The translations under genes were made by a program, and so were the position numbers. Positions 1 through 64,000 of a DNA stretch of 64,000 nt are shown in pieces (the stretch's first letter is position 1; each line of letters starts with the position of its first letter). Source of the stretch: Tribonema minus (taxonomy: Eukaryota; Sar; Xanthophyceae; Tribonematales; Tribonemataceae); NCBI GenBank assembly GCA_017506865.1, contig JAFCMP010000379.1:1-64000 (forward strand), read 5' to 3'. The notes beneath the pieces are model-generated. The model did no database searches and was not told the DNA's origin. It was given only the letters and a program-made list of their open reading frames with translations.

Positions 1-1
1 A

Positions 2-88
2 ATTGAGGGGGGCCAGAGCCACCACCCCAGAGTTATCAAACACGCGTCTATCTGCTGTGGGGCGCTAGGAGGCGCCATAGCTGGGGTA
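2..88 (+). CDS. Frame-shifted N-terminal piece of the retrotransposon methyltransferase (motif I)
   Basis: Frame 2 is open from the window edge to a TGA at 89-91. It encodes CCGALGGAIAGV, which fits the glycine-rich AdoMet-binding motif I of C5 methyltransferases (DLFCGxGG-like). The following part of that fold, RAGFVTRTVLAVD, is in frame 1 from about position 97. The two halves are therefore separated by a single-base frameshift near 85-95. An intron does not explain it: joining the GTAAGT at 83 to the CAG ending at 107 leads directly into a TAA. Confidence 0.6.
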
Positions 89-90
89 AG

Positions 91-3000
91 TTGACCTCTA
101 GAGCAGGTTTTGTAACACGCACAGTGCTTGCAGTTGACAAGAATGTCAAGGCAATTGAGGCTCTGCATGAAGTTCATCCAGAAGTGCCCACAATGACTGC
201 ATGCATGACTGATGCGAAGGTTGTTGCACGTCTTCTTGACGAGAAACCTGACATCACCACCATCTCCCCGCCCTGCACAGATTTTTCGGCAGAGGGCAAG
301 AAGGTCGAGGGCGAAGCTGCCGAGTGCACGGTCCATGCCGCACGGCTCATCGTGCGGGCCAAGCTTCGGGTGGTGTTGTATGAGAATGTGCCAGGAGTGC
401 TAGTGTCACGCGCGTTTGCACGCGCAGTACGCATTCTCAAGTCGGCGGGTTACATGCTGTACATTGCCAAGTTAAAGGCTTCTGAGTTTGAAGTACCTTG
501 CAGGAGGCAGAGGGTGTACATTGTCATAGTACCAGCAGGGGTGGACTCACGTGAGGCGCTCCAGAGGTTCGGTGCGGTAATGAATACCAAGCGTTTACAC
601 AGCAGACCCACATCTGTTCGCTCTCGCTTGCGCTGCCCCGAACGCACATTCTTCTTGCAACCACGCAGTGCTCAGCACCCTGGTGTTTTGGATGCTGATG
701 GCTTGTTGCCTAGCCCAGTGCGCAGACTGCCTGGTAGGCCCACTGCGAGTTATGTTGCACATGCAAAGGACGCTGGCCCAGTGGCATCTGCCCGCTTGCT
801 GTCGCTTGCGGAAATGGCGGTGCTCATGACGTATTATCATGAATTACCAGCGAGTGCATGCAGTAGTGATGTACGGCGTTACATTGCAGACTTGTTCATC
901 CCAGAGATGGCATTTCACTTGTTCGTGGCAATTGAGGCCTCAGGCCTGTGCACACTGCCAGAACAACAGGTACGTTTGCCGCGTAGGTCAGACTCTACGT
1001 TGAGGCATTCAGTTGACTGCCCGCCCCCATCTTGGTTGGCTGGTCAGAGTGGTTCGCTGGTGCAGGCCGCTACCGCGGTACACGCAGCGCCCACGTCAAG
1101 TGCACACTGCTCAGCAGCAGTGGCGCGTAGCATACATGCAAAGGCGCATGATGCAGGGTATGCAGAGGTACCCATAATTCCGATGCGCAGTGCATGGGAA
1201 GAGCCAGAGGTAGACTTGGCTGTGGTGCAGCCCGGCATGGCTGACATCGTGGAAGTCGATGACTCTGACTCAGGGTCTGACTCTGAGTGGGACTCACAGT
1301 CAGTTATGAGCGTTTGCAGTAGCGCAGACGACATGGACATTGACACAGAAATCAGTGCTCCACCCATTGCGGCCGCAGCGGCACGCAAGAAGCTCGGCGG
1401 CGGTACAGACCCGCGCCTTGCCCCAGGTGAGTTGAAGGCAGCGCTCAGGCGCGCTGGCCTTGATGCTCAGTCTCTAGGCATATTAGACCATGTGCCAGGT
1501 GTCAGCAAGTTAGACACAGCCCCACCAGTGAGTGTGGCAGAGACAATTAAGAATCTCACAGAAGAGATCACAAAACAGAGGGAACCAGTCAAGTTACCTC
1601 ATGTAGGCCTTGCAGTAGGGTCCCCTGAGCCTAGCTCGGTAGAGCGCTCCAAGTCGGAGGCTCCAGTGGAGTACATACGCCCAGTAGCCGGTGTTGTACC
1701 TCCAGGGCAGATGTTTGTGTCCGCGTCGTTACGCGTACAAAGCAACTCTCAGACGCCCAAAGAACTCTATGTGCGCGCCATGGTAGACTGCGGTGCAACC
1801 GTAACCGTCATGGGCAAGCGCATTGCAGACAAGCTCCCCAACAGCTATGTATGTACACCTCAGCAAGGTGACTACACTGAGATCCTCTTGGCAGACGGCA
1901 AGACGTCGCTGCAGATCAGTGGTGTGGTCAATGCATGGCTGCGGTTTAAGAACAAGATGTTCTTGCACAAGTTCTATGTGGTAAACGCACCCATGGACTT
2001 ACTCTTAGGTACGGATTTCTTTGCCCCGCATGGCTCAGTCGTCTCGTATCACGGCGGTAGCCCAGCCTTCTTCCCAGGGGGACTAAAAGGTGTGGCCATA
2101 CGCCCCATGCACGACAAGAATCGCGCAGACAACGCGAACGCGCATGCGGCAGCACTAGCCAGTTGCAAGGGCAATGGCAGCGCTGAGAGCACTGAGGCAC
2201 CAGACAAGCCTCAGCAGTGCTCAGCTAGGATGGCATATAACACTGTACTGGCACCATCGTCGGAGACGATTGTGGAACTCACGCTGCTACCAAAGCCAAA
2301 GCGCGTGCAGCCCTATGAGGCATTGCTCATGCCACAAGAAACAGTAACTACAGAAATGATGAGAGGCAAAGGTGTTAAGGCAAATATCACCGCTCTCACT
2401 GTAAATGCCAGCGGCACGATATACGCTACATTGAGCAACACTTCAATGTACCCGATTTACGTGCGCCGCAACACGTATTGGGGAAAAGTGACTCCAATTA
2501 AGGCTGATGATCTGCTAGAAGTGCAGACAGCTACTCAGCAGGCTCTAGAAGCCAAACTGCTAGTAATAGCGGCCAAAAGGCACTCTGAAAATGCTAAGTT
2601 AGAGGCAGAATTAGCTGCTAGCATAGGCAAGACTGCCAAAGAGGTTGCACAAGAAGTGCAACGGCTGGCAGACCTTAGCCAGCGCCACAATGACCAGCTA
2701 GAAAACTGCACGGATGCAGAGCTGGAGGAAATCCTTGTGAAAGATGGCAGGCTTGCGCCTCATTTGCAAGGAAGGGGGAAAGATGGGGTACTTTCAAAAA
2801 CAAAAGCACTTGACATGCTAAAAAAGCACAGGAATGTCTTTGCTAAGGACCCTAAAAACCCTCGAGTCACTCAGCATTTTGAGATTGATGTTGACACTCA
2901 GACGGCCGAGCCGGTGGCGGACAAGGCACGCCATTGGGCTTTCAAAGAAGCCGAGTACATCATGAAACAGATTCAGATGATGGCAAAGCGCCAACAGATT

Positions 3001-5478
3001 GAGCCATCAGCTAGTGCGTGGGCAAGCAACCCAGTACTAGTGGTTCAAGGCGACAAGATCCGCTTCTGCATAGACTTCAGGAAGTTGAATGCGGTCACGA
3101 AGCGTGATAGTCATGGCTTAGGCAACATGGATGACATGATGCGGGCCGTGCAAGGTGCGAGGATCTTATCTTCGTTAGATCTGGCAGCGGGTTACCATCA
3201 GATCCCGCTGGCCAAGACGGCTAAGGCCAAGACGGCCTTCAGAGCCCCAGACGGCTCGTTGTGGCACTACAAGGTGGCGCCATTCGGGCTAGTGAACTTG
3301 CCAGCGCAGTTCACGAGATTGATGCACCAAGTGCTGGGAGATGCCTTAGGCTCCCACGCGCTAGTGTACATAGATGACGTGTTGGTGTATGGCACGGACA
3401 TCGAGGAGCACATCGAGCAGTTAGATGATGTTCTTGGCCGCATAGGCGCGGCGGGCATGAGTGTATCTCGCCCAAAGTGTCAGCTGTTTCAAGCTGAAGT
3501 CAAGTTCCTAGGCCATATAGTTGGCGCCGCTGGAACAAGACCAGACCCTGACAAGGTCAAGGCCATGCTTGACATGAGCCCCCCACTGAAAGGCGGGGTA
3601 CCAGACAAGCAGTTGGTACAAGTGGTTATGGGAGTGTTTAACTATTACAGGCGATATGTACCCAACTTTGGGGCGATATCAGAGCCTATAGTAGCCCTGA
3701 CCAAGAACAAAGCAGTCATGGTTTGGGGGTCTGCGCAAGAGCGGGCTTTCAAGCGGCTGAAGAGTGCCATGTGCGACAGTCGCATAGTGATGCACCCAGA
3801 TTTCAGTTTGCCTTTCGTATTGTACACCGACGCCTCCAAGACGGCGACGGCAGGTGTGCTTACACAGTTCAGACCTGTAAGTGAGGTCGAAAGGGCAACA
3901 GCGGGACAGCCATATGCTCACACGGGCAGGCGCCGCATAGCTGAAGGCGAGGAGGTCAGAGAAGTAGTCGTTGGCTACTTCAGCAAGCTGAACTCTGAAC
4001 CCGACGCGAAGTTAGGAGCGACGGCAGTAGAGTGTCTGGCAGTAGTGCTGGCGCTCAACCACTTCAGGCCTTACATTTGGGGTAACCCCGTTACAGTGGT
4101 CACAGATGCCGCTGCGCTCAGGTGGCTGTTGACGTTACAAGACTACAACGGCAAGCTACTAAGATGGGCCATGCGCATACAGGAGTATGACGTTACCATT
4201 CAGCACAGGCCTGGCAAAAGGAATGCCAATGCTGATGCCCCATCCAGGCTGCCACAGCAGGCAGAGTTAGATGCTGAGCGCTCTACGGAGCCAGCAGACG
4301 AACAGTGGCCAGACGCAGTCCCGAGCATGGACGCACCGCCGTCAGGTGTGCGCTTTGCGGACGAGGCCACGAGAACGCACAAAGTGGCCGACGTGAACAG
4401 CTGTCGTGGGTACACGGCGGACGCACGTTACGGGCCAGCGTTCAAGTTCAACGAGGCCGTCGCCATATCAGGCGCGGTGGCCGCTAGGTTAGCCGCTCTG
4501 ACAGCTGTGGAGCTGGCACAGTTGTTGGACAGAAGGCTAGATGACTCCACGGTGGAGGAAGCTGAGGTTGATGAAGTTGAGATCAACACAGCGTATGCAG
4601 AGCCAGTCAATAAGTACACCGGCTCGTGGGAGCATTCCCAAGCGCAGCGACTCTTAAGGCAGATCGCATGCGACAGGCGACGCAGCATCAGCTCAAAGAG
4701 GGCCAAGTGCAGCGTCACCACGGCTCAGCCGGCGGCAGACTCATTGGAAGAAGGAGAGATTCCAGAGGTAGAAGCTGCTGCTGATGCAGATGAGGCAGAC
4801 GAGCCACCGGATGGCGAAGCTGTTTTAGGCAAGCGCAAGAAGACGCTGCCAAGGCCAGAAGTAGTGCAGTTGCTGAAACGGGTGGCCGAGGGAGACTCGC
4901 CTGCCACGCCAGCAATGCTCAGCAGAGCCGCATTTCTTGAAGTTCAGAAAGCGGACGGTTTCTGTCAAGCAGTGAGCAAGATGCTCATTGAGGGTGACAT
5001 ACCCGAAGGCGCGGAGCTAGCCGCTCACGTCTTAGCACAGAGAGAGCAGTATACCATCGAGGAAGATGGCCTCTTAGTGCACAGTTCAACGAGCCACCCC
5101 AAGAGAGGTATGGTGTTGTTGCAGTGGGTCGTGCCAGTGGTGCTACGAACCCTAGTCATGCGTCTAGGGCATGATGACGCAAGCGCTATGCATTGCGGCA
5201 TAGGCGCTACGCACACGCGTATATTCGAGAGGTATTTCTGGCCTGGTATGGGCGCGGACATACGAACGTACGTGCAGAGCTGCATGACATGCCTCGAGCG
5301 CAAACGCGCCAGCTCCACTCAGTACAGACAGTGGTTAGCTGAGCCCGTGCGTATGTGGCAGCGGCTCAACATAGATATCACAGAGCCTGGTATACAGTCC
5401 ACGGCAGGGCACAGATATGTCCTGACCATAGTGGAAGCAAGGTCCGGCTTCGTGTGGCTCTCGGCCATGCACGGCTAG
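91..5478 (+). CDS. Retrotransposon polyprotein, first part: methyltransferase, protease, RT, RNase H, integrase N-terminus
   Basis: The frame is open from position 7 and has no good ATG; residue numbers here count from the TTG at 91. The methyltransferase spans about residues 1-285: catalytic SPPC (Cys62), ENV (98-100), CRRQRVYIV (motif VIII) and RLLSLAEMAVLM (motif IX-like). An acidic Asp/Ser/Glu tract follows near residues 385-420. The protease has DCGAT at Asp566, where DSG or DTG is usual, and LLLGTDFF as its second motif. The reverse transcriptase has IRFCIDFRKLN and YIDD at about 1093. RNase H shows LYTDAS and VVTDAAALRWLL. The integrase has its H-H-C-C finger and the first catalytic Asp (LNIDIT) before the TAG at 5476. 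The long region near residues 1390-1600 is acidic and unassigned. Confidence 0.9.
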   Translation: MTSRAGFVTRTVLAVDKNVKAIEALHEVHPEVPTMTACMTDAKVVARLLDEKPDITTISPPCTDFSAEGKKVEGEAAECTVHAARLIVRAKLRVVLYENVPGVLVSRAFARAVRILKSAGYMLYIAKLKASEFEVPCRRQRVYIVIVPAGVDSREALQRFGAVMNTKRLHSRPTSVRSRLRCPERTFFLQPRSAQHPGVLDADGLLPSPVRRLPGRPTASYVAHAKDAGPVASARLLSLAEMAVLMTYYHELPASACSSDVRRYIADLFIPEMAFHLFVAIEASGLCTLPEQQVRLPRRSDSTLRHSVDCPPPSWLAGQSGSLVQAATAVHAAPTSSAHCSAAVARSIHAKAHDAGYAEVPIIPMRSAWEEPEVDLAVVQPGMADIVEVDDSDSGSDSEWDSQSVMSVCSSADDMDIDTEISAPPIAAAAARKKLGGGTDPRLAPGELKAALRRAGLDAQSLGILDHVPGVSKLDTAPPVSVAETIKNLTEEITKQREPVKLPHVGLAVGSPEPSSVERSKSEAPVEYIRPVAGVVPPGQMFVSASLRVQSNSQTPKELYVRAMVDCGATVTVMGKRIADKLPNSYVCTPQQGDYTEILLADGKTSLQISGVVNAWLRFKNKMFLHKFYVVNAPMDLLLGTDFFAPHGSVVSYHGGSPAFFPGGLKGVAIRPMHDKNRADNANAHAAALASCKGNGSAESTEAPDKPQQCSARMAYNTVLAPSSETIVELTLLPKPKRVQPYEALLMPQETVTTEMMRGKGVKANITALTVNASGTIYATLSNTSMYPIYVRRNTYWGKVTPIKADDLLEVQTATQQALEAKLLVIAAKRHSENAKLEAELAASIGKTAKEVAQEVQRLADLSQRHNDQLENCTDAELEEILVKDGRLAPHLQGRGKDGVLSKTKALDMLKKHRNVFAKDPKNPRVTQHFEIDVDTQTAEPVADKARHWAFKEAEYIMKQIQMMAKRQQIEPSASAWASNPVLVVQGDKIRFCIDFRKLNAVTKRDSHGLGNMDDMMRAVQGARILSSLDLAAGYHQIPLAKTAKAKTAFRAPDGSLWHYKVAPFGLVNLPAQFTRLMHQVLGDALGSHALVYIDDVLVYGTDIEEHIEQLDDVLGRIGAAGMSVSRPKCQLFQAEVKFLGHIVGAAGTRPDPDKVKAMLDMSPPLKGGVPDKQLVQVVMGVFNYYRRYVPNFGAISEPIVALTKNKAVMVWGSAQERAFKRLKSAMCDSRIVMHPDFSLPFVLYTDASKTATAGVLTQFRPVSEVERATAGQPYAHTGRRRIAEGEEVREVVVGYFSKLNSEPDAKLGATAVECLAVVLALNHFRPYIWGNPVTVVTDAAALRWLLTLQDYNGKLLRWAMRIQEYDVTIQHRPGKRNANADAPSRLPQQAELDAERSTEPADEQWPDAVPSMDAPPSGVRFADEATRTHKVADVNSCRGYTADARYGPAFKFNEAVAISGAVAARLAALTAVELAQLLDRRLDDSTVEEAEVDEVEINTAYAEPVNKYTGSWEHSQAQRLLRQIACDRRRSISSKRAKCSVTTAQPAADSLEEGEIPEVEAAADADEADEPPDGEAVLGKRKKTLPRPEVVQLLKRVAEGDSPATPAMLSRAAFLEVQKADGFCQAVSKMLIEGDIPEGAELAAHVLAQREQYTIEEDGLLVHSSTSHPKRGMVLLQWVVPVVLRTLVMRLGHDDASAMHCGIGATHTRIFERYFWPGMGADIRTYVQSCMTCLERKRASSTQYRQWLAEPVRMWQRLNIDITEPGIQSTAGHRYVLTIVEARSGFVWLSAMHG

Positions 5479-5505
5479 GGAACGCACGATGTTACCCCGC
5501 ACCTC

Positions 5506-7134
5506 ATGACAGTGTTCCTTGAGATTGGCGCGCTAGTGGAGGAGCTGTGCTCTGACAAGGGCAAGGTCTTCCTAGGCAATGTGGTCACAGACCTTTGCAA
5601 AGCGTTCAAAGTGAAACGCATAGAAACCAGTGCCTACCACCCCCAGACCAATGGTGTGGCGGAGCACGCAAATGGTCGTGCCAAGAAGGCACTAGCATCC
5701 TGGGTCAGCGCTCAACAGACCAACTGGCACGAGGGCTTAGAGCTTGTGCAGTTCGTGCTGAGGACAACGCCCAGAGGTGAAACAGGTTTAACACCCTTTT
5801 TCTGTGTGTACGGTCGGGAAGCTTCACTGCCACATGATGCATTTATGCACGAGGATGGCAGCAGGAAGTTGGACCTACACGAAGAGATTGAGCACAAGTT
5901 AGATATGCTTGAGCTTGCAGACAAAGTGGTGTCAAAGGCGCTGCAAGTGCGCGCCCAGAAGATCACCAAGCGCAATGAAGCTATTAAGCGCGCGGTGAAG
6001 TTCGCCGTCGGTGACTATGTCATGATACGGCTACCCAGGCAAAGAGACAGGTCGGCTGCTCTTGATGCCAGGTATGTGGGGCCTTGGCAGATCGAGGCTC
6101 GCACAGGCGAATCAGGCCTCTCATTCATCTGCAGGATGATGGGCAGAAGAGTTAGACACACCACAGCTCATGTTGAGAACATGAAGCCCTTCCACATGAG
6201 GCCTAGTGCCATGTTGGAGCCAGGTGTGCACGCCATGCTGAGCCCCCGACAAGTGGAGGAGCTAGCAGATGGTGAGAAGTTATACAGAGTTCTGGACCGC
6301 CAAGCGGGCCTCAATGGCTCGTGGCAGTACAAATGGCAGTCCATAGATGGCAAGTCACATGCGTGGGTGTCAGAGGATGACATGCTGCAAGAAGTGACGC
6401 CATGGACCTTAGACGCTTTTCACGCGCTCTATGAGCTGCGCAACGAAGGAAGGTTGCCGGCATATGCCATCAGGCCCACACCTAAGGAGGATGCTGGCAT
6501 GCGCCGAGAGAGCGCGCTGCAACTCTATCCCATCGGCACGGCGCTGGTCAGGGAGCACAGAACGGTAGTGGGCGGCCCGATCACTTACGTGTGGGGGGCC
6601 GTTAAGAACTTTGTGTCACCATACTGGAGGATCAGATATGAGGATGGTGAGTGGGAACAGATGACCCGTACACAGGTCAAGTCTGCCATACAGTTGGCAG
6701 AGGCAGTGCGTGACAAAGCCAAGAAGTTGCAGGCGCAAAGCGCGCCGGACAGCGTGAGTAGTGCAAGTCCCAACTCTCAGGTCACGCGAGGTCTGCCATC
6801 TTCCCAAACTAGTTCTGAGGCAAGCTCAGCCCAAGATTCTGCTCGGCCGCAGATCTCGCTGGTAAGGCTGCCCAAACTGCCATCTGATTTCGGATCAGAC
6901 TTTGAGGGTGAAGTGATCTGGTATCACTTTCCAACAGGCTGGAGCCGCGGCGTCCTGGGTGAGTTTTACCCCGCCAGGTCGCAGTTCACGTTTGATGTAC
7001 TATTCGACGGTGAGAAGACTGTCAGGCGTATGCGCTTACGTCCGGGTGACTACCGCACGCCAAAAGACAGCCCATACTCATCATGGAACGTGCTCGCCGC
7101 TGGCAGTATATCCTCAGAGGAGAGTGCGAAGTAG
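5506..7134 (+). CDS. Retrotransposon polyprotein, second part: integrase core C-half, chromodomain-like and two Tudor-like modules
   Basis: This continues the upstream frame after the TAG at 5476-5478; the ATG at 5506 is simply the first Met. It holds the second and third integrase catalytic residues (Asp in ELCSDKGKVF, Glu in TNGVAEHANGR), so the DDE triad is split by the stop. Around 6271-6390 the protein reads like a chromodomain (YRVLDRQ, then QYKWQS, then AWVSEDDML). Two later stretches, about 6526-6690 (YWRIRYEDGEWEQM) and 6895-7060 (FTFDVLFDGEKTVRRM), resemble Tudor/royal-family barrels. Chromodomains on gypsy integrases are known to steer insertion to marked chromatin. The Tudor-like calls are my pattern reading and need a profile search. 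Confidence 0.85.
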   Translation: MTVFLEIGALVEELCSDKGKVFLGNVVTDLCKAFKVKRIETSAYHPQTNGVAEHANGRAKKALASWVSAQQTNWHEGLELVQFVLRTTPRGETGLTPFFCVYGREASLPHDAFMHEDGSRKLDLHEEIEHKLDMLELADKVVSKALQVRAQKITKRNEAIKRAVKFAVGDYVMIRLPRQRDRSAALDARYVGPWQIEARTGESGLSFICRMMGRRVRHTTAHVENMKPFHMRPSAMLEPGVHAMLSPRQVEELADGEKLYRVLDRQAGLNGSWQYKWQSIDGKSHAWVSEDDMLQEVTPWTLDAFHALYELRNEGRLPAYAIRPTPKEDAGMRRESALQLYPIGTALVREHRTVVGGPITYVWGAVKNFVSPYWRIRYEDGEWEQMTRTQVKSAIQLAEAVRDKAKKLQAQSAPDSVSSASPNSQVTRGLPSSQTSSEASSAQDSARPQISLVRLPKLPSDFGSDFEGEVIWYHFPTGWSRGVLGEFYPARSQFTFDVLFDGEKTVRRMRLRPGDYRTPKDSPYSSWNVLAAGSISSEESAK

Positions 7135-7362
7135 TTGTGGGGACTCAAGTTGAGTCAAAGCTGAGGCCGGCGACTCCCTTTTCCTGCAGAGAGGATTTCC
7201 CTGACTAGCAGGTTTGCCTCCCAGGTTTTTAATGGGGTTTCCAACCAGTTCTATATTGGCCTCCATGCTTAGTAGTGCACTTAGTGCGAGCATGCTGCAA
7301 CTACACTAGGGACCGCGATCTGCTGCTTCGAGTTCAAGTCCGCATCGAGGGCGATGCTCAGC

Positions 7363-7374
7363 AAAGAAGGGGGA
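7363..7374 (+). other. Polypurine tract candidate
   Basis: AAAGAAGGGGGA is an all-purine run about 230 bases after the last retrotransposon codon and two bases before the putative LTR start. This is the expected place for the plus-strand primer of reverse transcription. Confidence 0.5.
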
Positions 7375-7376
7375 TC

Positions 7377-7772
7377 TGATACGGCTTGGGGGTGTATTCA
7401 GACAGTTACAGGCAGTTACACCTCACAGGTTGGCACAGGTCTCAGTAGACCTGTGTAGTCGGTGTAGACCTTGACATGTGATTGAGAGCTGGCCTGACCT
7501 TAGTTGAAGGCAGGTGCAACTAGTTGGGTCACATGCCAAAGGGCACATCAAAGTAGCATGCACAGCATCAGAACCTCCCCTGCAAGCAGCAAGCCCGAAC
7601 CTTGCTGTGCCAGCATTCGTCCAGCCCCAAGCCTTCCGTCTCTCAGCAGCAGAATAAAATATCCGGTAAGCGCATCGCGTTTCCTTTCGCATAACATTTC
7701 ATTTGAGTTCTCTGAAGCGTGTCTACTTGTTTTGCTCTTCCAGCTTGCTTGTTTGCATTCATGACAGCATCA
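7377..7772 (+). repeat. Putative 3' LTR of the retrotransposon
   Basis: The segment starts TGAT and ends ATCA, giving a short inverted terminus of the TG...CA type, directly after the purine tract. It contains AATAAA at 7653-7658, a possible polyadenylation signal. The 5' LTR is not in the window, so the limits rest only on these local signals and could be wrong by tens of bases. Confidence 0.4.
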
Positions 7773-9458
7773 CAAGGTAAGCCGCTTCAAAAATGTGCTT
7801 GAGGGTCAAGCACCATACTTGGCCTCAAATCTTTGCTGCTGTGCTTTTGCGTGTGCACCTCATGGCGCCTGTCGTGCCCTCATGTCCCGATTGGGTGCGC
7901 AACATGGGTCACAGTGCTGAGTGCTTTGCCGCTGGCTTAAGAATCGGCTGCCGCATTGCAATGATCGCTTCTGTCCGCTTCTCGGCAGCCACCACGGTAG
8001 GGGCTCCACGCAGCAGTTGGGAAGACGGCACGTCGGCCCCTTGCTAAGCGTTGTAGAGCCATTAGAGGCCAGATCAGAGGACATTGCTGGCCCTCCCTGC
8101 GATGTTGGCGCGGCAGGCGCACTCAAAGACGCCTTCAAAGATTTGAATGTGTCATATCTCTCTCTTGACTTTGGTGCATCTCAGCCACTCTCTGCAGGTA
8201 GTATGTGGCATGTAGAAACTGAGCAATGGCCGCAGGGGCACAGTTGCATGTCTTGAACAAATGTCACTCTTGCGCAGAACGCATTTTTTTCAACGGGGCT
8301 CACGGCAACCATAATTGTCAGTACAGCATGCAGACAGTGCTTTTCCCCCATCATCTGCAGCACGCTCTGGTACCAGCACTGTGTGTATGCTGAGTGTCCA
8401 TGTGCAGTGCATGGTTGTACAGCACATCTGCTGCAGGAATAAGCGACACTGCATGCAGCTCTGCGTCCATTGGTTTATGGCACTTGGGGCACCGCGCGTC
8501 ACGGGGGCGGGGCGCTCTACGCCCAGGTAGTGCCACAGCGTCACGCGGAATTATGGCGGCAACTGGTCTCCGCTGGGTCAGTGCTCAGCAATTGTGCCAA
8601 GACCCATGCCCCCCTTAGAGGCGCCGCTGCGCCACGCCGCGACTGCTTCCAACGCATTTGCTGCTTCAGGCCGGCGCAGCTGCGTGGCGGCGAGCGCTGC
8701 GTCTAGCACCCGCGATAGTCGCTCCGCTTGACGCCGCGGCAGCACGGCGGCCGGGGGCTGAGCGCTTGGCTCCGCGCGAGTCCGTTCCCTTTCGCTGCCC
8801 GTTGCAGCAGATCGCGCAGCGCCCGCCATGCACCGTTGTCCTGGCACCAGTCCCGGTACTAAACTGAGGGCAGGAGCAGTGCAAGGGCCGCCGCGGGGAC
8901 GTCGCAGCCGCTGCGCTGCTGCTGCAGGCAGGGTTAGCTATATAGTTGAAGTTCATTGTGGCGCTCTGGGTGTAGACGCCCCCTGCAAAACCTCAGAAAT
9001 GGAAGCCTGTCAGTGCACACTCGACATACGATTATCACGGTGGTGACCACACCTTTATCCTGCTCAGCGCTCAGGTTGTCCGGAACTCCTCCAGGGTCAA
9101 TAAACGGGCGGAGCGCTCGCGCTGGCCGAAAGCGGAGTCGTACAACTGGCGCGGCGGCGAGGATTATCGCCGCCTGCATTTTTTGCGCGAACGTCGACTG
9201 CAGATCTGTCTGCGCCTGGTCTGCCTTTGTTTGCCATATACAGACTGTGGCAAGCTGGCCAGATCTTCACACCATCGCTTCCGCATTTTTTGCCAAGCAA
9301 AAGAACAGTCTTGACGAGGAACTGGAACTGTAAACTCGAACTCCGCAAAACGTGTGCAAACCTGGACAAGGACCCGGAAAGCACGTCGCGTTGGCACTCC
9401 GGCTGGCGTGATTGTGTCAACCAGCAGAGTTGGGCCAGAAGGCCTGTCGGTAGCGGCA
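7773..9458 (+). other. Intergenic region upstream of the ABC transporter
   Basis: No gene is convincingly visible. Short open frames exist, for example 7921-8256 plus and 8351-8536 minus (the latter with a CPKC motif), but none has a recognisable domain. The last 900 bases are GC-rich. The promoter and 5'UTR of the transporter should lie here; I see no clear TATA box. Confidence 0.4.
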
Positions 9459-12400
9459 ATGTCCAACGCCGCGCCTTCCGGCGACACCCGCGCCACCTCC
9501 GTGCGGCCTCAGCAAAGGAGGGATGTTAGCTCATGGAGGCAGTTCGGTGCGCTGGCGTACAAGAACTGGCTGCTGAAGAAGAGGAAGCCAGTATCTCTGA
9601 TCCTTGAGCTGCTGCTGCCTGTGGCATTCATGGTGAGCTGCAAAGTTTTTACACCATGTCACTTGATTTGTGTTGGTGAAGTTTCGCTGCGGTGTGCGTC
9701 AGCATTGGAATGCGCAGCATCTACTGTGTAAACTTTATCTCAGGAACTTGCATCTGCTTCCAAAGACTCACTGTACATAATACTGTCACCCATTTCGATT
9801 CCACGCCGATGGGACGACAGCCAGTTACTGTCAGAGGAAAAAAGAGCATGAGGAAAAAAGAGCATCTGATCAGACATGGCAACTTTCTAACCTCAAACGT
9901 CTCCGCAGTTACAGCACCATGTAACCTTCGAATATCGTCACCAGCACTCCACCATTGCAGCTATTGCCTAGAATGATGTTGTTCAGAGCTTCTGTGCAAT
10001 ATTGCATTCGACTTGCTCATGTTCATGATAGATGGACATACTACTTCAGCAGAGCAATGTCATCTATCAGGCATCATAAGGCCCTCATCAACAGATCAAA
10101 GACGGCATCACGCAGCAGCGTGATGCGCTCATGATACTCGCACCACCTGTCACTTCTGGCGTACAGAACAGGGACTGCACGCTTGTCTCTTCCATCAGTG
10201 AAGTCACACCACCGGCACTAGCGTCAGTCAGTCAACGCACGCACGTGCAGGCTCTGCAACAGTTATACGATAAGACTGCTGGCCTGACTCTGTGACGCTG
10301 CAACAGATTAAATGATTAAACTGAGCACTGCCCCATGCACTGAGGTTTATATCTCCATCGGTGCGCAAGCAGCAGACTGCCGTTGTTTGCGATGAAGCAA
10401 GAAACAACTGGTTCTGTGCACATTAAGGGTGGTACAGGTCGCCTTCGAACATGCCGCTGACCTCTGCCAGAGGGCCTGCCGTCGCTGCCGCCAGAATACT
10501 TCAAGTAGTACCAGAGTACTTCAAGTAGCGACTCTCCTCTTGCACCGAAAATGCCAAACATGCTGCTGACCTCTGCCAGAGGGGCCTGCCGTCGCCGCCG
10601 CCAGATAACTCCAAGTAGTGACTCTCCACCATGACTACTTCAAGTGGTGACTCTCCACTGCATGCTTGCGCTCGCTCAGGCCCTCCTGGGCGCCCTCGCC
10701 AGCAGCAGCTCCAGCCAGACGAACGAGCCCGCGATGGTCGACGGCGCGGCGTACCCCGTGCCGACCCTCGCGTTCTTGCGTGGGCAGACGGTGTCGACGC
10801 CCGCGCAGCCCAACATCCTGTGCTACGACAACAACCTGTTCAACCTGTGCGCGTGCGAATACCCCAAGCAGGTGAGCAAAGTGCTGTTGGCACCTAAAGT
10901 GCTGCTGTGAGCACTTTCTAGGTATGTAAGAGTTTACAGCATGTACCTCATAGTAGTCGAGGTGCTTGTAAGGTAGTGTCATGAGTAGGAATCATATACT
11001 CGAAGCGAGTGTAAACCACACTCGATAGTGGTGTCGACGCCCGCACAGCTTAACATCCTGTGTACAGGGGCGTGTTCAAATTCACCCGCGCCTTCATGCA
11101 CAAAGCGCCTGCGGGCATCGGCAGAGCCCTTGCTGGAGCGATGGAGCCGCCCATTGTGACTCTCCTCTATGCGGTTAGTGTGACACCGCAGCCGCTGCGC
11201 TACAACAGCGACTGGTGCCGCCTGTCGGAAGGTAGCCGTTGTGCTGTCCCCACAATGCAAAGATCACCACAAGGGCATGTGTGCATTCGCCCGTACTTGC
11301 ACGCACAAAGTGCCCGCGGGCGTCGGCAGCCTTCTGGAAGTACCAACGAAACAGCGCACTGTGACTCTCCTCTGCGATTCTGTGACACGCCAGCCGCTGC
11401 AGGAGGAGTTCCTGAGCGACATCAACGACTACTTCCAGAGCGGCTTCAACAGCAACCCGCTGCAGGCGCTGTTCCAGACGTCGCACTCTATCAAGGCGTA
11501 CTATGCTGTGTGCACGGGCGTTGCGGCGGCGGCCTCCAGTCCCGCGCTCACGCAGGCCCAGGCACGTCCTTCTTCACGTATTTACTTCAACAGGGGAAGT
11601 TCAGAAAAGTGCTTTCATTCATTGTGTCTAGTTTTTGTTTCGTGCGCTGTGTCCATGATAGGTCTCACTCAAGTCCAGGCACGTGCTTTGTCACGTTACA
11701 ATTTCAACAGTTGAAGTTGCTCAAAGATTTGTTTCTTGCACTGCGTCCATGGAAGGTCTCACGCAAGCCCAGGCACATGCATCACGTTCCAACCTCGAGA
11801 ATAGAAGTTGTTCGAAGTTTTGTTTCTTGCACTGTGTCCATGGTAGGTTTCTTGCACTGTGTCCATGGTAGGTCTCATGCAAGCCCAGGCACATGCTTAG
11901 TCACGTTTCATCTTCAACAATAGAAGTCGTTCAAAGTTTTGTTTCTTGCACTGCGGGTCCAAATGGTACATTCTAAGTTCAACTTCAACAGAAGAAGTTC
12001 AGCTTGTTGCTTCTTGCACTGTGTCCGTGATAAGTGTCATTGCTTGTCCAGTGCTTGTCCGATGCGCCTTCGGCTTTCAACTCACGCACGCCCAGGCACG
12101 TACTCGTTTGTTGCGTTTCGCTGAGAGCGCTCAGAAGCCCAGAAGTGTCGGATGGTCATGCTCGCTACTGAGGCTACACAAAGGGGGCTCACCTGACAAC
12201 CACGCCTATCGCATCGCCAGGCATGTGCCTCGGCACATCTAAGGCTCAAAAGAGGATGTCAGTTGTGTCTCTCGTACTCTGGAGACGCTGCGTTCCATTG
12301 CTCATACAATGCGAGTATGAAGAGTGTGCGCGCCGATCAAGTGCCCGGAGGTATTGGGGGTGCGGTCCCCGCAGTTCTTTTTTGGGATGCTGACAATTGC

Positions 12401-15400
12401 GTGCTGCGCGCAGCACTTGTTGACTCCCATGACCCGTGTGGCACAGCGCCGATAAGCGGCGATGTTCCAACAGTTGAAGTTGAAGTTGAAGTTGAACTTT
12501 GACACTGTGTGACACTCCGCGCTCCTCGCGGTTCCAGGAGTGCGCGCTGGCACAAACCTCCACGGCCTGTGCGGCAGCGGCACAGACATCCGGCATTTGA
12601 AGTTTATGTGAAGTTGACTCTGTGTGACGCGCCGCGCTCCTCGCTGTTCCAGGGGTGCGCGCTGGCACAGAACTACCACGACCTGTGCGGCTCGGTGCCT
12701 ACGTACCCGGGCGTGCCGACATTCCCCGCAGCGCTGCTCAACGCATGTCCTGTGACCACCACGACCATCTGGTCCGTGGCCGACGCCGAGATTGTCATCA
12801 ACAACGCCATCAAGGTGAGTTTTGAACTTTGCCGCGCGATGGTGGTACTTCACATTTGAAGTTTTGACTGCCCCCCCGCAGCGCTGCTCAACGCATGTCC
12901 TGTGACCACTACAACTATCTGGTCCGTGGCCGACGCCGAGATTGCCATCAACAACGCCATCAAGGTGAGTTTGAAGTTGGCCGCGCAAGATGGTGGTACT
13001 TCATGTTTGAAGTGTGGTTTATCGCGGCGCTGCTCATCGACGCCATCAAGGGAAGTTTGAAGTTTGCCGTGCAATGATGGTTAAATGGTTGAAGTACTGG
13101 TTGCCCCCCAAGTCACTGCTCAGCACGTGTCTGGTGACCGCCACCACTATCAACAACGCCCGTCAAGGCAAGGTTGAGTTTGCTGCGCAATGATTTTGCC
13201 ACTCAACTTCACACTTGGTTGCGATGGCGGCGGCGTTTGGTCTGCTTTCTTTAAACATGTAGCCATACTCTGCGGTAATCGTACAACCCTTACAACCTGT
13301 TTTGAAAAATAAAATGTGTTTATGGGCATTTTGCGTATCTTTTTGATAGGTCCACCACATGCCATGGAAGGCATCGCAACTCGCACGCTTGTACTCCATT
13401 GCGACGTAAGCGCAGTGTATTTTGCGCTGCCCTCATCCTGTGCCTAACCCTATCTTGCCACCCACAAACAACCCTCACCACCTGTCTTGCAATTCGTGAC
13501 TTGTAACCCTCCTACCTTGCGATCCCCAAACAACCCTCACACCCTGTCTTGCAATCCTCATTGGCACAGGCCGCGGATTTAGCGGGCATTGGCGTCTCCA
13601 TCCCTGCTGCCAGCATTGAGGGCAACTGCGAGGCGATGCACCTCGCCGTGGTCCCCCTGGACACAACATGGGCAGCGGGCCAGGCAGGCCTGTCTGACAC
13701 CGAGGTGAGACGCTGCAGCAGGGTAGGCAGGTATATTGTCTGATGACGCGCAAGTGAGGTTGCACAAGTGGTGGGCAGTGGGCCAGGCGGGCGTATGGGA
13801 CACCGAGTTGAGATAATGCAGCAAGGTAGGCAGGCATGTATGCTGCTCTGGTGACGCTCCAGTGGAGTTGTACGTACGCACAATGTGCATGCACTGCAAC
13901 AACTACAAATTTGTGACCTGTTTGAGGGCAGCTGCGCTGGCCTTCTGCGAAGGCATGGCGGCATCCTACTGTCTATGAAAAGCCGCCAGTCACTGTCGCC
14001 ACTTGCACCGACCTTGATGCACAACTTCGACGTGGTACTCATTAGCTGACTGCATGTCAGCGGCGGCGCTGCCTGTTGGCCTTCTGTCAGGACATTCTCG
14101 TCCACTAAATGCCAATACTTCGAAGTAGTTTCTTCCCTACGGCGTCAACCTTGAACTTCAACCTCAGCATGTGACGCATAGGATGACATTATTGCGGCGC
14201 TGGCCGCTGGCCTTCTATCAGGACACTGCAACAACGCGGCATCGGTCCTCTCGTCCAAAAACTGCCCATCGTTTTTGCCATTGGCTAATCAAACCCTTGC
14301 ACTACAACTTTGCACTGCTGAATGTGTGCGCAGGCAGCGGCGCTGGCCTTCTACCAGGACATTGTGACGTCCGTCGGCGCCGAGTCAGTGCTCGGCTTTG
14401 CCAGCATGGGTGCTCTCGACGACTATGTGACGCAGAAAGGCTACTCGCGCGACGCCGCCATACCGCTCGTCGGCGTCGCCGTCGGTGAGTTGAAGTTACA
14501 GATGAAGTTTGCGGTGCGCTGCAGAAACACTTGCTTTGCAGAGCGCCTGCTCACGCCACGCTGCTACGCTGCTCGGCATGTCCGTCAGTGAGTTGAAGTG
14601 CACAGTTGAAGTTGATGGGGTCGTGTGTGTGCGTGTGCCGCCGCATGCGGTCAGGCGATTCGCCCATGCACGCAGTACTTCTTCGCGTTTCTTCATCCAC
14701 ATACCATGCAGGCAGGTACTGCAGACCATGTTGTAGACGCGTTGATGTGCATTGCTGCGCCTGCCGCCTATAGAGTGTGCGGTCAGCGAGGTGGTAAGCA
14801 CACCGCAGTTGAGCGCTGCTGCTGCTGTTTGACTTGCGGGTTTCTGAGTATTTATCTCAATACTACCATATCTACTTTCAACAACGCTTACAAGTATGAA
14901 GTGCATTTGTGAGTACTGTGCAGGTGAGTGTCCTGCTGATTCTCCATACACGTATCTGCAGCGAACGCAGCTGAATCTGTGAAGTACCAAGCGCCCTGCT
15001 CAGCTCTGCCTCCCCCCCCCCCCCCCCCCAATCTGAAGCATGTGAAGTACTAGCAATGCGTGGCTGCTGACCCCCCCCCCCCTTGCTCCAAATCTGCTGT
15101 GACGCAGTATTTGCGACAGCCGCACCGGACTGGTCCTACACGCTGCGCTCCAACTACACCTGACCCCCCCCCCCCCCTCCCTCCCCCAATGCCCCCCTGC
15201 TTAGCAATGCGTGGCTGCTGACCCCCCCCCCCCCCCCCTCTTCTCTCCCAATCTGCTGCGACGCAGTCTTCGAAACAGCCGCCCCAGACTGGTCCTACAC
15301 GCTGCGCTCCAACTACACCATGCAGCTGAACGACGACGGGTACCGCGTGGAGCGCGTTCCGCAGACCAACTCCGTGACGGACACATCCATGAGGAACGCG

Positions 15401-18400
15401 CTTTCCACCAGCGACTACCAGGGCCGCACCGTCTACCCCTTCAACCAGGTGCGCGATGCGTCGTTGCACTGCTGCTTTCCTGATTGTAGTTGTTTCACGT
15501 GGGGGCTGGCTCCGCGCCTGCGTGCGCAACAGTTCACGCCTTCTATGGGCAGGTGCGAGTGCTTGGCGTTAGGATCAGGGGTAGGGCTAGCAGGGCGCTC
15601 CCACGCGCCACCAGACGGCAAGGAGTGCGCAAGGCCTTCAATGTTATGCAGCTGTGCGGTGGTGTAGCGGGTAGCGCACGCAGCGCACTGCGCCTTCTCT
15701 TTGTGCATTTTTGTAGTTTTTTGTTCAGGTTTGAAGCATGGTGTTGAAGTTGCGTAACACTCCTCCTTTCGTCTTGCTCCCCGCGCGCGCGACAGGCGTA
15801 TCTGACCAGCGGGCTGCTGACCCTGCAGCAGGAGCTCGACACATTCATCATGCGCCAGGAGGGCATCGCGGCGCCGGACGTGCAGTACAGGTACAGTTCG
15901 TTCACAGTACAGTGCAGTACAGTGCAGTACACTTTGCAGGCGATTGATGAACACTGGGAGCGCAACGCGTTCATCATGCGCCGAGAGGGCGCCGCGGCGC
16001 CGGCTGTGCAAAACAGGCGCAGTCCACCTGCAGTACAGTTCAGTACACAGTCCGCCTGCATGTGCTGTCGCGACGGTTACTCACACACAGTCCAGGCACC
16101 GGTTCAACCCTGCGCATCTTGCGCTGCTTATTGCTCATCTCATCCTGCTGCCCACGTCGTTCCGCACACGCGGCTCAGCGTCTGCAGTTATGGCTCTCGA
16201 GAGCCGCTGCCACGCCGCATGTCTCTCACGTGCTTCTCGCGTCATACGTGTCCTTACATCATTCACCCAATGTGACGCTATTCACCCAACATGACATCAT
16301 TCACCAACTGCCTGAGCACAGTTGAGCACTGCTGACGTCGCGTGCTGTCCGCTCGCGCACCGCAGGGTCGGCTTCTTCCCCTCCCCGGAGTTCACGCAGA
16401 ACGATTTCTGGCCCAACGTCGGCGACATGTTCGCCATCGTCATGGTGCTGGTGCTTATGTACCCCGTGTCCAACGTCATCCGCGCGCTGTGAGTACGCAA
16501 CCCTAGGGGGTAGGGTTGAGGCTTGCTCAATGACAATTGTGCGATGTGACTATGCAACCGAAGTTGGGCCCTGCCCCATGATGCTAGCCCAGCACTGTGA
16601 GTACGCACCCTACATGTAGGGTTAGGGTTTGGCCTTAGCCAATGACGTTAGTCCAACGTCATCCGCGCGCTGTGAGTACGCAATGTTTGGGGTAGGGTTG
16701 AGGCTTTGCTCAATGACAATTGTGCGATGTGACTATGCGATCTGGGGTAAGTCGGGCCCTGCCCCATGCCACTAGTCCGGCGCCATGAGTATGCACCCTA
16801 CAAATAGGATTAGGGTTTGGCCTTAGCGAATGACCTTTGTCCAGCGTCGTTCACGCGCTGTGAGTACGCACCCTGTAGGGTAGGGTTTAGGCTTGCCCAA
16901 TGACGTTTGTCAATGGCAGTCACGCGCTGTGCGTGCAGAAATGAGGGGGCAGGGTCGAGCCTTGCTTGCCCAACGGTATTGGCCGGATGTCATCCGCTTG
17001 CTGCAGTTGCTCCGGTGGCATATTCAACACACGTGCCTCCTGTGCGCCGCACTCGCACATGAGCGCTGCCGCTTGAGGCATGGCGGGACTGGTAGCACCC
17101 GGCTGCGCGCATGCGCCGCCGCTTTTCTACTTTTGCCCACAGCGCAACTTGCTGAGCGCTGACGCCTCCCTGTGTAAGAGCTGGCGCCTCGCAGCTCGCT
17201 GAGCGCTGACGCCTCGCAACTCGCTGAGCGCCGACGCCGCACACATGATGTCGTTGAGCGCTGATACGTCACCACCGTGCTCACGCGCTCTCCCGTGTGC
17301 GTGCGCGCGTGTGCGGTGCGTGCGTGCGCAGGGTGGTCGACAAGGAGTTGAAGTTGAAGGAGGGCATGCTACAGATGGGTCTGGGCCCCAAGGTGTACAC
17401 CCTCAGCTGGCTGTTCCAGTTCGTCATGACCTTCTTCGTGCTGGCCGTGCTGCTGACGGCCATCGGCGCTGGCAGCGTCTTTGAGAACAGGTACGCTTGA
17501 AGACATGCCCTGCGCGCATAGCTCGCGGTCAAGTGCGCACCATCATCACCTGAAACTTGGAAAAAGACTCGTGTTAATGCTGGTGGTCCTGGGCCGATGC
17601 ATGCACTGCAATGTGGATCTTGCTTCTGTATTTCTCCTCTCGGTGTTTGGTGTGAGAAGCACGAGTCTCTGTGGTCGTTCGAGCACGTTGTCTGTTGCGG
17701 ATGCAGGACACCGTCTGCACTCTGCCACCATGCCGTTCGCGCGTTGCCTCTCATGTGAGTCGATGTTCACCCACTTCTGCGACGCTTTTGCTGTCCACCC
17801 GTACACATGCTCCATTCCAAGAGATGCACAGATGTACGGCACTGTTGTACTTCACCACGACAGCTCTATGTGCCAGCGTTCATAGATTACCCCCCCCCCC
17901 CCCCCCCCCCCCGGCAACACTCGCACGGTGCGCTGTTGCATGTCACCATCTGCAGCTCTGTATTGCCACCATCTTTTGACCCCCCTTTTGCCCCCCCCCC
18001 CCCCCCCCCCCCCCTTGTCCCCCTTCCCCCGCTCTCCCCCCAACTCGCAGCTCTCCGGGAATCGTCTTCCTCTTCTTCTTCCTCTTCTTCCTGGCGACCA
18101 TCGCGCTGTGCTTCTTTCTGGCGAGTTTCTTCCAGAAGGCACGCTCCGCGTCTACCTACGGCTCCCTCGTCTTCTTCCTCACGGTGTTCCCGTACTTTGC
18201 CGTGTCGGGCGACGGCGCCTCCGCGAGCTCGCGCATCGGCGCGTGCGTGCTGCCCTCGTGAGTGCTAAAACATGTTAATATATCATGATGGTGGCAGTGC
18301 TCGTGTGTATGTACTTCAAAGCATGTATTCAAAAGTACGTATCGGCGCGTGCGTGCCGCTGCCACCCCTGTGTCACACATGCATATCATGAAGTGTGTAT

Positions 18401-21400
18401 CGTTTTATACTGCTAGTGTAAACTCCAAGAAGCTTGTGCATATATGAACTCTGAAGTACGTTTCATGATGGAGGCAGCATGCGTGCTGCCCCTGCGAGTG
18501 CTGCCACCCCTGTGTTTGCAACAGCGGCAGCGTGCGATGTTGTGTCTGCTTACGGTTAGGGTTCCTTGCTCGTGCACCGGTGCGCATGGTTTGCCATTGT
18601 CAACTGTGTATGGCCCACCGCTCATGTGCATGGGCGTTGCCTAGTGATGGCACGCATGTGTTGCCGTCAGAGCACCTTTGCGCGCTTACAGCAGTGCCTT
18701 CTTTCACGGTGGCATCTTTGGGAGTGCGTGTGATTGTATTCGGTCTGCACCATCAGTGGCATAAAATATTGACGCTAAAAGCTTGCACACAGAAGTCTTT
18801 TTGACTGGTGGACACGGTGGTACTGTTTGACTCGTGGCCAATGACTGCAGCAGCGGCGACCATGGTTGTTGGTGGAAGGCACTTGCGGCTAACCATCCCT
18901 TGTCACCTAGAGCTCAACGATCTTTTGATTCGTTTTCCATATTGCCTCGCATTGACCCCCCCCCCCCCCCCATTCCTGCTCCTTGTCTTCAGGACATGCT
19001 TCGCAGTCGGCACCCTGCCGTTTAAGGACTACGAAGGCAACGGTCAGGGCGTCACGGCTGACACCGTCAGCTCGCACGACAGCGTCAACATCTCCATGGC
19101 GCAGGTATACAGGCGTGGCACTTCAACTTGAACTTGAAATCGCAGATGCAGTAGACACAGAGACCCCGTGAGCGTACTTGGCCAGGGAAAGGTCAACGAT
19201 GCAACATTGACGGCGCGTGTCTGCCATAAGCACTGTGTGCGTGCAAAGTGGAAGCCTGCTGTTGCACGCAGCAGCGTGAAGGCGGCAATGGTATGCATCT
19301 TGCTCACTGCTGCAGCTTGCAGCTGCGATAGTGTGCACAGAAGACGCGCCGCAACACAATGTACTGCCGTACAACACCGAGAAGCATCAATATCACCCTG
19401 ACAGATTACGGCACGCTCACCTACTAGTCTAGATGCGTATGGTGTCGCGGTCCTCATGGCAACACCCTCTTCCGCTGCGTATCCCCTGCCACCGCGTGTG
19501 CACGCCCCCGATATGACCCCCGCCTCCCGCACGCCGTGCACGTCCGGGTGCTACTGCTGCTTTCAGGTGCTGGGCATGCTGCTTTTCGACATTGTCCACT
19601 ATGCAGAAGGTGGAGCAGCCATCTTACGATCCTGACATATGGTGAAAGGCTCACTTCTGTGCTGTTGCATTCCTCAAGGCAACACCTTAATTGCTACATG
19701 CTGCCTACTTGTGCGCGCATGCGCACCTGCATCCACCCCCCCCCCCCCCCTTCCCGCACGCCGTGCACATCTGAGCGCTCTTGCTGCTTGCAGGTGAACG
19801 TGAAACAGCCACTGTCAAGGTCCCGGCGGATTGCATAACGCACACATGCCAGTCTAGGTCACCTGTCTGGTGTCGCGTTTCTCAAGGTCACGCCCTTGTC
19901 TGCTGCGTATTCCTCGCCGCCGCGTGAGCACGACCCTGATCTGACCCTCGCATCGTGCGCATTCGGGTGCTGTTGCTGCTTGCAGGTGCTTGGCATGCTG
20001 CTCTTCGACATCGTCCTCTACTCATTCCTGGCCTGGTACGCCGGCCAGGTGATCAAGTCAGAGTGGGGCACCAACCGCCCGTGGTACTTCCTGGTCACCA
20101 AGGTGGGCATGTATGTATGTAGCGCATTGCGCATTACAAGTCTCAATCAACAGCCAGCAGGGGGGCTGATGAAGCAGGGAGCCGACATTTGATCCTCGAG
20201 TTGAGTCCAGAGAAGCTTGTTGTACTGCCTGGTCACTAAGGCTGGTTGGTCTGCACAGTAGTGCGCAATGCACGTGTTGACTGACGGTTATCAAGGGGGC
20301 TGATGAAGCAGGCAACCATCATGTTACTCTCAAGTGGAGCCCTAGAGGAGCTCGTGGTACTGTTGGTATGCACGCTAGGGCCGCATCAAAACTTTGACTG
20401 ACTGCTGTGAGGGGGGGCTGATGAAGCGGGGAACTGTCATTCTGATTCCCCAGTTGAGGTCGAGAGGAGCTCGTGGTACTGCCCGGTCACTAAGGCTGTT
20501 CTGCACAGTACGGCGCAATGCTCGTCAAACACGTGAAGTATTACGTACTTCTTCAAATATGAAGTGCGGACGCTCCGCGCGCAGTCACTCACGTGCCCCA
20601 GCAGCGCCGTGATCTGCCCGCGGTACTTGGTCAAATCAAGCATGTCGACGGCCTCGAAAGGCTCGCCGTCGGGCGAAGGGAAGGCTGGCGCCCATTATGG
20701 GGGCTGACGAAGCAGCGAACCGTCATTGTACTCTCAAGTTGAGTTCCGGATGGGGGCCTGTGGTGCTTTCCGGCGACCAAGACTGGCATGCACGCTAGGG
20801 CCGCACTAAAATTTTGACTGACCGCTTCGAGGGGGGGCTGATGAAGCAGGCCACAGTGAGGGAGCATTGTCGCAGTGAACGGTCGATCGGAGGTTTGGAG
20901 GGAGGGTTGATCAGAGGTTTGGAGGGGCAGCTCACGACGATGGTACACGCGAGAGAATGCTGCCCTATGTAGTGTGAAAGTATGCTGTTCATGGGGCAGG
21001 CCAAGTGCTCAGCGGTCGTGTTTCTCCACGTGCGCACGGGCAGCCCGAACACCAGAGCATTCACACATTCAGCGGACAGCGCAGGTCTGTACGTCTCATC
21101 AGGTCGATCTGCTTCGTTATTCTGTTGACGCTGCTGCGCGACAGTGCCGCTGCTTCGTCAGCTTGCAACGCCTTTGACTGCCAAGCGCTCAGCACCTGAT
21201 GCTCATATGTCGACGTATAGGCAAGGTTCGCCATGCGAGGGTCAGGTCGGCACTGCGCATGTGTTTGCATCGCTCCGTGTGAGGTTCAAGCCAGCACTGC
21301 GCGCGTGTGTGCATAGTTCTCTCGTCTCGTCGCGTGGAAATCTGTGTGTGCATCATCAGTTTGCCTTTGGGCCTCGGCTGACGCAGCGCTCAACGACGCT

Positions 21401-21474
21401 CGCTGCTGCAGGCCTACTGGTTCCCCGCCGCGGCCGCCCGCGACGACAGGGCTGCGGCTCAGGAGGCTCTGCTG
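9459..21474 (+). CDS. ABCA transporter exons 1-14: N-terminus, extracellular loop and TMD1
   Basis: Exons: 9459-9632, 10680-10871, 11403-11561, 12653-12814, 13570-13704, 14334-14484, 15267-15448, 15796-15890, 16366-16488, 17332-17490, 18051-18257, 18993-19104, 19986-20102, 21412-21474 (residues 1-677). Exon 1 carries the first membrane helix ([13 protein letters not shown]). Exons 2-8 encode a large loop of about 350 residues with several Cys, expected on the non-cytosolic side. Exons 9-13 hold the remaining helices and family landmarks: [23 protein letters not shown], and GTNRPWYF just before NBD1. Confidence 0.88.
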
Positions 21475-24400
21475 GTGAGTTGAAGTGCACATTGAGATGC
21501 GGAGATGATTGAAGTGTATCATGTGTTGCCCTTGATGTTGTTTGTAGCTAGCTTGCCGCAGGTGCGTGGTCTACCTGTGGTGTGCCGCTCATGTACTCGT
21601 AGCAAACTGAGGCAATACCAGCTGCCGCACCGTCGAGCCAATGGCGGTGGAGGCGCTGCGCCGTTTACTCATTTACTCAAGCACTCGTTGACTCATTCAG
21701 TCATCAGGCCGGCCGCCGCACGATCGAGCCGGTGGCGGAGGTGCTGTGCCATTCACTCTGTACTCAATGACTCATTAGATCGATCACTCATTGACCCAAT
21801 TGCTCTTTGACTCGACGGCTTGTTGGCTCACTTACTTACAGTCACTCATATACTGATTTGTCTCAATGTACGCGCTCTTCCGCCAGGCCGACGAGACTCA
21901 GGCCGGTCGCCGCACCATCGAGCCAGTTGCAGAGACGCTGCGTCGGCAGCTGGGCGAAGGCGGCGCGTCGTGCGTGGCCATGCGCGGCCTCACCAAGACC
22001 TTCCCTTCGCCCAACGGCGAGCCATTCAAGGCGGTCGATATGCTCGACCTGACCATGTACCGCGGGCAGATCACCGCGCTGCTGGGGCACGTGAGTGTTT
22101 GCACGCGGAACGTCTGCGCGTTGTGTACTTCAAGCAGTACTTCTAAGTACTTGATATACTTACTTGATGTTTGATGGTCGACGTGCTCGACCTGATCAGG
22201 AAGCGGGGGCAGATCACCGCGCTGTTGGGGTGCGCAAGTTACCGCACACGGAGCGTGCTCATGTACTCGAGTAGTTTACGCGGAGCGTCCACACTTCCTG
22301 TACTTCAACAAGTACTTGATGTTTGATTCAAGGCGGTGGATATGCTCGACCTGACCATGTACCGGGGGCAGATCACCGCGCTGCTGGGGCACGTGAGTGA
22401 CCGTGCGCATGCGGAGCGTCTGCACTTCGTGTACTTGAAGTTTGACAGGCAACGTGTATTCGTTCAAGGGGCGGTGGACACGATGGTTTCGATTTTGGTC
22501 ACGCTGGCAGATCATCGTGCTGCTGAGCCATGTGAGTGATCGTGCGGAGCGTCTAGACTCGATATCACCTGAATTTGACCGGTGCACATGCGCGAGGCAA
22601 TGGCGTTGCTGAATCTGACCATGGACAGCAGGCGGATTGCCGCGTCGCTGGGCCAGGAGCGCGCGGACGTTTCCCGCTTTTGTGTCCTTGACCCTTCAGC
22701 AGTGCTGAGCTACATACATGCATGCTGAGCCACATACATACATACCAGGCACATCAATCACGCTGCTGGGGGCTACATTACCTCAAACGCACGAAGATCG
22801 TGCACCCGAAGCACACAGGCGCTTACCTAGTCACCTTTATCAACGTCTCACTGTCTCACTCGTGATTTGCTTTGCGCGTGCTCGCAGAACGGTGCGGGCA
22901 AGACGACCACCATGAACATGCTCACCGGCATGATGCCCGTCACATCGGGGCGCGCCTACGTCACAGGCCTCGACGTCAAGTCGCAGATGACGCAGGTGAG
23001 GCCTAACTTCAACAGTCAACACACTATAATAGCCACGTGATGTACCTGTACTTACAGCTGAAAAGTATACTTGAGGTATGCCTACGTCACAGGGCTCGAC
23101 GTCAGGTCGCAGATGACGCAGGTGAGCCCCAATTCTTCAGAATACTTCGGAAGTAGTAAGCTCTTGGGGCTAGACCTTAGCTTTCAAAGCGCTACAACAT
23201 CGCAAAGGTACCTACCTGTACTCACAGTCGAGCGCTCGACATCAAGACGCAGATGATGCAGGCAAGCCCCACCCACTCCTGAGCTCTGAGGGCTATACCT
23301 CAAATTCAACGTGGAATGCGCATGTACCTTTATTGTTGCTCGCTCACGTACACGTGCTTCAGAGTATATAGTGCAGATGCGCAATTGCTTGCGTGACAGG
23401 GCTTGCCGTAGACTCTTAGATCACGCTCATGAGCCCTCACCAATTAGGGTTAGGGTTATCACGCTCATCAGCCCTCACCACTTAGGGTTAGGGTTAGGGT
23501 CAGCCTCACCCTAACCCTGACCCCTCATGGCAGAAATATCCCACAAGGAGGTCACTCTGTCCCCATCCCCTGTGTCATTGCTCCGTTGCGACAGATCCAC
23601 CAGCGCTGCTGTCGCTGCGCACTGCCGCACCTGTATCTGTTGCTGAGCACTGTGCCCATTCCCTGTGTCATCGCTCCGACGCGACAGATCCGCCAGGACC
23701 TCGGTGTGTGCCCCCAGCACGACATCCTGTACCCCGACCTGACGGTGGTGGAGCACCTGCGCATGTTCGCCGCCTTCAAGGTGCGCGGCAACTTAGAGCA
23801 ATTACAGCGGTTACAGCGGTTACAGCTTGAGAGCGTCCCCACGTGTACTGGCTTTGACCATTCCATGATGCATTTGGGAGCATGCCGTGCCTTCGGCAAT
23901 GATGGACCTGCTGGATGTGTGTCTGTTTTGCTGTGACATTGTACCCTCGGGGGGAGGGGCGTTGCTGATTGCACTACCGCAGAATAAATCACATGCGCCC
24001 TCTTGAGATGCGGCGTGTTGATCCGACACCGCATGGTCATGAGTGCCAAACCCAATATCATGCAATTCCTACATTCATTAGCTTCACAAGGTGCCTCGCC
24101 GCAAGCTTGCAAAGAAGTGCCTTTGCATTCATAGATAATGCACGTAGCCTGGTACATGCATACATACCCAAACCCTTACCCCCCTTGTTTTTCCCCTAGG
24201 GCGTCCCCCGCAAGCGCGTCAAGGAGGACGTCGACCTCATGATCAAGGCGGTGGGGCTCGTTGAGAAGCGCGGCGAGAAGAGCGCGGGGCTCAGCGGCGG
24301 ACAGAAGCGCAAGCTGAGCGTCGCCATCGCCTTCATCGGCGGCAGCCGCGTCGTGTTCCTGGACGAGGTGCGCTTGATGGTTACTAGGGTAGTTTTAGCC

Positions 24401-27400
24401 TGCGAAGCGCGCTTGACGGTTACTGGGGCTAGGGTGTGCCTGCGCAAGCTTCGTCGCGTTCCTGGACGAGGTGCGCTTGACGGCAACTAGGGTCACGGTT
24501 AGCCTACGCAAGCTTAGGGTTAGCGCAAGCTGAGCGTTGCCATCGCCTTCATCGGCGGCAGCTGCGTCGTCTTCCTGGACGAGGTGCGCTTGACGCTTAC
24601 TAGGGTTAGGGTATCTAGGGTTAAGGTTAGCTTGCACAAGCTGAGCGTTGCCATCGCGTCCATCGGCGGCAGCCGTGTCGTCTTCCTGGACGAGGTGCGC
24701 TTGACGCTTTCCAGGGTTAGGGTTAGCCTTTTATCAAGGTTAGGGCTGGTCTGTGCAGGTTGAGCGTTGCCATTGCCTTCATCGGCAGCACCCGCGTCGA
24801 GTTCCTGGACTAGGTGCGCGTGCATGTTGACAGAGTTGGGGGGTTAGCTTGCTACCACAGGAGTGGGAGCGAGAGCTCAGTATTGTCATGGCTGAGCGGT
24901 GCCATGGCCTTCATTTGCAGCACCTGCGCGCGGTGCTCCTGGAGGAAGTGCGCTCGCGTATTACTAGGGTTAGGGCCAGCGTTCCGCTCAAGCGCGTTCA
25001 TCAACGGCCTGTGTCTGGCAGCGGTGTATACAATGATGCTCAGTTCCCATGTGCTGCGAAATCGCTGTTCACAAACTACGCCATTGTCAGCATACAAATG
25101 GCAGTCAGACCGCGACAACCGCGCCAGCGCTCCGCCTGCCGCAGCGTGCCATTACAGGCAACAGCTAGCGCAACCACTCTCCTTCGCGCTCTCTACTCTG
25201 CTGACAATGGTCACCATGCAGCAGTGCTCAGCTCCGCACCGCAAGCACACAACCGCGACCGCGCCGCCGTCTGCTGCTGCCCTGTTGCTTTGCCTGCAGC
25301 CCACCAGCGGCATGGACCCGCACTCGCGCCGCTTCACGTGGGACGTCATCCGCCGCCAGAAGGAGGTGAGCCCTAGGGTCAGGGTTTGGCGATGGTGCAA
25401 GCGTTGGTTGGGGGGTGGGGGGGGGTATCTCTGGCCCTTGCTTTTGAAGGCGTCAAGCTAGCCGCTGCGTTCCAGCGCCTGAACTCACGGTAGCGCTGAG
25501 TAATAGTGCTTGGGGGTCATACTGGTTTAGATCTGGTAAGATCTGGGGGTAGGGGGTATCCACAGCCGCCGCCCCTTACAGGCGCCACTCTAGCCGCTGC
25601 ATACCTGGATGCATGCGAGCTTAAGCGGCAATGCGCCGTGAAAGCAGCGAAACAACTGTGGCGCGCTCTCTGCGTCTCTGAGGCTAGCATTATTATGTTA
25701 TGAGTCCCTGGGGGTGAGCTGGCCGGCGGGATACGATGCACAACGTGCGTGTGTACGGTGTTGAGGCATGATGTTCATGACAACGCACAGGGATTCCACT
25801 GCTGCAGTGCTTTCACGTTCACGGCTGATCCGATGCGGCGCATTCTGCCATGACTGGCGTGGTGACTCACGTGCGCAGCTAGTGTTGACCAACTGACTAT
25901 GTATGTCTCACCCCCCCTACTGCTTGCTGTCGATGCTGCTGCTGCTGCTGCTGCTGCGCCAGGGGCGCGTGATCGTGCTGACCACGCACTTCATGGACGA
26001 GGCAGACCTGCTCGGTGAGTACACCGCGAGCGCACTACACCACGCCAGCAGTACACGTGAACTGCCAACTCACGCGCGGCTCCTTGGCGGCTCATTTGCT
26101 TGCGCTCGCGTCAATCAGCGCCCCTCACCGCGCGTCCTTTTACAACACATTGTCTCTCGTTCACTCAGCATCTGTGTACGTTATGAAATGAAGACGGCCA
26201 ACGAGCCTCAGTTTGCATCAACGCCGCTACTGCTGCGCGCACACCATAATGCTGGGGCATGCGTCAAGATTTGCTGTGAGATGCGTGCAGTGTGCATGGA
26301 ATCTGCTGTCGCCGTCCCCTGACCTCCGTCAGCACGCCTTCCCTTGCGCACAAACATGCACATATGACATGCGTACAGGTATGTGTGGCTGTATGGTTGC
26401 CTAACATACATACCCCCGTGGCTGCGCGCAGGCGACTGCATCGCCACCATGGTGGCACTGATTGGCTCGTGGCCAATGGCTGCAGCAGCGGCGACCACGG
26501 TCACTGGTGGAAGGCACTTGCGGCTCACCACACCTCGTCACCTAAAGCTTACGATCTTATGCTTCATTTTAATGTCCCAGGGCATGCTCCCGTGCAGCGG
26601 CTCCAGCATATATGTACATACGACATGCATACAGGGTATGTATGGCTGTATGATTGCCTAACATACATACTTCCGTAACTGCACGCAGGCGACCGCATCG
26701 CCATCATGTCCCAGGGCATGCTCAAGTGCTGCGGCTCCAGCCTGTTCCTCAAGGGCCTGTACGGCGTCGGCTACAACCTCACCGTCGTCAAGACCATATC
26801 TGGCACCGAAGGTGAGAGTGGTGGTACAGTTGAAGATATAAATTGAAGTAACGAAAACAAAAAACCTCAGGGCCTGTACGGCGTCGGCTACAACCTCACC
26901 GTCGTCAAGACCATGTCCGGCACTGAAGGTGAGAGTGGTGGTACAGTCGAAGATGAAATTTGAAGTAAGAGTGTCGACAGTGCCATGCGTTGTGCTCTGT
27001 AATGGTGTAGGGCGCGAAGGCAGGCGATGTAAGGGCTACGTATCGCCACCACCTGTAACTTTGCGCTGGTTTTGTGGACTCATTGACTTCGTGTGCCCGC
27101 GCTGCGGGGGGCAACCGAGCACTGCCGTGCAATTAACCCTTGTGTAACGTAACACTACGTCTACTTAAAGTACACAGTAGTAGTTTAGGTTAGGGTTTGA
27201 GACGCTGCAGACCAGCTCAGCTTTGCTTTTTGTCGACAAGCGCCCTAGCGGTCACATACCGTCCCTTGTGTGTGTAACATACATTAGAGAACCCCTCTCA
27301 TTGCTACCACGTGTGTATGTACTGCAAGCCGCCCCTTGTGTGTGCACGTTTAATCTCAGTGTAATTTATACCCCCCCCCTCGCCTCCATCACTGTGTTTG

Positions 27401-30400
27401 TGTGGCGCAGGGGAGGGTGACGGCAAGGAGGAGAACCCTGCCGACATGCAGAAGCGCCTAGAGGGCGCCAGCGCTGAGATCGAGAAGCTCGTGCGCAGGC
27501 ACGTGCGGCAGGCGCAGGTATGTATGTATTGCGATGGTCATCGATGCTGACAGCAGTGCTCATCTCTGCTTTCTCGGCTCTGCCTGTTTTACTGTTTTGC
27601 TACCGAGTGTGATTCATCAAGGTTTTGCGTGTGGGTAACCTTTTTCCGTCCTATTGTGGGGCAGGCACGCTGCCAGCGAGCAGAGGCAGCCCTGGCAGGC
27701 GCAGCTTTGTATTGCAAAAGTCGTCGCTCGATGCTGACATCAATGCTCATCTCTGCTTGCTCAGCACCGCCGCGCCGTCCATCAGCTTCAATCATTGTGT
27801 TGATTGAGTGTGTGGGTGTGCACAGGGGTGTCCGGCTCAGTGTGTATAGCGTGCACAGGGGCCAGCGGGTCCGACTCTGGTGTTCACTTTGTGCTGAGGC
27901 GTGATTCCGCAAGGTCTGGCATGTAGGTATCCTCGTCCAATCCCTTTGTAGGGCTGGCACTCTGTCGATGAGCAGATACCGCCCTGCGCGCGTCGTGTCG
28001 CCTCATTGCTGGCAGCTTTCATCAAACCTGAAGCCTGCCAGGTCGGCAGCGCCCTGTGACGCAGTGCACATCCAAGCACTGTTCTCAAACGCAAACCCTA
28101 GTGTGCCTGTCCGCACCTACGCGTCTATGCAGCCCCTGAAAACACATGGAAGTCTTGCAAGCATAGCTATTCACTTGCGCTTACATACATACCCCATCAC
28201 AGGTGCTGAGCGATGCGGCGGCGATGTCGCCCTCCCAGCTGCCCATCATCACGCGCCCTCACGCGCTAGTCTCACGCACACACAGCTTGTCCAGGCCCTG
28301 CACATTCACCCATTTCCTTGAAGTACTGAGCATGGCAAACACACAAACTCACTCACCCACTCACACCTACACAACTACCCCCGCCACACCTCCAGGTGCT
28401 GACCGATGCGGGCACATTCAACCACCCTTTTAAGTACCTGGCATGGCAGGCATACAAATCTTCTCACCCATCCGCATATACATACCTACCTCCCTAGGTG
28501 CTGAGCGACGTGGGCGCGGAGGCCCTCACTCACTCACTCACTCACTCGCTCACTCACTCACTCACTCACTCACTCACTCACATATACATGCCTACCTCCC
28601 TAGGTGCTGAGCGATGTGGGCGCGGAGGTGGCCTTCCAGCTGCCCACCAACGCGTCCGCGAGCTTCAAGCCGCTGCTGCTCGAGCTGGACGACAACAAGA
28701 GCGCCCTGTGCGTGGGCTCCTACGGGATGAGTGTCACCACCCTAGAGGAGGTGAGTTTTATTCTGAGCCGTGCTGCTGCTGCTGCTGCTGCTGCCACCGG
28801 GGTTCTCAGTCAACAATGCAACTAGAATCACAGTCTGTGAGTGACACAAAGCGTGTCTGCAGGGTGGCATTCAAGTAAAGTTACAGGCCGTGAGTGGCAC
28901 GAAGTACGTCTGCATGGTGGTCGACCTCAGTCGCCGATGCAGCACAGGTAACTCCACCCTGAACACATGTCAGAGGCTTAACACCAAAAGAGCGCTAAAC
29001 ACCAAGAGTGCGCTGGGCGTGGGCTCCTACGGGATGAGCGTCACCACGCTGGAGGAGGTGAGTCATTGTACTGAGCCGTGCTGCCGCTGCTGCTGCTGCC
29101 AACGGCGCTCAGAGCGTCATCCCCCTTAACATGGGTATAGTTAGGAGCGCAGCCCCCCCCCCCCCCCCCCCCCATGCCGAATCTTCAGAGACCAACAGAA
29201 ACCTCTGGGGCGCAACCCCCAGGTCCGGTGCCCCCTCGCAACCGCACCAGGATAATAGCCCGTTTTAGGTCTACAGTTTGCACGTGGCACGAAGCGCGTC
29301 GCCATGGGAGGCAACGCTAGTCGCGCCAGGCAGGACGACAGCACGACAGCACAATATACCAACCTACCCCCCCCCCTACCCCCTCTCAGGTCTTCATCCG
29401 CGTCGCCCACGGCACCGAGACGGCGGAGGAGCGGCGCGAGATCAGCGCCATGCGGCAGCGCTCGCACTCGAGCTCCGCGGCAGCGGACGGCGCGGCGCCG
29501 GGCGTCGCGCGCCGCCCCAGCGACCTCGGCGACATCCCGGAGGAGGCCGCTGTGAGCAAGGCTGCGGCGGACGCGGCCGCGAAGGAGGGGCAGGTATGTA
29601 TATGCCGCCACCGCGCCTGTTGTAGGAGCATCGCACCTGATGTAGGGTTAGGGTCAAGGGCGGGCGTCGCACGCCGCCCAAGCGATCTTGGCAGTATCTC
29701 CGAGGAGGCCGCCGTGAGCAAGGCTGCGGCCGACGCGGCGGCGAAGGAGGGGCAGGTGTGCAGCGCTGTGTGACTGAGCATGCCGCGCGACATAGGGTTA
29801 GGGTTGGGGTCTGGTTCACTGGTAGGGTTGAAGTAGGTTTAGGGTTAGTGTAGTGCGTCGCGCGCTGTGCTAGCGATCTCGGCGACATTCCTGAGGAGGC
29901 CGCTGTCAGCAAGGCTGAGGCCGACGCGGCGGCGAAGGAGGGGCAGGTACGTCACGTGGTCTCTGCCCACCGCACCTCATGTAGGACTACCGCACCTGAT
30001 GTAGGGTTGGGGGGTGGGGTTAGGATTAGGGTAGAAATAGGGGTAAAGTGAGGGCTAGGAATAGGGTGGGGCATGGTGCGCCGTTCAGGCGAGCGCGGCG
30101 ACAGCCTGGAGGAGGCTGCTGTGAGCAAGGCGGCGGCGGACGCGGCTGCGAAGGACAGGTGCATGGCACGGTCAGGATGCGTGTTGAGATTGGGGTGAGG
30201 GCTGCTGCGTCTGAGCGTGCCGCGCAGTGCGTCGAAGCGCTCGCGCGTGAAGATAGAGGCATCCTGCCGCAGCACATTGGGCGGCACAGCTGTGGCTGAT
30301 ATCCAATCTCCATGGCCAACGGGCTGCGGCGGAAACTCTGCCACAGCATGAAGGTAAGGCAGAAGGTGGTACCCGGCCTCCCCATTGTCTGGTCCACGTG

Positions 30401-33400
30401 CGGGTGGTCTGTGTCTTCGCCTTCTCGGCGGAGGACAGATTGCCTCAGAATGGCGAATCCGCTTCGGCAATAGACTTGCGCGTGCCATGCTTGTGATCCC
30501 CGTCGATGGGCATGCTGCTCACTACAGCAGTGCCTGCTATATATTCCTCTCTCACACATTTCACGCTGCTCTCGAACCTCAATGAGCAAGCCCGGGCAGC
30601 TCCTCTCACCACATGCATTCTCAAGGCCAAGTGCCCCCCCCCCCCCCCCCCCCCCCTTACAATTCTCGGCTCTCAGATGTTCCACCCCATGGCCATGACC
30701 AACGCGGAGCGCTTCCGCCGCCACGTGCGGGCGCTGGTCGTCAAGCGCGCGCTCACGTACAAGCGCGACCGCAAGATGGTGTGCTTCACGACGCTCGCGC
30801 CCGCCGTGTTCCTCCTGCTGGGCCTGCTCATCCTGCTCGTCTTCCCGAGCCCGGATCAGCCGTCGCTGCTGCTGTCGTTCGAGGACTACAACGCCAGTGA
30901 GTATTGCTCTGCGAAGCTGCCCATCAACGCAAGAGTATGTATTTGTTGGGAGCGGTGACGTTCGAACACGTGTCACCGGAGCGTGTTTAGTGCCACTGCA
31001 CTTCGATGACAGCTTGTAGTCCCTCCTGCTGGGTCTGCTCATCCTGCTGGTGCTCCCCAGCCCGGATCAGCCGTCGCTGCTGCTGTCGTTCGAGGACTAC
31101 GACCCCAGTGAGTGTCGCTCTGCGAGATCGCGCATTACCGTATTCATTGGGAGCGGCAACCTGCGTGCCTCCTGTGTCTTGTGAACTTCCGGTTGTTGAT
31201 GTTCTGTGCGCGGATGAGCTGTTGCTCATCCTGCTCGCTTGCCCGAGCCCCGATCAGCCGATGCTGCTGCTGACGTTCGAGGACTACAACCGCAGTGAGT
31301 GAGTATTGCCTTGGAACACTGCGAATCACCGTATTCATGGGGGGAGGCATTTTGAGAGGCGATCTTCCAGCTTGCGTAACTGGAGCGTGTTCAGTGCCGC
31401 TGCGCTTTGATGAACGCTTGTGAACTCCCACTTGTTATTGTCGCGCGCGGATAAGCCGTTGCTCATTTTGCTCACCTTCCCGAGCCCGAATCAGCTGGCC
31501 CTTTGGCTGTCGTTTGAGGATTGGAACCCCAGTAAGTGTTTATGTGAAACTATCCACCGCCGTCGATCGTTGGGCGCAGACTTGCTGACAACGTGCTCCA
31601 ATGCGTTCTCTCAGCGGCGTTGCGCTTAGATGAATGTTTGGTATGAATAACACGTGTCATCGCATATCTATGCTGTGGGCAGTCCAGCCGTCTTTGGTGC
31701 TGGCGCTTGGGTGCCTGCGCAATTGCCATCGATGCCGTTCTTCGGAAGCAAAATTGTAGCCGACATTGAAGGGACAGTTGCAGCGCCACTGCCCTGGCGC
31801 TTACTCAATCAGGCGCTCACCCAATCCGCATCTGATTAATCACATCGATTATCCTGCTAACTCCGACCCAACATACTCAGGATCGCACGCGCCATCACGA
31901 CCGCACACTTCAGACACGATGACTACCGACCATTGCCACTGCCGTTGCCGCCGCCGCCGCCGCCACTGCCGTGCCCGCAGGCATCCAGCAGTCGCCGCTG
32001 CCCTACGCCACCACGTGCGATAACGCGGACAACGTCTCGCCGCCGCCCGTGTGCGGCATCCCGCCGCTGATAACCGAGGTGTCTACGGCGTACGGCGTGA
32101 CACCCGCGCCAGTGACACTGCCTGACGGCACGACGCAGGAGCTCAATCAGTGGCTGCTGGACAACAGGGCGAGCACGTTCACGAGCGGCGCGTCGACTTA
32201 CGGTGAGTCCGTCCCCTCCCGTTGTTTATGTTGCTGATGAGTATTGAAGTTGAAGGTAGAGAGTATTACGTTGGTGGTGAAAGTACAGAGCTACTGGACA
32301 GGAGGGTGAGCACGTTCACGAGCGGCGCGTCGACGTACGGTGAGTCCGTCCCCTCCCGTCGTTGATGTTGCTGATGAGTCGTGAAGTTGAAGTGCAGAGT
32401 ACGCGTTGAAGTGAAGAAAGGGCGTGCGTGCGCTCACGTCGATGGCACGTGCGCGCGGGGTTGTCAGAGGCAAAGCAGCGCATCTGCCGCACCGCAGCGG
32501 TTGCACTACTGATAAGCAGCGGAACGAGCGGCGCGGCCGCACAGATGCGCCCTCGCTTGCGTCAGGGGGGTATGTACGCATTCAGGCTCGGTATGCGAAG
32601 TGCCCGCTGTTTCAGTCCAAATCACCGCTGCACGTAATAGTCTGTGTCATGTGTTCTCATGCGTTGCGATGCCCACGTGTTTCGCTCAGAGCCAGCGCTG
32701 CATGCACCGATCGCGGCATGTATTCTTACACATTGCCCCGTTGCCCGTTGCTCCCCAGGCGCCTTTGGCTGGAACACGGTGGACGTGACCGGCGGCGCCG
32801 CGGCGGTTGACGCGACAGTGCACAGCAACTTCACCGCCAAGCACGCGGCGCCGCTGTACAACAACCTGCTCTCCAACGCAATGCTCCAGGTGCGCGCCGC
32901 GCCATCAGTGTCTTAGGTTTACGCTTCACATGCCGCGTCTGCGCGACGCTGCGAGGGGTGCACGTGAACAACAAGTTGAAGTATGTAGCGCGTGACATGC
33001 ATCGCTGTTGGACCCACATCGCTGAAGATCGCTAGTCTGCGATGCAAGTACGGCTGCGCGTGCGTTGCGGTTGGTGTGCGCTCACTTCACTCGATGACGC
33101 TCCTTGCTGAGCCTAGAAAGGCTCCATCTCTGCCATCGTACATGCGTTTCTCGCGACAGCCGATGTATGCGACAGCCGATGTATCCGGCGGCACCTGCAT
33201 TTTACGTTGAACAAGCGGGCCAGGGTCAGAATCAGGGCAGCCCTGACCTTATGTTTGTGTGCTGAGCTGCAGAGACTGCCACACAGCTGAGACGTGCTGC
33301 CGCCTCCATGAATGCATCACCGCGGCACGTGCGTTACATTCGCCACAGCTGAGACGTGCTGGCCAATGTGTCATCGCTCCGCGCACGCGCGCGCGGACTT

Positions 33401-36400
33401 TCACTTGAAAAGTGGTTTTGCGCCACAGCTGACACGTGCAGCCAAATGCGCCATCGCTCCGCGCGTGCTGTTCCACATTTGAGGCGCGGTTAGCGCCACA
33501 GACGCGGTTTGGCGCCACAGCTGAGACGTGCTGCCAAATGCGCCACCGCTGCGCACGCGCGTGCAGTTTCACACTTGATAAGCGCTTTTGTGCCACAGCT
33601 GAGACGGGCTGCCAAATGCGTCACCGCTCCGCTCGCACGCGTGCGCAGGCTGCGGGCGTCGACTCCACCATCGCTGCGACCATGTGGCCGCTGCCCCGCG
33701 ACGAAGTGCTGCCGAATGCATCACTGCTGCGCGCGCGTGCAATGCTACATCTTCAACCAGCTGTTTGGTGTAGTGAGCGACGCTGCCACACAGCTGAGAC
33801 GTGCTGCCGAATGACAGTGTCATCGTTGCGCGCGTGTGCGCAGATTCACATTTCAGAAGCGGTTTTGTGCCACCGCTGCGCACGCGCGTGCAGATACACA
33901 TTTGAGAAGCGGTTTTGTGCCACAGCTGAGCCGTGCTGCCAAATGCGTCATCGCTCCGCACGTGCAGGCTGCGGGCGTTGACTCCACCATCGCCGTCACC
34001 ATGTGGCCGCTGCCCGCGACCTCCTTCGAGAGCAACATCAACGACAACACGTTCACCTTCCCGACGGTCATCTTCCTCATGGTCGGCTTTGCGTTCATAC
34101 CGGCGGCCTGGTGCGGCTACGTCGTGCGCGAGCGCGAGACCAAAAGCAAGCACCAGCAGGTGATTTTCTAAAGGGGACCAGGCGTAGAATGGGTACTTCG
34201 CAAGCCCCCGAAGGAAGTTGGCAGTGTGCCAATTCGCACCTCGTGCTGACAGGCAGCCAACGAGTGTTAAGCACAGCTGCAGTAGAGGCGATAGCTGGTA
34301 GGCACAGTGGTGCGGCTAGGTCATGCGCGAGACCACGAGCAAGCATCAGCAGGTGATTTTTTGAAAATACATACTTCAAACTAGCTGATTTTTGACAAGC
34401 GAGGTCGGTGGTCGGGAGATTTGACAAGTGAGGTTGGTGGTTGGGAGGAAGATGAACTCGTCTACTGACCGTGAAACTTCCACCATAAATTGAAGTTATC
34501 CGCTTTGAGCTACTGAACATGTGAACGTTGGTGATTGAGATGATTGAAAACTTTGAAGTTTGATCATGAAGCGCGATCAGGCAAAGTGTGCACTCGCAAG
34601 GCCTGCTGCAGCACACTGTGAGCACCAAGGCAGCGGCAACGCGAGTCACAGCCCTTCAGTCATTCATTCATCCGCGCCGTGAACTCACAAGTGGTGAGCG
34701 GCGCGAGCCTCGTTTCGTTGCGTACTGGCTGAATCCCTCACGAGTCATTCATCCATTCATCCATCCGCGCCGTGAATTCACAGGTGGTGAGCGGCGTGAG
34801 CCTCGTTTCGTTGCGTACTGGCTGAATCACTCATGAGTCATTCATTCATTCATTCATTCATTCATTCATCTGCGCCGTGAATCCACAGGTAGTGAGCGGC
34901 GTGAGCCTCGCCGCGTACTGGGCCAGCACGTACGCGTGGGACATGGCATCCTTCATCCTCACGCCGCCCGCGGTGATGGCGCTGCTCGCGATGTTTGGCA
35001 AGAGTGGCAGCCTCATCGACGGCGCGGCGGCGGGCCTCGCGTGCTTCCTGCTGCTGCTGCTGTGGGGCCCGGCCAACATGGGCTGCACGTACTTCCTGAG
35101 CTTCTTCTTCACGTCGCACTCCATGTGAGCATTTGTGGGAGTTTTGGTCTATTGAAGTTTGTGCGCCATCTTCACCTTGCACTCCACGTGAGCGTTCGCG
35201 AATGTTTTGGTCTGTTGAAATTTGTGCGCTAGAGCTTTGATGCTGCTGCTGCTGTGGGGCTCGGCCAAATGTGGGCTGCACGTACTTCCTGAGCTTCTTC
35301 TTCACATCGCACTCCATGTGAGCCTTTGTGGGAGTTTTGGTTTGTTGTCGATTGTGTGCTGGTAATGCTGCTGCTGGTGTTGGGCACTGGTGATGTCGGC
35401 TGCTCGTACTTCCTCCGCTTATTCTTCGCGTCGCACTCTTTGTGACACTCTGTTGAAGATCATGTTGAATTTTCTGTTTAAGTACCGTTGCCAGTGAATT
35501 CAAACTGCACTTTTTCCAGCCCCCATGCATGGCTTATAGAAGTATGCCTCCCCTCTCCCCCCCCCGCCCCTCCCTGCTTGACTGTTTCACCCTTTGCTCT
35601 AAACGAGGCGGCGATCCAAGGCCCCTTGCATCGCATTCACCCCCCTTCTCCCCCTCCACGTTCTGATTTCACGCGTCCCTATGCCCCCCCCCCCCCCCCC
35701 CCTCCCCCCCCCCGCCGTTTCACATCTTTCTTTAACGAAGCGGCATTTCAAAGCACCCTTGCATGGCATTCACTCACTTTCTCCCCCCCCTCCTTCTGAT
35801 TCATGCCTTCCTGTGCAGCTCCATGACCACCATTCTGTTCATCAACTGGGTGTTCGGCCTGATTGCCCCCTTGGCGGTCTTCTTTATGCTCTTCTTTGAC
35901 TCGGTCAAGACCATTGCGCGCGTGCTCAAGTGGGTGCTGCGCATCCACCCGGGCTTCTGCCTCGGCGACGGCCTGCTCAACCTGGGTGAGCCGTCACTGT
36001 AATGTAGCTGTAAAGTGTGACTGTAATGGCATGTGGTTAATGCCACGTAATTGTGATACAATCTGCCAAAATGCGACCGTGTGCATGAACTGCGGGAGAC
36101 ACACAACATGGTTTCACATATGATTCCGGCGCCTGTTTGCAGGCCCGCATCGATCGATGTCACTCGCACTGTGCTCACAGCGACTGTGTGCGCACCGCCA
36201 ACGAACTGAAGTACGTGGCCGTCACTGCATTGATGGGTATGCGTGTATCGTCACACGATCCATATGAATGTGCTGCATATTGGCGTTGGTCAGGTCGAAG
36301 CAGCTGTGGACGCACACTGGTAGCACAATTCACGTTGACGCCCGGTGTAGGCCCAGTGCTGTTTTGGATTCTGTGGATTCTTGGAGCGTGGCAGTATATT

Positions 36401-39400
36401 GCGGCAGTATACCATCTTACCACTCCAACCCCAAACTACCGCTAGCACACCGCAGGATCCATGCACTCTGCCTGCGCCCCTTTACTCGCCACGTCTCAAT
36501 GTCGTGAGCGGCACGCCGCCAACCCATCGACTGCTGGCGTGCGTCTTTTGCCATGTTCTGTTGGAATACCAGCTTATTCAGAAGTCATGTTTGAAGTATG
36601 TGCAACGCCTGCATCATCACTACGGTACTTAACCCCCCCCCCCCCCTCCCCCCCCCCCCGCTACCCGCGCGCGCAGGCAACCGCGCCATTGTCAGGTTTG
36701 CCTTGAATCTGGACAGCGACCCCACGCCGTTCTCCATACAAGTGGCGGGCGCCAACCTGCTCTACATGCTCGTGGAGATCTTTGTGTACGCGCTGCTGAC
36801 GCTGTGGGTGGAGCGCGTCTTCTCTGGCACCAGGTATGTATGTAGGTGTGCGCTTTAAAGTGGGGTATGCAGGTACAGCCACCTCAAGTTTGTGCGCTGT
36901 GAACTTCAATTACCTGAAACCCTCTCTCTTCTATGTGCTACTGACCTTGTGGGTGGTTGCTTCAAACTCACTTCAACAACTCATAGTTCAACTGCTGACA
37001 GTACTCATGCTGTGGCGTGGAGCGCGACTTCTCTGGCAATACTGTAGGTATGTAGGCATGCGTTTTAAAGTGGGGCATGCAAGTACAGGCACGTCAAGAT
37101 GCTGTGAACTTCGACTATAATAGACACATGCGGGGCAATGTCACGCCCCCTGCGCGTGTCGTATTCCTCCCCGCTTAGAACGGCGCACTGAGCTGCTGGC
37201 GCGCTGTCCCGAATGCACACGAAAAGCGCGCGCTCCTGATCCCCTGATCTCCTTGCCACGTCAACGGCTGCCTTGCGCATCGTATTGAACGACATATTCC
37301 TTCTGTCTCTCAACGGCGTACCCAAATGCGCGCACAAACGCTCGCGCCCCATCACTCACCCCCCTTCGCTCCGCAACTTGAACTGCCCCCCCCCCCCCTC
37401 CCCCCCCGCCCCCCCACGGCGCAGGACGATCATGTCGTACTTCAGCGACAAGCGCCTCGCGCGCCGCATGAATGCCCTCAAGGACCCTGACTCGTTCTGG
37501 GACTCTGACTTGAAGGGGGCGGCGCCGGAGGGCGCCGGTTCGGGCAAGAAGCGCAGCGGCTGGTGCTGCAAGTCCGCAGGAGTTGAAGATGTTGCCATGG
37601 GTGAGTCACCGCTCAGCTCTCTCGCCTACTTCAAGTGTGGGCTGATCGATGAGCCAGCGCCTCTGGACCGTCGAGCGGCGTGTGTCATTGTCATGTTGAA
37701 GTTCTGACGTGACGCACCATCCTGCTCAGCAGTAGTCAAAGACGGCCCCCTGCACCCTGGGCTGCGAACGCGTAATACAGCTTGTGACATCTTCACCGCT
37801 TCATTTGAGTTTGAAAGTGCCGCTATCACTGCCCGTGCTCGCAGTGCCTGCGGGCGGCGCGGAGGCCGTCAGCGAGGACCCCGACGTCCCGGTGACCTGC
37901 CACGATAATTATCCAATACCTAGCAGACTCGACACACTTTGCTGCTGCGCCTGCAGGAACAAGCCCTGACGTGCACAAGCGTCCGCCTCTCGATCGCGCG
38001 TGCTTGCAGTGCCACGCGGGCAGTCAGCGCGAGACACCCCAAAACCTCACAGGCGCGATGCTGCCTGTGACGGCTTCACCGCTGTATCTGACGTTGGAAA
38101 GCGCTGCTATCACAGCGCCGTCGCAGACAGGCCCTGACGTGGGAAAGTGCTGCCTCTCGATTACCTGTATATGATTGCAGTGCCTGCGGGCGGCGCGGAG
38201 GTCGTCAGCGAGGACCCCGACGTCCTGACCGAGCGCGACAGGGTCAGCCGCGGCGTATCGGACGTGATTCAGATACAGGGCTTGCGCAAGGTGTACCCCG
38301 CCAGCACAGGCATGAAGGTGGGCGCTCAGTGCTTTTGAGGCATTTGTGACAGCGCTCTGATGGCAGAGTATTCTGCAGCATTACCAGGCGCTCTCTGCAG
38401 CGTTGTGCTGGCGATTTCGTGTCAGTGCTCCGCGCCACTGTTTCTTAGCTATGCTGCACCGTCAGCAGCTGAGTGTTACACACCGCTTTACGTCACAACG
38501 CGGTACCCTGAGAGGTGGCCATGCACTACTCTGATACTGTGCTTTACAAGGCGAAGTCCATGTAAAGCTATAATCTGTGCGGCCACTGACCTGCATTGAC
38601 GATGACGCAGCTGAGACTTCCCATTGTTCTCCTTCGTTGCGCCACGCTGCGCCGCCGCGGCAACATATAGCCGTGCACAACTCGTGTAGGCATGGTATAA
38701 GCACACACAAGTAGGGTATGTAGGCTTTGTGGAACGCGTGTGTGCATGCGCGCACGCGCAAGTACTGTAGAGCATCGGGCCATGTGCCATACTCTGTCAG
38801 CATTTGACAGGCTTACATTGCGATTTGCGTCGCGCCATGCTGTCCTCACAGGTCGCTGTGCGCAACATGTGGCTCGGCATCCCCAAGGGCCAGTGCTTCG
38901 CGCTGCTGGGCATCAACGGCGCCGGTAAGCATACCTACCCTACCCTTGCATAGGACAGTTACAACTGGCGTCGTGGCAGTTGCATCCAGGGCCTGTACCT
39001 GCCCTTTCTGTGTGTGGTGGCTGCAAGTTTTAGGCCGTTGACGCACAGTGCGCATGAGTCGGTAAGCGCTTCTGATCTCGCACCTACCCTTGCATGTGAC
39101 AGTCACAACGGGCGTCGTGGCAGTTGCGGCGCTGTGTCCGCCCTTTCTCGGTTTGGTGGCGGCAGCCTTGAGGCCATCGATGCACATTGCATCATGTGCC
39201 GTATGCGTGTGCATTTCTGCACCAGTGCGCGTATGCACCACTGCAGAACATGATGGAATAGCGACGGCATGCACGTGCTGCTAGCGCCGCTGTGACCCTC
39301 TGTCGATGGCATCGCCACTCACCAGCAGCGTACGTGCGGTGCCGACCACTGGACCGTACCTGAATCATCTCCTCACCTTCCCCTGATATGCCCGATCTTG

Positions 39401-42400
39401 CTTGTGTTGCTACCCACTTATTTGAATTGCGACCTTGAAGTGTGTGACATCACGATGCAGTGCTTGACATTCCACACGCTATGCTGCGGGCTCACACCTG
39501 TCTCACTTGAAGCACCTGACCCTTACTTGAAGTATCTGCCCTCACTTGAAGTATATGCGCATCCCGCTCGCTCGTGCGCCTCCAGGCAAGACCACAGCCA
39601 TCTCGACGCTGTGCGGCGAGCAGCAGCCCTGTGAGCTCTCATCCTTATCACTTGAAGTACTGAACCCCAGTTCAAAGTGTTTTACCCTAACTTCAAGTAT
39701 CTACCCCCAAACGCGCCCTCAGGCAAGACCACGGCGATCTCCACGCTGTGCGGCGAGCAGCAGCCCACGCAGGGGCGCGCGACGCTGGCGGGCGTTGATG
39801 TCGCAAAGGATGCGGAGGCCGTGCACCGCCTCATTGGCTACTGCCCGCAGTTCGACGCGCTCTTTGAGTCCATGACAGCGCGCGAGCACCTCGAAATGTG
39901 AGTGAAAACTATAATTCACCCTCTTTCTGAGGGGCGCTTAGCCCCAGTCATAAAAATGTGGGCAGTTGCAGTTGAGGAGATGCGGAGGCCGTGCACCGCC
40001 TCATTGGCTACTGCCCGCAATTTGATGCGCTCTTCGAGTCCATGACTGCACGAGAAGACCTCGAGATGTGAGTGAATACTTCAATTTACCCTGTTTGTGA
40101 GGGGCGCTTAGCCCCAGTCGATAATAATCAAACAGTTGAAGTTGAGGAGACGCGGAGGCCGTGCATCGACTCAATGGCTAATGCCCGCAGTTTGACGCGC
40201 TCTTCGAGTCCATGGCGGGGGGGGGGGGGGTATGCGGTTCTGCGCGCATCCAGGGGCTCCGCGAATTAGACACGAAGGCCGCCGCGAAGGCCAAGATCTC
40301 GTGACACTGCTCTCACGAGCAATCGCTCTGTTGCGTCTGCTACAAATCATCCGAAGCATGCGCATGCAACTTTGCTGTTTGGCATCTCGTCTCCTGCTTG
40401 TATTTTGCTGACTCCTGCGCCCCCATTGTCTGGCCCTGCGCAGTATGCAGGTTTGCGCGCATCGATGTGAAACTTCTCGTATCTCTTCGCCGCTACACAT
40501 GTATGCAGCGTTGATGTTTGGCGTCATTTCTGGCTGGATTTGCTTGCTGACGCGCCATTTGTTTCTGGCCTGTGCTGCGGGGGGTATGCAGGTATGCACG
40601 CATCAAGGGGCTCCGCAAGTCGGACGTCAAGGCTGCCGCGGAGGCCAAACACTCGTGACATTATGTCTCTCACGCGCAATCGCCCTGTTCCGCGGCAGCC
40701 AAGATCTCGTGACATTGCTCTCACCAGCAATCGCTCTGTCACGTCTGCTACAAATCGTCCGAAGCGTGCGCATGCAACTTCGATGTTTGGTATCTCATCT
40801 CCTGCTTGTTTGTTTGGCGGGGTATGTAGGTATGCGCGCATCAAGGGGCTGCGTGAGTCGGACGTGAAGGCCGCCGCGGAGGCCAAGATGACGGAGATGG
40901 ACCTGCTGCAGTACGCCGACAAGCTCGCTGGCGGTTACAGGTGCGTGTAACTGTCGTGTAACTGTCAACTGTTCATGGCACTGTTTACGAGTACACACAG
41001 TGTGAGATGGCATGCTCGCTCCCTGTGGAGATGGACCTGCTGCAGTACGCCGACAAGCTCGCCGGCGGTTACAAGTGACGTGTAACGAGCGCGTAACTGT
41101 CAAGCAACAGGCCGTGATGCTCTGGAGTCGTACTGTGAGACGGAAACAGGATTTGCTACTTCTACACTTCACAGTGCATTCACAAAGGTGTCCACAAAGG
41201 CATTTATGATGTGAGTGTCAAAGTGTCGTGGTCTGTGCAAGGTGCTGCCCGCTATTTGGCCTCTAAGCACCAGCGACACATATCAAAACAGGAGGACTTA
41301 GGGTTAGGGTTAGGGCTAGGGTTAGCAGGCCACGGAAACGCTGGGGATGCAAACAGCGTTTACACCAACCATAGGCAAATGGCAAGAACGTGTGGCAGTT
41401 GAAATCTCACCGGCATCTTCAAGCTTTTGGCTGCCAAGCCATGAAAGTGTAAAGTGAGTCAGGTCATGCTGTCTCCGTTCTGCCACTGCGTGCACCGCAT
41501 GATACGGTAGCATCGGGTACTCTCGCTTTGTTGCTAACACTATCTGCCCACTGCGCCAGCATCGCCACGCCAGCCTGTAACGGCGCCATCACTGACATCT
41601 CCACGCGCTTCTGTCCCCGCACCTTTGTTACCCTCGCAGCGGCGGCAACAAGCGCAAGCTGAGCGTGGCCGTGGCGATGCTCGGCGGGCCCGAGATCGTG
41701 TTCCTGGACGAGCCCAGCACAGGTACGTATGTATCTGAGCGCTGCTGCTGTTGAATGTAATGTGCCCACTGCGTGACCGCCGCGTCTGCTGCTGCATCAT
41801 CACCACGAGCAGCACGCAGCATGGCTCAACATGTTAGTGACCAGCCAATGAGCGCTGATGCATAACAGCCGCATTTGCTGCTCATCATCATCATCGCGAG
41901 CAGCACGCAGCATGGCTCAACTAGCAGTGAGGAGCCGTGCTGAGCGCTGATGTCGTCACGAAGCGAACGCAGCGCTCGCGCCGCGCGCTGCTCGCTGCGG
42001 CAGCGCTCACGCATGTGGGGGGGAGTAGTGAGCCAGGCCACATGGCGCGCCGCTGGCTTCTTGCGACGACCCACAATCTTCCACTTGCTGGCTGCCTGCA
42101 AACTTCCGACTGGTCCTGCTGCATCCGGCCGCCATTGCCTCGCAGGCGTGGGCCCGGTCGCGCGGCGCCACATGTGGGAGGTCACCAGCCCGAATGTGAA
42201 GGAAGTCGCACACTTGAACTTCCCTTCTGCTAGACTACCTCAAACATGGAGTTTCACACACCCACACATCTTGTTGTGCTGAAGTGCGCACTCAAACTTC
42301 ACCTTGTGCTGATGCTGCTGTTTTCATCTGCCAGGCGTGGACCCTGTCGCGCGGCGCCACATGTGGGAGGTCATCAGCCGCATCGTGACCACCAACAAGC

Positions 42401-45400
42401 AGTGCGCGCTGGTGCTGACGACGCACAGCATGGAGGAGGCCGAGGCCCTTTGCCAGGTACGCGATGCACTTCCCATTGTATACAGACATGCGTTGCGTGT
42501 CGCAGCGGTCCCTGGCTAACCCTAGCCCTAGATGTGCGATGCTGGCATTGTCGCGCAGGGCGGGCTGCGGGTCACTGATGATTGTTGCCACTCGCTCACG
42601 CCTTGACTCTTGCTTCTAGAATAATTGATAGAAGTATGAGCACAACTACATTGTCTATGTGTGGAGTATGAGCACAACTAAAGATGTCTATGTGCGCACC
42701 GCTGGCACTGTGGCGCGGGGCGTGCTGCAGGCCATTGCTGAACGCTGTCGCTCACGCACGCCTTGACTCTTGCTTTTGGAAGACGTCTGCAAGGCCAGCA
42801 CACGAGTGCGTCAGTTGATTGTGTAGCAAAGTCCTTGTAATCACGACAACACTCCTTGACAGCAATAAATAGATGTGGGCATGAGCTACATGATCTTTTG
42901 GTAAGCGCTGCGCGTGCAGTCCCCTCCAGAGGGTCATGCAGCCAGCCCCCTTGACCAACTGCACTGTGCAGATAGTTCAATAAATCTTTCTATGATAAAT
43001 TTATTTCTGCTTGCATCTTCAAAGCAAAATCTGAGAGTGGTCGAAGATCAACTTTTATGTTCTTGTGTTCACAAACAAAACACATTCGATCCTTTCCTTG
43101 CGTGCGCAGCGTATCGGCATCATGGTCGGCGGGCGCCTGCAGTGCCTGGGCTCCGCGCAGCACCTCAAGTCGCGCTTCGGCTCCGGCTACCAGCTGGAGG
43201 TCACCGCGGCGCTGCCGACGAGCGCTGCCGCCAGCGCGGCGGCGCAGTCGCTGTGCGCGTCGGCGGGCGTTGCGCCGGGCTCCGTCGTCCTCAGCAGCGA
43301 GGCTCAGGTGCGTCACTGTTTGAGGTTGTAGTTGAAGCTGCGCATGCGGCGCTACCGACAAGCGCTGCCGCCAGCGCCGCGGCGCAGTCGCTGTGCGCGT
43401 CGGCGGGCGTCGCACCGGGCTCTGTTGTGCTCAGCAGCGAGGCTCAGGTGTGTTGCTGGTTGGAGTTGCAGTTGAGGTGGGGTTGATTGAAGTTGGTGCT
43501 GTATGAATTTGAAGTTGAAAGTTGCTGTTTGAAGTTAAAGTTGGCGGTGCGCGCACAGAGAGCGGCGCGGTCGAAGCCTGCGCTGACGTTGACGGCACGG
43601 TGGCTCTGTCGCTCTGCTCTTGCAGTGCGCATATCGTGACAGCTGTGGTGATCTGGATCATTCACAACGTCATCCACTTTTCATTGTGTTCTGTCGAACT
43701 TGTGGACATCTGCCAATTCACGTCCAACCTGGTGTCTCCGATGCACTGGTAGTTGATTCTCCGCACGCAGCACTGGTAGTTGACATCTCCGTAGCACCCG
43801 TCAGTGTCAACGTCCGTGCAGCCTTGCTCTCACCGGCGCTCCGCGATGGGGCTCTGCGTTTGTCACGTAACAGTCCGACTCACCGCTGGCGCTCTCAGCA
43901 ATCTAGGCCTACGCACGCGTGGCAAAAGCTGAGAGCTGCTGCACAAGCGGACTGAGCTTTGTGCTCCATGAAATGCACCTCTCCGCATTCCACGAAGTGC
44001 AGGACATTCAAATTTAACCGGTGAGGGTCACTTGACTCCAAGCCATGGTGCTGCTCACGCCCACATGTCTGCATTTTGCCACCTGCTTATGTGCCGGACG
44101 CTGCCTCTGCAGTGCATCCTGCGCGCCTATGTACACTCCCTTTAGGTGAAGCAGACGCTGCGCGCGCTTCAAAACTTCAAGCGGTCAAATTTGCCTGATT
44201 CTCAGCCCGCTTTACCACTCAAAGGCGTATTTGCCATCTGCCTATGCGTCGGATGCTGACCTTGCAGCTTTCGATGCGCGCCTTTGCTCTCCCAGGTCAA
44301 GCAGGCGCTGCGCGGCTCGTACCCCGCGCTGGAGAGCGAGATCTCGCAGGACGGCCGCGGCAGCCTGCTGTGGCAGGAGCTGCTCGCCGAGGGCTCCATA
44401 CAGGTGAGCATGCATACATACCATGCATATATGTCTACATACATGGCAAATGATAATGTGAGTCCAAGGTACTTTCAGGTCGCAGCTCACGTTTGAGCGC
44501 TGATACGTCTTGTGGCAGGATCTGGTTGCCCAGGGTTCCATTGCACGACCAAGTGCTGATGTTTCCTCCGATGTGGTTTTGAGATAGGTGGCGGTCGTAA
44601 TTGTGCTTCTCAGTAGACGCGGGGGTTACAATCAGGCAACAACCTCCGGCAGCGCTGAAGGTTTGGGGATGACAAATCATAAGGCGAGGCATACACATAC
44701 ACATCGAAGCAGTGGTGTCACATGTGCGCTGACCTCGCAGTACGCACCCCACAGTCTCAAACTCACCTCTAAGCCATCGCAGTGCTCTCCTCACACTCTT
44801 GCTTCTCCGCCCCTCCCTGCCGCGGCAGACGCAAGACGTAGCAGAGTGGGCCCTGCAGGAGAGCGCGTGCAGGAAATCGCGTGTCGTGACGTGTGCATTG
44901 AGACTGCAGCATGCACCCCGCAGCCTCAAACTGGTCTCTTAGCCATCGCAGTGCTCGCCTCACACCCTCGCTGCCCCTTTCCCCATGCCTACCCATCCGC
45001 GTGGCAGACGCAAGACGTGGCGGAGTGGGCCCTGCAGGAGAGCGCGTGCAACGCGATCCTCGCCTTCATCGCGCGCCACTTTGCCGGCGCGCAGCTGCTG
45101 GAGAAGCAGGGCGGCAAGCTGCGCCTCGCGCTGCCGCCGCAGGAGGGCATGACTCTGGGCGCCATCTTTGGGCTCATCGAGGACAGCAGGGCCGAGCTGG
45201 GCATCGGCGATTATGCGCTGGTGAGTCTTGGATGAGCCCCTCGGAATTGCAGCCTCTCATAAGGGTCCGCATCACTGCCCGCACGTACGTTGTGCCGTCT
45301 GTGCAAGTGGCGCATGTGTACGCACCTTTCGTTGAGGACAGCAGGGCCGAGCTGGGCATTGGCGATTATGCGCTGGTAAGTCTCAGATAAACCCGTTAAA

Positions 45401-46019
45401 ATAGCAGCCCCTCTCACCAGGTCTGCAGTACGTCAGCCATGCAGGGTCATGACTGGCCACAGTTATACACAGCATATGACATGTCACTTGGGGCTTTTCG
45501 AGGACAGCAGGGCCGAGCTCGGCATTTGCGATTACGCACTGGTGGGTCTTGGAGAGAAACGTGCCCTGCTGATTACTGCCACAGGCTGCCTTGATAGGGG
45601 TCATGACGCGTCCATCATTGCCGCCCTCACGAGTGTTCCGCCGTGTTTGTGCGCGCTGTGCATGTGTGCGCACCCACGCGCTCACTCAGCAGCGAAATCT
45701 GCTCCATTGCCGCTGCTGTTTGCGCATCCACCCACGCACGCACTCACTGGCAAAATCTGCTCCACTGCTGGTGCTATTCGCGCGCCCACGCACGCACTCA
45801 TCAGCAAAATCTGCCGCACTGCCACCGCTGCTGCCTCTCCTCTTGCAGGGGCAAACCTCGCTCGAGCAGATCTTCAACGGCTTCGCCGCCAAGCAGGCCG
45901 AGGAGACCTCCGACGCCCCCGGCCGCGCTGCCGACCTCCAGCACCTCATCGCCGACTCCACTGACCCCGAAAAGACGGGCAGCGGCGTCGTCATGCTGAG
46001 CGCTGATGCGGCCGTCTAG
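9459..46019 (+). CDS. Full-size ABCA-type ABC transporter (42 exons, 2064 aa)
   Basis: ABCA proteins are single-chain pumps, usually moving lipids across membranes, with the order TMD1-NBD1-TMD2-NBD2. I joined 42 exons: both nucleotide-binding domains have complete Walker A, Q-loop, signature, Walker B, D-loop and H-loop motifs, and reading phase agrees at all 41 junctions. The coding sum is 6195 nt. All introns are GT-AG except intron 3, which starts GC. The ATG at 9459 is the first Met in a frame that runs directly into the N-terminal membrane segment. The stop is TAG at 46017-46019. No disabling mutation was seen, so the gene looks functional. The substrate cannot be told from sequence. 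Exon limits are given in the five following entries; the terminal exons' UTRs are not defined. Confidence 0.93.
11544..12100 (+). repeat. Repeated copies of the exon 3 end with its GC splice donor
   Basis: The exon 3 end, a CTCACGCAGGCCCAG-like string followed by GCACGT or GCACAT, recurs near 11662, 11757, 11873 and 12077 inside intron 3. The copies alternate with a segment like TTTGTTTCTTGCACTGTGTC. The GC donor was copied together with the exon end. Confidence 0.7.
12505..13160 (+). repeat. Echoes of exon 4 before and after the real exon
   Basis: A decayed 5' copy (acceptor plus GCGCGCTGGCACA) lies near 12525-12555. A long 3' copy at 12879-12964 repeats the coding end through CATCAAG and its GTGAGT donor. 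A third, very decayed copy is near 13105-13165. Confidence 0.8.
13930..14230 (+). repeat. Three 5' echoes of exon 6
   Basis: GCGCTGGCCTTCT-like strings near 13930, 14060 and 14190 copy the start of exon 6 (14334) and its preceding intron sequence. All lie upstream of the real exon, so the acceptor side was duplicated. Confidence 0.7.
15012..15238 (+). repeat. Poly-C runs and a 5' echo of exon 7
   Basis: C runs lie at 15012-15029, 15071-15082, 15164-15177 and 15222-15238. Between them, 15100-15162 is a near copy of the exon 7 start (acceptor, then the bases for [11 protein letters not shown]). The real exon 7 begins at 15267 after the last C run, which probably serves as its pyrimidine tract. 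Confidence 0.85.
16653..16935 (+). repeat. Repeats of the exon 9 donor region
   Basis: CCAACGTCATCCGCGCGCTGTGAGTACG, seen as exon end plus donor at 16470-16497, recurs at 16653-16680 and in decayed form near 16850 and 16915. Each is followed by a GTAGGGTT-like tract. The period is about 180 bases. Confidence 0.75.
17890..18014 (+). repeat. Two long poly-C runs before exon 11
   Basis: C runs of 23 bases (17890-17912) and 24 bases (17991-18014) precede the exon 11 acceptor at 18050. The second sits at the normal position of a pyrimidine tract. Confidence 0.9.
18817..18937 (+). repeat. Dispersed 121 bp repeat, copy 1 (intron 11)
   Basis: This segment matches 26452-26571 closely from the GTGG-ACTG start through CTCGTGGCCAATG, GGTGGAAGGCACTTGCGGCT and the TTTT-containing end. 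It has no coding signal and no clear terminal inverted repeats. It is probably a short non-autonomous element. Confidence 0.75.
20125..20870 (+). repeat. Tandem repeats in intron 13 containing exon 13 donor echoes
   Basis: A unit beginning GGGGGCTGATGAAGCAGG occurs near 20160, 20296, 20411, 20698 and 20831. Units also carry a decayed copy of the exon 13 end (TACTGCCTGGTCACTAAGG, from TACTTCCTGGTCACCAAGG). An inverted copy of exon 15 interrupts the array at 20525-20690. Confidence 0.8.
20525..20690 (-). repeat. Inverted copy of exon 15 and its donor, inside intron 13
   Basis: Read on the minus strand, this segment encodes the exon 15 end ([17 protein letters not shown]), then the GTGAGT donor and about 60 bases of intron 15. 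The real exon 15 (21887-22090) lies 1.2 kb downstream in the opposite orientation. Most echoes in the gene are direct, so this one is exceptional. Confidence 0.85.
21887..29593 (+). CDS. ABCA transporter exons 15-24: NBD1 and regulatory linker
   Basis: Exons: 21887-22090, 22888-22995, 23688-23780, 24200-24367, 25300-25365, 25963-26014, 26689-26811, 27411-27517, 28604-28750, 29390-29593 (residues 678-1101). Walker A (GHNGAGKTT) is split between exons 15 and 16. The Q-loop is PQHD in exon 17, the signature [10 protein letters not shown] and Walker B VVFLDE are in exon 18, the D-loop PTSGMDP in exon 19 and the H-loop TTHFMDEAD in exon 20. Exons 23-24 contain the conserved post-NBD1 segment ending [12 protein letters not shown]. 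Exon 24 then adds a hydrophilic Ala/Glu-rich linker before TMD2. Confidence 0.92.
22168..22530 (+). repeat. Three direct echoes of the exon 15 end
   Basis: Copies near 22168-22232, 22325-22396 and 22465-22536 repeat the bases for [17 protein letters not shown] with the following donor. The middle copy is almost perfect ([18 protein letters not shown], then GTGAGT). Confidence 0.85.
23444..23519 (+). repeat. Interstitial TTAGGG-like tract
   Basis: Several TTAGGG units are followed by CCCTAA units in the opposite orientation in intron 16. Similar short tracts lie in intron 18 (24600-24740) and at 41297-41325. Confidence 0.7.
24440..24960 (+). repeat. Five tandem echoes of the exon 18 end (Walker B)
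   Basis: After exon 18 ends at 24367, copies of its last 30-60 coding bases plus the GTGCGC donor end near 24471, 24582, 24696, 24810 and 24950. Periods are about 105-140 bases and similarity falls with distance. TTAGGG-like intron sequence is included in each unit. Confidence 0.85.
26452..26571 (+). mobile_element. Dispersed 120 bp repeat, copy 2, inserted in an exon 21 echo
   Basis: Bases 26431-26451 and 26572-26608 are the two halves of an echo of exon 21. The 120 bases between them match 18817-18937 and are flanked by ATG on both sides (26449-26451 and 26572-26574). This is the pattern of an insertion with a 3 bp target duplication, made after the echo was formed. The class is unknown. 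Confidence 0.7.
26871..26931 (+). repeat. 3' echo of exon 21 with intact splice signals
   Basis: This is a 61 bp near-perfect copy of the exon 21 end, with CCTCAG before it and GTGAGA after it. Splicing it in after exon 20 or exon 21 would shift the frame, so it is not a usable cassette exon. Confidence 0.8.
28202..29058 (+). repeat. Echoes of exon 23 on both sides
   Basis: Acceptor-side copies (AGGTGCTGAGCGATG-like) lie near 28202, 28396 and 28497, before the real exon at 28604. A donor-side copy lies at 29009-29058, encoding [15 protein letters not shown] followed by GTGAGT. Confidence 0.85.
28525..28581 (+). repeat. CTCA microsatellite
   Basis: The tetranucleotide CTCA is repeated about 14 times with one interruption, directly before the exon 23 acceptor region. 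Confidence 0.95.
29655..30165 (+). repeat. Three tandem echoes of exon 24
   Basis: Copies ending near 29755, 29946 and 30158 repeat the coding end of exon 24 ([18 protein letters not shown] region). The first two keep a GT donor. The period is roughly 160-210 bases. Confidence 0.88.
30677..37600 (+). CDS. ABCA transporter exons 25-32: TMD2
   Basis: Exons: 30677-30896, 31981-32202, 32759-32889, 33968-34159, 34889-35124, 35819-35985, 36677-36833, 37425-37600 (residues 1102-1601). Exon 25 begins with basic cytosolic sequence ([11 protein letters not shown]) and a helix ([13 protein letters not shown]). Exons 26-28 form the second large loop. Exons 28-31 encode the later helices with the landmarks [16 protein letters not shown] and [10 protein letters not shown]. 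Exon 32 is a polar linker to NBD2 with Cys-Cys near its end. Confidence 0.88.
31019..31530 (+). repeat. Three tandem echoes of the exon 25 end
   Basis: Copies ending near 31107, 31293 and 31529 repeat the bases for [23 protein letters not shown] and the following GTGAGT or GTAAGT donor. Confidence 0.88.
33278..33967 (+). repeat. Minisatellite ending at the exon 28 acceptor
   Basis: A unit of about 78 bases, with core GCCACAGCTGAGACGTGCTG, occurs seven to eight times. The last unit ends in GTGCAG, the exon 28 acceptor (33962-33967). A unit near 33592 is followed by an echo of the exon 28 start (33653-33715). The array thus looks like repeated copies of the 3' splice region. Confidence 0.85.
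34675..34870 (+). repeat. Two 5' echoes of exon 29 and an ATTC microsatellite
   Basis: CACAAGTGGTGAGCGGCG and CACAGGTGGTGAGCGGCG near 34686 and 34780 copy the exon 29 acceptor and start. The run of TTCA units at 34839-34869 precedes the real acceptor at 34888. Confidence 0.85.
35238..35445 (+). repeat. Two 3' echoes of exon 29
   Basis: Segments at about 35238-35320 and 35361-35445 repeat the coding end (CTGCTGCTGTGGGG to TTCACATCGCACTCC), the first with a GTGAGC donor. Exon 29 is therefore echoed on both sides. Confidence 0.85.
38181..43307 (+). CDS. ABCA transporter exons 33-39: NBD2
   Basis: Exons: 38181-38317, 38852-38924, 39723-39897, 40830-40940, 41640-41722, 42335-42456, 43110-43307 (residues 1602-1901). 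Walker A GINGAGKTT spans exons 34-35, the Q-loop is CPQFDAL, the signature SGGNKRKLS is completed across exons 36-37, Walker B plus D-loop is [13 protein letters not shown] across exons 37-38, and the H-loop is [32 protein letters not shown] in exon 39 is the standard ABCA region after the H-loop. Both ATP sites therefore look catalytically complete. Confidence 0.92.
39584..40220 (+). repeat. Echoes of exon 35 (NBD2 Walker A to Q-loop)
   Basis: One acceptor-side copy at 39584-39632 repeats the [15 protein letters not shown] codons before the real exon 35. Donor-side copies at 39978-40071 and 40148-40215 repeat the [16 protein letters not shown] region; the first keeps GTGAGT. Confidence 0.88.
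40225..41077 (+). repeat. Echoes of exon 36 on both sides
   Basis: Acceptor-side copies lie near 40228-40305 and 40578-40660, with a short one near 40450. A donor-side copy at 41029-41077 repeats [15 protein letters not shown]. The real exon is 40830-40940. Confidence 0.85.
41297..41325 (+). repeat. Interstitial TTAGGG tract
   Basis: Four to five TTAGGG-like units (one TAGGGC variant) lie in intron 36. Confidence 0.75.
43345..43447 (+). repeat. 3' echo of exon 39
   Basis: A near-perfect copy of the last 100 bases of exon 39 ([17 protein letters not shown] region), ending with GCTCAG and a GTGTGT donor. No good acceptor precedes it. Confidence 0.85.
44296..46019 (+). CDS. ABCA transporter exons 40-42: C-terminal tail
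   Basis: Exons: 44296-44403, 45008-45220, 45849-46019 (residues 1902-2064). The tail continues the ABCA family end, including the late landmark [11 protein letters not shown] in exon 42, which corresponds to the conserved 'sLE-vF' segment after NBD2. The last 40 residues are acidic and unassigned. The protein ends with TAG at 46017-46019. Confidence 0.88.
44826..45542 (+). repeat. Echoes of exon 41 on both sides
   Basis: An acceptor-side copy at 44826-44880 repeats AGACGCAAGACGT and EWALQESAC. Donor-side copies at 45337-45376 and 45499-45541 repeat [14 protein letters not shown] with GT donors. Confidence 0.88.
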
Positions 46020-48937
46020 GCGCCGAGCCCTGCAGCAGCGCGGCGCGTTCAGCAGCAGGAGCAGCGAGCGGGCTGGGCGATGGGAGGCCAGGCATGAGCG
46101 TGCAGCTGGTGCTCATGCGGCGGCAGCGCAGTTGGTGCAGTCGGCGGCAGCAGCAGCAGCAGCGGTCGGCGGCGGCACAGCGGCGGCGGCAGCGGCGGCG
46201 CGGCGGTAGCAGTGGCGAATGTGGCAGGTGCAAGGCAGTGCTGCTCGGCGTTTGCGGTGGCAGCATGCCGAGGCGGCACCTGATGGGATGCTGGCTGCGG
46301 CAGTGTCGATGCGTGAAGCGGGGCTGTGTGCGTCTGTGGTTTCCGCGGCGGCGAGAAAAGCAGCAGCTTGCCGCGTGATCATGTACTTCAAAGTACCAGA
46401 GACCATCGATGGTGACGTGGGGCTGCAGCGGCGGCGGCAGCGGCGGCGCTGCAGCAGCGCACAGCCCGCTGATGCCGCCTTCTAGCGCCGTGCAGTAACT
46501 TATGCTAGGTCAGGTGACGGCATGAATTGTGTACCCTCCCCGCCAGTAGGAGTGGCGGCCATGTGACAAGACATTAGCAGCAGCAGCAGCAGCAGCAGTA
46601 GCAGCTTTCTGTGTAGAGCGGGGCGGCAGCAGTACGCCGTGCAGCAGCGGCAGCTGAGGTGGCCTGCCTGTTGCGCCAGCCTACCTGCCTTGCTTTGCAG
46701 GTTTTTGTGACTGTGTTTCTGTGTCCCGTTTTTTGACTGCGCGCCTTTGAGGGAGTGCTTCCCGCCTGAAATTACCAGGTGTTTGTGGCAGGCCTTGCGT
46801 GCGCTCTCGGTTTCTGATTGTGCTACAGTAGGCCCCTGCTTGTCACTGTACAGATTAATGGACTCATGGTGTACTTTACCATCTGTAAACATTGACACGA
46901 TCTTGAGGTTTGATGCTGTGCTTGGGCTGCAACAGCCGGTTGCGGTTTGGATTGCCATGCTGCACGGCTGCGTTGCGCATAGATTGTGTCAACATATTGC
47001 TGTGTGCCAAATGGCTTCTCGTGCTTCTGATGCATCTCAGGCCTGAAAGAACACTTGTTGGCGAAAACTGACGTGGCAGCATGGGCCTACAAGCATGGGA
47101 AGTACTTTTTATTAATTCTCGCTCAGGGCGCGAAAAGTACTTCGAAGTATGCCGTTGCTGGCTGCCATCATAGCCAACCTGCCATAGATTTACCCCAACA
47201 GCAGATGCTTGCTCGGCGGTATGTACAACGGACACTCTACAAAGGCGGCAACTTGTGCTATTCTAGACACTGTTGATGTGCCATCTGCATTCACACCATG
47301 TGGTTTGTGTTCAACAAAGACCACTGCTGCTGCCGCCAGCGCCAGCAGCAGCATAGTGGCCAATGTTCTCACAGGCGACGCTGGTGCCGCATGCTGCTGC
47401 TACTCTTGTCACTGTTGCTGCTGCCAGCGCCAGCAGCAGCATAGTGGCGGATGTTTTCGCTGCCGACGATGTCGCCGCCAGTCTCCCATCCCATACATCC
47501 CCTGCGCGCACTGCTGCAAACATCGCGCACTGCCAGCTGAAGATACATGTCGTGCGCCGCTTCTTGTAGCTGTGTGCTAATGCTTGTTCCTTGGCGAGCA
47601 GAGGCGTTGACTCATCTTAAGGGAGGATTGCGTGATGAACGAGCGCAGTGCAGACGCCTCTGAACTTGCTGAGTTGTTCTGCGCTGAAACAATAAATTCA
47701 TGGTGTCATGCACGTTCGTGAAGGCCCGTAAGGAAGAAGATACCTCTGAACAACTGAAACCTTAATTCAAGCAGGGCAAGCTGCGGTGAATGCTGCAGGG
47801 TGTAGATGGCAATGGTGTTGGGTGTAGCGGGCACGAGGTCATAACCTACTGCCAATCAGGCAGAGTTTTATGTAGGTCATTGCACCACCAGTGCCAAATC
47901 AGCAGGCATGTAACACATGACATTGCAGTCAAGCACAGGCTAACTGAGTGCAGCATCGTGGTGTATGAAAGAATTGGGGCGATGCAACAAACAGCAAGAT
48001 ATACAGCAATCCAGGTTGCCATGTGAGAGCGTATGACATAGCGGCGAGCAGGCCACGACGGCCCAACGCAACGCATCACGCTGCACAAATGAGTTTGCAG
48101 TGACATAGAACTCCTTTGCCAACCCTAAATATGAGGACTCTCGAGCAAACCTGCACGTGCCAGTGGTGGCAGCCCATCCGGTGATCCTCCTGTAGCTGAT
48201 TGGCAACTGCACGAGTGCATTATGAGGCTCCGCGCTTGATGAATTACTGGACTGAATACGTCATCGTGTGAGGCATTCACTGACGCGCATTCGTGTCATC
48301 TATGTTGCGATGACTTGCGTTCGTTGCAGCTGTTTGATTGGATCTCCTCTCGCGTTCAGCCGCCACCCTCTGTGAGCGTTGTTCCAGCGAAGCATTGCTA
48401 ACTCTACGAGCAGCCGCCTGGCACGATCTGCAGCAAGTCGTTGCCCACGTTGCTCTGGTTGTGTTTCTCGCACGAGCATCAGGATTGCCTAGCACGATTC
48501 GCAGCAAGTCGTTGCTCACGTTTCACTGGTAGCTTTTGCACAGACCGCCTAGCACGATCAACAGCAAGCTGCTGCTCACGTTGCTGTGGCGTCTCTCGCC
48601 CAGCACGGTACACGCTGCTCTATCGGGTCGCAATACATGCTAGCCACTCTTTCCCACCTCTTCGCTTCCGACCTCGCTGCTTTGATGCGACGGCCGATGA
48701 ATTACTTCTACTACTCGGTGCGGCTGCTTCAACTGCTGCTGCTGCGGCCACTGTCGCCGCCGGCACAGTTTCGAAGTTCAACTTTTGACACACAACTTGA
48801 ACTCTGACGTGCACGAAGAACGCGCTCGCTCGCGGACACAGTACCGCAGTGCAACAAACGAGAGCGCAACGCGCACAAACGGTGGAGGGACTCAGGGCAG
48901 ACACGGCAGGGTAGGGCAGCGGGTGCTGAACGAGCAG
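46020..48937 (+). other. Intergenic region between the ABC transporter and the LRR gene
   Basis: No gene is recognised. It starts with Ala/Arg-biased GCA/GCG triplet sequence (46020-46480), which may be 3'UTR, and contains CAG runs near 46150 and 46570. A segment CGCCAGCGCCAGCAGCAGCATAG is duplicated (47335 and 47427). AATAAA occurs at 47690. Three units of about 65 bases with the core AGCACGATC-CAGCAAG lie at 48415-48610. The LRR gene promoter should lie at the right end. Confidence 0.4.
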
Positions 48938-49039
48938 GTGAGCACACACTGCCTCGAACATCGGTCGCAGCACATTTCAAAGATCGGCCTCGACAAATAC
49001 CAGCATTGCACTCACATCACTAACCTTGTACACTTGCAG
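48938..49039 (+). other. Probable 5'UTR intron of the LRR gene
   Basis: CGAGCAG followed by GTGAGC at 48938 and TACACTTGCAG ending at 49039 form a good donor and acceptor pair. The exon restarts one base before the ATG at 49041. An intron here would explain why the reading frame is open but has no ATG upstream. Confidence 0.6.
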
Positions 49040-49040
49040 G

Positions 49041-50969
49041 ATGGTTTTGCACATCCTGTACCTGCTGGTACTCTGGTGCTGGCCAGGCCGTCCGAAGCAC
49101 AGCGAAAAAGACATCGAAAATGGTGGAGGTGAGGGGCCTAGTGCAGGCGGCACCTTCGAAAGTGCTCCTTCTCACGGAACAGCCGCGCTACCTAAGCCAG
49201 CAGGTGGAGCTGCAGCAGCTGCAGCAGCTGCAGTTGCAGCAGCTGCAGCAGCTGGTCCCCCTCCGGGGCTAGCGAGATTACGCTCTGTTACATGGACCCC
49301 CGATCAGATCTTCGACGTCAAGCGCCGCATCATACGGAGGAAGATCGAGCCGCTCGCGATAATGGCTTCTTGTGCAGCTGATTTGGACGTTGCCTCGGAC
49401 TGGCTCTTCTTTGTAGATCCGGGATCTCGAGGCACGCAATACGCGCACATCGCAGAAATGCGCACTGCAACGCTTACATTCTGCATAATCGGGACGGTGC
49501 TGTGGTTTCTTGTTTGTACGGAGTTCCACATCGGCGCAGCGCTCAGTGGGCGCATAAATAGGTGGTGGGGGACAAATGCGTTCACCGGGCGCATACCTCT
49601 TGGCGTCACGCTAGGTGTCAACATGCTGCTGGAGGACATTCCACAGGTTGTTCTTTCCGGGATAGACACATCGAAAACGGGGCTCAGCGCGTTCGGCGCT
49701 TTCAATATCGCCGGTTCTATATTCTCTATCATTACGAGATTAGTGGAGGTGATGGAATCGTTGGAAGAGATACCTGCACGTGCCGAACTCCAACTAGTCG
49801 AGGATGCTCCGGATGTCATTGACACCATCGCCATGCTCAGGGAGTCGGATGCTGCGAAGGCAGCAAGAGCGAGTGCTGTTTGGCGAGCTGATTATTCAAC
49901 AGCTCTGCGGGTGCACGGTATCAGAGGCCTGAGTAACAGAGCGTGCGTTCAGGCGATCGGTGACATACTGCAACTTGAGGGGTTTACGAGGCCCACGGCG
50001 CAAGAAGCGGTGACTAGCCTTAGTTTCCTTGGGTGCCGTGCGCTGCAGAGTGTGCCTGAGTCCATAGGCAATCTGACGGGCCTCACAAGCCTTGATTTCA
50101 GTGGGTGCAGGGAGCTCCGGTGCGTGCCTCGGGAGATGTATAAGCTCACCAATCTCACGAGCCTTGATTTCACTGGGTGCCAGGCGCTCCAGAGCGTGTA
50201 TTTAAAGCACTTAGAAAAACTCACAGCCCTAAAATTAGAAGGCTGTGTTGCTCTGACAAGCCTTTCTTTCCAAAAGTGCTGGGCGCTCAACAGCGTGCCT
50301 GAGTCCATAAGCAAGCTCACCGGTCTCACACGCCTTGATTTCCGCGAGTGGCTCATGCTTCAGAGCGTGCCTGAGTCCATAGGCAATCTGACCAGCCTCA
50401 CAAGCCTTTCTTTCTCTGAGTGCATGAGGCTCCAGAGCGTGTCTGAGTCCATAGGCGGCCTTATCGGCCTCACAAGCCTGGAATTCAACAGGCGTGAGGC
50501 GCTCCAGAGCGTGCCTGTGTCGATAGGCGGCCTCACCGGCCTTACAAGCCTTGGTTTCCGTAAGTGTGAGGCGCTCCAGAGCGTGCCTGAGTCCATAGGC
50601 GGCCTCACCGGCCTCACAAGCCTTGATTTCTGTGAGTGTGAGGCGCTCCAGAGCGTGCCTGAGTCGATTGGCGGCCTCACTGGCCTCACAAGCCTTGATT
50701 TCTGTGAGTGTGAGGCGCTCCAGAGCGTGCCTGAGTCCATATGCAACCTCACCGGCCTCACAAGCCTTGACCTGATCAAATGCCAAGACGGCGTTGTGCA
50801 AGCAGCAGTTGAGGCCCTGACGCTAACGTCCCCCCGCACTCTCAACAAAGAGTATTTTATCGAGTGGGGGTCTGAAGACATTCTAGAGCTATCACTGTCT
50901 GCACTGCCAGGTCGCCCAGCCATCGAGGTCAGGTTGTCAAAGGATAAGCGAGCGCTGTTAGCGTTGTGA
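49041..50969 (+). CDS. Membrane protein with C-terminal leucine-rich repeats (642 aa)
   Basis: I chose the ATG at 49041, just after the probable 5'UTR intron. The N-terminus is hydrophobic (MVLHILYLLVLWCW) and may be a signal anchor. A Pro/Gly/Ala-rich spacer with Ala runs follows. Residues about 105-245 form a membrane domain with ADLDVASDWLFF, LTFCIIGTVLWFLV, LLEDIPQVVLS and FNIAGSIFSII; the DxxSDW and LEDIPQ features recall XK-related-like membrane proteins, but this is tentative. From about residue 317 there are some eleven leucine-rich units of 23-24 residues (LTGLTSLDFxxCxALQSVPESIGG), several nearly identical in DNA. Such LRRs usually bind proteins. The coding region has no introns, and the stop is TGA. 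Confidence 0.85.
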   Translation: MVLHILYLLVLWCWPGRPKHSEKDIENGGGEGPSAGGTFESAPSHGTAALPKPAGGAAAAAAAAVAAAAAAGPPPGLARLRSVTWTPDQIFDVKRRIIRRKIEPLAIMASCAADLDVASDWLFFVDPGSRGTQYAHIAEMRTATLTFCIIGTVLWFLVCTEFHIGAALSGRINRWWGTNAFTGRIPLGVTLGVNMLLEDIPQVVLSGIDTSKTGLSAFGAFNIAGSIFSIITRLVEVMESLEEIPARAELQLVEDAPDVIDTIAMLRESDAAKAARASAVWRADYSTALRVHGIRGLSNRACVQAIGDILQLEGFTRPTAQEAVTSLSFLGCRALQSVPESIGNLTGLTSLDFSGCRELRCVPREMYKLTNLTSLDFTGCQALQSVYLKHLEKLTALKLEGCVALTSLSFQKCWALNSVPESISKLTGLTRLDFREWLMLQSVPESIGNLTSLTSLSFSECMRLQSVSESIGGLIGLTSLEFNRREALQSVPVSIGGLTGLTSLGFRKCEALQSVPESIGGLTGLTSLDFCECEALQSVPESIGGLTGLTSLDFCECEALQSVPESICNLTGLTSLDLIKCQDGVVQAAVEALTLTSPRTLNKEYFIEWGSEDILELSLSALPGRPAIEVRLSKDKRALLAL

Positions 50970-51220
50970 TAGGATTTTCCAACGTAGCTTAAAGAGTCTA
51001 TATTTAGTAATACCCTATATTTACTATATTTACCTATATAAATCCCTACGGAAGAAGAAGACTCAGTCAGTCTGGTTTCTAGCGGGGGAAGTGCGAGCGG
51101 CGAGTAGGTGCGCACGTGCGATGTCGGGGAATGCCGACTCTGAGACCCTGACCTGAAATGATCTTGACCCTGATCTAGAATAATCACAGGTAAATTTTGG
51201 CGCCATTTCCGGAGCAACTG

Positions 51221-51251
<31 letters not shown>

Positions 51252-52700
51252 CGCGCACATCAGCCCCTTCAGCTCAGTCAGAGACACAGCCCTACGAGGC
51301 GCAGTCTTGAGAGCGTAGCCGCCAGAGCCAGGACTAGGGTTATAAAGGGATCTCCAGCTGTACTCTGCATTGCCGCCACTCGCCCGCCAGCACAACCAGC
51401 AGCAGCAGCAGCAGCAGCACACACAGCAGGCAGCCCGCAGAGCGCAGGCACGCACCAGCACGGCAGTCAACCGTTACCTCGGCGCAACAGACCACCAGCA
51501 GCGCACAGCCAGCAGCAGCAGCAGCAGCAACAAGGCAGGCGGCAAGCGGAGCAGGCCAGCAAAACGCAGGCAAGTATTTTTAAAAGTGCGCACTGTTGTT
51601 AACTCTGCAGGATGTCCTGCGCCATCGGTACGTACGCCCACAGCATAGCGAGCAACGCCTGCCAATGTAGCAGCAGCAGCAGGAGCAGCAGCAGCAACAC
51701 CAGGCGCGCAGTCGTAGGCATGGCGCCCTTTGTATCGTTGGCAATTGAGGCACCAGCAGCTGCTGCAGCAGCAGCAGCACCACCACCACCAGCAATTGAC
51801 ATCAACGACAACTGACATCAGATGGTATTGCGCCAATGGTATGCCGCGCGCAATGTCACTTGCCACCAGAGCAAGCGCACTGGTATACCTGCTTTAAAAC
51901 ACCGCGCAGAACAGCGCCAGCACCAGCAACAACAGCAGCAGCATCAGCAGCAGAAGTAGCGGCAGCTGCTGCTTACTTACACAGCTGCTGCAGAACAAAG
52001 AGCAGTGGCAGCAGCAGATAAATGAGCAGCAGCAGCAGCAGCAGCAGCATCAACGGTAGCAGTAGCACCAGCGCTGATAGCAGCAGCATGAATGAAGTAC
52101 AGCAGTGAAGGTATACCCTATGGATGCAGAGCAGCTGACATTCACAGCGGTGCAAAGCTCACAACACAAACGAGGTTGCACATTGCAATCATAATGATCC
52201 ACATGTTTATCATTTGACATCCAGTGAAGCGCGCTGGAAACCCATTGGCATGTATGCACTCATGGATCATGTCATGTATGCGCTTCGAAACACTTGCTCG
52301 ACCAGCATCATCGTCATAACCTACCAGCGCTGTTGTGGGTGTACGTGAGAACAAGGCGGGGAACATCACACCACAACAGCCACCCACGTCTTGCCACCAC
52401 CAGCCACCAGCGCAGGGTGTCACTGGCTTGTGTTTGTGGCAAAACCGGCGTGAATAAGGGTGTAACGCCCCTGAACTCCTGGCAAGTTGTGCACTGCAAG
52501 GTGCATGGCCGGCAGCAGCTGTGCACAAGTACCTAGCCTCGCGCCGCACACAGGGCGCCAATGAGGCTGCATATTTTGATAGCAAGACATGTGCAGACGT
52601 CAGCCCTCAGGCTGCAAAACCATCGCGTATGCCTCTATGCGAACGACTGGAATGCTGGACCGCTCGTGACAGTCTGTGAGACACTATATAGCCTAAGGGC
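50970..52700 (+). other. Low-complexity intergenic region
   Basis: An AT-rich stretch with repeated CTATATTTAC (50995-51050) follows the LRR gene and may be its 3' end. From 51220 to 52110 the sequence is dominated by CAG/GCA/CTG triplet runs that make spurious Gln, Ala, Ser or Leu frames on both strands. The open frame 52142-52585 minus has scattered Cys and His but no recognised domain. Confidence 0.45.
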
Positions 52701-53024
52701 AAGGGGAAAAAATCCCCTCGCAAGGGGAAAAGCAAACTTGGCTTGAGCCTGGTTTGCATTACACTCACCCTCCTCACGGCGCCAACTTGACATCCCAAGA
52801 TAGGAGAATCAGGAGAAATAGGAAAAATTAGAAAATTTCCTACAGGTACAGTGACAGGCGCCATTGAGCAGTCGGTGCGGCCCCATAGTAGAATTTCATT
52901 TTTTTCCTATTTCTCCTATTTTCCTATCATGCATACCCAGAAAAAGTGCTTCAGGAGGCCAGTGATTGCAAGACACGCACTTAAGCCCATTTTACTTTCA
53001 TATCCGATAGGAAAGTTTTCCCAT
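52701..53024. repeat. Large imperfect palindrome A (about 324 bp)
   Basis: The left and right halves are complementary over most of their length, centred near 52863. The strongest arms are 52799-52836 (GATAGGAGAATCAGG, AATAGGAAAAATT) and 52891-52928 (AATTTCATTTTTTTCC, CTATTTTCCTATC). Outer arms also pair: GGCTTGAGCCTGGTTTGCA with TGCAAGACACGCACTTAAGCC. Small hairpins sit at the ends (GGGGAAAAAATCCCC; CTTTCATAT-CCG-ATAGGAAAG). It ends 57 bases before the primase-helicase ATG and could also hold its promoter. A second copy in the same orientation lies at 56617-56934. Confidence 0.85.
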
Positions 53025-53081
53025 CAAACTGATCACGTCATCTCAACCACATTTTTTTTGTTGCCGTCATTCGAAAGCAGC

Positions 53082-56000
53082 ATGGACATCGACGACTTTG
53101 ACCTGCGAGCCGCGGAGAATGGCTTTATTGTTGATGAGGAGCCCCCTGAAGAGCCGCCTGTGCCGCTTGCCACCCCGCCGGCTGCGCCAGCTGCTCCATG
53201 TGCACCCCGCCCCTCGCCCAAGCGCAACACCAGCTACGCGAGGCAGAAGGTGCAGCAGTACCTCGCGCCTTCCGGCCAGGGCATCAAGGGGTCGCACAAC
53301 GGCATGGATGACATGCGCGGAGTGTTCGACGTGCCCAACTATGAGACTGATGCCGATGTGCGCGAGACCTTCTTCACCGACATCATTGAGGACCTGCACC
53401 GCTGCGGCTCGCCCTTTGTGCTGATGGAGAACATCTGCAGGCTACCAGACGATGCAGAGACGCGCCTGCGTCTCGACATTGACGTGGAAGTACCTTATAA
53501 GTTAAACGCCGACCATCCACTTGCCCTCACCCCCGCCGTCGCCCACAAGTTCTGTAAGACGCTGTGGGACGTGTTGCACGAGTGCACTGGCATCAGCGGC
53601 GCCTCGCGCTTCTTTGTAGACGCCAAGGGCGCGCCCACGCCGACAGTTGCAGGCATGTGGAAGCACGGCGTGAAGATTACGTGCAGCGACATCAAGTGCA
53701 CACACAAGGACATGCTGGGCATTAGGCAGCTCATGAACGACCGCTACAGCGCGTGGGGGCACGAGGAGTGGCTGGATGGCAAGGAGGCGCACGAGATGCA
53801 GATTATCGACCCGTGCATCTACGAGAACAACGGCACTATGCTGCACGGCGCGGTCAAGGAGAAACAGCAGCAGCACGGCGGCTACAAGACGGTGGCAGTG
53901 ATGGGCGGTGACGACCTTCAGTACTACAACCGCTCAGCGGATCCGCTCCGCTCATCCGCGACCCTGAAACTCAAAAAGCAACCGAGCACTTATGCTATAG
54001 TAAAGTCTCCAGGGCAGAACAGGTGTTGAAGTTGGGTAATGGCATGCTGTAGCCCTATGTCAGGGGCATCTGCTGACTACTCACTTGTTTAAGTTGATGT
54101 TGTTCCTGATGTGATATTGTACTTCAACGGTGATATTCATACTTCAACTTCATGCCAACTTCAACTGTCATATCACTGCTCAGCGTGCAATAGCACGGCT
54201 CCACCCGTCTCAACTTCAACAACCAACAGCTCTTCTGGTGCGTCTAAGTGAGGCCAAGAATCTACCATTGTCAAACTTCAACAGTTTGAGTGTCTTGACT
54301 GACTTCACTATAGCATAAGTGCTCGGTTGCTTTTTGGGTTTCAGGGTCGCGGATGAGCGGAGCGGATCGGAGGCGACTTGCACGACCTCTCCTTCGCTGA
54401 GCTGCTGCGCGCCACATCCATCCTGCACCATGACGAGAGCACCGCAAAGCTGCAATGGCGCGCGGGCAAGGAGCCGGTCATTGTGCAGCGGCGTGGTGCC
54501 AAGCGCACGCGCCGCAGTGCCGGCGCGGTAGCGCTGGCCGCTGCAGCGGAGCACTACACCAACAAACTTACCACCGCAGATGTGCAGCACATCTACGAGG
54601 CGGCGGGGGGGGAGCTGCAGCTGCAGCAGATTGCCGGCATCAGGCCCGGCACTATCTCATGGCGGGAGGTGAGCCCCGGCACTGATGCTAGGGTGTGCCT
54701 TGTGCCCGAATGTGCCGGCAGTGGCCACAGCGACAACGCATTGCTTATCGAGTGCTATCACGGGCTCAAGTACAAATGCTGCTCCACCGGAAAGTGCTTG
54801 TACCTGGAGCGCTGGGAGACCGAAGAGGACCTGCTCTTCGGTGGTGACAACGGGCTCGCCAGGCTGTTTGCCAAGCTGCGCGGCCACGACGTCAAGAACA
54901 TCGGCGGCGACGGCGACAAGGCGCGTTTCATTATCTACTGCGAAAAGACGGCGCTGTGGAAGCCGCGCTACAACAGTTTCGTGCGCTGCACCGAGATACC
55001 CAAGCTGGTGGCCGCCTACGTCGAACCGCGACTACAGAACCTGGAGCCGTACCTGGAGGCGGCGTGTGCCGCTGCTCGCGCACGCAGTAGGGCAGAGGAA
55101 GAGGACGAGGAGGCGGACGAGGAGCTAAGAGATTTGAAGGCCAAAGCGGCCTCCCTCTTTGCCATCAAAGAGAGCATCAAGGGCACGAGCAAGCGCGAGG
55201 CCATCCTGAAGGACGTATTCAGCACCATACGCGATGAGGATTTTGAAAAGCTACTCGACGTCAACAAGGACATATTCAGCTGCCAAAACGGCGTGGTGGA
55301 GCTGGCCACTGCCACGCTTCGCCCGCGCGTGCGGAAGGACATGCTGACCCGTGCAGTCAACATCGACTACAATGCTGACTCGCCGCGCATCCCCGAAGTT
55401 ATGCAGCTGCTGACCGACATCACCCTCGCCGCGCCGAATCGCCTCAACCGCCCGGCGCTGCTGGAGCGCCTGCTGCGCATACTGGGCTACTCCATCACAG
55501 GCCACGTGCGCGAGGAGATCATTGTATTCCTTCTAGGCTGCAGCGCGCGCAACGGCAAGGGCATCATCGAGAGCCTGCTGCAGCAGGTTCTCGGCTGCAT
55601 GTTCTACCAGGCGCCGCAGAGCTTTCTGACGGCATGCAAGGCGGTGTCGGCGGGTGCCGCGTCGTCGCACATGATGGCGCTACGCGGTGCGTGCTTGGTC
55701 CACCTCGACGAGCTACCGGCGGGCGTTGCGTTGACGCGCAGATGATCAAGTACATCAGCGGCGGTGCCGACATCTCGGGGCGAGAGCTGTTTGGCAAGCA
55801 GACGTCGTTTAGCCCAACGGCAGTTCCGAGGGCCAACACCAACGAGATGCCAATCATCAAGGCGGAGCCGGCGATAATGCAACGCATTGAGATCATCCCC
55901 TGCGATGCCAAGTTTCGCACGCCCGGGGATGCCAAGTTCCCCTACGACGCCAATGATAAGACACACTTCATCAAGAACACCAAACTGCGCGAAAACCTGC

Positions 56001-56386
56001 CCGTGGAGGCGTTCCTGGCGGTGGTGGTGCAGGCGGCCAAGAGGTGGTACGAGGGTGGGCTGGGGGAGAAACCGGCTTGCTGCAAGCTGGCATGCGACGC
56101 TTTTGCCGCCGAAAACGACACGCTGCAAAGCTGGATCAACGACGAGTGTGAGCTGGGACCCAGGGAGGGCGCCGATCCGGCGCTAATCTTGTGCAGCAGC
56201 GCGTTCAGCGGTTACAACAACTCCCGCGCGCGTCAGGAGCCGGCGCTACCGCCAATCAAGAAACGCGACATGCACGAGCAGATGGCGGCCAAGGGGTTTG
56301 CCAAGATAGACGACTACAGGAAGGCGCACAGTCAGGACAATTGCAAATGCGTGTACGCCGGGCTCAAGTCTGCGGGCGGCTACTAG
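53082..56386 (+). pseudogene. D5-type primase-SF3 helicase gene, broken by an insertion and a frameshift
   Basis: The start is the ATG at 53082 (MDIDDFDL). The N-terminal part resembles an archaeo-eukaryotic primase, with RLRLDIDVEV as the DxD metal motif. After the inserted element, a Cys/His-rich segment (CAGSGHS to KCCSTGKC) may bind zinc. The helicase follows: Walker A GCSARNGKG near 55533-55560, Walker B LVHLDELPAG near 55696-55725, and then, in another frame, MIKYISGGADISGRE. Two lesions are visible: the 430 bp inverted-repeat element at 53939-54368 and a one-base shift within about 55710-55733. The last frame ends with TAG at 56384. Such proteins prime and unwind DNA in viral replication. 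The remaining sequence is well conserved, so inactivation looks recent. Confidence 0.85.
53939..54368 (+). mobile_element. Non-autonomous inverted-repeat transposon (MITE-like), copy 1
   Basis: The ends form a terminal inverted repeat of about 68 bp with two mismatches, starting GATCCGCTCCGCTCATCC. The interior has no gene and is rich in GTTGAAGTT-type motifs. It interrupts the primase-helicase reading frame, which resumes in the same phase at 54369. No clear target duplication is visible for this copy. Copy 2 (60240-60673) has the same structure with its interior in the opposite orientation. Confidence 0.92.
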
Positions 56387-56616
56387 TGAATGCAAGTGCG
56401 CCATGATGATCTTGCAAACCTGCGTCCCCTTCATTGCCATGTTTTTGCCTGCTCACTTGCTTGTTCAAGTGGCCTTCAGGCTTGATAATTAATGGAACGC
56501 TTGCGTGCTTGCCTGCTTAGTAATACCCCCTTTCAAAGTATTACAATGGAATACTATATACTTGCCCGCTTGTGCTGCCTTTAAACATGCAATGTCTGCA
56601 TGCTTGTCAATGTGAT

Positions 56617-56934
56617 GAGGGGAAAATATCCCCTCTTGAGAGGAAAATCGAAACGGGCTTAAACGTGGCCTGCACTGCACTCACCCTCCTCAGGGCCACC
56701 GGTACAAAACCCAGGATAGGAAAATCAGGCAAAATAGGAAAAATTAGACAATCTACTACCGAATGCTACTTGCCCTCTGCACATCTGTGCGGCTTCATAG
56801 TAGAATTTCATTTTTTTCCTATTTCTCCTATTTTCCTATTCTGCACAAGTGTGGGCCTTCAGGAGGTCAGTGGCTGCAAAAAGCATGTATAAGCCAATCT
56901 CAGTTTTCCTATCCACTAGGAAAATTTCCCCCTC
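56617..56934. repeat. Large imperfect palindrome B (about 318 bp)
   Basis: This is the second copy of palindrome A, in the same orientation, 231 bases after the primase-helicase stop. The core arms are 56715-56750 and 56801-56839; TAGTAGAATTTCATTTTTTTCC and CTATTTCTCCTATTTTCCTAT are identical to A. Outer arms pair AGGAAAATCGAAACGGGCTT with AAGCCAATCTCAGTTTTCCT. End hairpins are GAGGGGA-AAATA-TCCCCTC and TTTTCCTA-TCCAC-TAGGAAAA, the latter perfect. Confidence 0.85.
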
Positions 56935-57822
56935 GAACGCCGACCCGAGCAATGCTATGTGGCAGCCCCCGGGCCACACTAGCACCGCCTCACCCATGCG
57001 CCGTGCAACGTCCAGTCATAGCGAACACTCAAACGAGGCAAGAGGCGTGACACAGGTCGGTATAAAGCAACTTTGACCTTCATTTGGTTGCAGGTGGCCT
57101 GGTAAATGAGGTCCCATGCCAACCCCTCATCGCATCCGGTACTGCAAAGTGTGCGCTTTCAATCATGTCGTCCCACTCCAGCACTTGCATAAGCTCCTTC
57201 GAGTTGCCGCCCCAGCCACACATTGTCAGCAAGCCAGCTGCGGTGTAAACATCGTACAAAGATCATCCATGGCAAGCACCGCCCGATTGTCACAAGCCTG
57301 ATCTTGCAGCACCGCCACATGCTGTGCCGTGCTCGACTTAGATGGGGCACACGTCCTGCTCGTTACGATAAGACGCTTGTGCGCCTGCGCGTAGTGGAAG
57401 GAAGAAACACAGCAAGACACCATCAGTGCGTTGCATACTCGGCACACAAATGTCTTATGTGCCACCACCGTCATAGTGCAATACACAGGGTTGTCTGCTA
57501 CGATCAGCTGCTGCAGCAACATGAGGGCGAGGCACTCCGAGTCAGCCAGCACAGGCACAGGAAAGGCAGATCATGCACAGGCATCAAGTGTACACATGTA
57601 AAAGGTAGCCAGTACACATCACATGTACACGTCACATGGGCGTAAGCACTTCCAGTACTTGCTGTAGGTGGTTTGATCTGCAGCCACAATGGCACCGTGC
57701 AATGCAAAATCTTGTCAGCGCCTTACACCTCTGGTGCTTGCAACTTGAAGGCGCCTGCCAACCGTCATTCAACATGGAAGCGTGTGGCCAGCATAGACAT
57801 GCACATGCACTTCTCATAGTCA
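56935..57822 (+). other. Intergenic region inside the virus-like element
   Basis: No gene is recognised. The longest frames (57223-57645 plus and 57226-57558 minus) overlap on opposite strands. The minus one has FVCRVCNALMVSCC, a possible Cys pair, but nothing else supports it. The region may hold a decayed gene. Confidence 0.35.
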
Positions 57823-58926
57823 TCATGACCTATGCTGCTCAACTGTGACCTTCATGTTTGCAAGCGCTTTCAATATGACGTCCACCTTCATGTCTGCCAG
57901 CGCATCTGAGATCACTTTCATCTGATGAAGTATAAGGTCAGCTGGTGCGTGGTTATCACCCTCTGATAGCCAATTGAACGTTACAGCAGCCATCGTTGGG
58001 CTGTGCTTCATGAACTCATACCTAGATGACGATCGCTCAGATCTATGCCCCAGATATGCTTTGATGGCATTGGTGTACTGTGCTTGAAACTCCAGGCGCA
58101 GGTGTCCGTACTCGTGGTGGAAGCAGTATGCTGCATAGATCTGCCTGATCTTGTGCGGAGTCATGGCTACACCAATGTGCTTGCGATAAAGGTTTGCTAT
58201 GGTTTGGAGTGCAGGTACTTTCTCCAGGTCTAGCTTGCGCTGCATGTTGTTCAGCTCGTGAGGAGAGCGGCAGCGCAAGAGCGCAAGTCCCTTCTCAAAC
58301 CTGGCAAAGTCACACCATAATGGTGCGCGATGGTTCGCCTGCCCACCCTTGGCGCGCGCGCTGGTAATGAAGTGGCCAGCGCCTCCATGGCTCACTGTGT
58401 ATGCAGGGCCCCTCAGCTCAGCCCCGCGCATACCCGAAACTAAACCCAAAGCCACAAAACGTTCCTTCTCTGTTGTCACTAGCGAATCTACGGTAGCTGC
58501 AGCCCACTGCATTACGTGTCCAAAGTTCATTATGAAATACCCACGCCCACCTTTAACCTTGTAGCTCTCATCTTGCCTTGTGATGTTTCGATGAGCGAGT
58601 AGAGGGCACCTAAACGAGTCACCCCACGCAAGCCCTCTCAGTGCTACACGTACGCTGGTGAGAACAGCGGCCAGGCTATTCGAGCTGAGCGGTCTGCGAG
58701 CAGCCAGAAGGGTGTCCTTATGCGCACCAACAGCAGCAGCACACCGTTCTCTATATGTGTCCTCGCTGGCAATCCAATCACAAGACGCTGCCATCACCTC
58801 AAGCATGTATCCCCTCGCATCGCATGGGCCGTGCAGATCCACCCTCCTACATCGCTTCATGGCAAGAGCGACTACTGGAGTCACTCGCCAGTCGTCCACG
58901 CCATACGTTAGCTTTGTCGCAGGCAT
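57823..58926 (-). CDS. Tyrosine recombinase, telomere-resolvase-like (367 aa)
   Basis: I start at the first ATG (58926); a stop lies just upstream in frame. All catalytic residues of tyrosine recombinases can be placed: Arg167 (SGMRGAEL), Lys193 (SARAKGG), His258 and Arg261 (TPHKIRQIYAAYC), His294 (AYLGHRS) and Tyr303 (SSRYEF), with the usual nine-residue spacing from His to Tyr. The TPHKIRQIYAAY segment recalls protelomerases (TelN, TelK and ResT families), which cut palindromes and reseal them as hairpins; the family match is from memory and not tested. It would act on DNA in the nucleus or in a viral factory. The gene has no introns or breaks and diverges from the second recombinase gene across a 179 bp spacer. 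Confidence 0.75.
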   Translation of the reverse strand: MPATKLTYGVDDWRVTPVVALAMKRCRRVDLHGPCDARGYMLEVMAASCDWIASEDTYRERCAAAVGAHKDTLLAARRPLSSNSLAAVLTSVRVALRGLAWGDSFRCPLLAHRNITRQDESYKVKGGRGYFIMNFGHVMQWAAATVDSLVTTEKERFVALGLVSGMRGAELRGPAYTVSHGGAGHFITSARAKGGQANHRAPLWCDFARFEKGLALLRCRSPHELNNMQRKLDLEKVPALQTIANLYRKHIGVAMTPHKIRQIYAAYCFHHEYGHLRLEFQAQYTNAIKAYLGHRSERSSSRYEFMKHSPTMAAVTFNWLSEGDNHAPADLILHQMKVISDALADMKVDVILKALANMKVTVEQHRS

Positions 58927-59105
58927 CTGTAGCACTACCAATCATCAAAGATAATTTTGTGCGTATTCAGCCATATGAAGAAAGCATTGCACCACCCAAC
59001 TCATGTATTGACTGATCAAAGAATACGTAACGTGCACAGGTGGTGCAATGACCACTGCCAGGCAAATATTATATACTGCCTTAAACATACCACGCTTTAG
59101 GCACC
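58927..59105. promoter_or_regulatory. Divergent promoter region with a perfect 12 bp inverted repeat
   Basis: The spacer between the two recombinase genes contains CATTGCACCACC (58985-58996) and its exact complement GGTGGTGCAATG (59039-59050), 42 bases apart. A TATA-like ATTATATACT lies near 59070, about 30 bases before the ATG at 59106. The arms could be an operator bound by a recombinase or a regulator, or a stem in RNA. Confidence 0.5.
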
Positions 59106-61292
59106 ATGCCGTGCACAAGTACACTCATCCACAAGCTCACCCTATGGCTCCATGAGCGCAGGAGCCCCTACGCGGTAGTAAGGTGGTTAGAGCAGCTGCA
59201 CCCTGAGGCCCTCTCTGACGACCTCGCTCATATCAGAAGCCTGTCGCGCAGAAAATATGGTGACAGCGTTGTGAAACGTGGTGATGCATACAAGGCAGGA
59301 CTGGAACAGGCTGTCCAGCACGCAAAGCGCATGATATGTCTAGCCAAGAGCAATGAGGAGAGGGTATGGGCGGAACATGTCAAAGCACGCACTGCTGATC
59401 TTGACTCCCTTAGCTTCTCCAGCCAGTACGAGCTCAAGGTCAGTGGCAGCTTACATAAAACTGCGGCACACTCGTACACTGGTAGTGTGTCTGTGGATGG
59501 CATGCTTGCTGTCCTCGTGCGGCAACCAGCCTATGTTACAGAGCTCAGGCCGCCCGAGCGTCAAGCTGGATCAAACATGGTGCAACTATCACAGCAGATT
59601 TCAGCAAATGAAAAGGTACTCACTGGCTGTGATACGCTGCAGGCGGGCGCTGAAGTGCACAACCAAGAAGTGACACAAACAGCACGCTATAGCCTGCCTG
59701 TGCAAACTTATGCTGCCCATACCTCACGTGAAGCGAACTGCAAAGTGGCCCAGCACACGGCTGTGCGGCGCAACGAGCCACCTAGCACACAAGTGCAGGC
59801 ACAGTGCCAGGCCCAATCAGTGTCATCTAATATCAGAGGTGCTATACCTGGCATACATGATGACACATTGCGCAGTGCTGCCCAGCGGCAAAGTGTTTCA
59901 TGCCGCCCCAGCTCGAGCTCCATGCACGTCCCTGCTGCAGCGCACATAGATTCAAGCACAGCACAGCAGCAGCAGCAGCAAGTGTTGAGCAAAGCACCAG
60001 GACCACCAGCAGTCAACGAGATTATGTGCGACATGTTGGCAATCGTGAAATATCCTAGACCGAAGGTAATTGGATTGGCATGCGCACTGGCATTCATGTC
60101 CGGGAGAAGCTTGTCTGAACTACTTGCAACCGGCACTTTCACTTCTACACCGCACAGCACCAGCAAATGCCCATGCATCGTTTTCAACGTATTTTCATCA
60201 GCTACCACTGCCGGTGGCACTGCAGCACCGTTGCCCCTTAGGATCCGCTCCGCCCATCCGCGACCTTGAAACCCAAAAAGCAACCGAGCGCTTATGCTAT
60301 AGTGAGGTCAGTCAAGACCCTCAAACTGTTGAAGTTAGATAATAGTAGGTTGTTGGCCTCACTCAGACGCACCAGAGCAGCTCTTGGTTGTTGAAGTTGA
60401 GATAAGTGGAGCCGTGCTATTGCACGTTGAGCAGTGACATGACAGTTGAAGTTGGCATGAAGTTGAAGTTTGAATATCACCGTTGAAGTTCAATATCACA
60501 TCAGGATCAATATCAACTTCAACAAGTGAGTAGTCAGCAGATGCCCCTGACATAGGGCTACAGCGTGCCATAACCCAACTTCAATATCAGTTCTGCCCTG
60601 GAGACTTTACTACTGGACAAGGGCCTCGGTTGCTTTTTGGGTTTCAGGGTTGCGGATGAGCGGAGCGGATCCTCCTTCTATGTGAGCCCAGATTATTCCT
60701 GGCGGCGTTGCACAGGCTGCGGGAACTGAAACCAATGTCATCCACGACTCCTTGCAAGGACGTAAACTCATGTTTCTGCAAGACCTCCAATGCAGCTGCA
60801 AAGGCTGTGTTGGGGTCACCTCATTGCACGTTCTCAGACCTGAGGGCGCTGTACGTGGGGCTAACATGCGCACAGCGTCGCACCACTGATGCATGCCCAC
60901 AGCAGTCCTGCATCCAAAGTGGCTTCATAGCGAAAACACAGAACCTGGTAAAAGACTGGGCAAAGCAATGTTTGCCAACCTCACGACTGCCGTCCTCAAA
61001 GGCATTCCTGACAAAGTGCTGCAGCGGTTACCTAGCTGCCGTGAGTGTAAACGACGCCTCCAAAGATGGCTGCATGCCACTAAGTGCTGCTGTTAACGTT
61101 GATGGCGAGCTGCCAATAGCGGTGGCACCGGTGGTGGCGTCGTCTTTCACAGGTACGTCGCCCTGCTCCAGCCACGCGATCAACCAGGCCAAGCTGCTCC
61201 AGACACTGTTGCCTGTGCTTGCCCAGCACCGCAAACAGAGTGGTTCACAGGCGTACATTAAACCAGGTATCAAGGCTCGTGCATGCAGATGA
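59106..61292 (+). pseudogene. Second telomere-resolvase-like tyrosine recombinase, interrupted by a MITE-like element
   Basis: The ATG at 59106 opens a frame with a basic helical N-terminus (to about residue 110), a Gln/Ser-rich low-complexity middle and a catalytic start: IVKYPRPKVIGLACALAF then SGRSLSELLATGTF, with Arg334 as the first catalytic Arg. This matches the 'TGRR-E-L-TGSF' pattern I associate with telomere resolvases. The 434 bp element at 60240-60673 then interrupts it. The frame resumes in phase as LFLAALHRLRELKP, followed by FSDLRALYVGL, the probable second catalytic Arg. No clear LGH motif follows, and GYLAAVSVND may hold the Tyr, so the end may be decayed. It could be a partner or older paralogue of the minus-strand recombinase. 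Confidence 0.65.
60240..60673 (-). mobile_element. Non-autonomous inverted-repeat transposon (MITE-like), copy 2
   Basis: The ends are AGGATCCGCTCCGC and its complement GCGGAGCGGATCCT. CCTT directly precedes (60236-60239) and follows (60674-60677) the element, a 4 bp target duplication. Removing the element and one CCTT restores the recombinase frame across the site, which supports these limits. The interior matches the complement of copy 1. Confidence 0.92.
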
Positions 61293-62341
61293 CATTGTAG
61301 AGTGTAAGCATGATTGCAACCAGCGGGCCACACACATGCAACGGTTGCTGAGACACACACATGGAGTTGTGCTCCTAAAGCTCACAAATGTTTAAAAGTA
61401 TCAAGGCTCGTCATTTCAGTGGCAGAGTATGACTTCCGCACCATCTGCTCACCCGCAAAAGCGCTCCAAGGACATCATTGGCTGCCAGCAAGGACAGGCT
61501 GCCTCTCCGGTAGTTGTTGGTGCTGACACCTGTTGCTGCTGTTGGTGCTGGCGATGGTGCTGCTGCTGCTGCTGCTGCTGCTCGCGTTTCACCGCCCTGG
61601 TTGACCCGATAGACGCCCGCTCCTAAACTGACGGGCCTCACCCGTTTCGGGACTCAGTGCTGGTAACATGAGGGGGCTGCTGCTGACTGCCGCACTGTGG
61701 TGGCGGTGCTTGCAAGTATCTGAGCGAGATTTGTGGGAGGGCATGCTGGTGTGCACCTGCATGCTGGTGCGCCTGCCGCTTCAAGTGGCTGAAAAATCAG
61801 GCGCAATGATGAAGGTGCGGTCACCTTCGTCTCCACGAGGGGCAGCCCTGGTGTTGATGCCAATAACCCGCTTTCTGGTACAGTCACCACCATTGTCATG
61901 CTGAACTTATCCGTGTCTTGTTCCGGACATAAATATACAAACAACAACACTGAGTGAAAACACACGTGTCACGTCTCACGCAACAGCAGCAGCAGCAGCA
62001 GCAGCAGGCAACAAGTGACAGGGAGAGGGAGAGGCGCGCAGAAAGCAGCCAAGAAGGAAGAGATTGACGTAGGCGGGGCGAACAACTGAAGAGGGCTTTT
62101 CACGCAGAGGTAAGCTCCCGCTTTATACCTACAAGACGCCTGCTGCTGCTGCTGCTGCTCAGAGCGACAGTGACGATGCCAAAGCAAGCAGCAGTGCAGC
62201 GGCGAAGGGGAGAGAGATAGTAGAGAACGGCAGGCCTGCTGGTATGAGTGGTGCTAGCACCTTTCCGGGACCTTGGTGCTGTGCATGACCTTCATAGCTG
62301 ACATGCAACAGCAGAGAGCGCGCGCCGCGCAGCAGCAGCAG

Positions 62342-62373
<32 letters not shown>

Positions 62374-62628
62374 GCACACAGCAGCACCTGTAGGCACTGT
62401 GCTGGAGCCAAGGCAGACCAACTGCCACCACTATCACCAGCACCCCAGCGGCAGTGCCAGCAGCGAAGAACAGTAGTAATAGGAGGGCGTTTGCGCACAC
62501 TTCGTCCCGCCAAAAAGACATCATTCTGTCCACTTCGCACTGGTGTTCATCATGCCCCCCTCATGCCCCTGCTTTTGCTTCTGCTCATGCTTTGTCATCG
62601 GTGCAGCCAGTGCGCGTGAACCTTCACA
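61293..62628 (+). other. Intergenic region with CAG/CTG runs
   Basis: No gene is recognised. Triplet runs occur at 61556-61585, 61984-62008, 62139-62160 and 62325-62375 and create Gln, Ala, Cys or Leu frames. The sequence has no other clear structure. Confidence 0.4.
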
Positions 62629-63298
62629 ATGGTCCCATGGCATGCAGCAGCAGCAGCTACCTGGCCAAGGGTGACAGTGCTCTGTGCAGCACTGCTAGGC
62701 GCCCATGGGTTCCTGGCAGCTCACATCAAAGCCTCGTCTCGAGAACTGGCCCCGCACCAGAGTGCATGGCGGAGTGTGTCTTCTCTTTGCACGGTGCCTG
62801 GCAAGGTGCGTCTACGCTTTGCTATGATTTGCAATGCATTTGTGGTGAGTGCAGCAGACAGCGAGGTGCAAAGTATTCTGATGTGTTCAGTGCTGTTTGA
62901 CCAGTTTGCATCATTCCAGCAAATGGCTTTATCAAAACGATCAATGATTGATTTGCTGCACATGCTGCATACGTGTGGCATATTTGTCTTGCAGGACGGC
63001 CCTGAGTTTTTCATTGCTGGAGTTGGGTTTGTGCTCAACACACTGCCAGAAGCAGTGCAGGCAGGGCTTGCCGCTATTGGCGGCGCAAACAGCACGACGC
63101 GTGCTGTGGACAAGCTCCACAGCAGCACTCTGGTGCTCAACGAGGCACTGAAAGGGGACAAGCTCGTGCAGCGTGATTGCTTTGCGGACTTCAAACGCTT
63201 GGTGGACAGTGCGACGGCTGATGATCAAAACCCGTCGCTGCTGGTGCATGGTCCACGGGGTGCCGGGAAGACCAGCATAGTTGCAGCAGCTCTTCAGG
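62629..63298 (+). CDS. P-loop ATPase, N-terminal part (gene probably continues in further exons)
   Basis: The frame ends with LLVHGPRGAGKTSIVAAAL, a clear Walker A motif of the AAA+/STAND type (GPRGAGKTS), about 20 codons before a likely donor (CTTCAG, then GTTCGC at 63299). Upstream the protein has a hydrophobic stretch (FIAGVGFVLNTLPEAVQAG) and DCFADFKRLVDSA. A good intron is also possible at 62842-62995 (GTGAGT to TTGCAG), so the model before the P-loop is uncertain. The ATG at 62629 is only the first Met of the frame. Walker B and later motifs are not seen, so the role (for example origin binding, signalling or chaperone) cannot be told. Confidence 0.5.
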
Positions 63299-64000
63299 TT
63301 CGCTGTGCATGACCCCCACCATCAATGTCTGCTGCATGTACATCCACGGTTACCGCAATGACTCTTCTGTGTATCTGATGTTGCCAGCACGCTGGTGGCA
63401 CCATCAACATGCGGAAACCCTTTAGAGTAGCGGTGCTCTGTGACGCTTCTTCACATTGTCAAGCACAAAGCAATTGTCCTTTGCAGGCCAATTAGCGATC
63501 AAAGCCAACCAAAGCACATATTGTGCTGCTGAGCAGAAGAATGCACAAGAGAAGGTCGAAATGGAGCATCCCTCACATACACGGCATGCCAGGCTCTTCC
63601 TGAGCGCCTGTGCAGCAGCAATGCGCTGCGTGAGCAGCTCGATACACCTGCTCTGATAAGAGTCTGTAACGTTGCAGTCCGTGTGATGCAGAGGTAGTGA
63701 CAGTGTAGGCGTTGTCCGCACTCTCAGCAGCTCCAGCTGGAGCGTGGCTTCCGAGACACTCCTTGGCACAGCTGTGGTCACTGGTGGCCTCAATCAGCGT
63801 CCAGCCAGCCGGAATTGCAGCAGGTGCTGTGCCTTTTCATGGCATGTGCTCCGTGTCCACTGCACATTTTCTAACTGCACCCTGTTGTGACAACACGGCA
63901 GTTTTTCTAGTATTGCAGCTCACGTGATCACTACATTTTGCGCAATTGATGGGTTTTCCAGTCTGTCATCACCATCCGTGTGATGCAGGACAGTAATCAA
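63299..64000 (+). other. Probable intron or downstream region of the P-loop gene
   Basis: I could not find a convincing next exon. A string like CCGTGTGATGCAG occurs twice (near 63680 and 63975). Short frames on both strands have no recognised domain. Confidence 0.3.

Follow-up and report, generated by a model that had tools for sequence, protein, structure and literature searches.

Polinton-like viruses, virophages, and transpovirons are small elements of protists that carry a primase-helicase and sometimes a tyrosine recombinase, and cryptons and other tyrosine-recombinase transposons are mobile elements of eukaryotes that likewise encode a tyrosine recombinase. Phages (i.e., TelN of N15, TelK of phiKO2, Tel of PY54, and their relatives) and Borrelia have telomere resolvases, and published work also describes these enzymes, on the basis of sequence, in phaeoviruses and coccolithoviruses (PMC13236599, PMC10222054). 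According to one of these sources, phaeoviruses integrate at CC, their attachment site carries AT-rich inverted repeats, and they encode, besides a tyrosine recombinase, a telomere resolvase whose site is palindromic; homologues of the phaeovirus tyrosine recombinase were also reported in Tribonema (PMC13236599).

Here, we describe a mobile element of approximately 17 kb that occurs in about a dozen copies in the genome of Tribonema minus. The window analyzed comprises 64,000 nucleotides (positions 1 to 64,000 of contig JAFCMP010000379.1, hereafter C379). Judged by the published description of phaeoviruses and Ectocarpus proviruses (EsV-1 and EVEs), the element may resemble them in its probable insertion at CC, its AT-rich inverted repeats, and its types of recombinases.

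A multicopy element with a viral-type replication protein

The portion of the element within the window spans 51013..64000 on the forward strand, and the element runs on to approximately C379:68,000, where its right end presumably lies. The left border was placed near 51,013, because the copies on contigs C150 and C334 start at 51013/51014. Matching with the C150 copy extends up to the end of the window and, beyond the window, C379:65322-67489 matches C226:16064-18153 block by block. Long matches to the primase gene were found at 11 places, along with a single 97-base piece, and the gene for the recombinase YR1 was found at 12 places (1 truncated). The gene order is identical across C379, C150, and C226; it is read directly from the sequence, as are the copy number and, below, the four left junctions and the one insertion at CC (left side).

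The proteins encoded by the element are an AEP-D5 primase-helicase, two recombinase-family proteins (YR1 and YR2), and a weakly recognized ATPase. The primase-helicase had been proposed as a D5-type protein in an earlier note on this DNA, and the domain matches agree with that assignment. Its first part (52851..53928, forward strand; the frame start may be further in) carries a C962R-type AEP primase domain (AEP_C962R, PF23162; E = 2.8e-5 in frame 52851-54029). The D5 helicase part (54378..56386, forward strand) consists, in the window copy, of two overlapping frames (54378-55745 and 55634-56386), the first of which contains D5_N (PF08706; E = 2e-11). Both Pfam matches are over the curated cut-offs, and the PHROG match of the helicase part is to DNA primases. 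A 963-aa frame from another copy just passes TIGR01613 (109.2 bits versus a cut-off of 108.7 bits). The protein thus has the D5/P4-type architecture (i.e., an AEP primase domain fused to a D5-type helicase), and in the window copy its gene is broken by a repeat at 53939-54368. The first part of the P-loop ATPase (AAA_16-like; 62620..63309, forward strand) matched PF13191 with an E value of 3.8e-5, its score of 24.7 bits being below the curated cut-off of 32.6; the second part is probably C379:65205-66191, outside the window and across an intron. A diverged direct repeat (copy 1, 52702..53029, forward strand; copy 2, 56617-56937) is perhaps a duplicated regulatory sequence.

No match to capsid or packaging proteins was found among the proteins scanned, which represent part of the element's frames. 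In this respect the element appears to differ from Polinton-like viruses, virophages, and transpovirons, as it does in having recombinases that appear to belong to the telomere-resolvase branch. By description, cryptons are set apart from the Tribonema element, which is larger, has its own primase-helicase, and encodes recombinases that match telomere resolvases. The phaeovirus proviruses, as published, are 288 to 407 kb in length and carry capsid genes, in contrast to the ~17-kb Tribonema unit. Scans of viral contigs using the primase or YR1, and two scans using YR2, detected no relative.

Two telomere-resolvase-like proteins

The earlier note had described two recombinases with resolvase-like motifs, a reading that best scores with ordinary integrases or cryptons would have contradicted. 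The description holds in substance: YR1 shows the motif and a profile match, YR2 is homologous to TelN though catalytically incomplete, and both match telomere resolvases rather than the ordinary integrases tried. The homology of YR2 comes straight from sequence comparison, as do, for YR1, the profile match and the spacing of its motifs.

The YR2 gene (first part, 59106..60239; second part, 60674..61292; both on the forward strand) is split by a repeat in the window copy and is unbroken in C150 and C226. The phage Tel HMM matched the frame containing the first part with an E value of 0.011 and the second part with an E value of 3.2e-4, and it matched YR2 relatives with E values down to 6.8e-12. 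YR2 also matched phrog_5272 (E = 4.9e-9 and 4.4e-10), a family in which N15 TelN itself scores 3e-293, and matched TelN by BLASTP (E = 9e-9). Judged by these matches, YR2 is a clear homologue of TelN, and its homology to the phage telomere resolvases extends across the catalytic domain. Four of the five catalytic residues are missing: in all eight aligned YR2 sequences, Ser takes the place of the first Arg; Lys, His, and Tyr are absent; and the second Arg is kept. A tblastn search of phages with YR2 gave nothing up to an E value of 10.

YR1 (57823..58926, reverse strand; 367 aa) is a telomere-resolvase-like tyrosine recombinase with a full catalytic set. Its residues R167, K193, R261, H294, and Y303 were assigned by motif, MAFFT aligning the H and Y to other columns; the R-K-R-H-Y set is complete in five of five YR1 sequences. 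The R-H and H-Y spacings (33 and 9) are those of six of the seven phage enzymes, whereas the spacing is 23 in XerD. Against a profile of the seven phage telomere resolvases, YR1 gave an E value of 1.3e-4, versus 0.42 against a XerD/Int/Cre profile, and none of 100 column shuffles reached its score. Other comparisons were less clear: the phage Tel HMM failed to detect YR1 (best with P0003; E = 0.41), the Pfam ResT-TelK_cat match was weak and stood alongside a Cas3_HD match of similar strength, and only 3 of 14 ungapped comparisons between YR1 and Tel proteins stood out. YR1 and YR2 showed no convincing match to each other (E = 0.087; profile E = 0.12 and 0.26). TelN has muzzle, stirrup, and N-terminal TelK domains, none of which was detected in YR1 or YR2. 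Structure models of the two recombinases were unusable (mean pLDDT, 35.3 and 36.4), PDB sequence searches returned chance matches only, and no YR1 was found in the prokaryote genomes scanned. The dN/dS ratio of YR1 was 0.15 to 0.34 in 12 of 15 pairs; the values for three close pairs were 0.53, 0.90, and 1.66.

YR1 might instead be an ordinary integrase of an element without hairpins. In that case, it would circularize the ends by the mechanism proposed for phaeoviruses, GGNCC with inverted arms would serve as attP, integration would occur at CC, and the inverted dimers would have arisen accidentally during replication or repair. A short core flanked by arms is also consistent with Cre- or Xer-like sites, and YR1 carries HKIR, an instance of the HxxR pattern that ordinary tyrosine recombinases usually show. 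The profile comparison favors telomere resolvases over XerD/Int/Cre, and no PF00589 match was listed for YR1 up to an E value of 10 (the HMMER filters drop most weak matches).

Palindromes at some ends and probable insertion at CC

The left terminal half-palindrome (CCTATATTTACT...; 51013..51050, forward strand) was found at four separate junctions with different flanks. It starts 4 of the 11 copies; in one more copy an array of the core lies close to the left end, and the other six have none in the sequence read. The palindrome core is AT-rich (TATAGG-N-CCTATA), and the two palindromes of the element are GTGTATATAGGNCCTATATACAC and GTAAATATAGGNCCTATATTTAC. CC is present at three of the four left junctions and TC at the fourth. 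Comparison of an empty site (AAGCTAGACC-TGGAG) with the filled one (AAGCTAGACC-TATTTTTACTCA) places the insertion at CC, on the left side only. No palindrome core was found in the viral contigs scanned.

The junctions also bear on the idea that the 17-kb unit is merely a repeated fragment among the remnants of a larger giant virus (a xanthovirus). Giant-virus genes in Xanthophyceae, and a telomere resolvase with a tyrosine recombinase in phaeoviruses, have been reported (PMC13236599). A fragment of this kind is nevertheless improbable given a single left border with four different flanks, together with the lack of capsid or packaging matches among the proteins scanned.

The right end was read in C226 only, at the center of an inverted dimer. 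This center is a perfect 45-bp palindrome, the middle base excepted, in which the same core occurs twice. The center base of the palindromes is odd, versus the even 6-bp center of N15-type sites. The dimer, and hence the right-end palindrome, could be a sequencing or assembly artifact: the contig C226 is small, its two arms are 98.8 to 100% alike, and they are also nearly identical to both C353 and the terminal part of C235. We consider this unlikely, since in the stretches fetched the sequence outside one arm (1-1035) differs from that outside the other (36,956-38,500), a difference that a simple fold-back read should not produce; moreover, the palindrome core is common to left ends on other contigs.

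Taken together, the observations support the interpretation of the element as a mobile replicon that combines a replication protein of viral type, proteins of the telomere resolvase family, and, by its sequence features, palindromic ends. An integrase acting without hairpins would also account for the CC at three of the four left junctions and at the empty site, and it has a parallel in the published description of phaeovirus insertion at CC with AT-rich inverted repeats around the site (PMC13236599). The C226 palindrome, which is perfect through its center apart from the middle base, and the inverted dimer, the structure that replication of a hairpin end should yield, argue against it. We regard the integrase as a possible, tentative alternative.

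A proposed cycle and its relationship to known systems

The explanation that we favor, to which we assign a probability of about 45%, is that the element is a ~17-kb multicopy mobile replicon with the following cycle. The AEP-D5 primase-helicase would copy the element, and YR1 would cut and rejoin DNA at the palindromic ends, either converting inverted junctions into closed ends or joining them again. In a putative free form, the element would enter host DNA at CC dinucleotides, and YR2, a TelN homologue without catalytic residues, may bind the ends as an accessory protein. A more far-reaching version, in which the element, self-contained in the nucleus of a eukaryote as a transposon or linear plasmid, would replicate with its own primase-helicase, have hairpin telomeres formed by its own resolvase, and use a catalytically dead second resolvase as a telomere-binding protein, appears doubtful. 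Of the linear hairpin-ended replicon suggested in the earlier note, the viral-type replication protein, the resolvase-family proteins, and the palindromic ends are retained, while the palindrome that it named was wrong.

The element resembles the phage telomere resolvase systems in the R-H and H-Y spacing of YR1, in the YR1 profile match, in the homology of YR2, and in palindromes at some of its ends. It differs from them in the loss of four of the five catalytic residues in YR2, in its odd-centered palindromes, and in its eukaryotic host. A small multicopy eukaryotic element that combines one complete and one degenerate member of the resolvase family with a replication protein of its own and with palindromes at its ends would provide a compact model for testing whether and how closed DNA ends arise and persist in a nucleus. 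We infer that it could also have given rise to, or have branched off from, the resolvases that algal giant viruses carry.

A 430-bp repeat within two genes

The earlier note had placed two 320-bp palindromes on either side of the replication gene. Two copies in opposite orientation do exist, at 53939..54368 and 60240..60673, but they are approximately 430 bp each, have a middle that does not pair, and are located inside the primase-helicase and YR2 genes, respectively. Their terminal inverted repeats are 68 and 49 bp in length (97% and 94% complementary). The presence of two oppositely oriented copies among the genes speaks for regarding this repeat as the telomere of the element, a reading to which we now give virtually no credence. 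Of 409 candidates at first look, 40 repeat matches were scored; 29 of these correspond to the end of the repeat alone, some pairs among the 29 being the two ends of one copy. The palindrome fails the check proposed with it: copies of its end sequence are scattered over many sites that lack the genes. In all 10 other long primase copies, the alignment breaks at query base 929 (i.e., the start of the repeat region) and resumes free of the repeat. The dispersed ends, the intragenic position, and the absence from these sites in other copies led us to reject the telomere interpretation. The short length, terminal inverted repeats, dispersed copies, and target duplication fit a MITE, the duplication being clear at one of the two insertions (the second site; 4 bp, CCTT).

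Ends of the element and its copies

As judged from its sequence, the element (about 17 kb; left border at 51013) most resembles, in its mode of action, a replicon in which an enzyme of the telomere-resolvase type cuts and rejoins the palindromic ends. Its primase-helicase gene gave long matches at 11 places and one further match of 97 bases; the recombinase YR1 was matched at 12 places, one of them truncated. Three contigs (C379, whose bases 1-64,000 form the window; C150; and C226) have in common the gene order primase-helicase (52851-56386, +), YR1 (57823-58926, -), YR2 (59106-60239 and 60674-61292, +), and P-loop ATPase (from 62620, +), while some copies are rearranged. The C150 and C334:531k copies start on the left at window base 51013/51014; rightward, the C150 match runs to the end of the fetched sequence. 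The region C379:65322-67489 matches C226:16064-18153 in blocks (72 to 94% identity), and since the first palindrome centre in C226 lies about 509 bases beyond the blocks, we infer a right end of the C379 copy near 68,000.

Four separate left junctions (i.e., C379 in the window, C150, C334 near 515,000, and C334:531,381) were obtained by grouping nine rows of an anchor search. The point of entry into the element is (C)CTATATTTACT in every case, which is half of the palindrome TGAGTAAATATAGG-G-CCTATATTTACTCA; next to the C150 end, the whole palindrome is present. The junction carries CC in three of the four cases and TC at C334:515k. More of the core TATAGG-N-CCTATA is found next to the C334:531k and C150 ends, as TATAGGGCC and as a half-site array. 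The C150 copy is inserted in the YR1 gene of another copy (AAGCTAGACC, then TATTTTTACTCAGGCCC), the uninterrupted version of the site being AAGCTAGACCTGGAG (window, C179, and a C226-type copy). A fifth copy (C235:703k), which gave no match to the anchor used, has a half-site array with GGGCC or GGCCC in between near its left end. No half-site was found in the sequence read of 6 of 11 copies (C179, C235:1077k, both C226 arms, C353, and the C235 end); the last four, which are at least 98.7% alike, may represent one locus. Even with one mismatch allowed, no complete core site occurs in the window, which fits the expectation if only a half is present there.

Contig C226 carries two inverted units (approximately 1,036 to 36,955) whose blocks are 98.8 to 100% alike. 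Near their centre, two copies of a perfect 45-bp palindrome (TGGTCTCGTGAGTGTATATAGG-G-CCTATATACACTCACGAGACCA) lie at a distance of 192 bases, surrounded by partial ones ending in GGGCC or GGCCC; this palindrome has TATAGG-N-CCTATA in common with the left-end palindrome. When low-complexity palindromes were set aside, 157,000 bases from 12 sources yielded four perfect palindromes with arms of at least 11, three of which carry the core; in 20 simulated sequences of equal length, the count was 0 to 2 per sequence and no arm exceeded 12. The one palindrome without the core (27 bp, GTGACGTCACGTCTGACGTGACGTCAC; C334:531,454-531,480, or 8454-8480 of the fetched locus L038) is found outside a left end, at a distance of about 70 bases. 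A second inverted arrangement (C334:515003-531381; loci L037 and L038) has its junction within the element instead of at an end: the unit is cut at window base 57499 and an inverted unit follows directly from 59240.

Outside the left end, a leucine-rich-repeat gene (49026-50969; LRR_14, E = 1.3e-25) with near-identical 72-base units stops about 45 bases before the element.

Two recombinases, one clearly and one probably related to telomere resolvases

The earlier note had described two tyrosine recombinases with resolvase-like motifs; this largely holds: YR1 has a complete catalytic set by motif, and YR2 is homologous to TelN but has lost four of five catalytic residues. The profile comparison with seven phage resolvases agreed with the proposed kinship, giving E values of 1.3e-4 for YR1 (probability, 54) and 1.8e-10 for YR2, versus 0.42 and 0.078, respectively, against XerD/Int/Cre.

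YR1 (367 aa) has one relative (45% identity over 84%). Its R-K-R-H-Y catalytic set was assigned by motif (R167, K193, R261, H294, and Y303). The R-H and H-Y spacings are 33 and 9 in all five YR1 sequences, and both recur in six of seven phage resolvases; counted by hand, R-H is 23 in XerD and 22 in lambda Int, and Cre did not match the motif pattern used. The YR1-phage profile alignment matches both arginines and ends before H and Y; its score (42.0) was reached by none of 100 column shuffles (mean, 16.0; maximum, 26.6). On the opposing side, ResT-TelK_cat was matched weakly by all seven YR1 members (best, 7.3e-4), beside a Cas3_HD match at 5e-4 in six of the seven that was taken as chance. 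An HMM of the seven phage resolvases, run on 809 sequences (14 YR1/YR2 sequences together with frames of at least 80 residues taken from the window and from 11 fetched stretches), scored YR1 no better than 0.41 (P0003). Three of 14 ungapped YR1-Tel comparisons stood out (Valp1 twice and PY54 once), versus none of six with XerD/Int/Cre. YR1 is thus likely, if not certainly, homologous to the telomere-resolvase branch. Of 15 YR1 pairs, 12 gave a dN/dS of 0.15 to 0.34; the other three, all close pairs, gave 0.53, 0.90, and 1.66, and two of these include a copy whose tail is altered.

The YR2 gene runs without interruption in C150 (630 aa) and one arm of C226 (582 aa), and the protein matches phrog_5272 at 4.9e-9 and 4.4e-10. 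This family is unnamed and labelled as of unknown function in PHROGs; as a check, N15 TelN was retrieved and gave a full-length match to it (3e-293), which identifies it by sequence as the protelomerase family. BLASTP of the C226 protein against TelN alone gave 9e-9 over 139 residues, and the phage HMM found YR2 members at 6.8e-12 to 2.5e-7 (3.2e-4 and 0.011 for the two pieces in the window). The curated ResT-TelK_cat cut-off was passed by four of nine relatives from the protein search. Five of the nine are Tribonema minus paralogues on other contigs (P0008 to P0012; 41 to 48% identical across the aligned part), which perhaps mark related elements. In all eight aligned YR2 sequences, Ser stands in place of the first catalytic Arg, and of the other catalytic residues (Lys, the second Arg, His, and Tyr) only the Arg remains; therefore, YR2 is probably not an active recombinase. 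One pair gave a dN/dS of 0.41.

We do not class the element as an N15-type hairpin system, because YR1 and YR2 lack the accessory domains of the N15-type phage enzymes and YR2 lacks four of the five catalytic residues. N15-type sites have an even 6-bp centre, in agreement with PMC13236599. The same paper describes the nearest published parallel, the phaeoviruses of Ectocarpus, which insert at CC beside AT-rich inverted repeats and have a telomere resolvase and reads turning at a palindrome; it also reports recombinase homologues in Tribonema. A telomere resolvase is predicted in coccolithoviruses (PMC10222054). No such element was described in the titles and abstracts searched, a scope outside which preprints and most subscription journals fall.

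The primase-helicase and the 430-bp repeat

The viral-type (D5-type) replication protein of the earlier note is confirmed: the gene encodes C962R-type AEP and D5_N domains, scores 109.2 bits for TIGR01613 (cut-off, 108.7), and matches PHROG DNA primases with its 963-aa frame (down to 6.9e-44). Long frames (930 to 963 aa) occur in six fetched loci, of which the three with 930 aa may be one locus; the C226 frame has an apparent shifted tail at its end, beside the usual C-terminal frame. Outside Tribonema, there were two proteins with 73% and 60% identity (coverage, 96% and 71%) and a third that matched distantly. The dN/dS is 0.47 to 0.81 in six pairs.

The two 320-bp palindromes said to flank this gene correspond to two repeats in opposite orientation (91% alike across 383 bases), but they are about 430 bp long, only their terminal inverted repeats pair (68 bp at 53939-54368; 49 bp at 60240-60673), and they sit inside the primase-helicase and YR2 genes. 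The genome (G000; 158 Mb, 554 contigs) was searched with a query of 1,001 bases that extended 62 bases into the first repeat. Of the 40 scored matches (409 first-look candidates), one was the window itself, 10 were other primase copies, and 29 covered the repeat end only, some of these being two ends of the same repeat copy. Each of the 10 other primase copies breaks off at query base 929, with a gap of about 12 bases before its match continues in the following query. Repeat-free sequence was read at the first site in C150, C334, and C226 and at the second in C150 and C226; the second site shows a clear 4-bp duplication (CCTT), the first an unclear one. Further copies lie inside the C334:531k element (529940-530373) and within the left region of the C235:1077k copy. 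The repeat, which the earlier note considered as a possible end of a unit, is MITE-like, does not mark the end of the element, and occurs at many places without the genes.

A direct repeat of some 320 bp whose copies have diverged (approximately 74%), perhaps a duplicated regulatory region, lies before (52702-53029) and after (56617-56937) the primase-helicase gene and is also present in other copies of the element.
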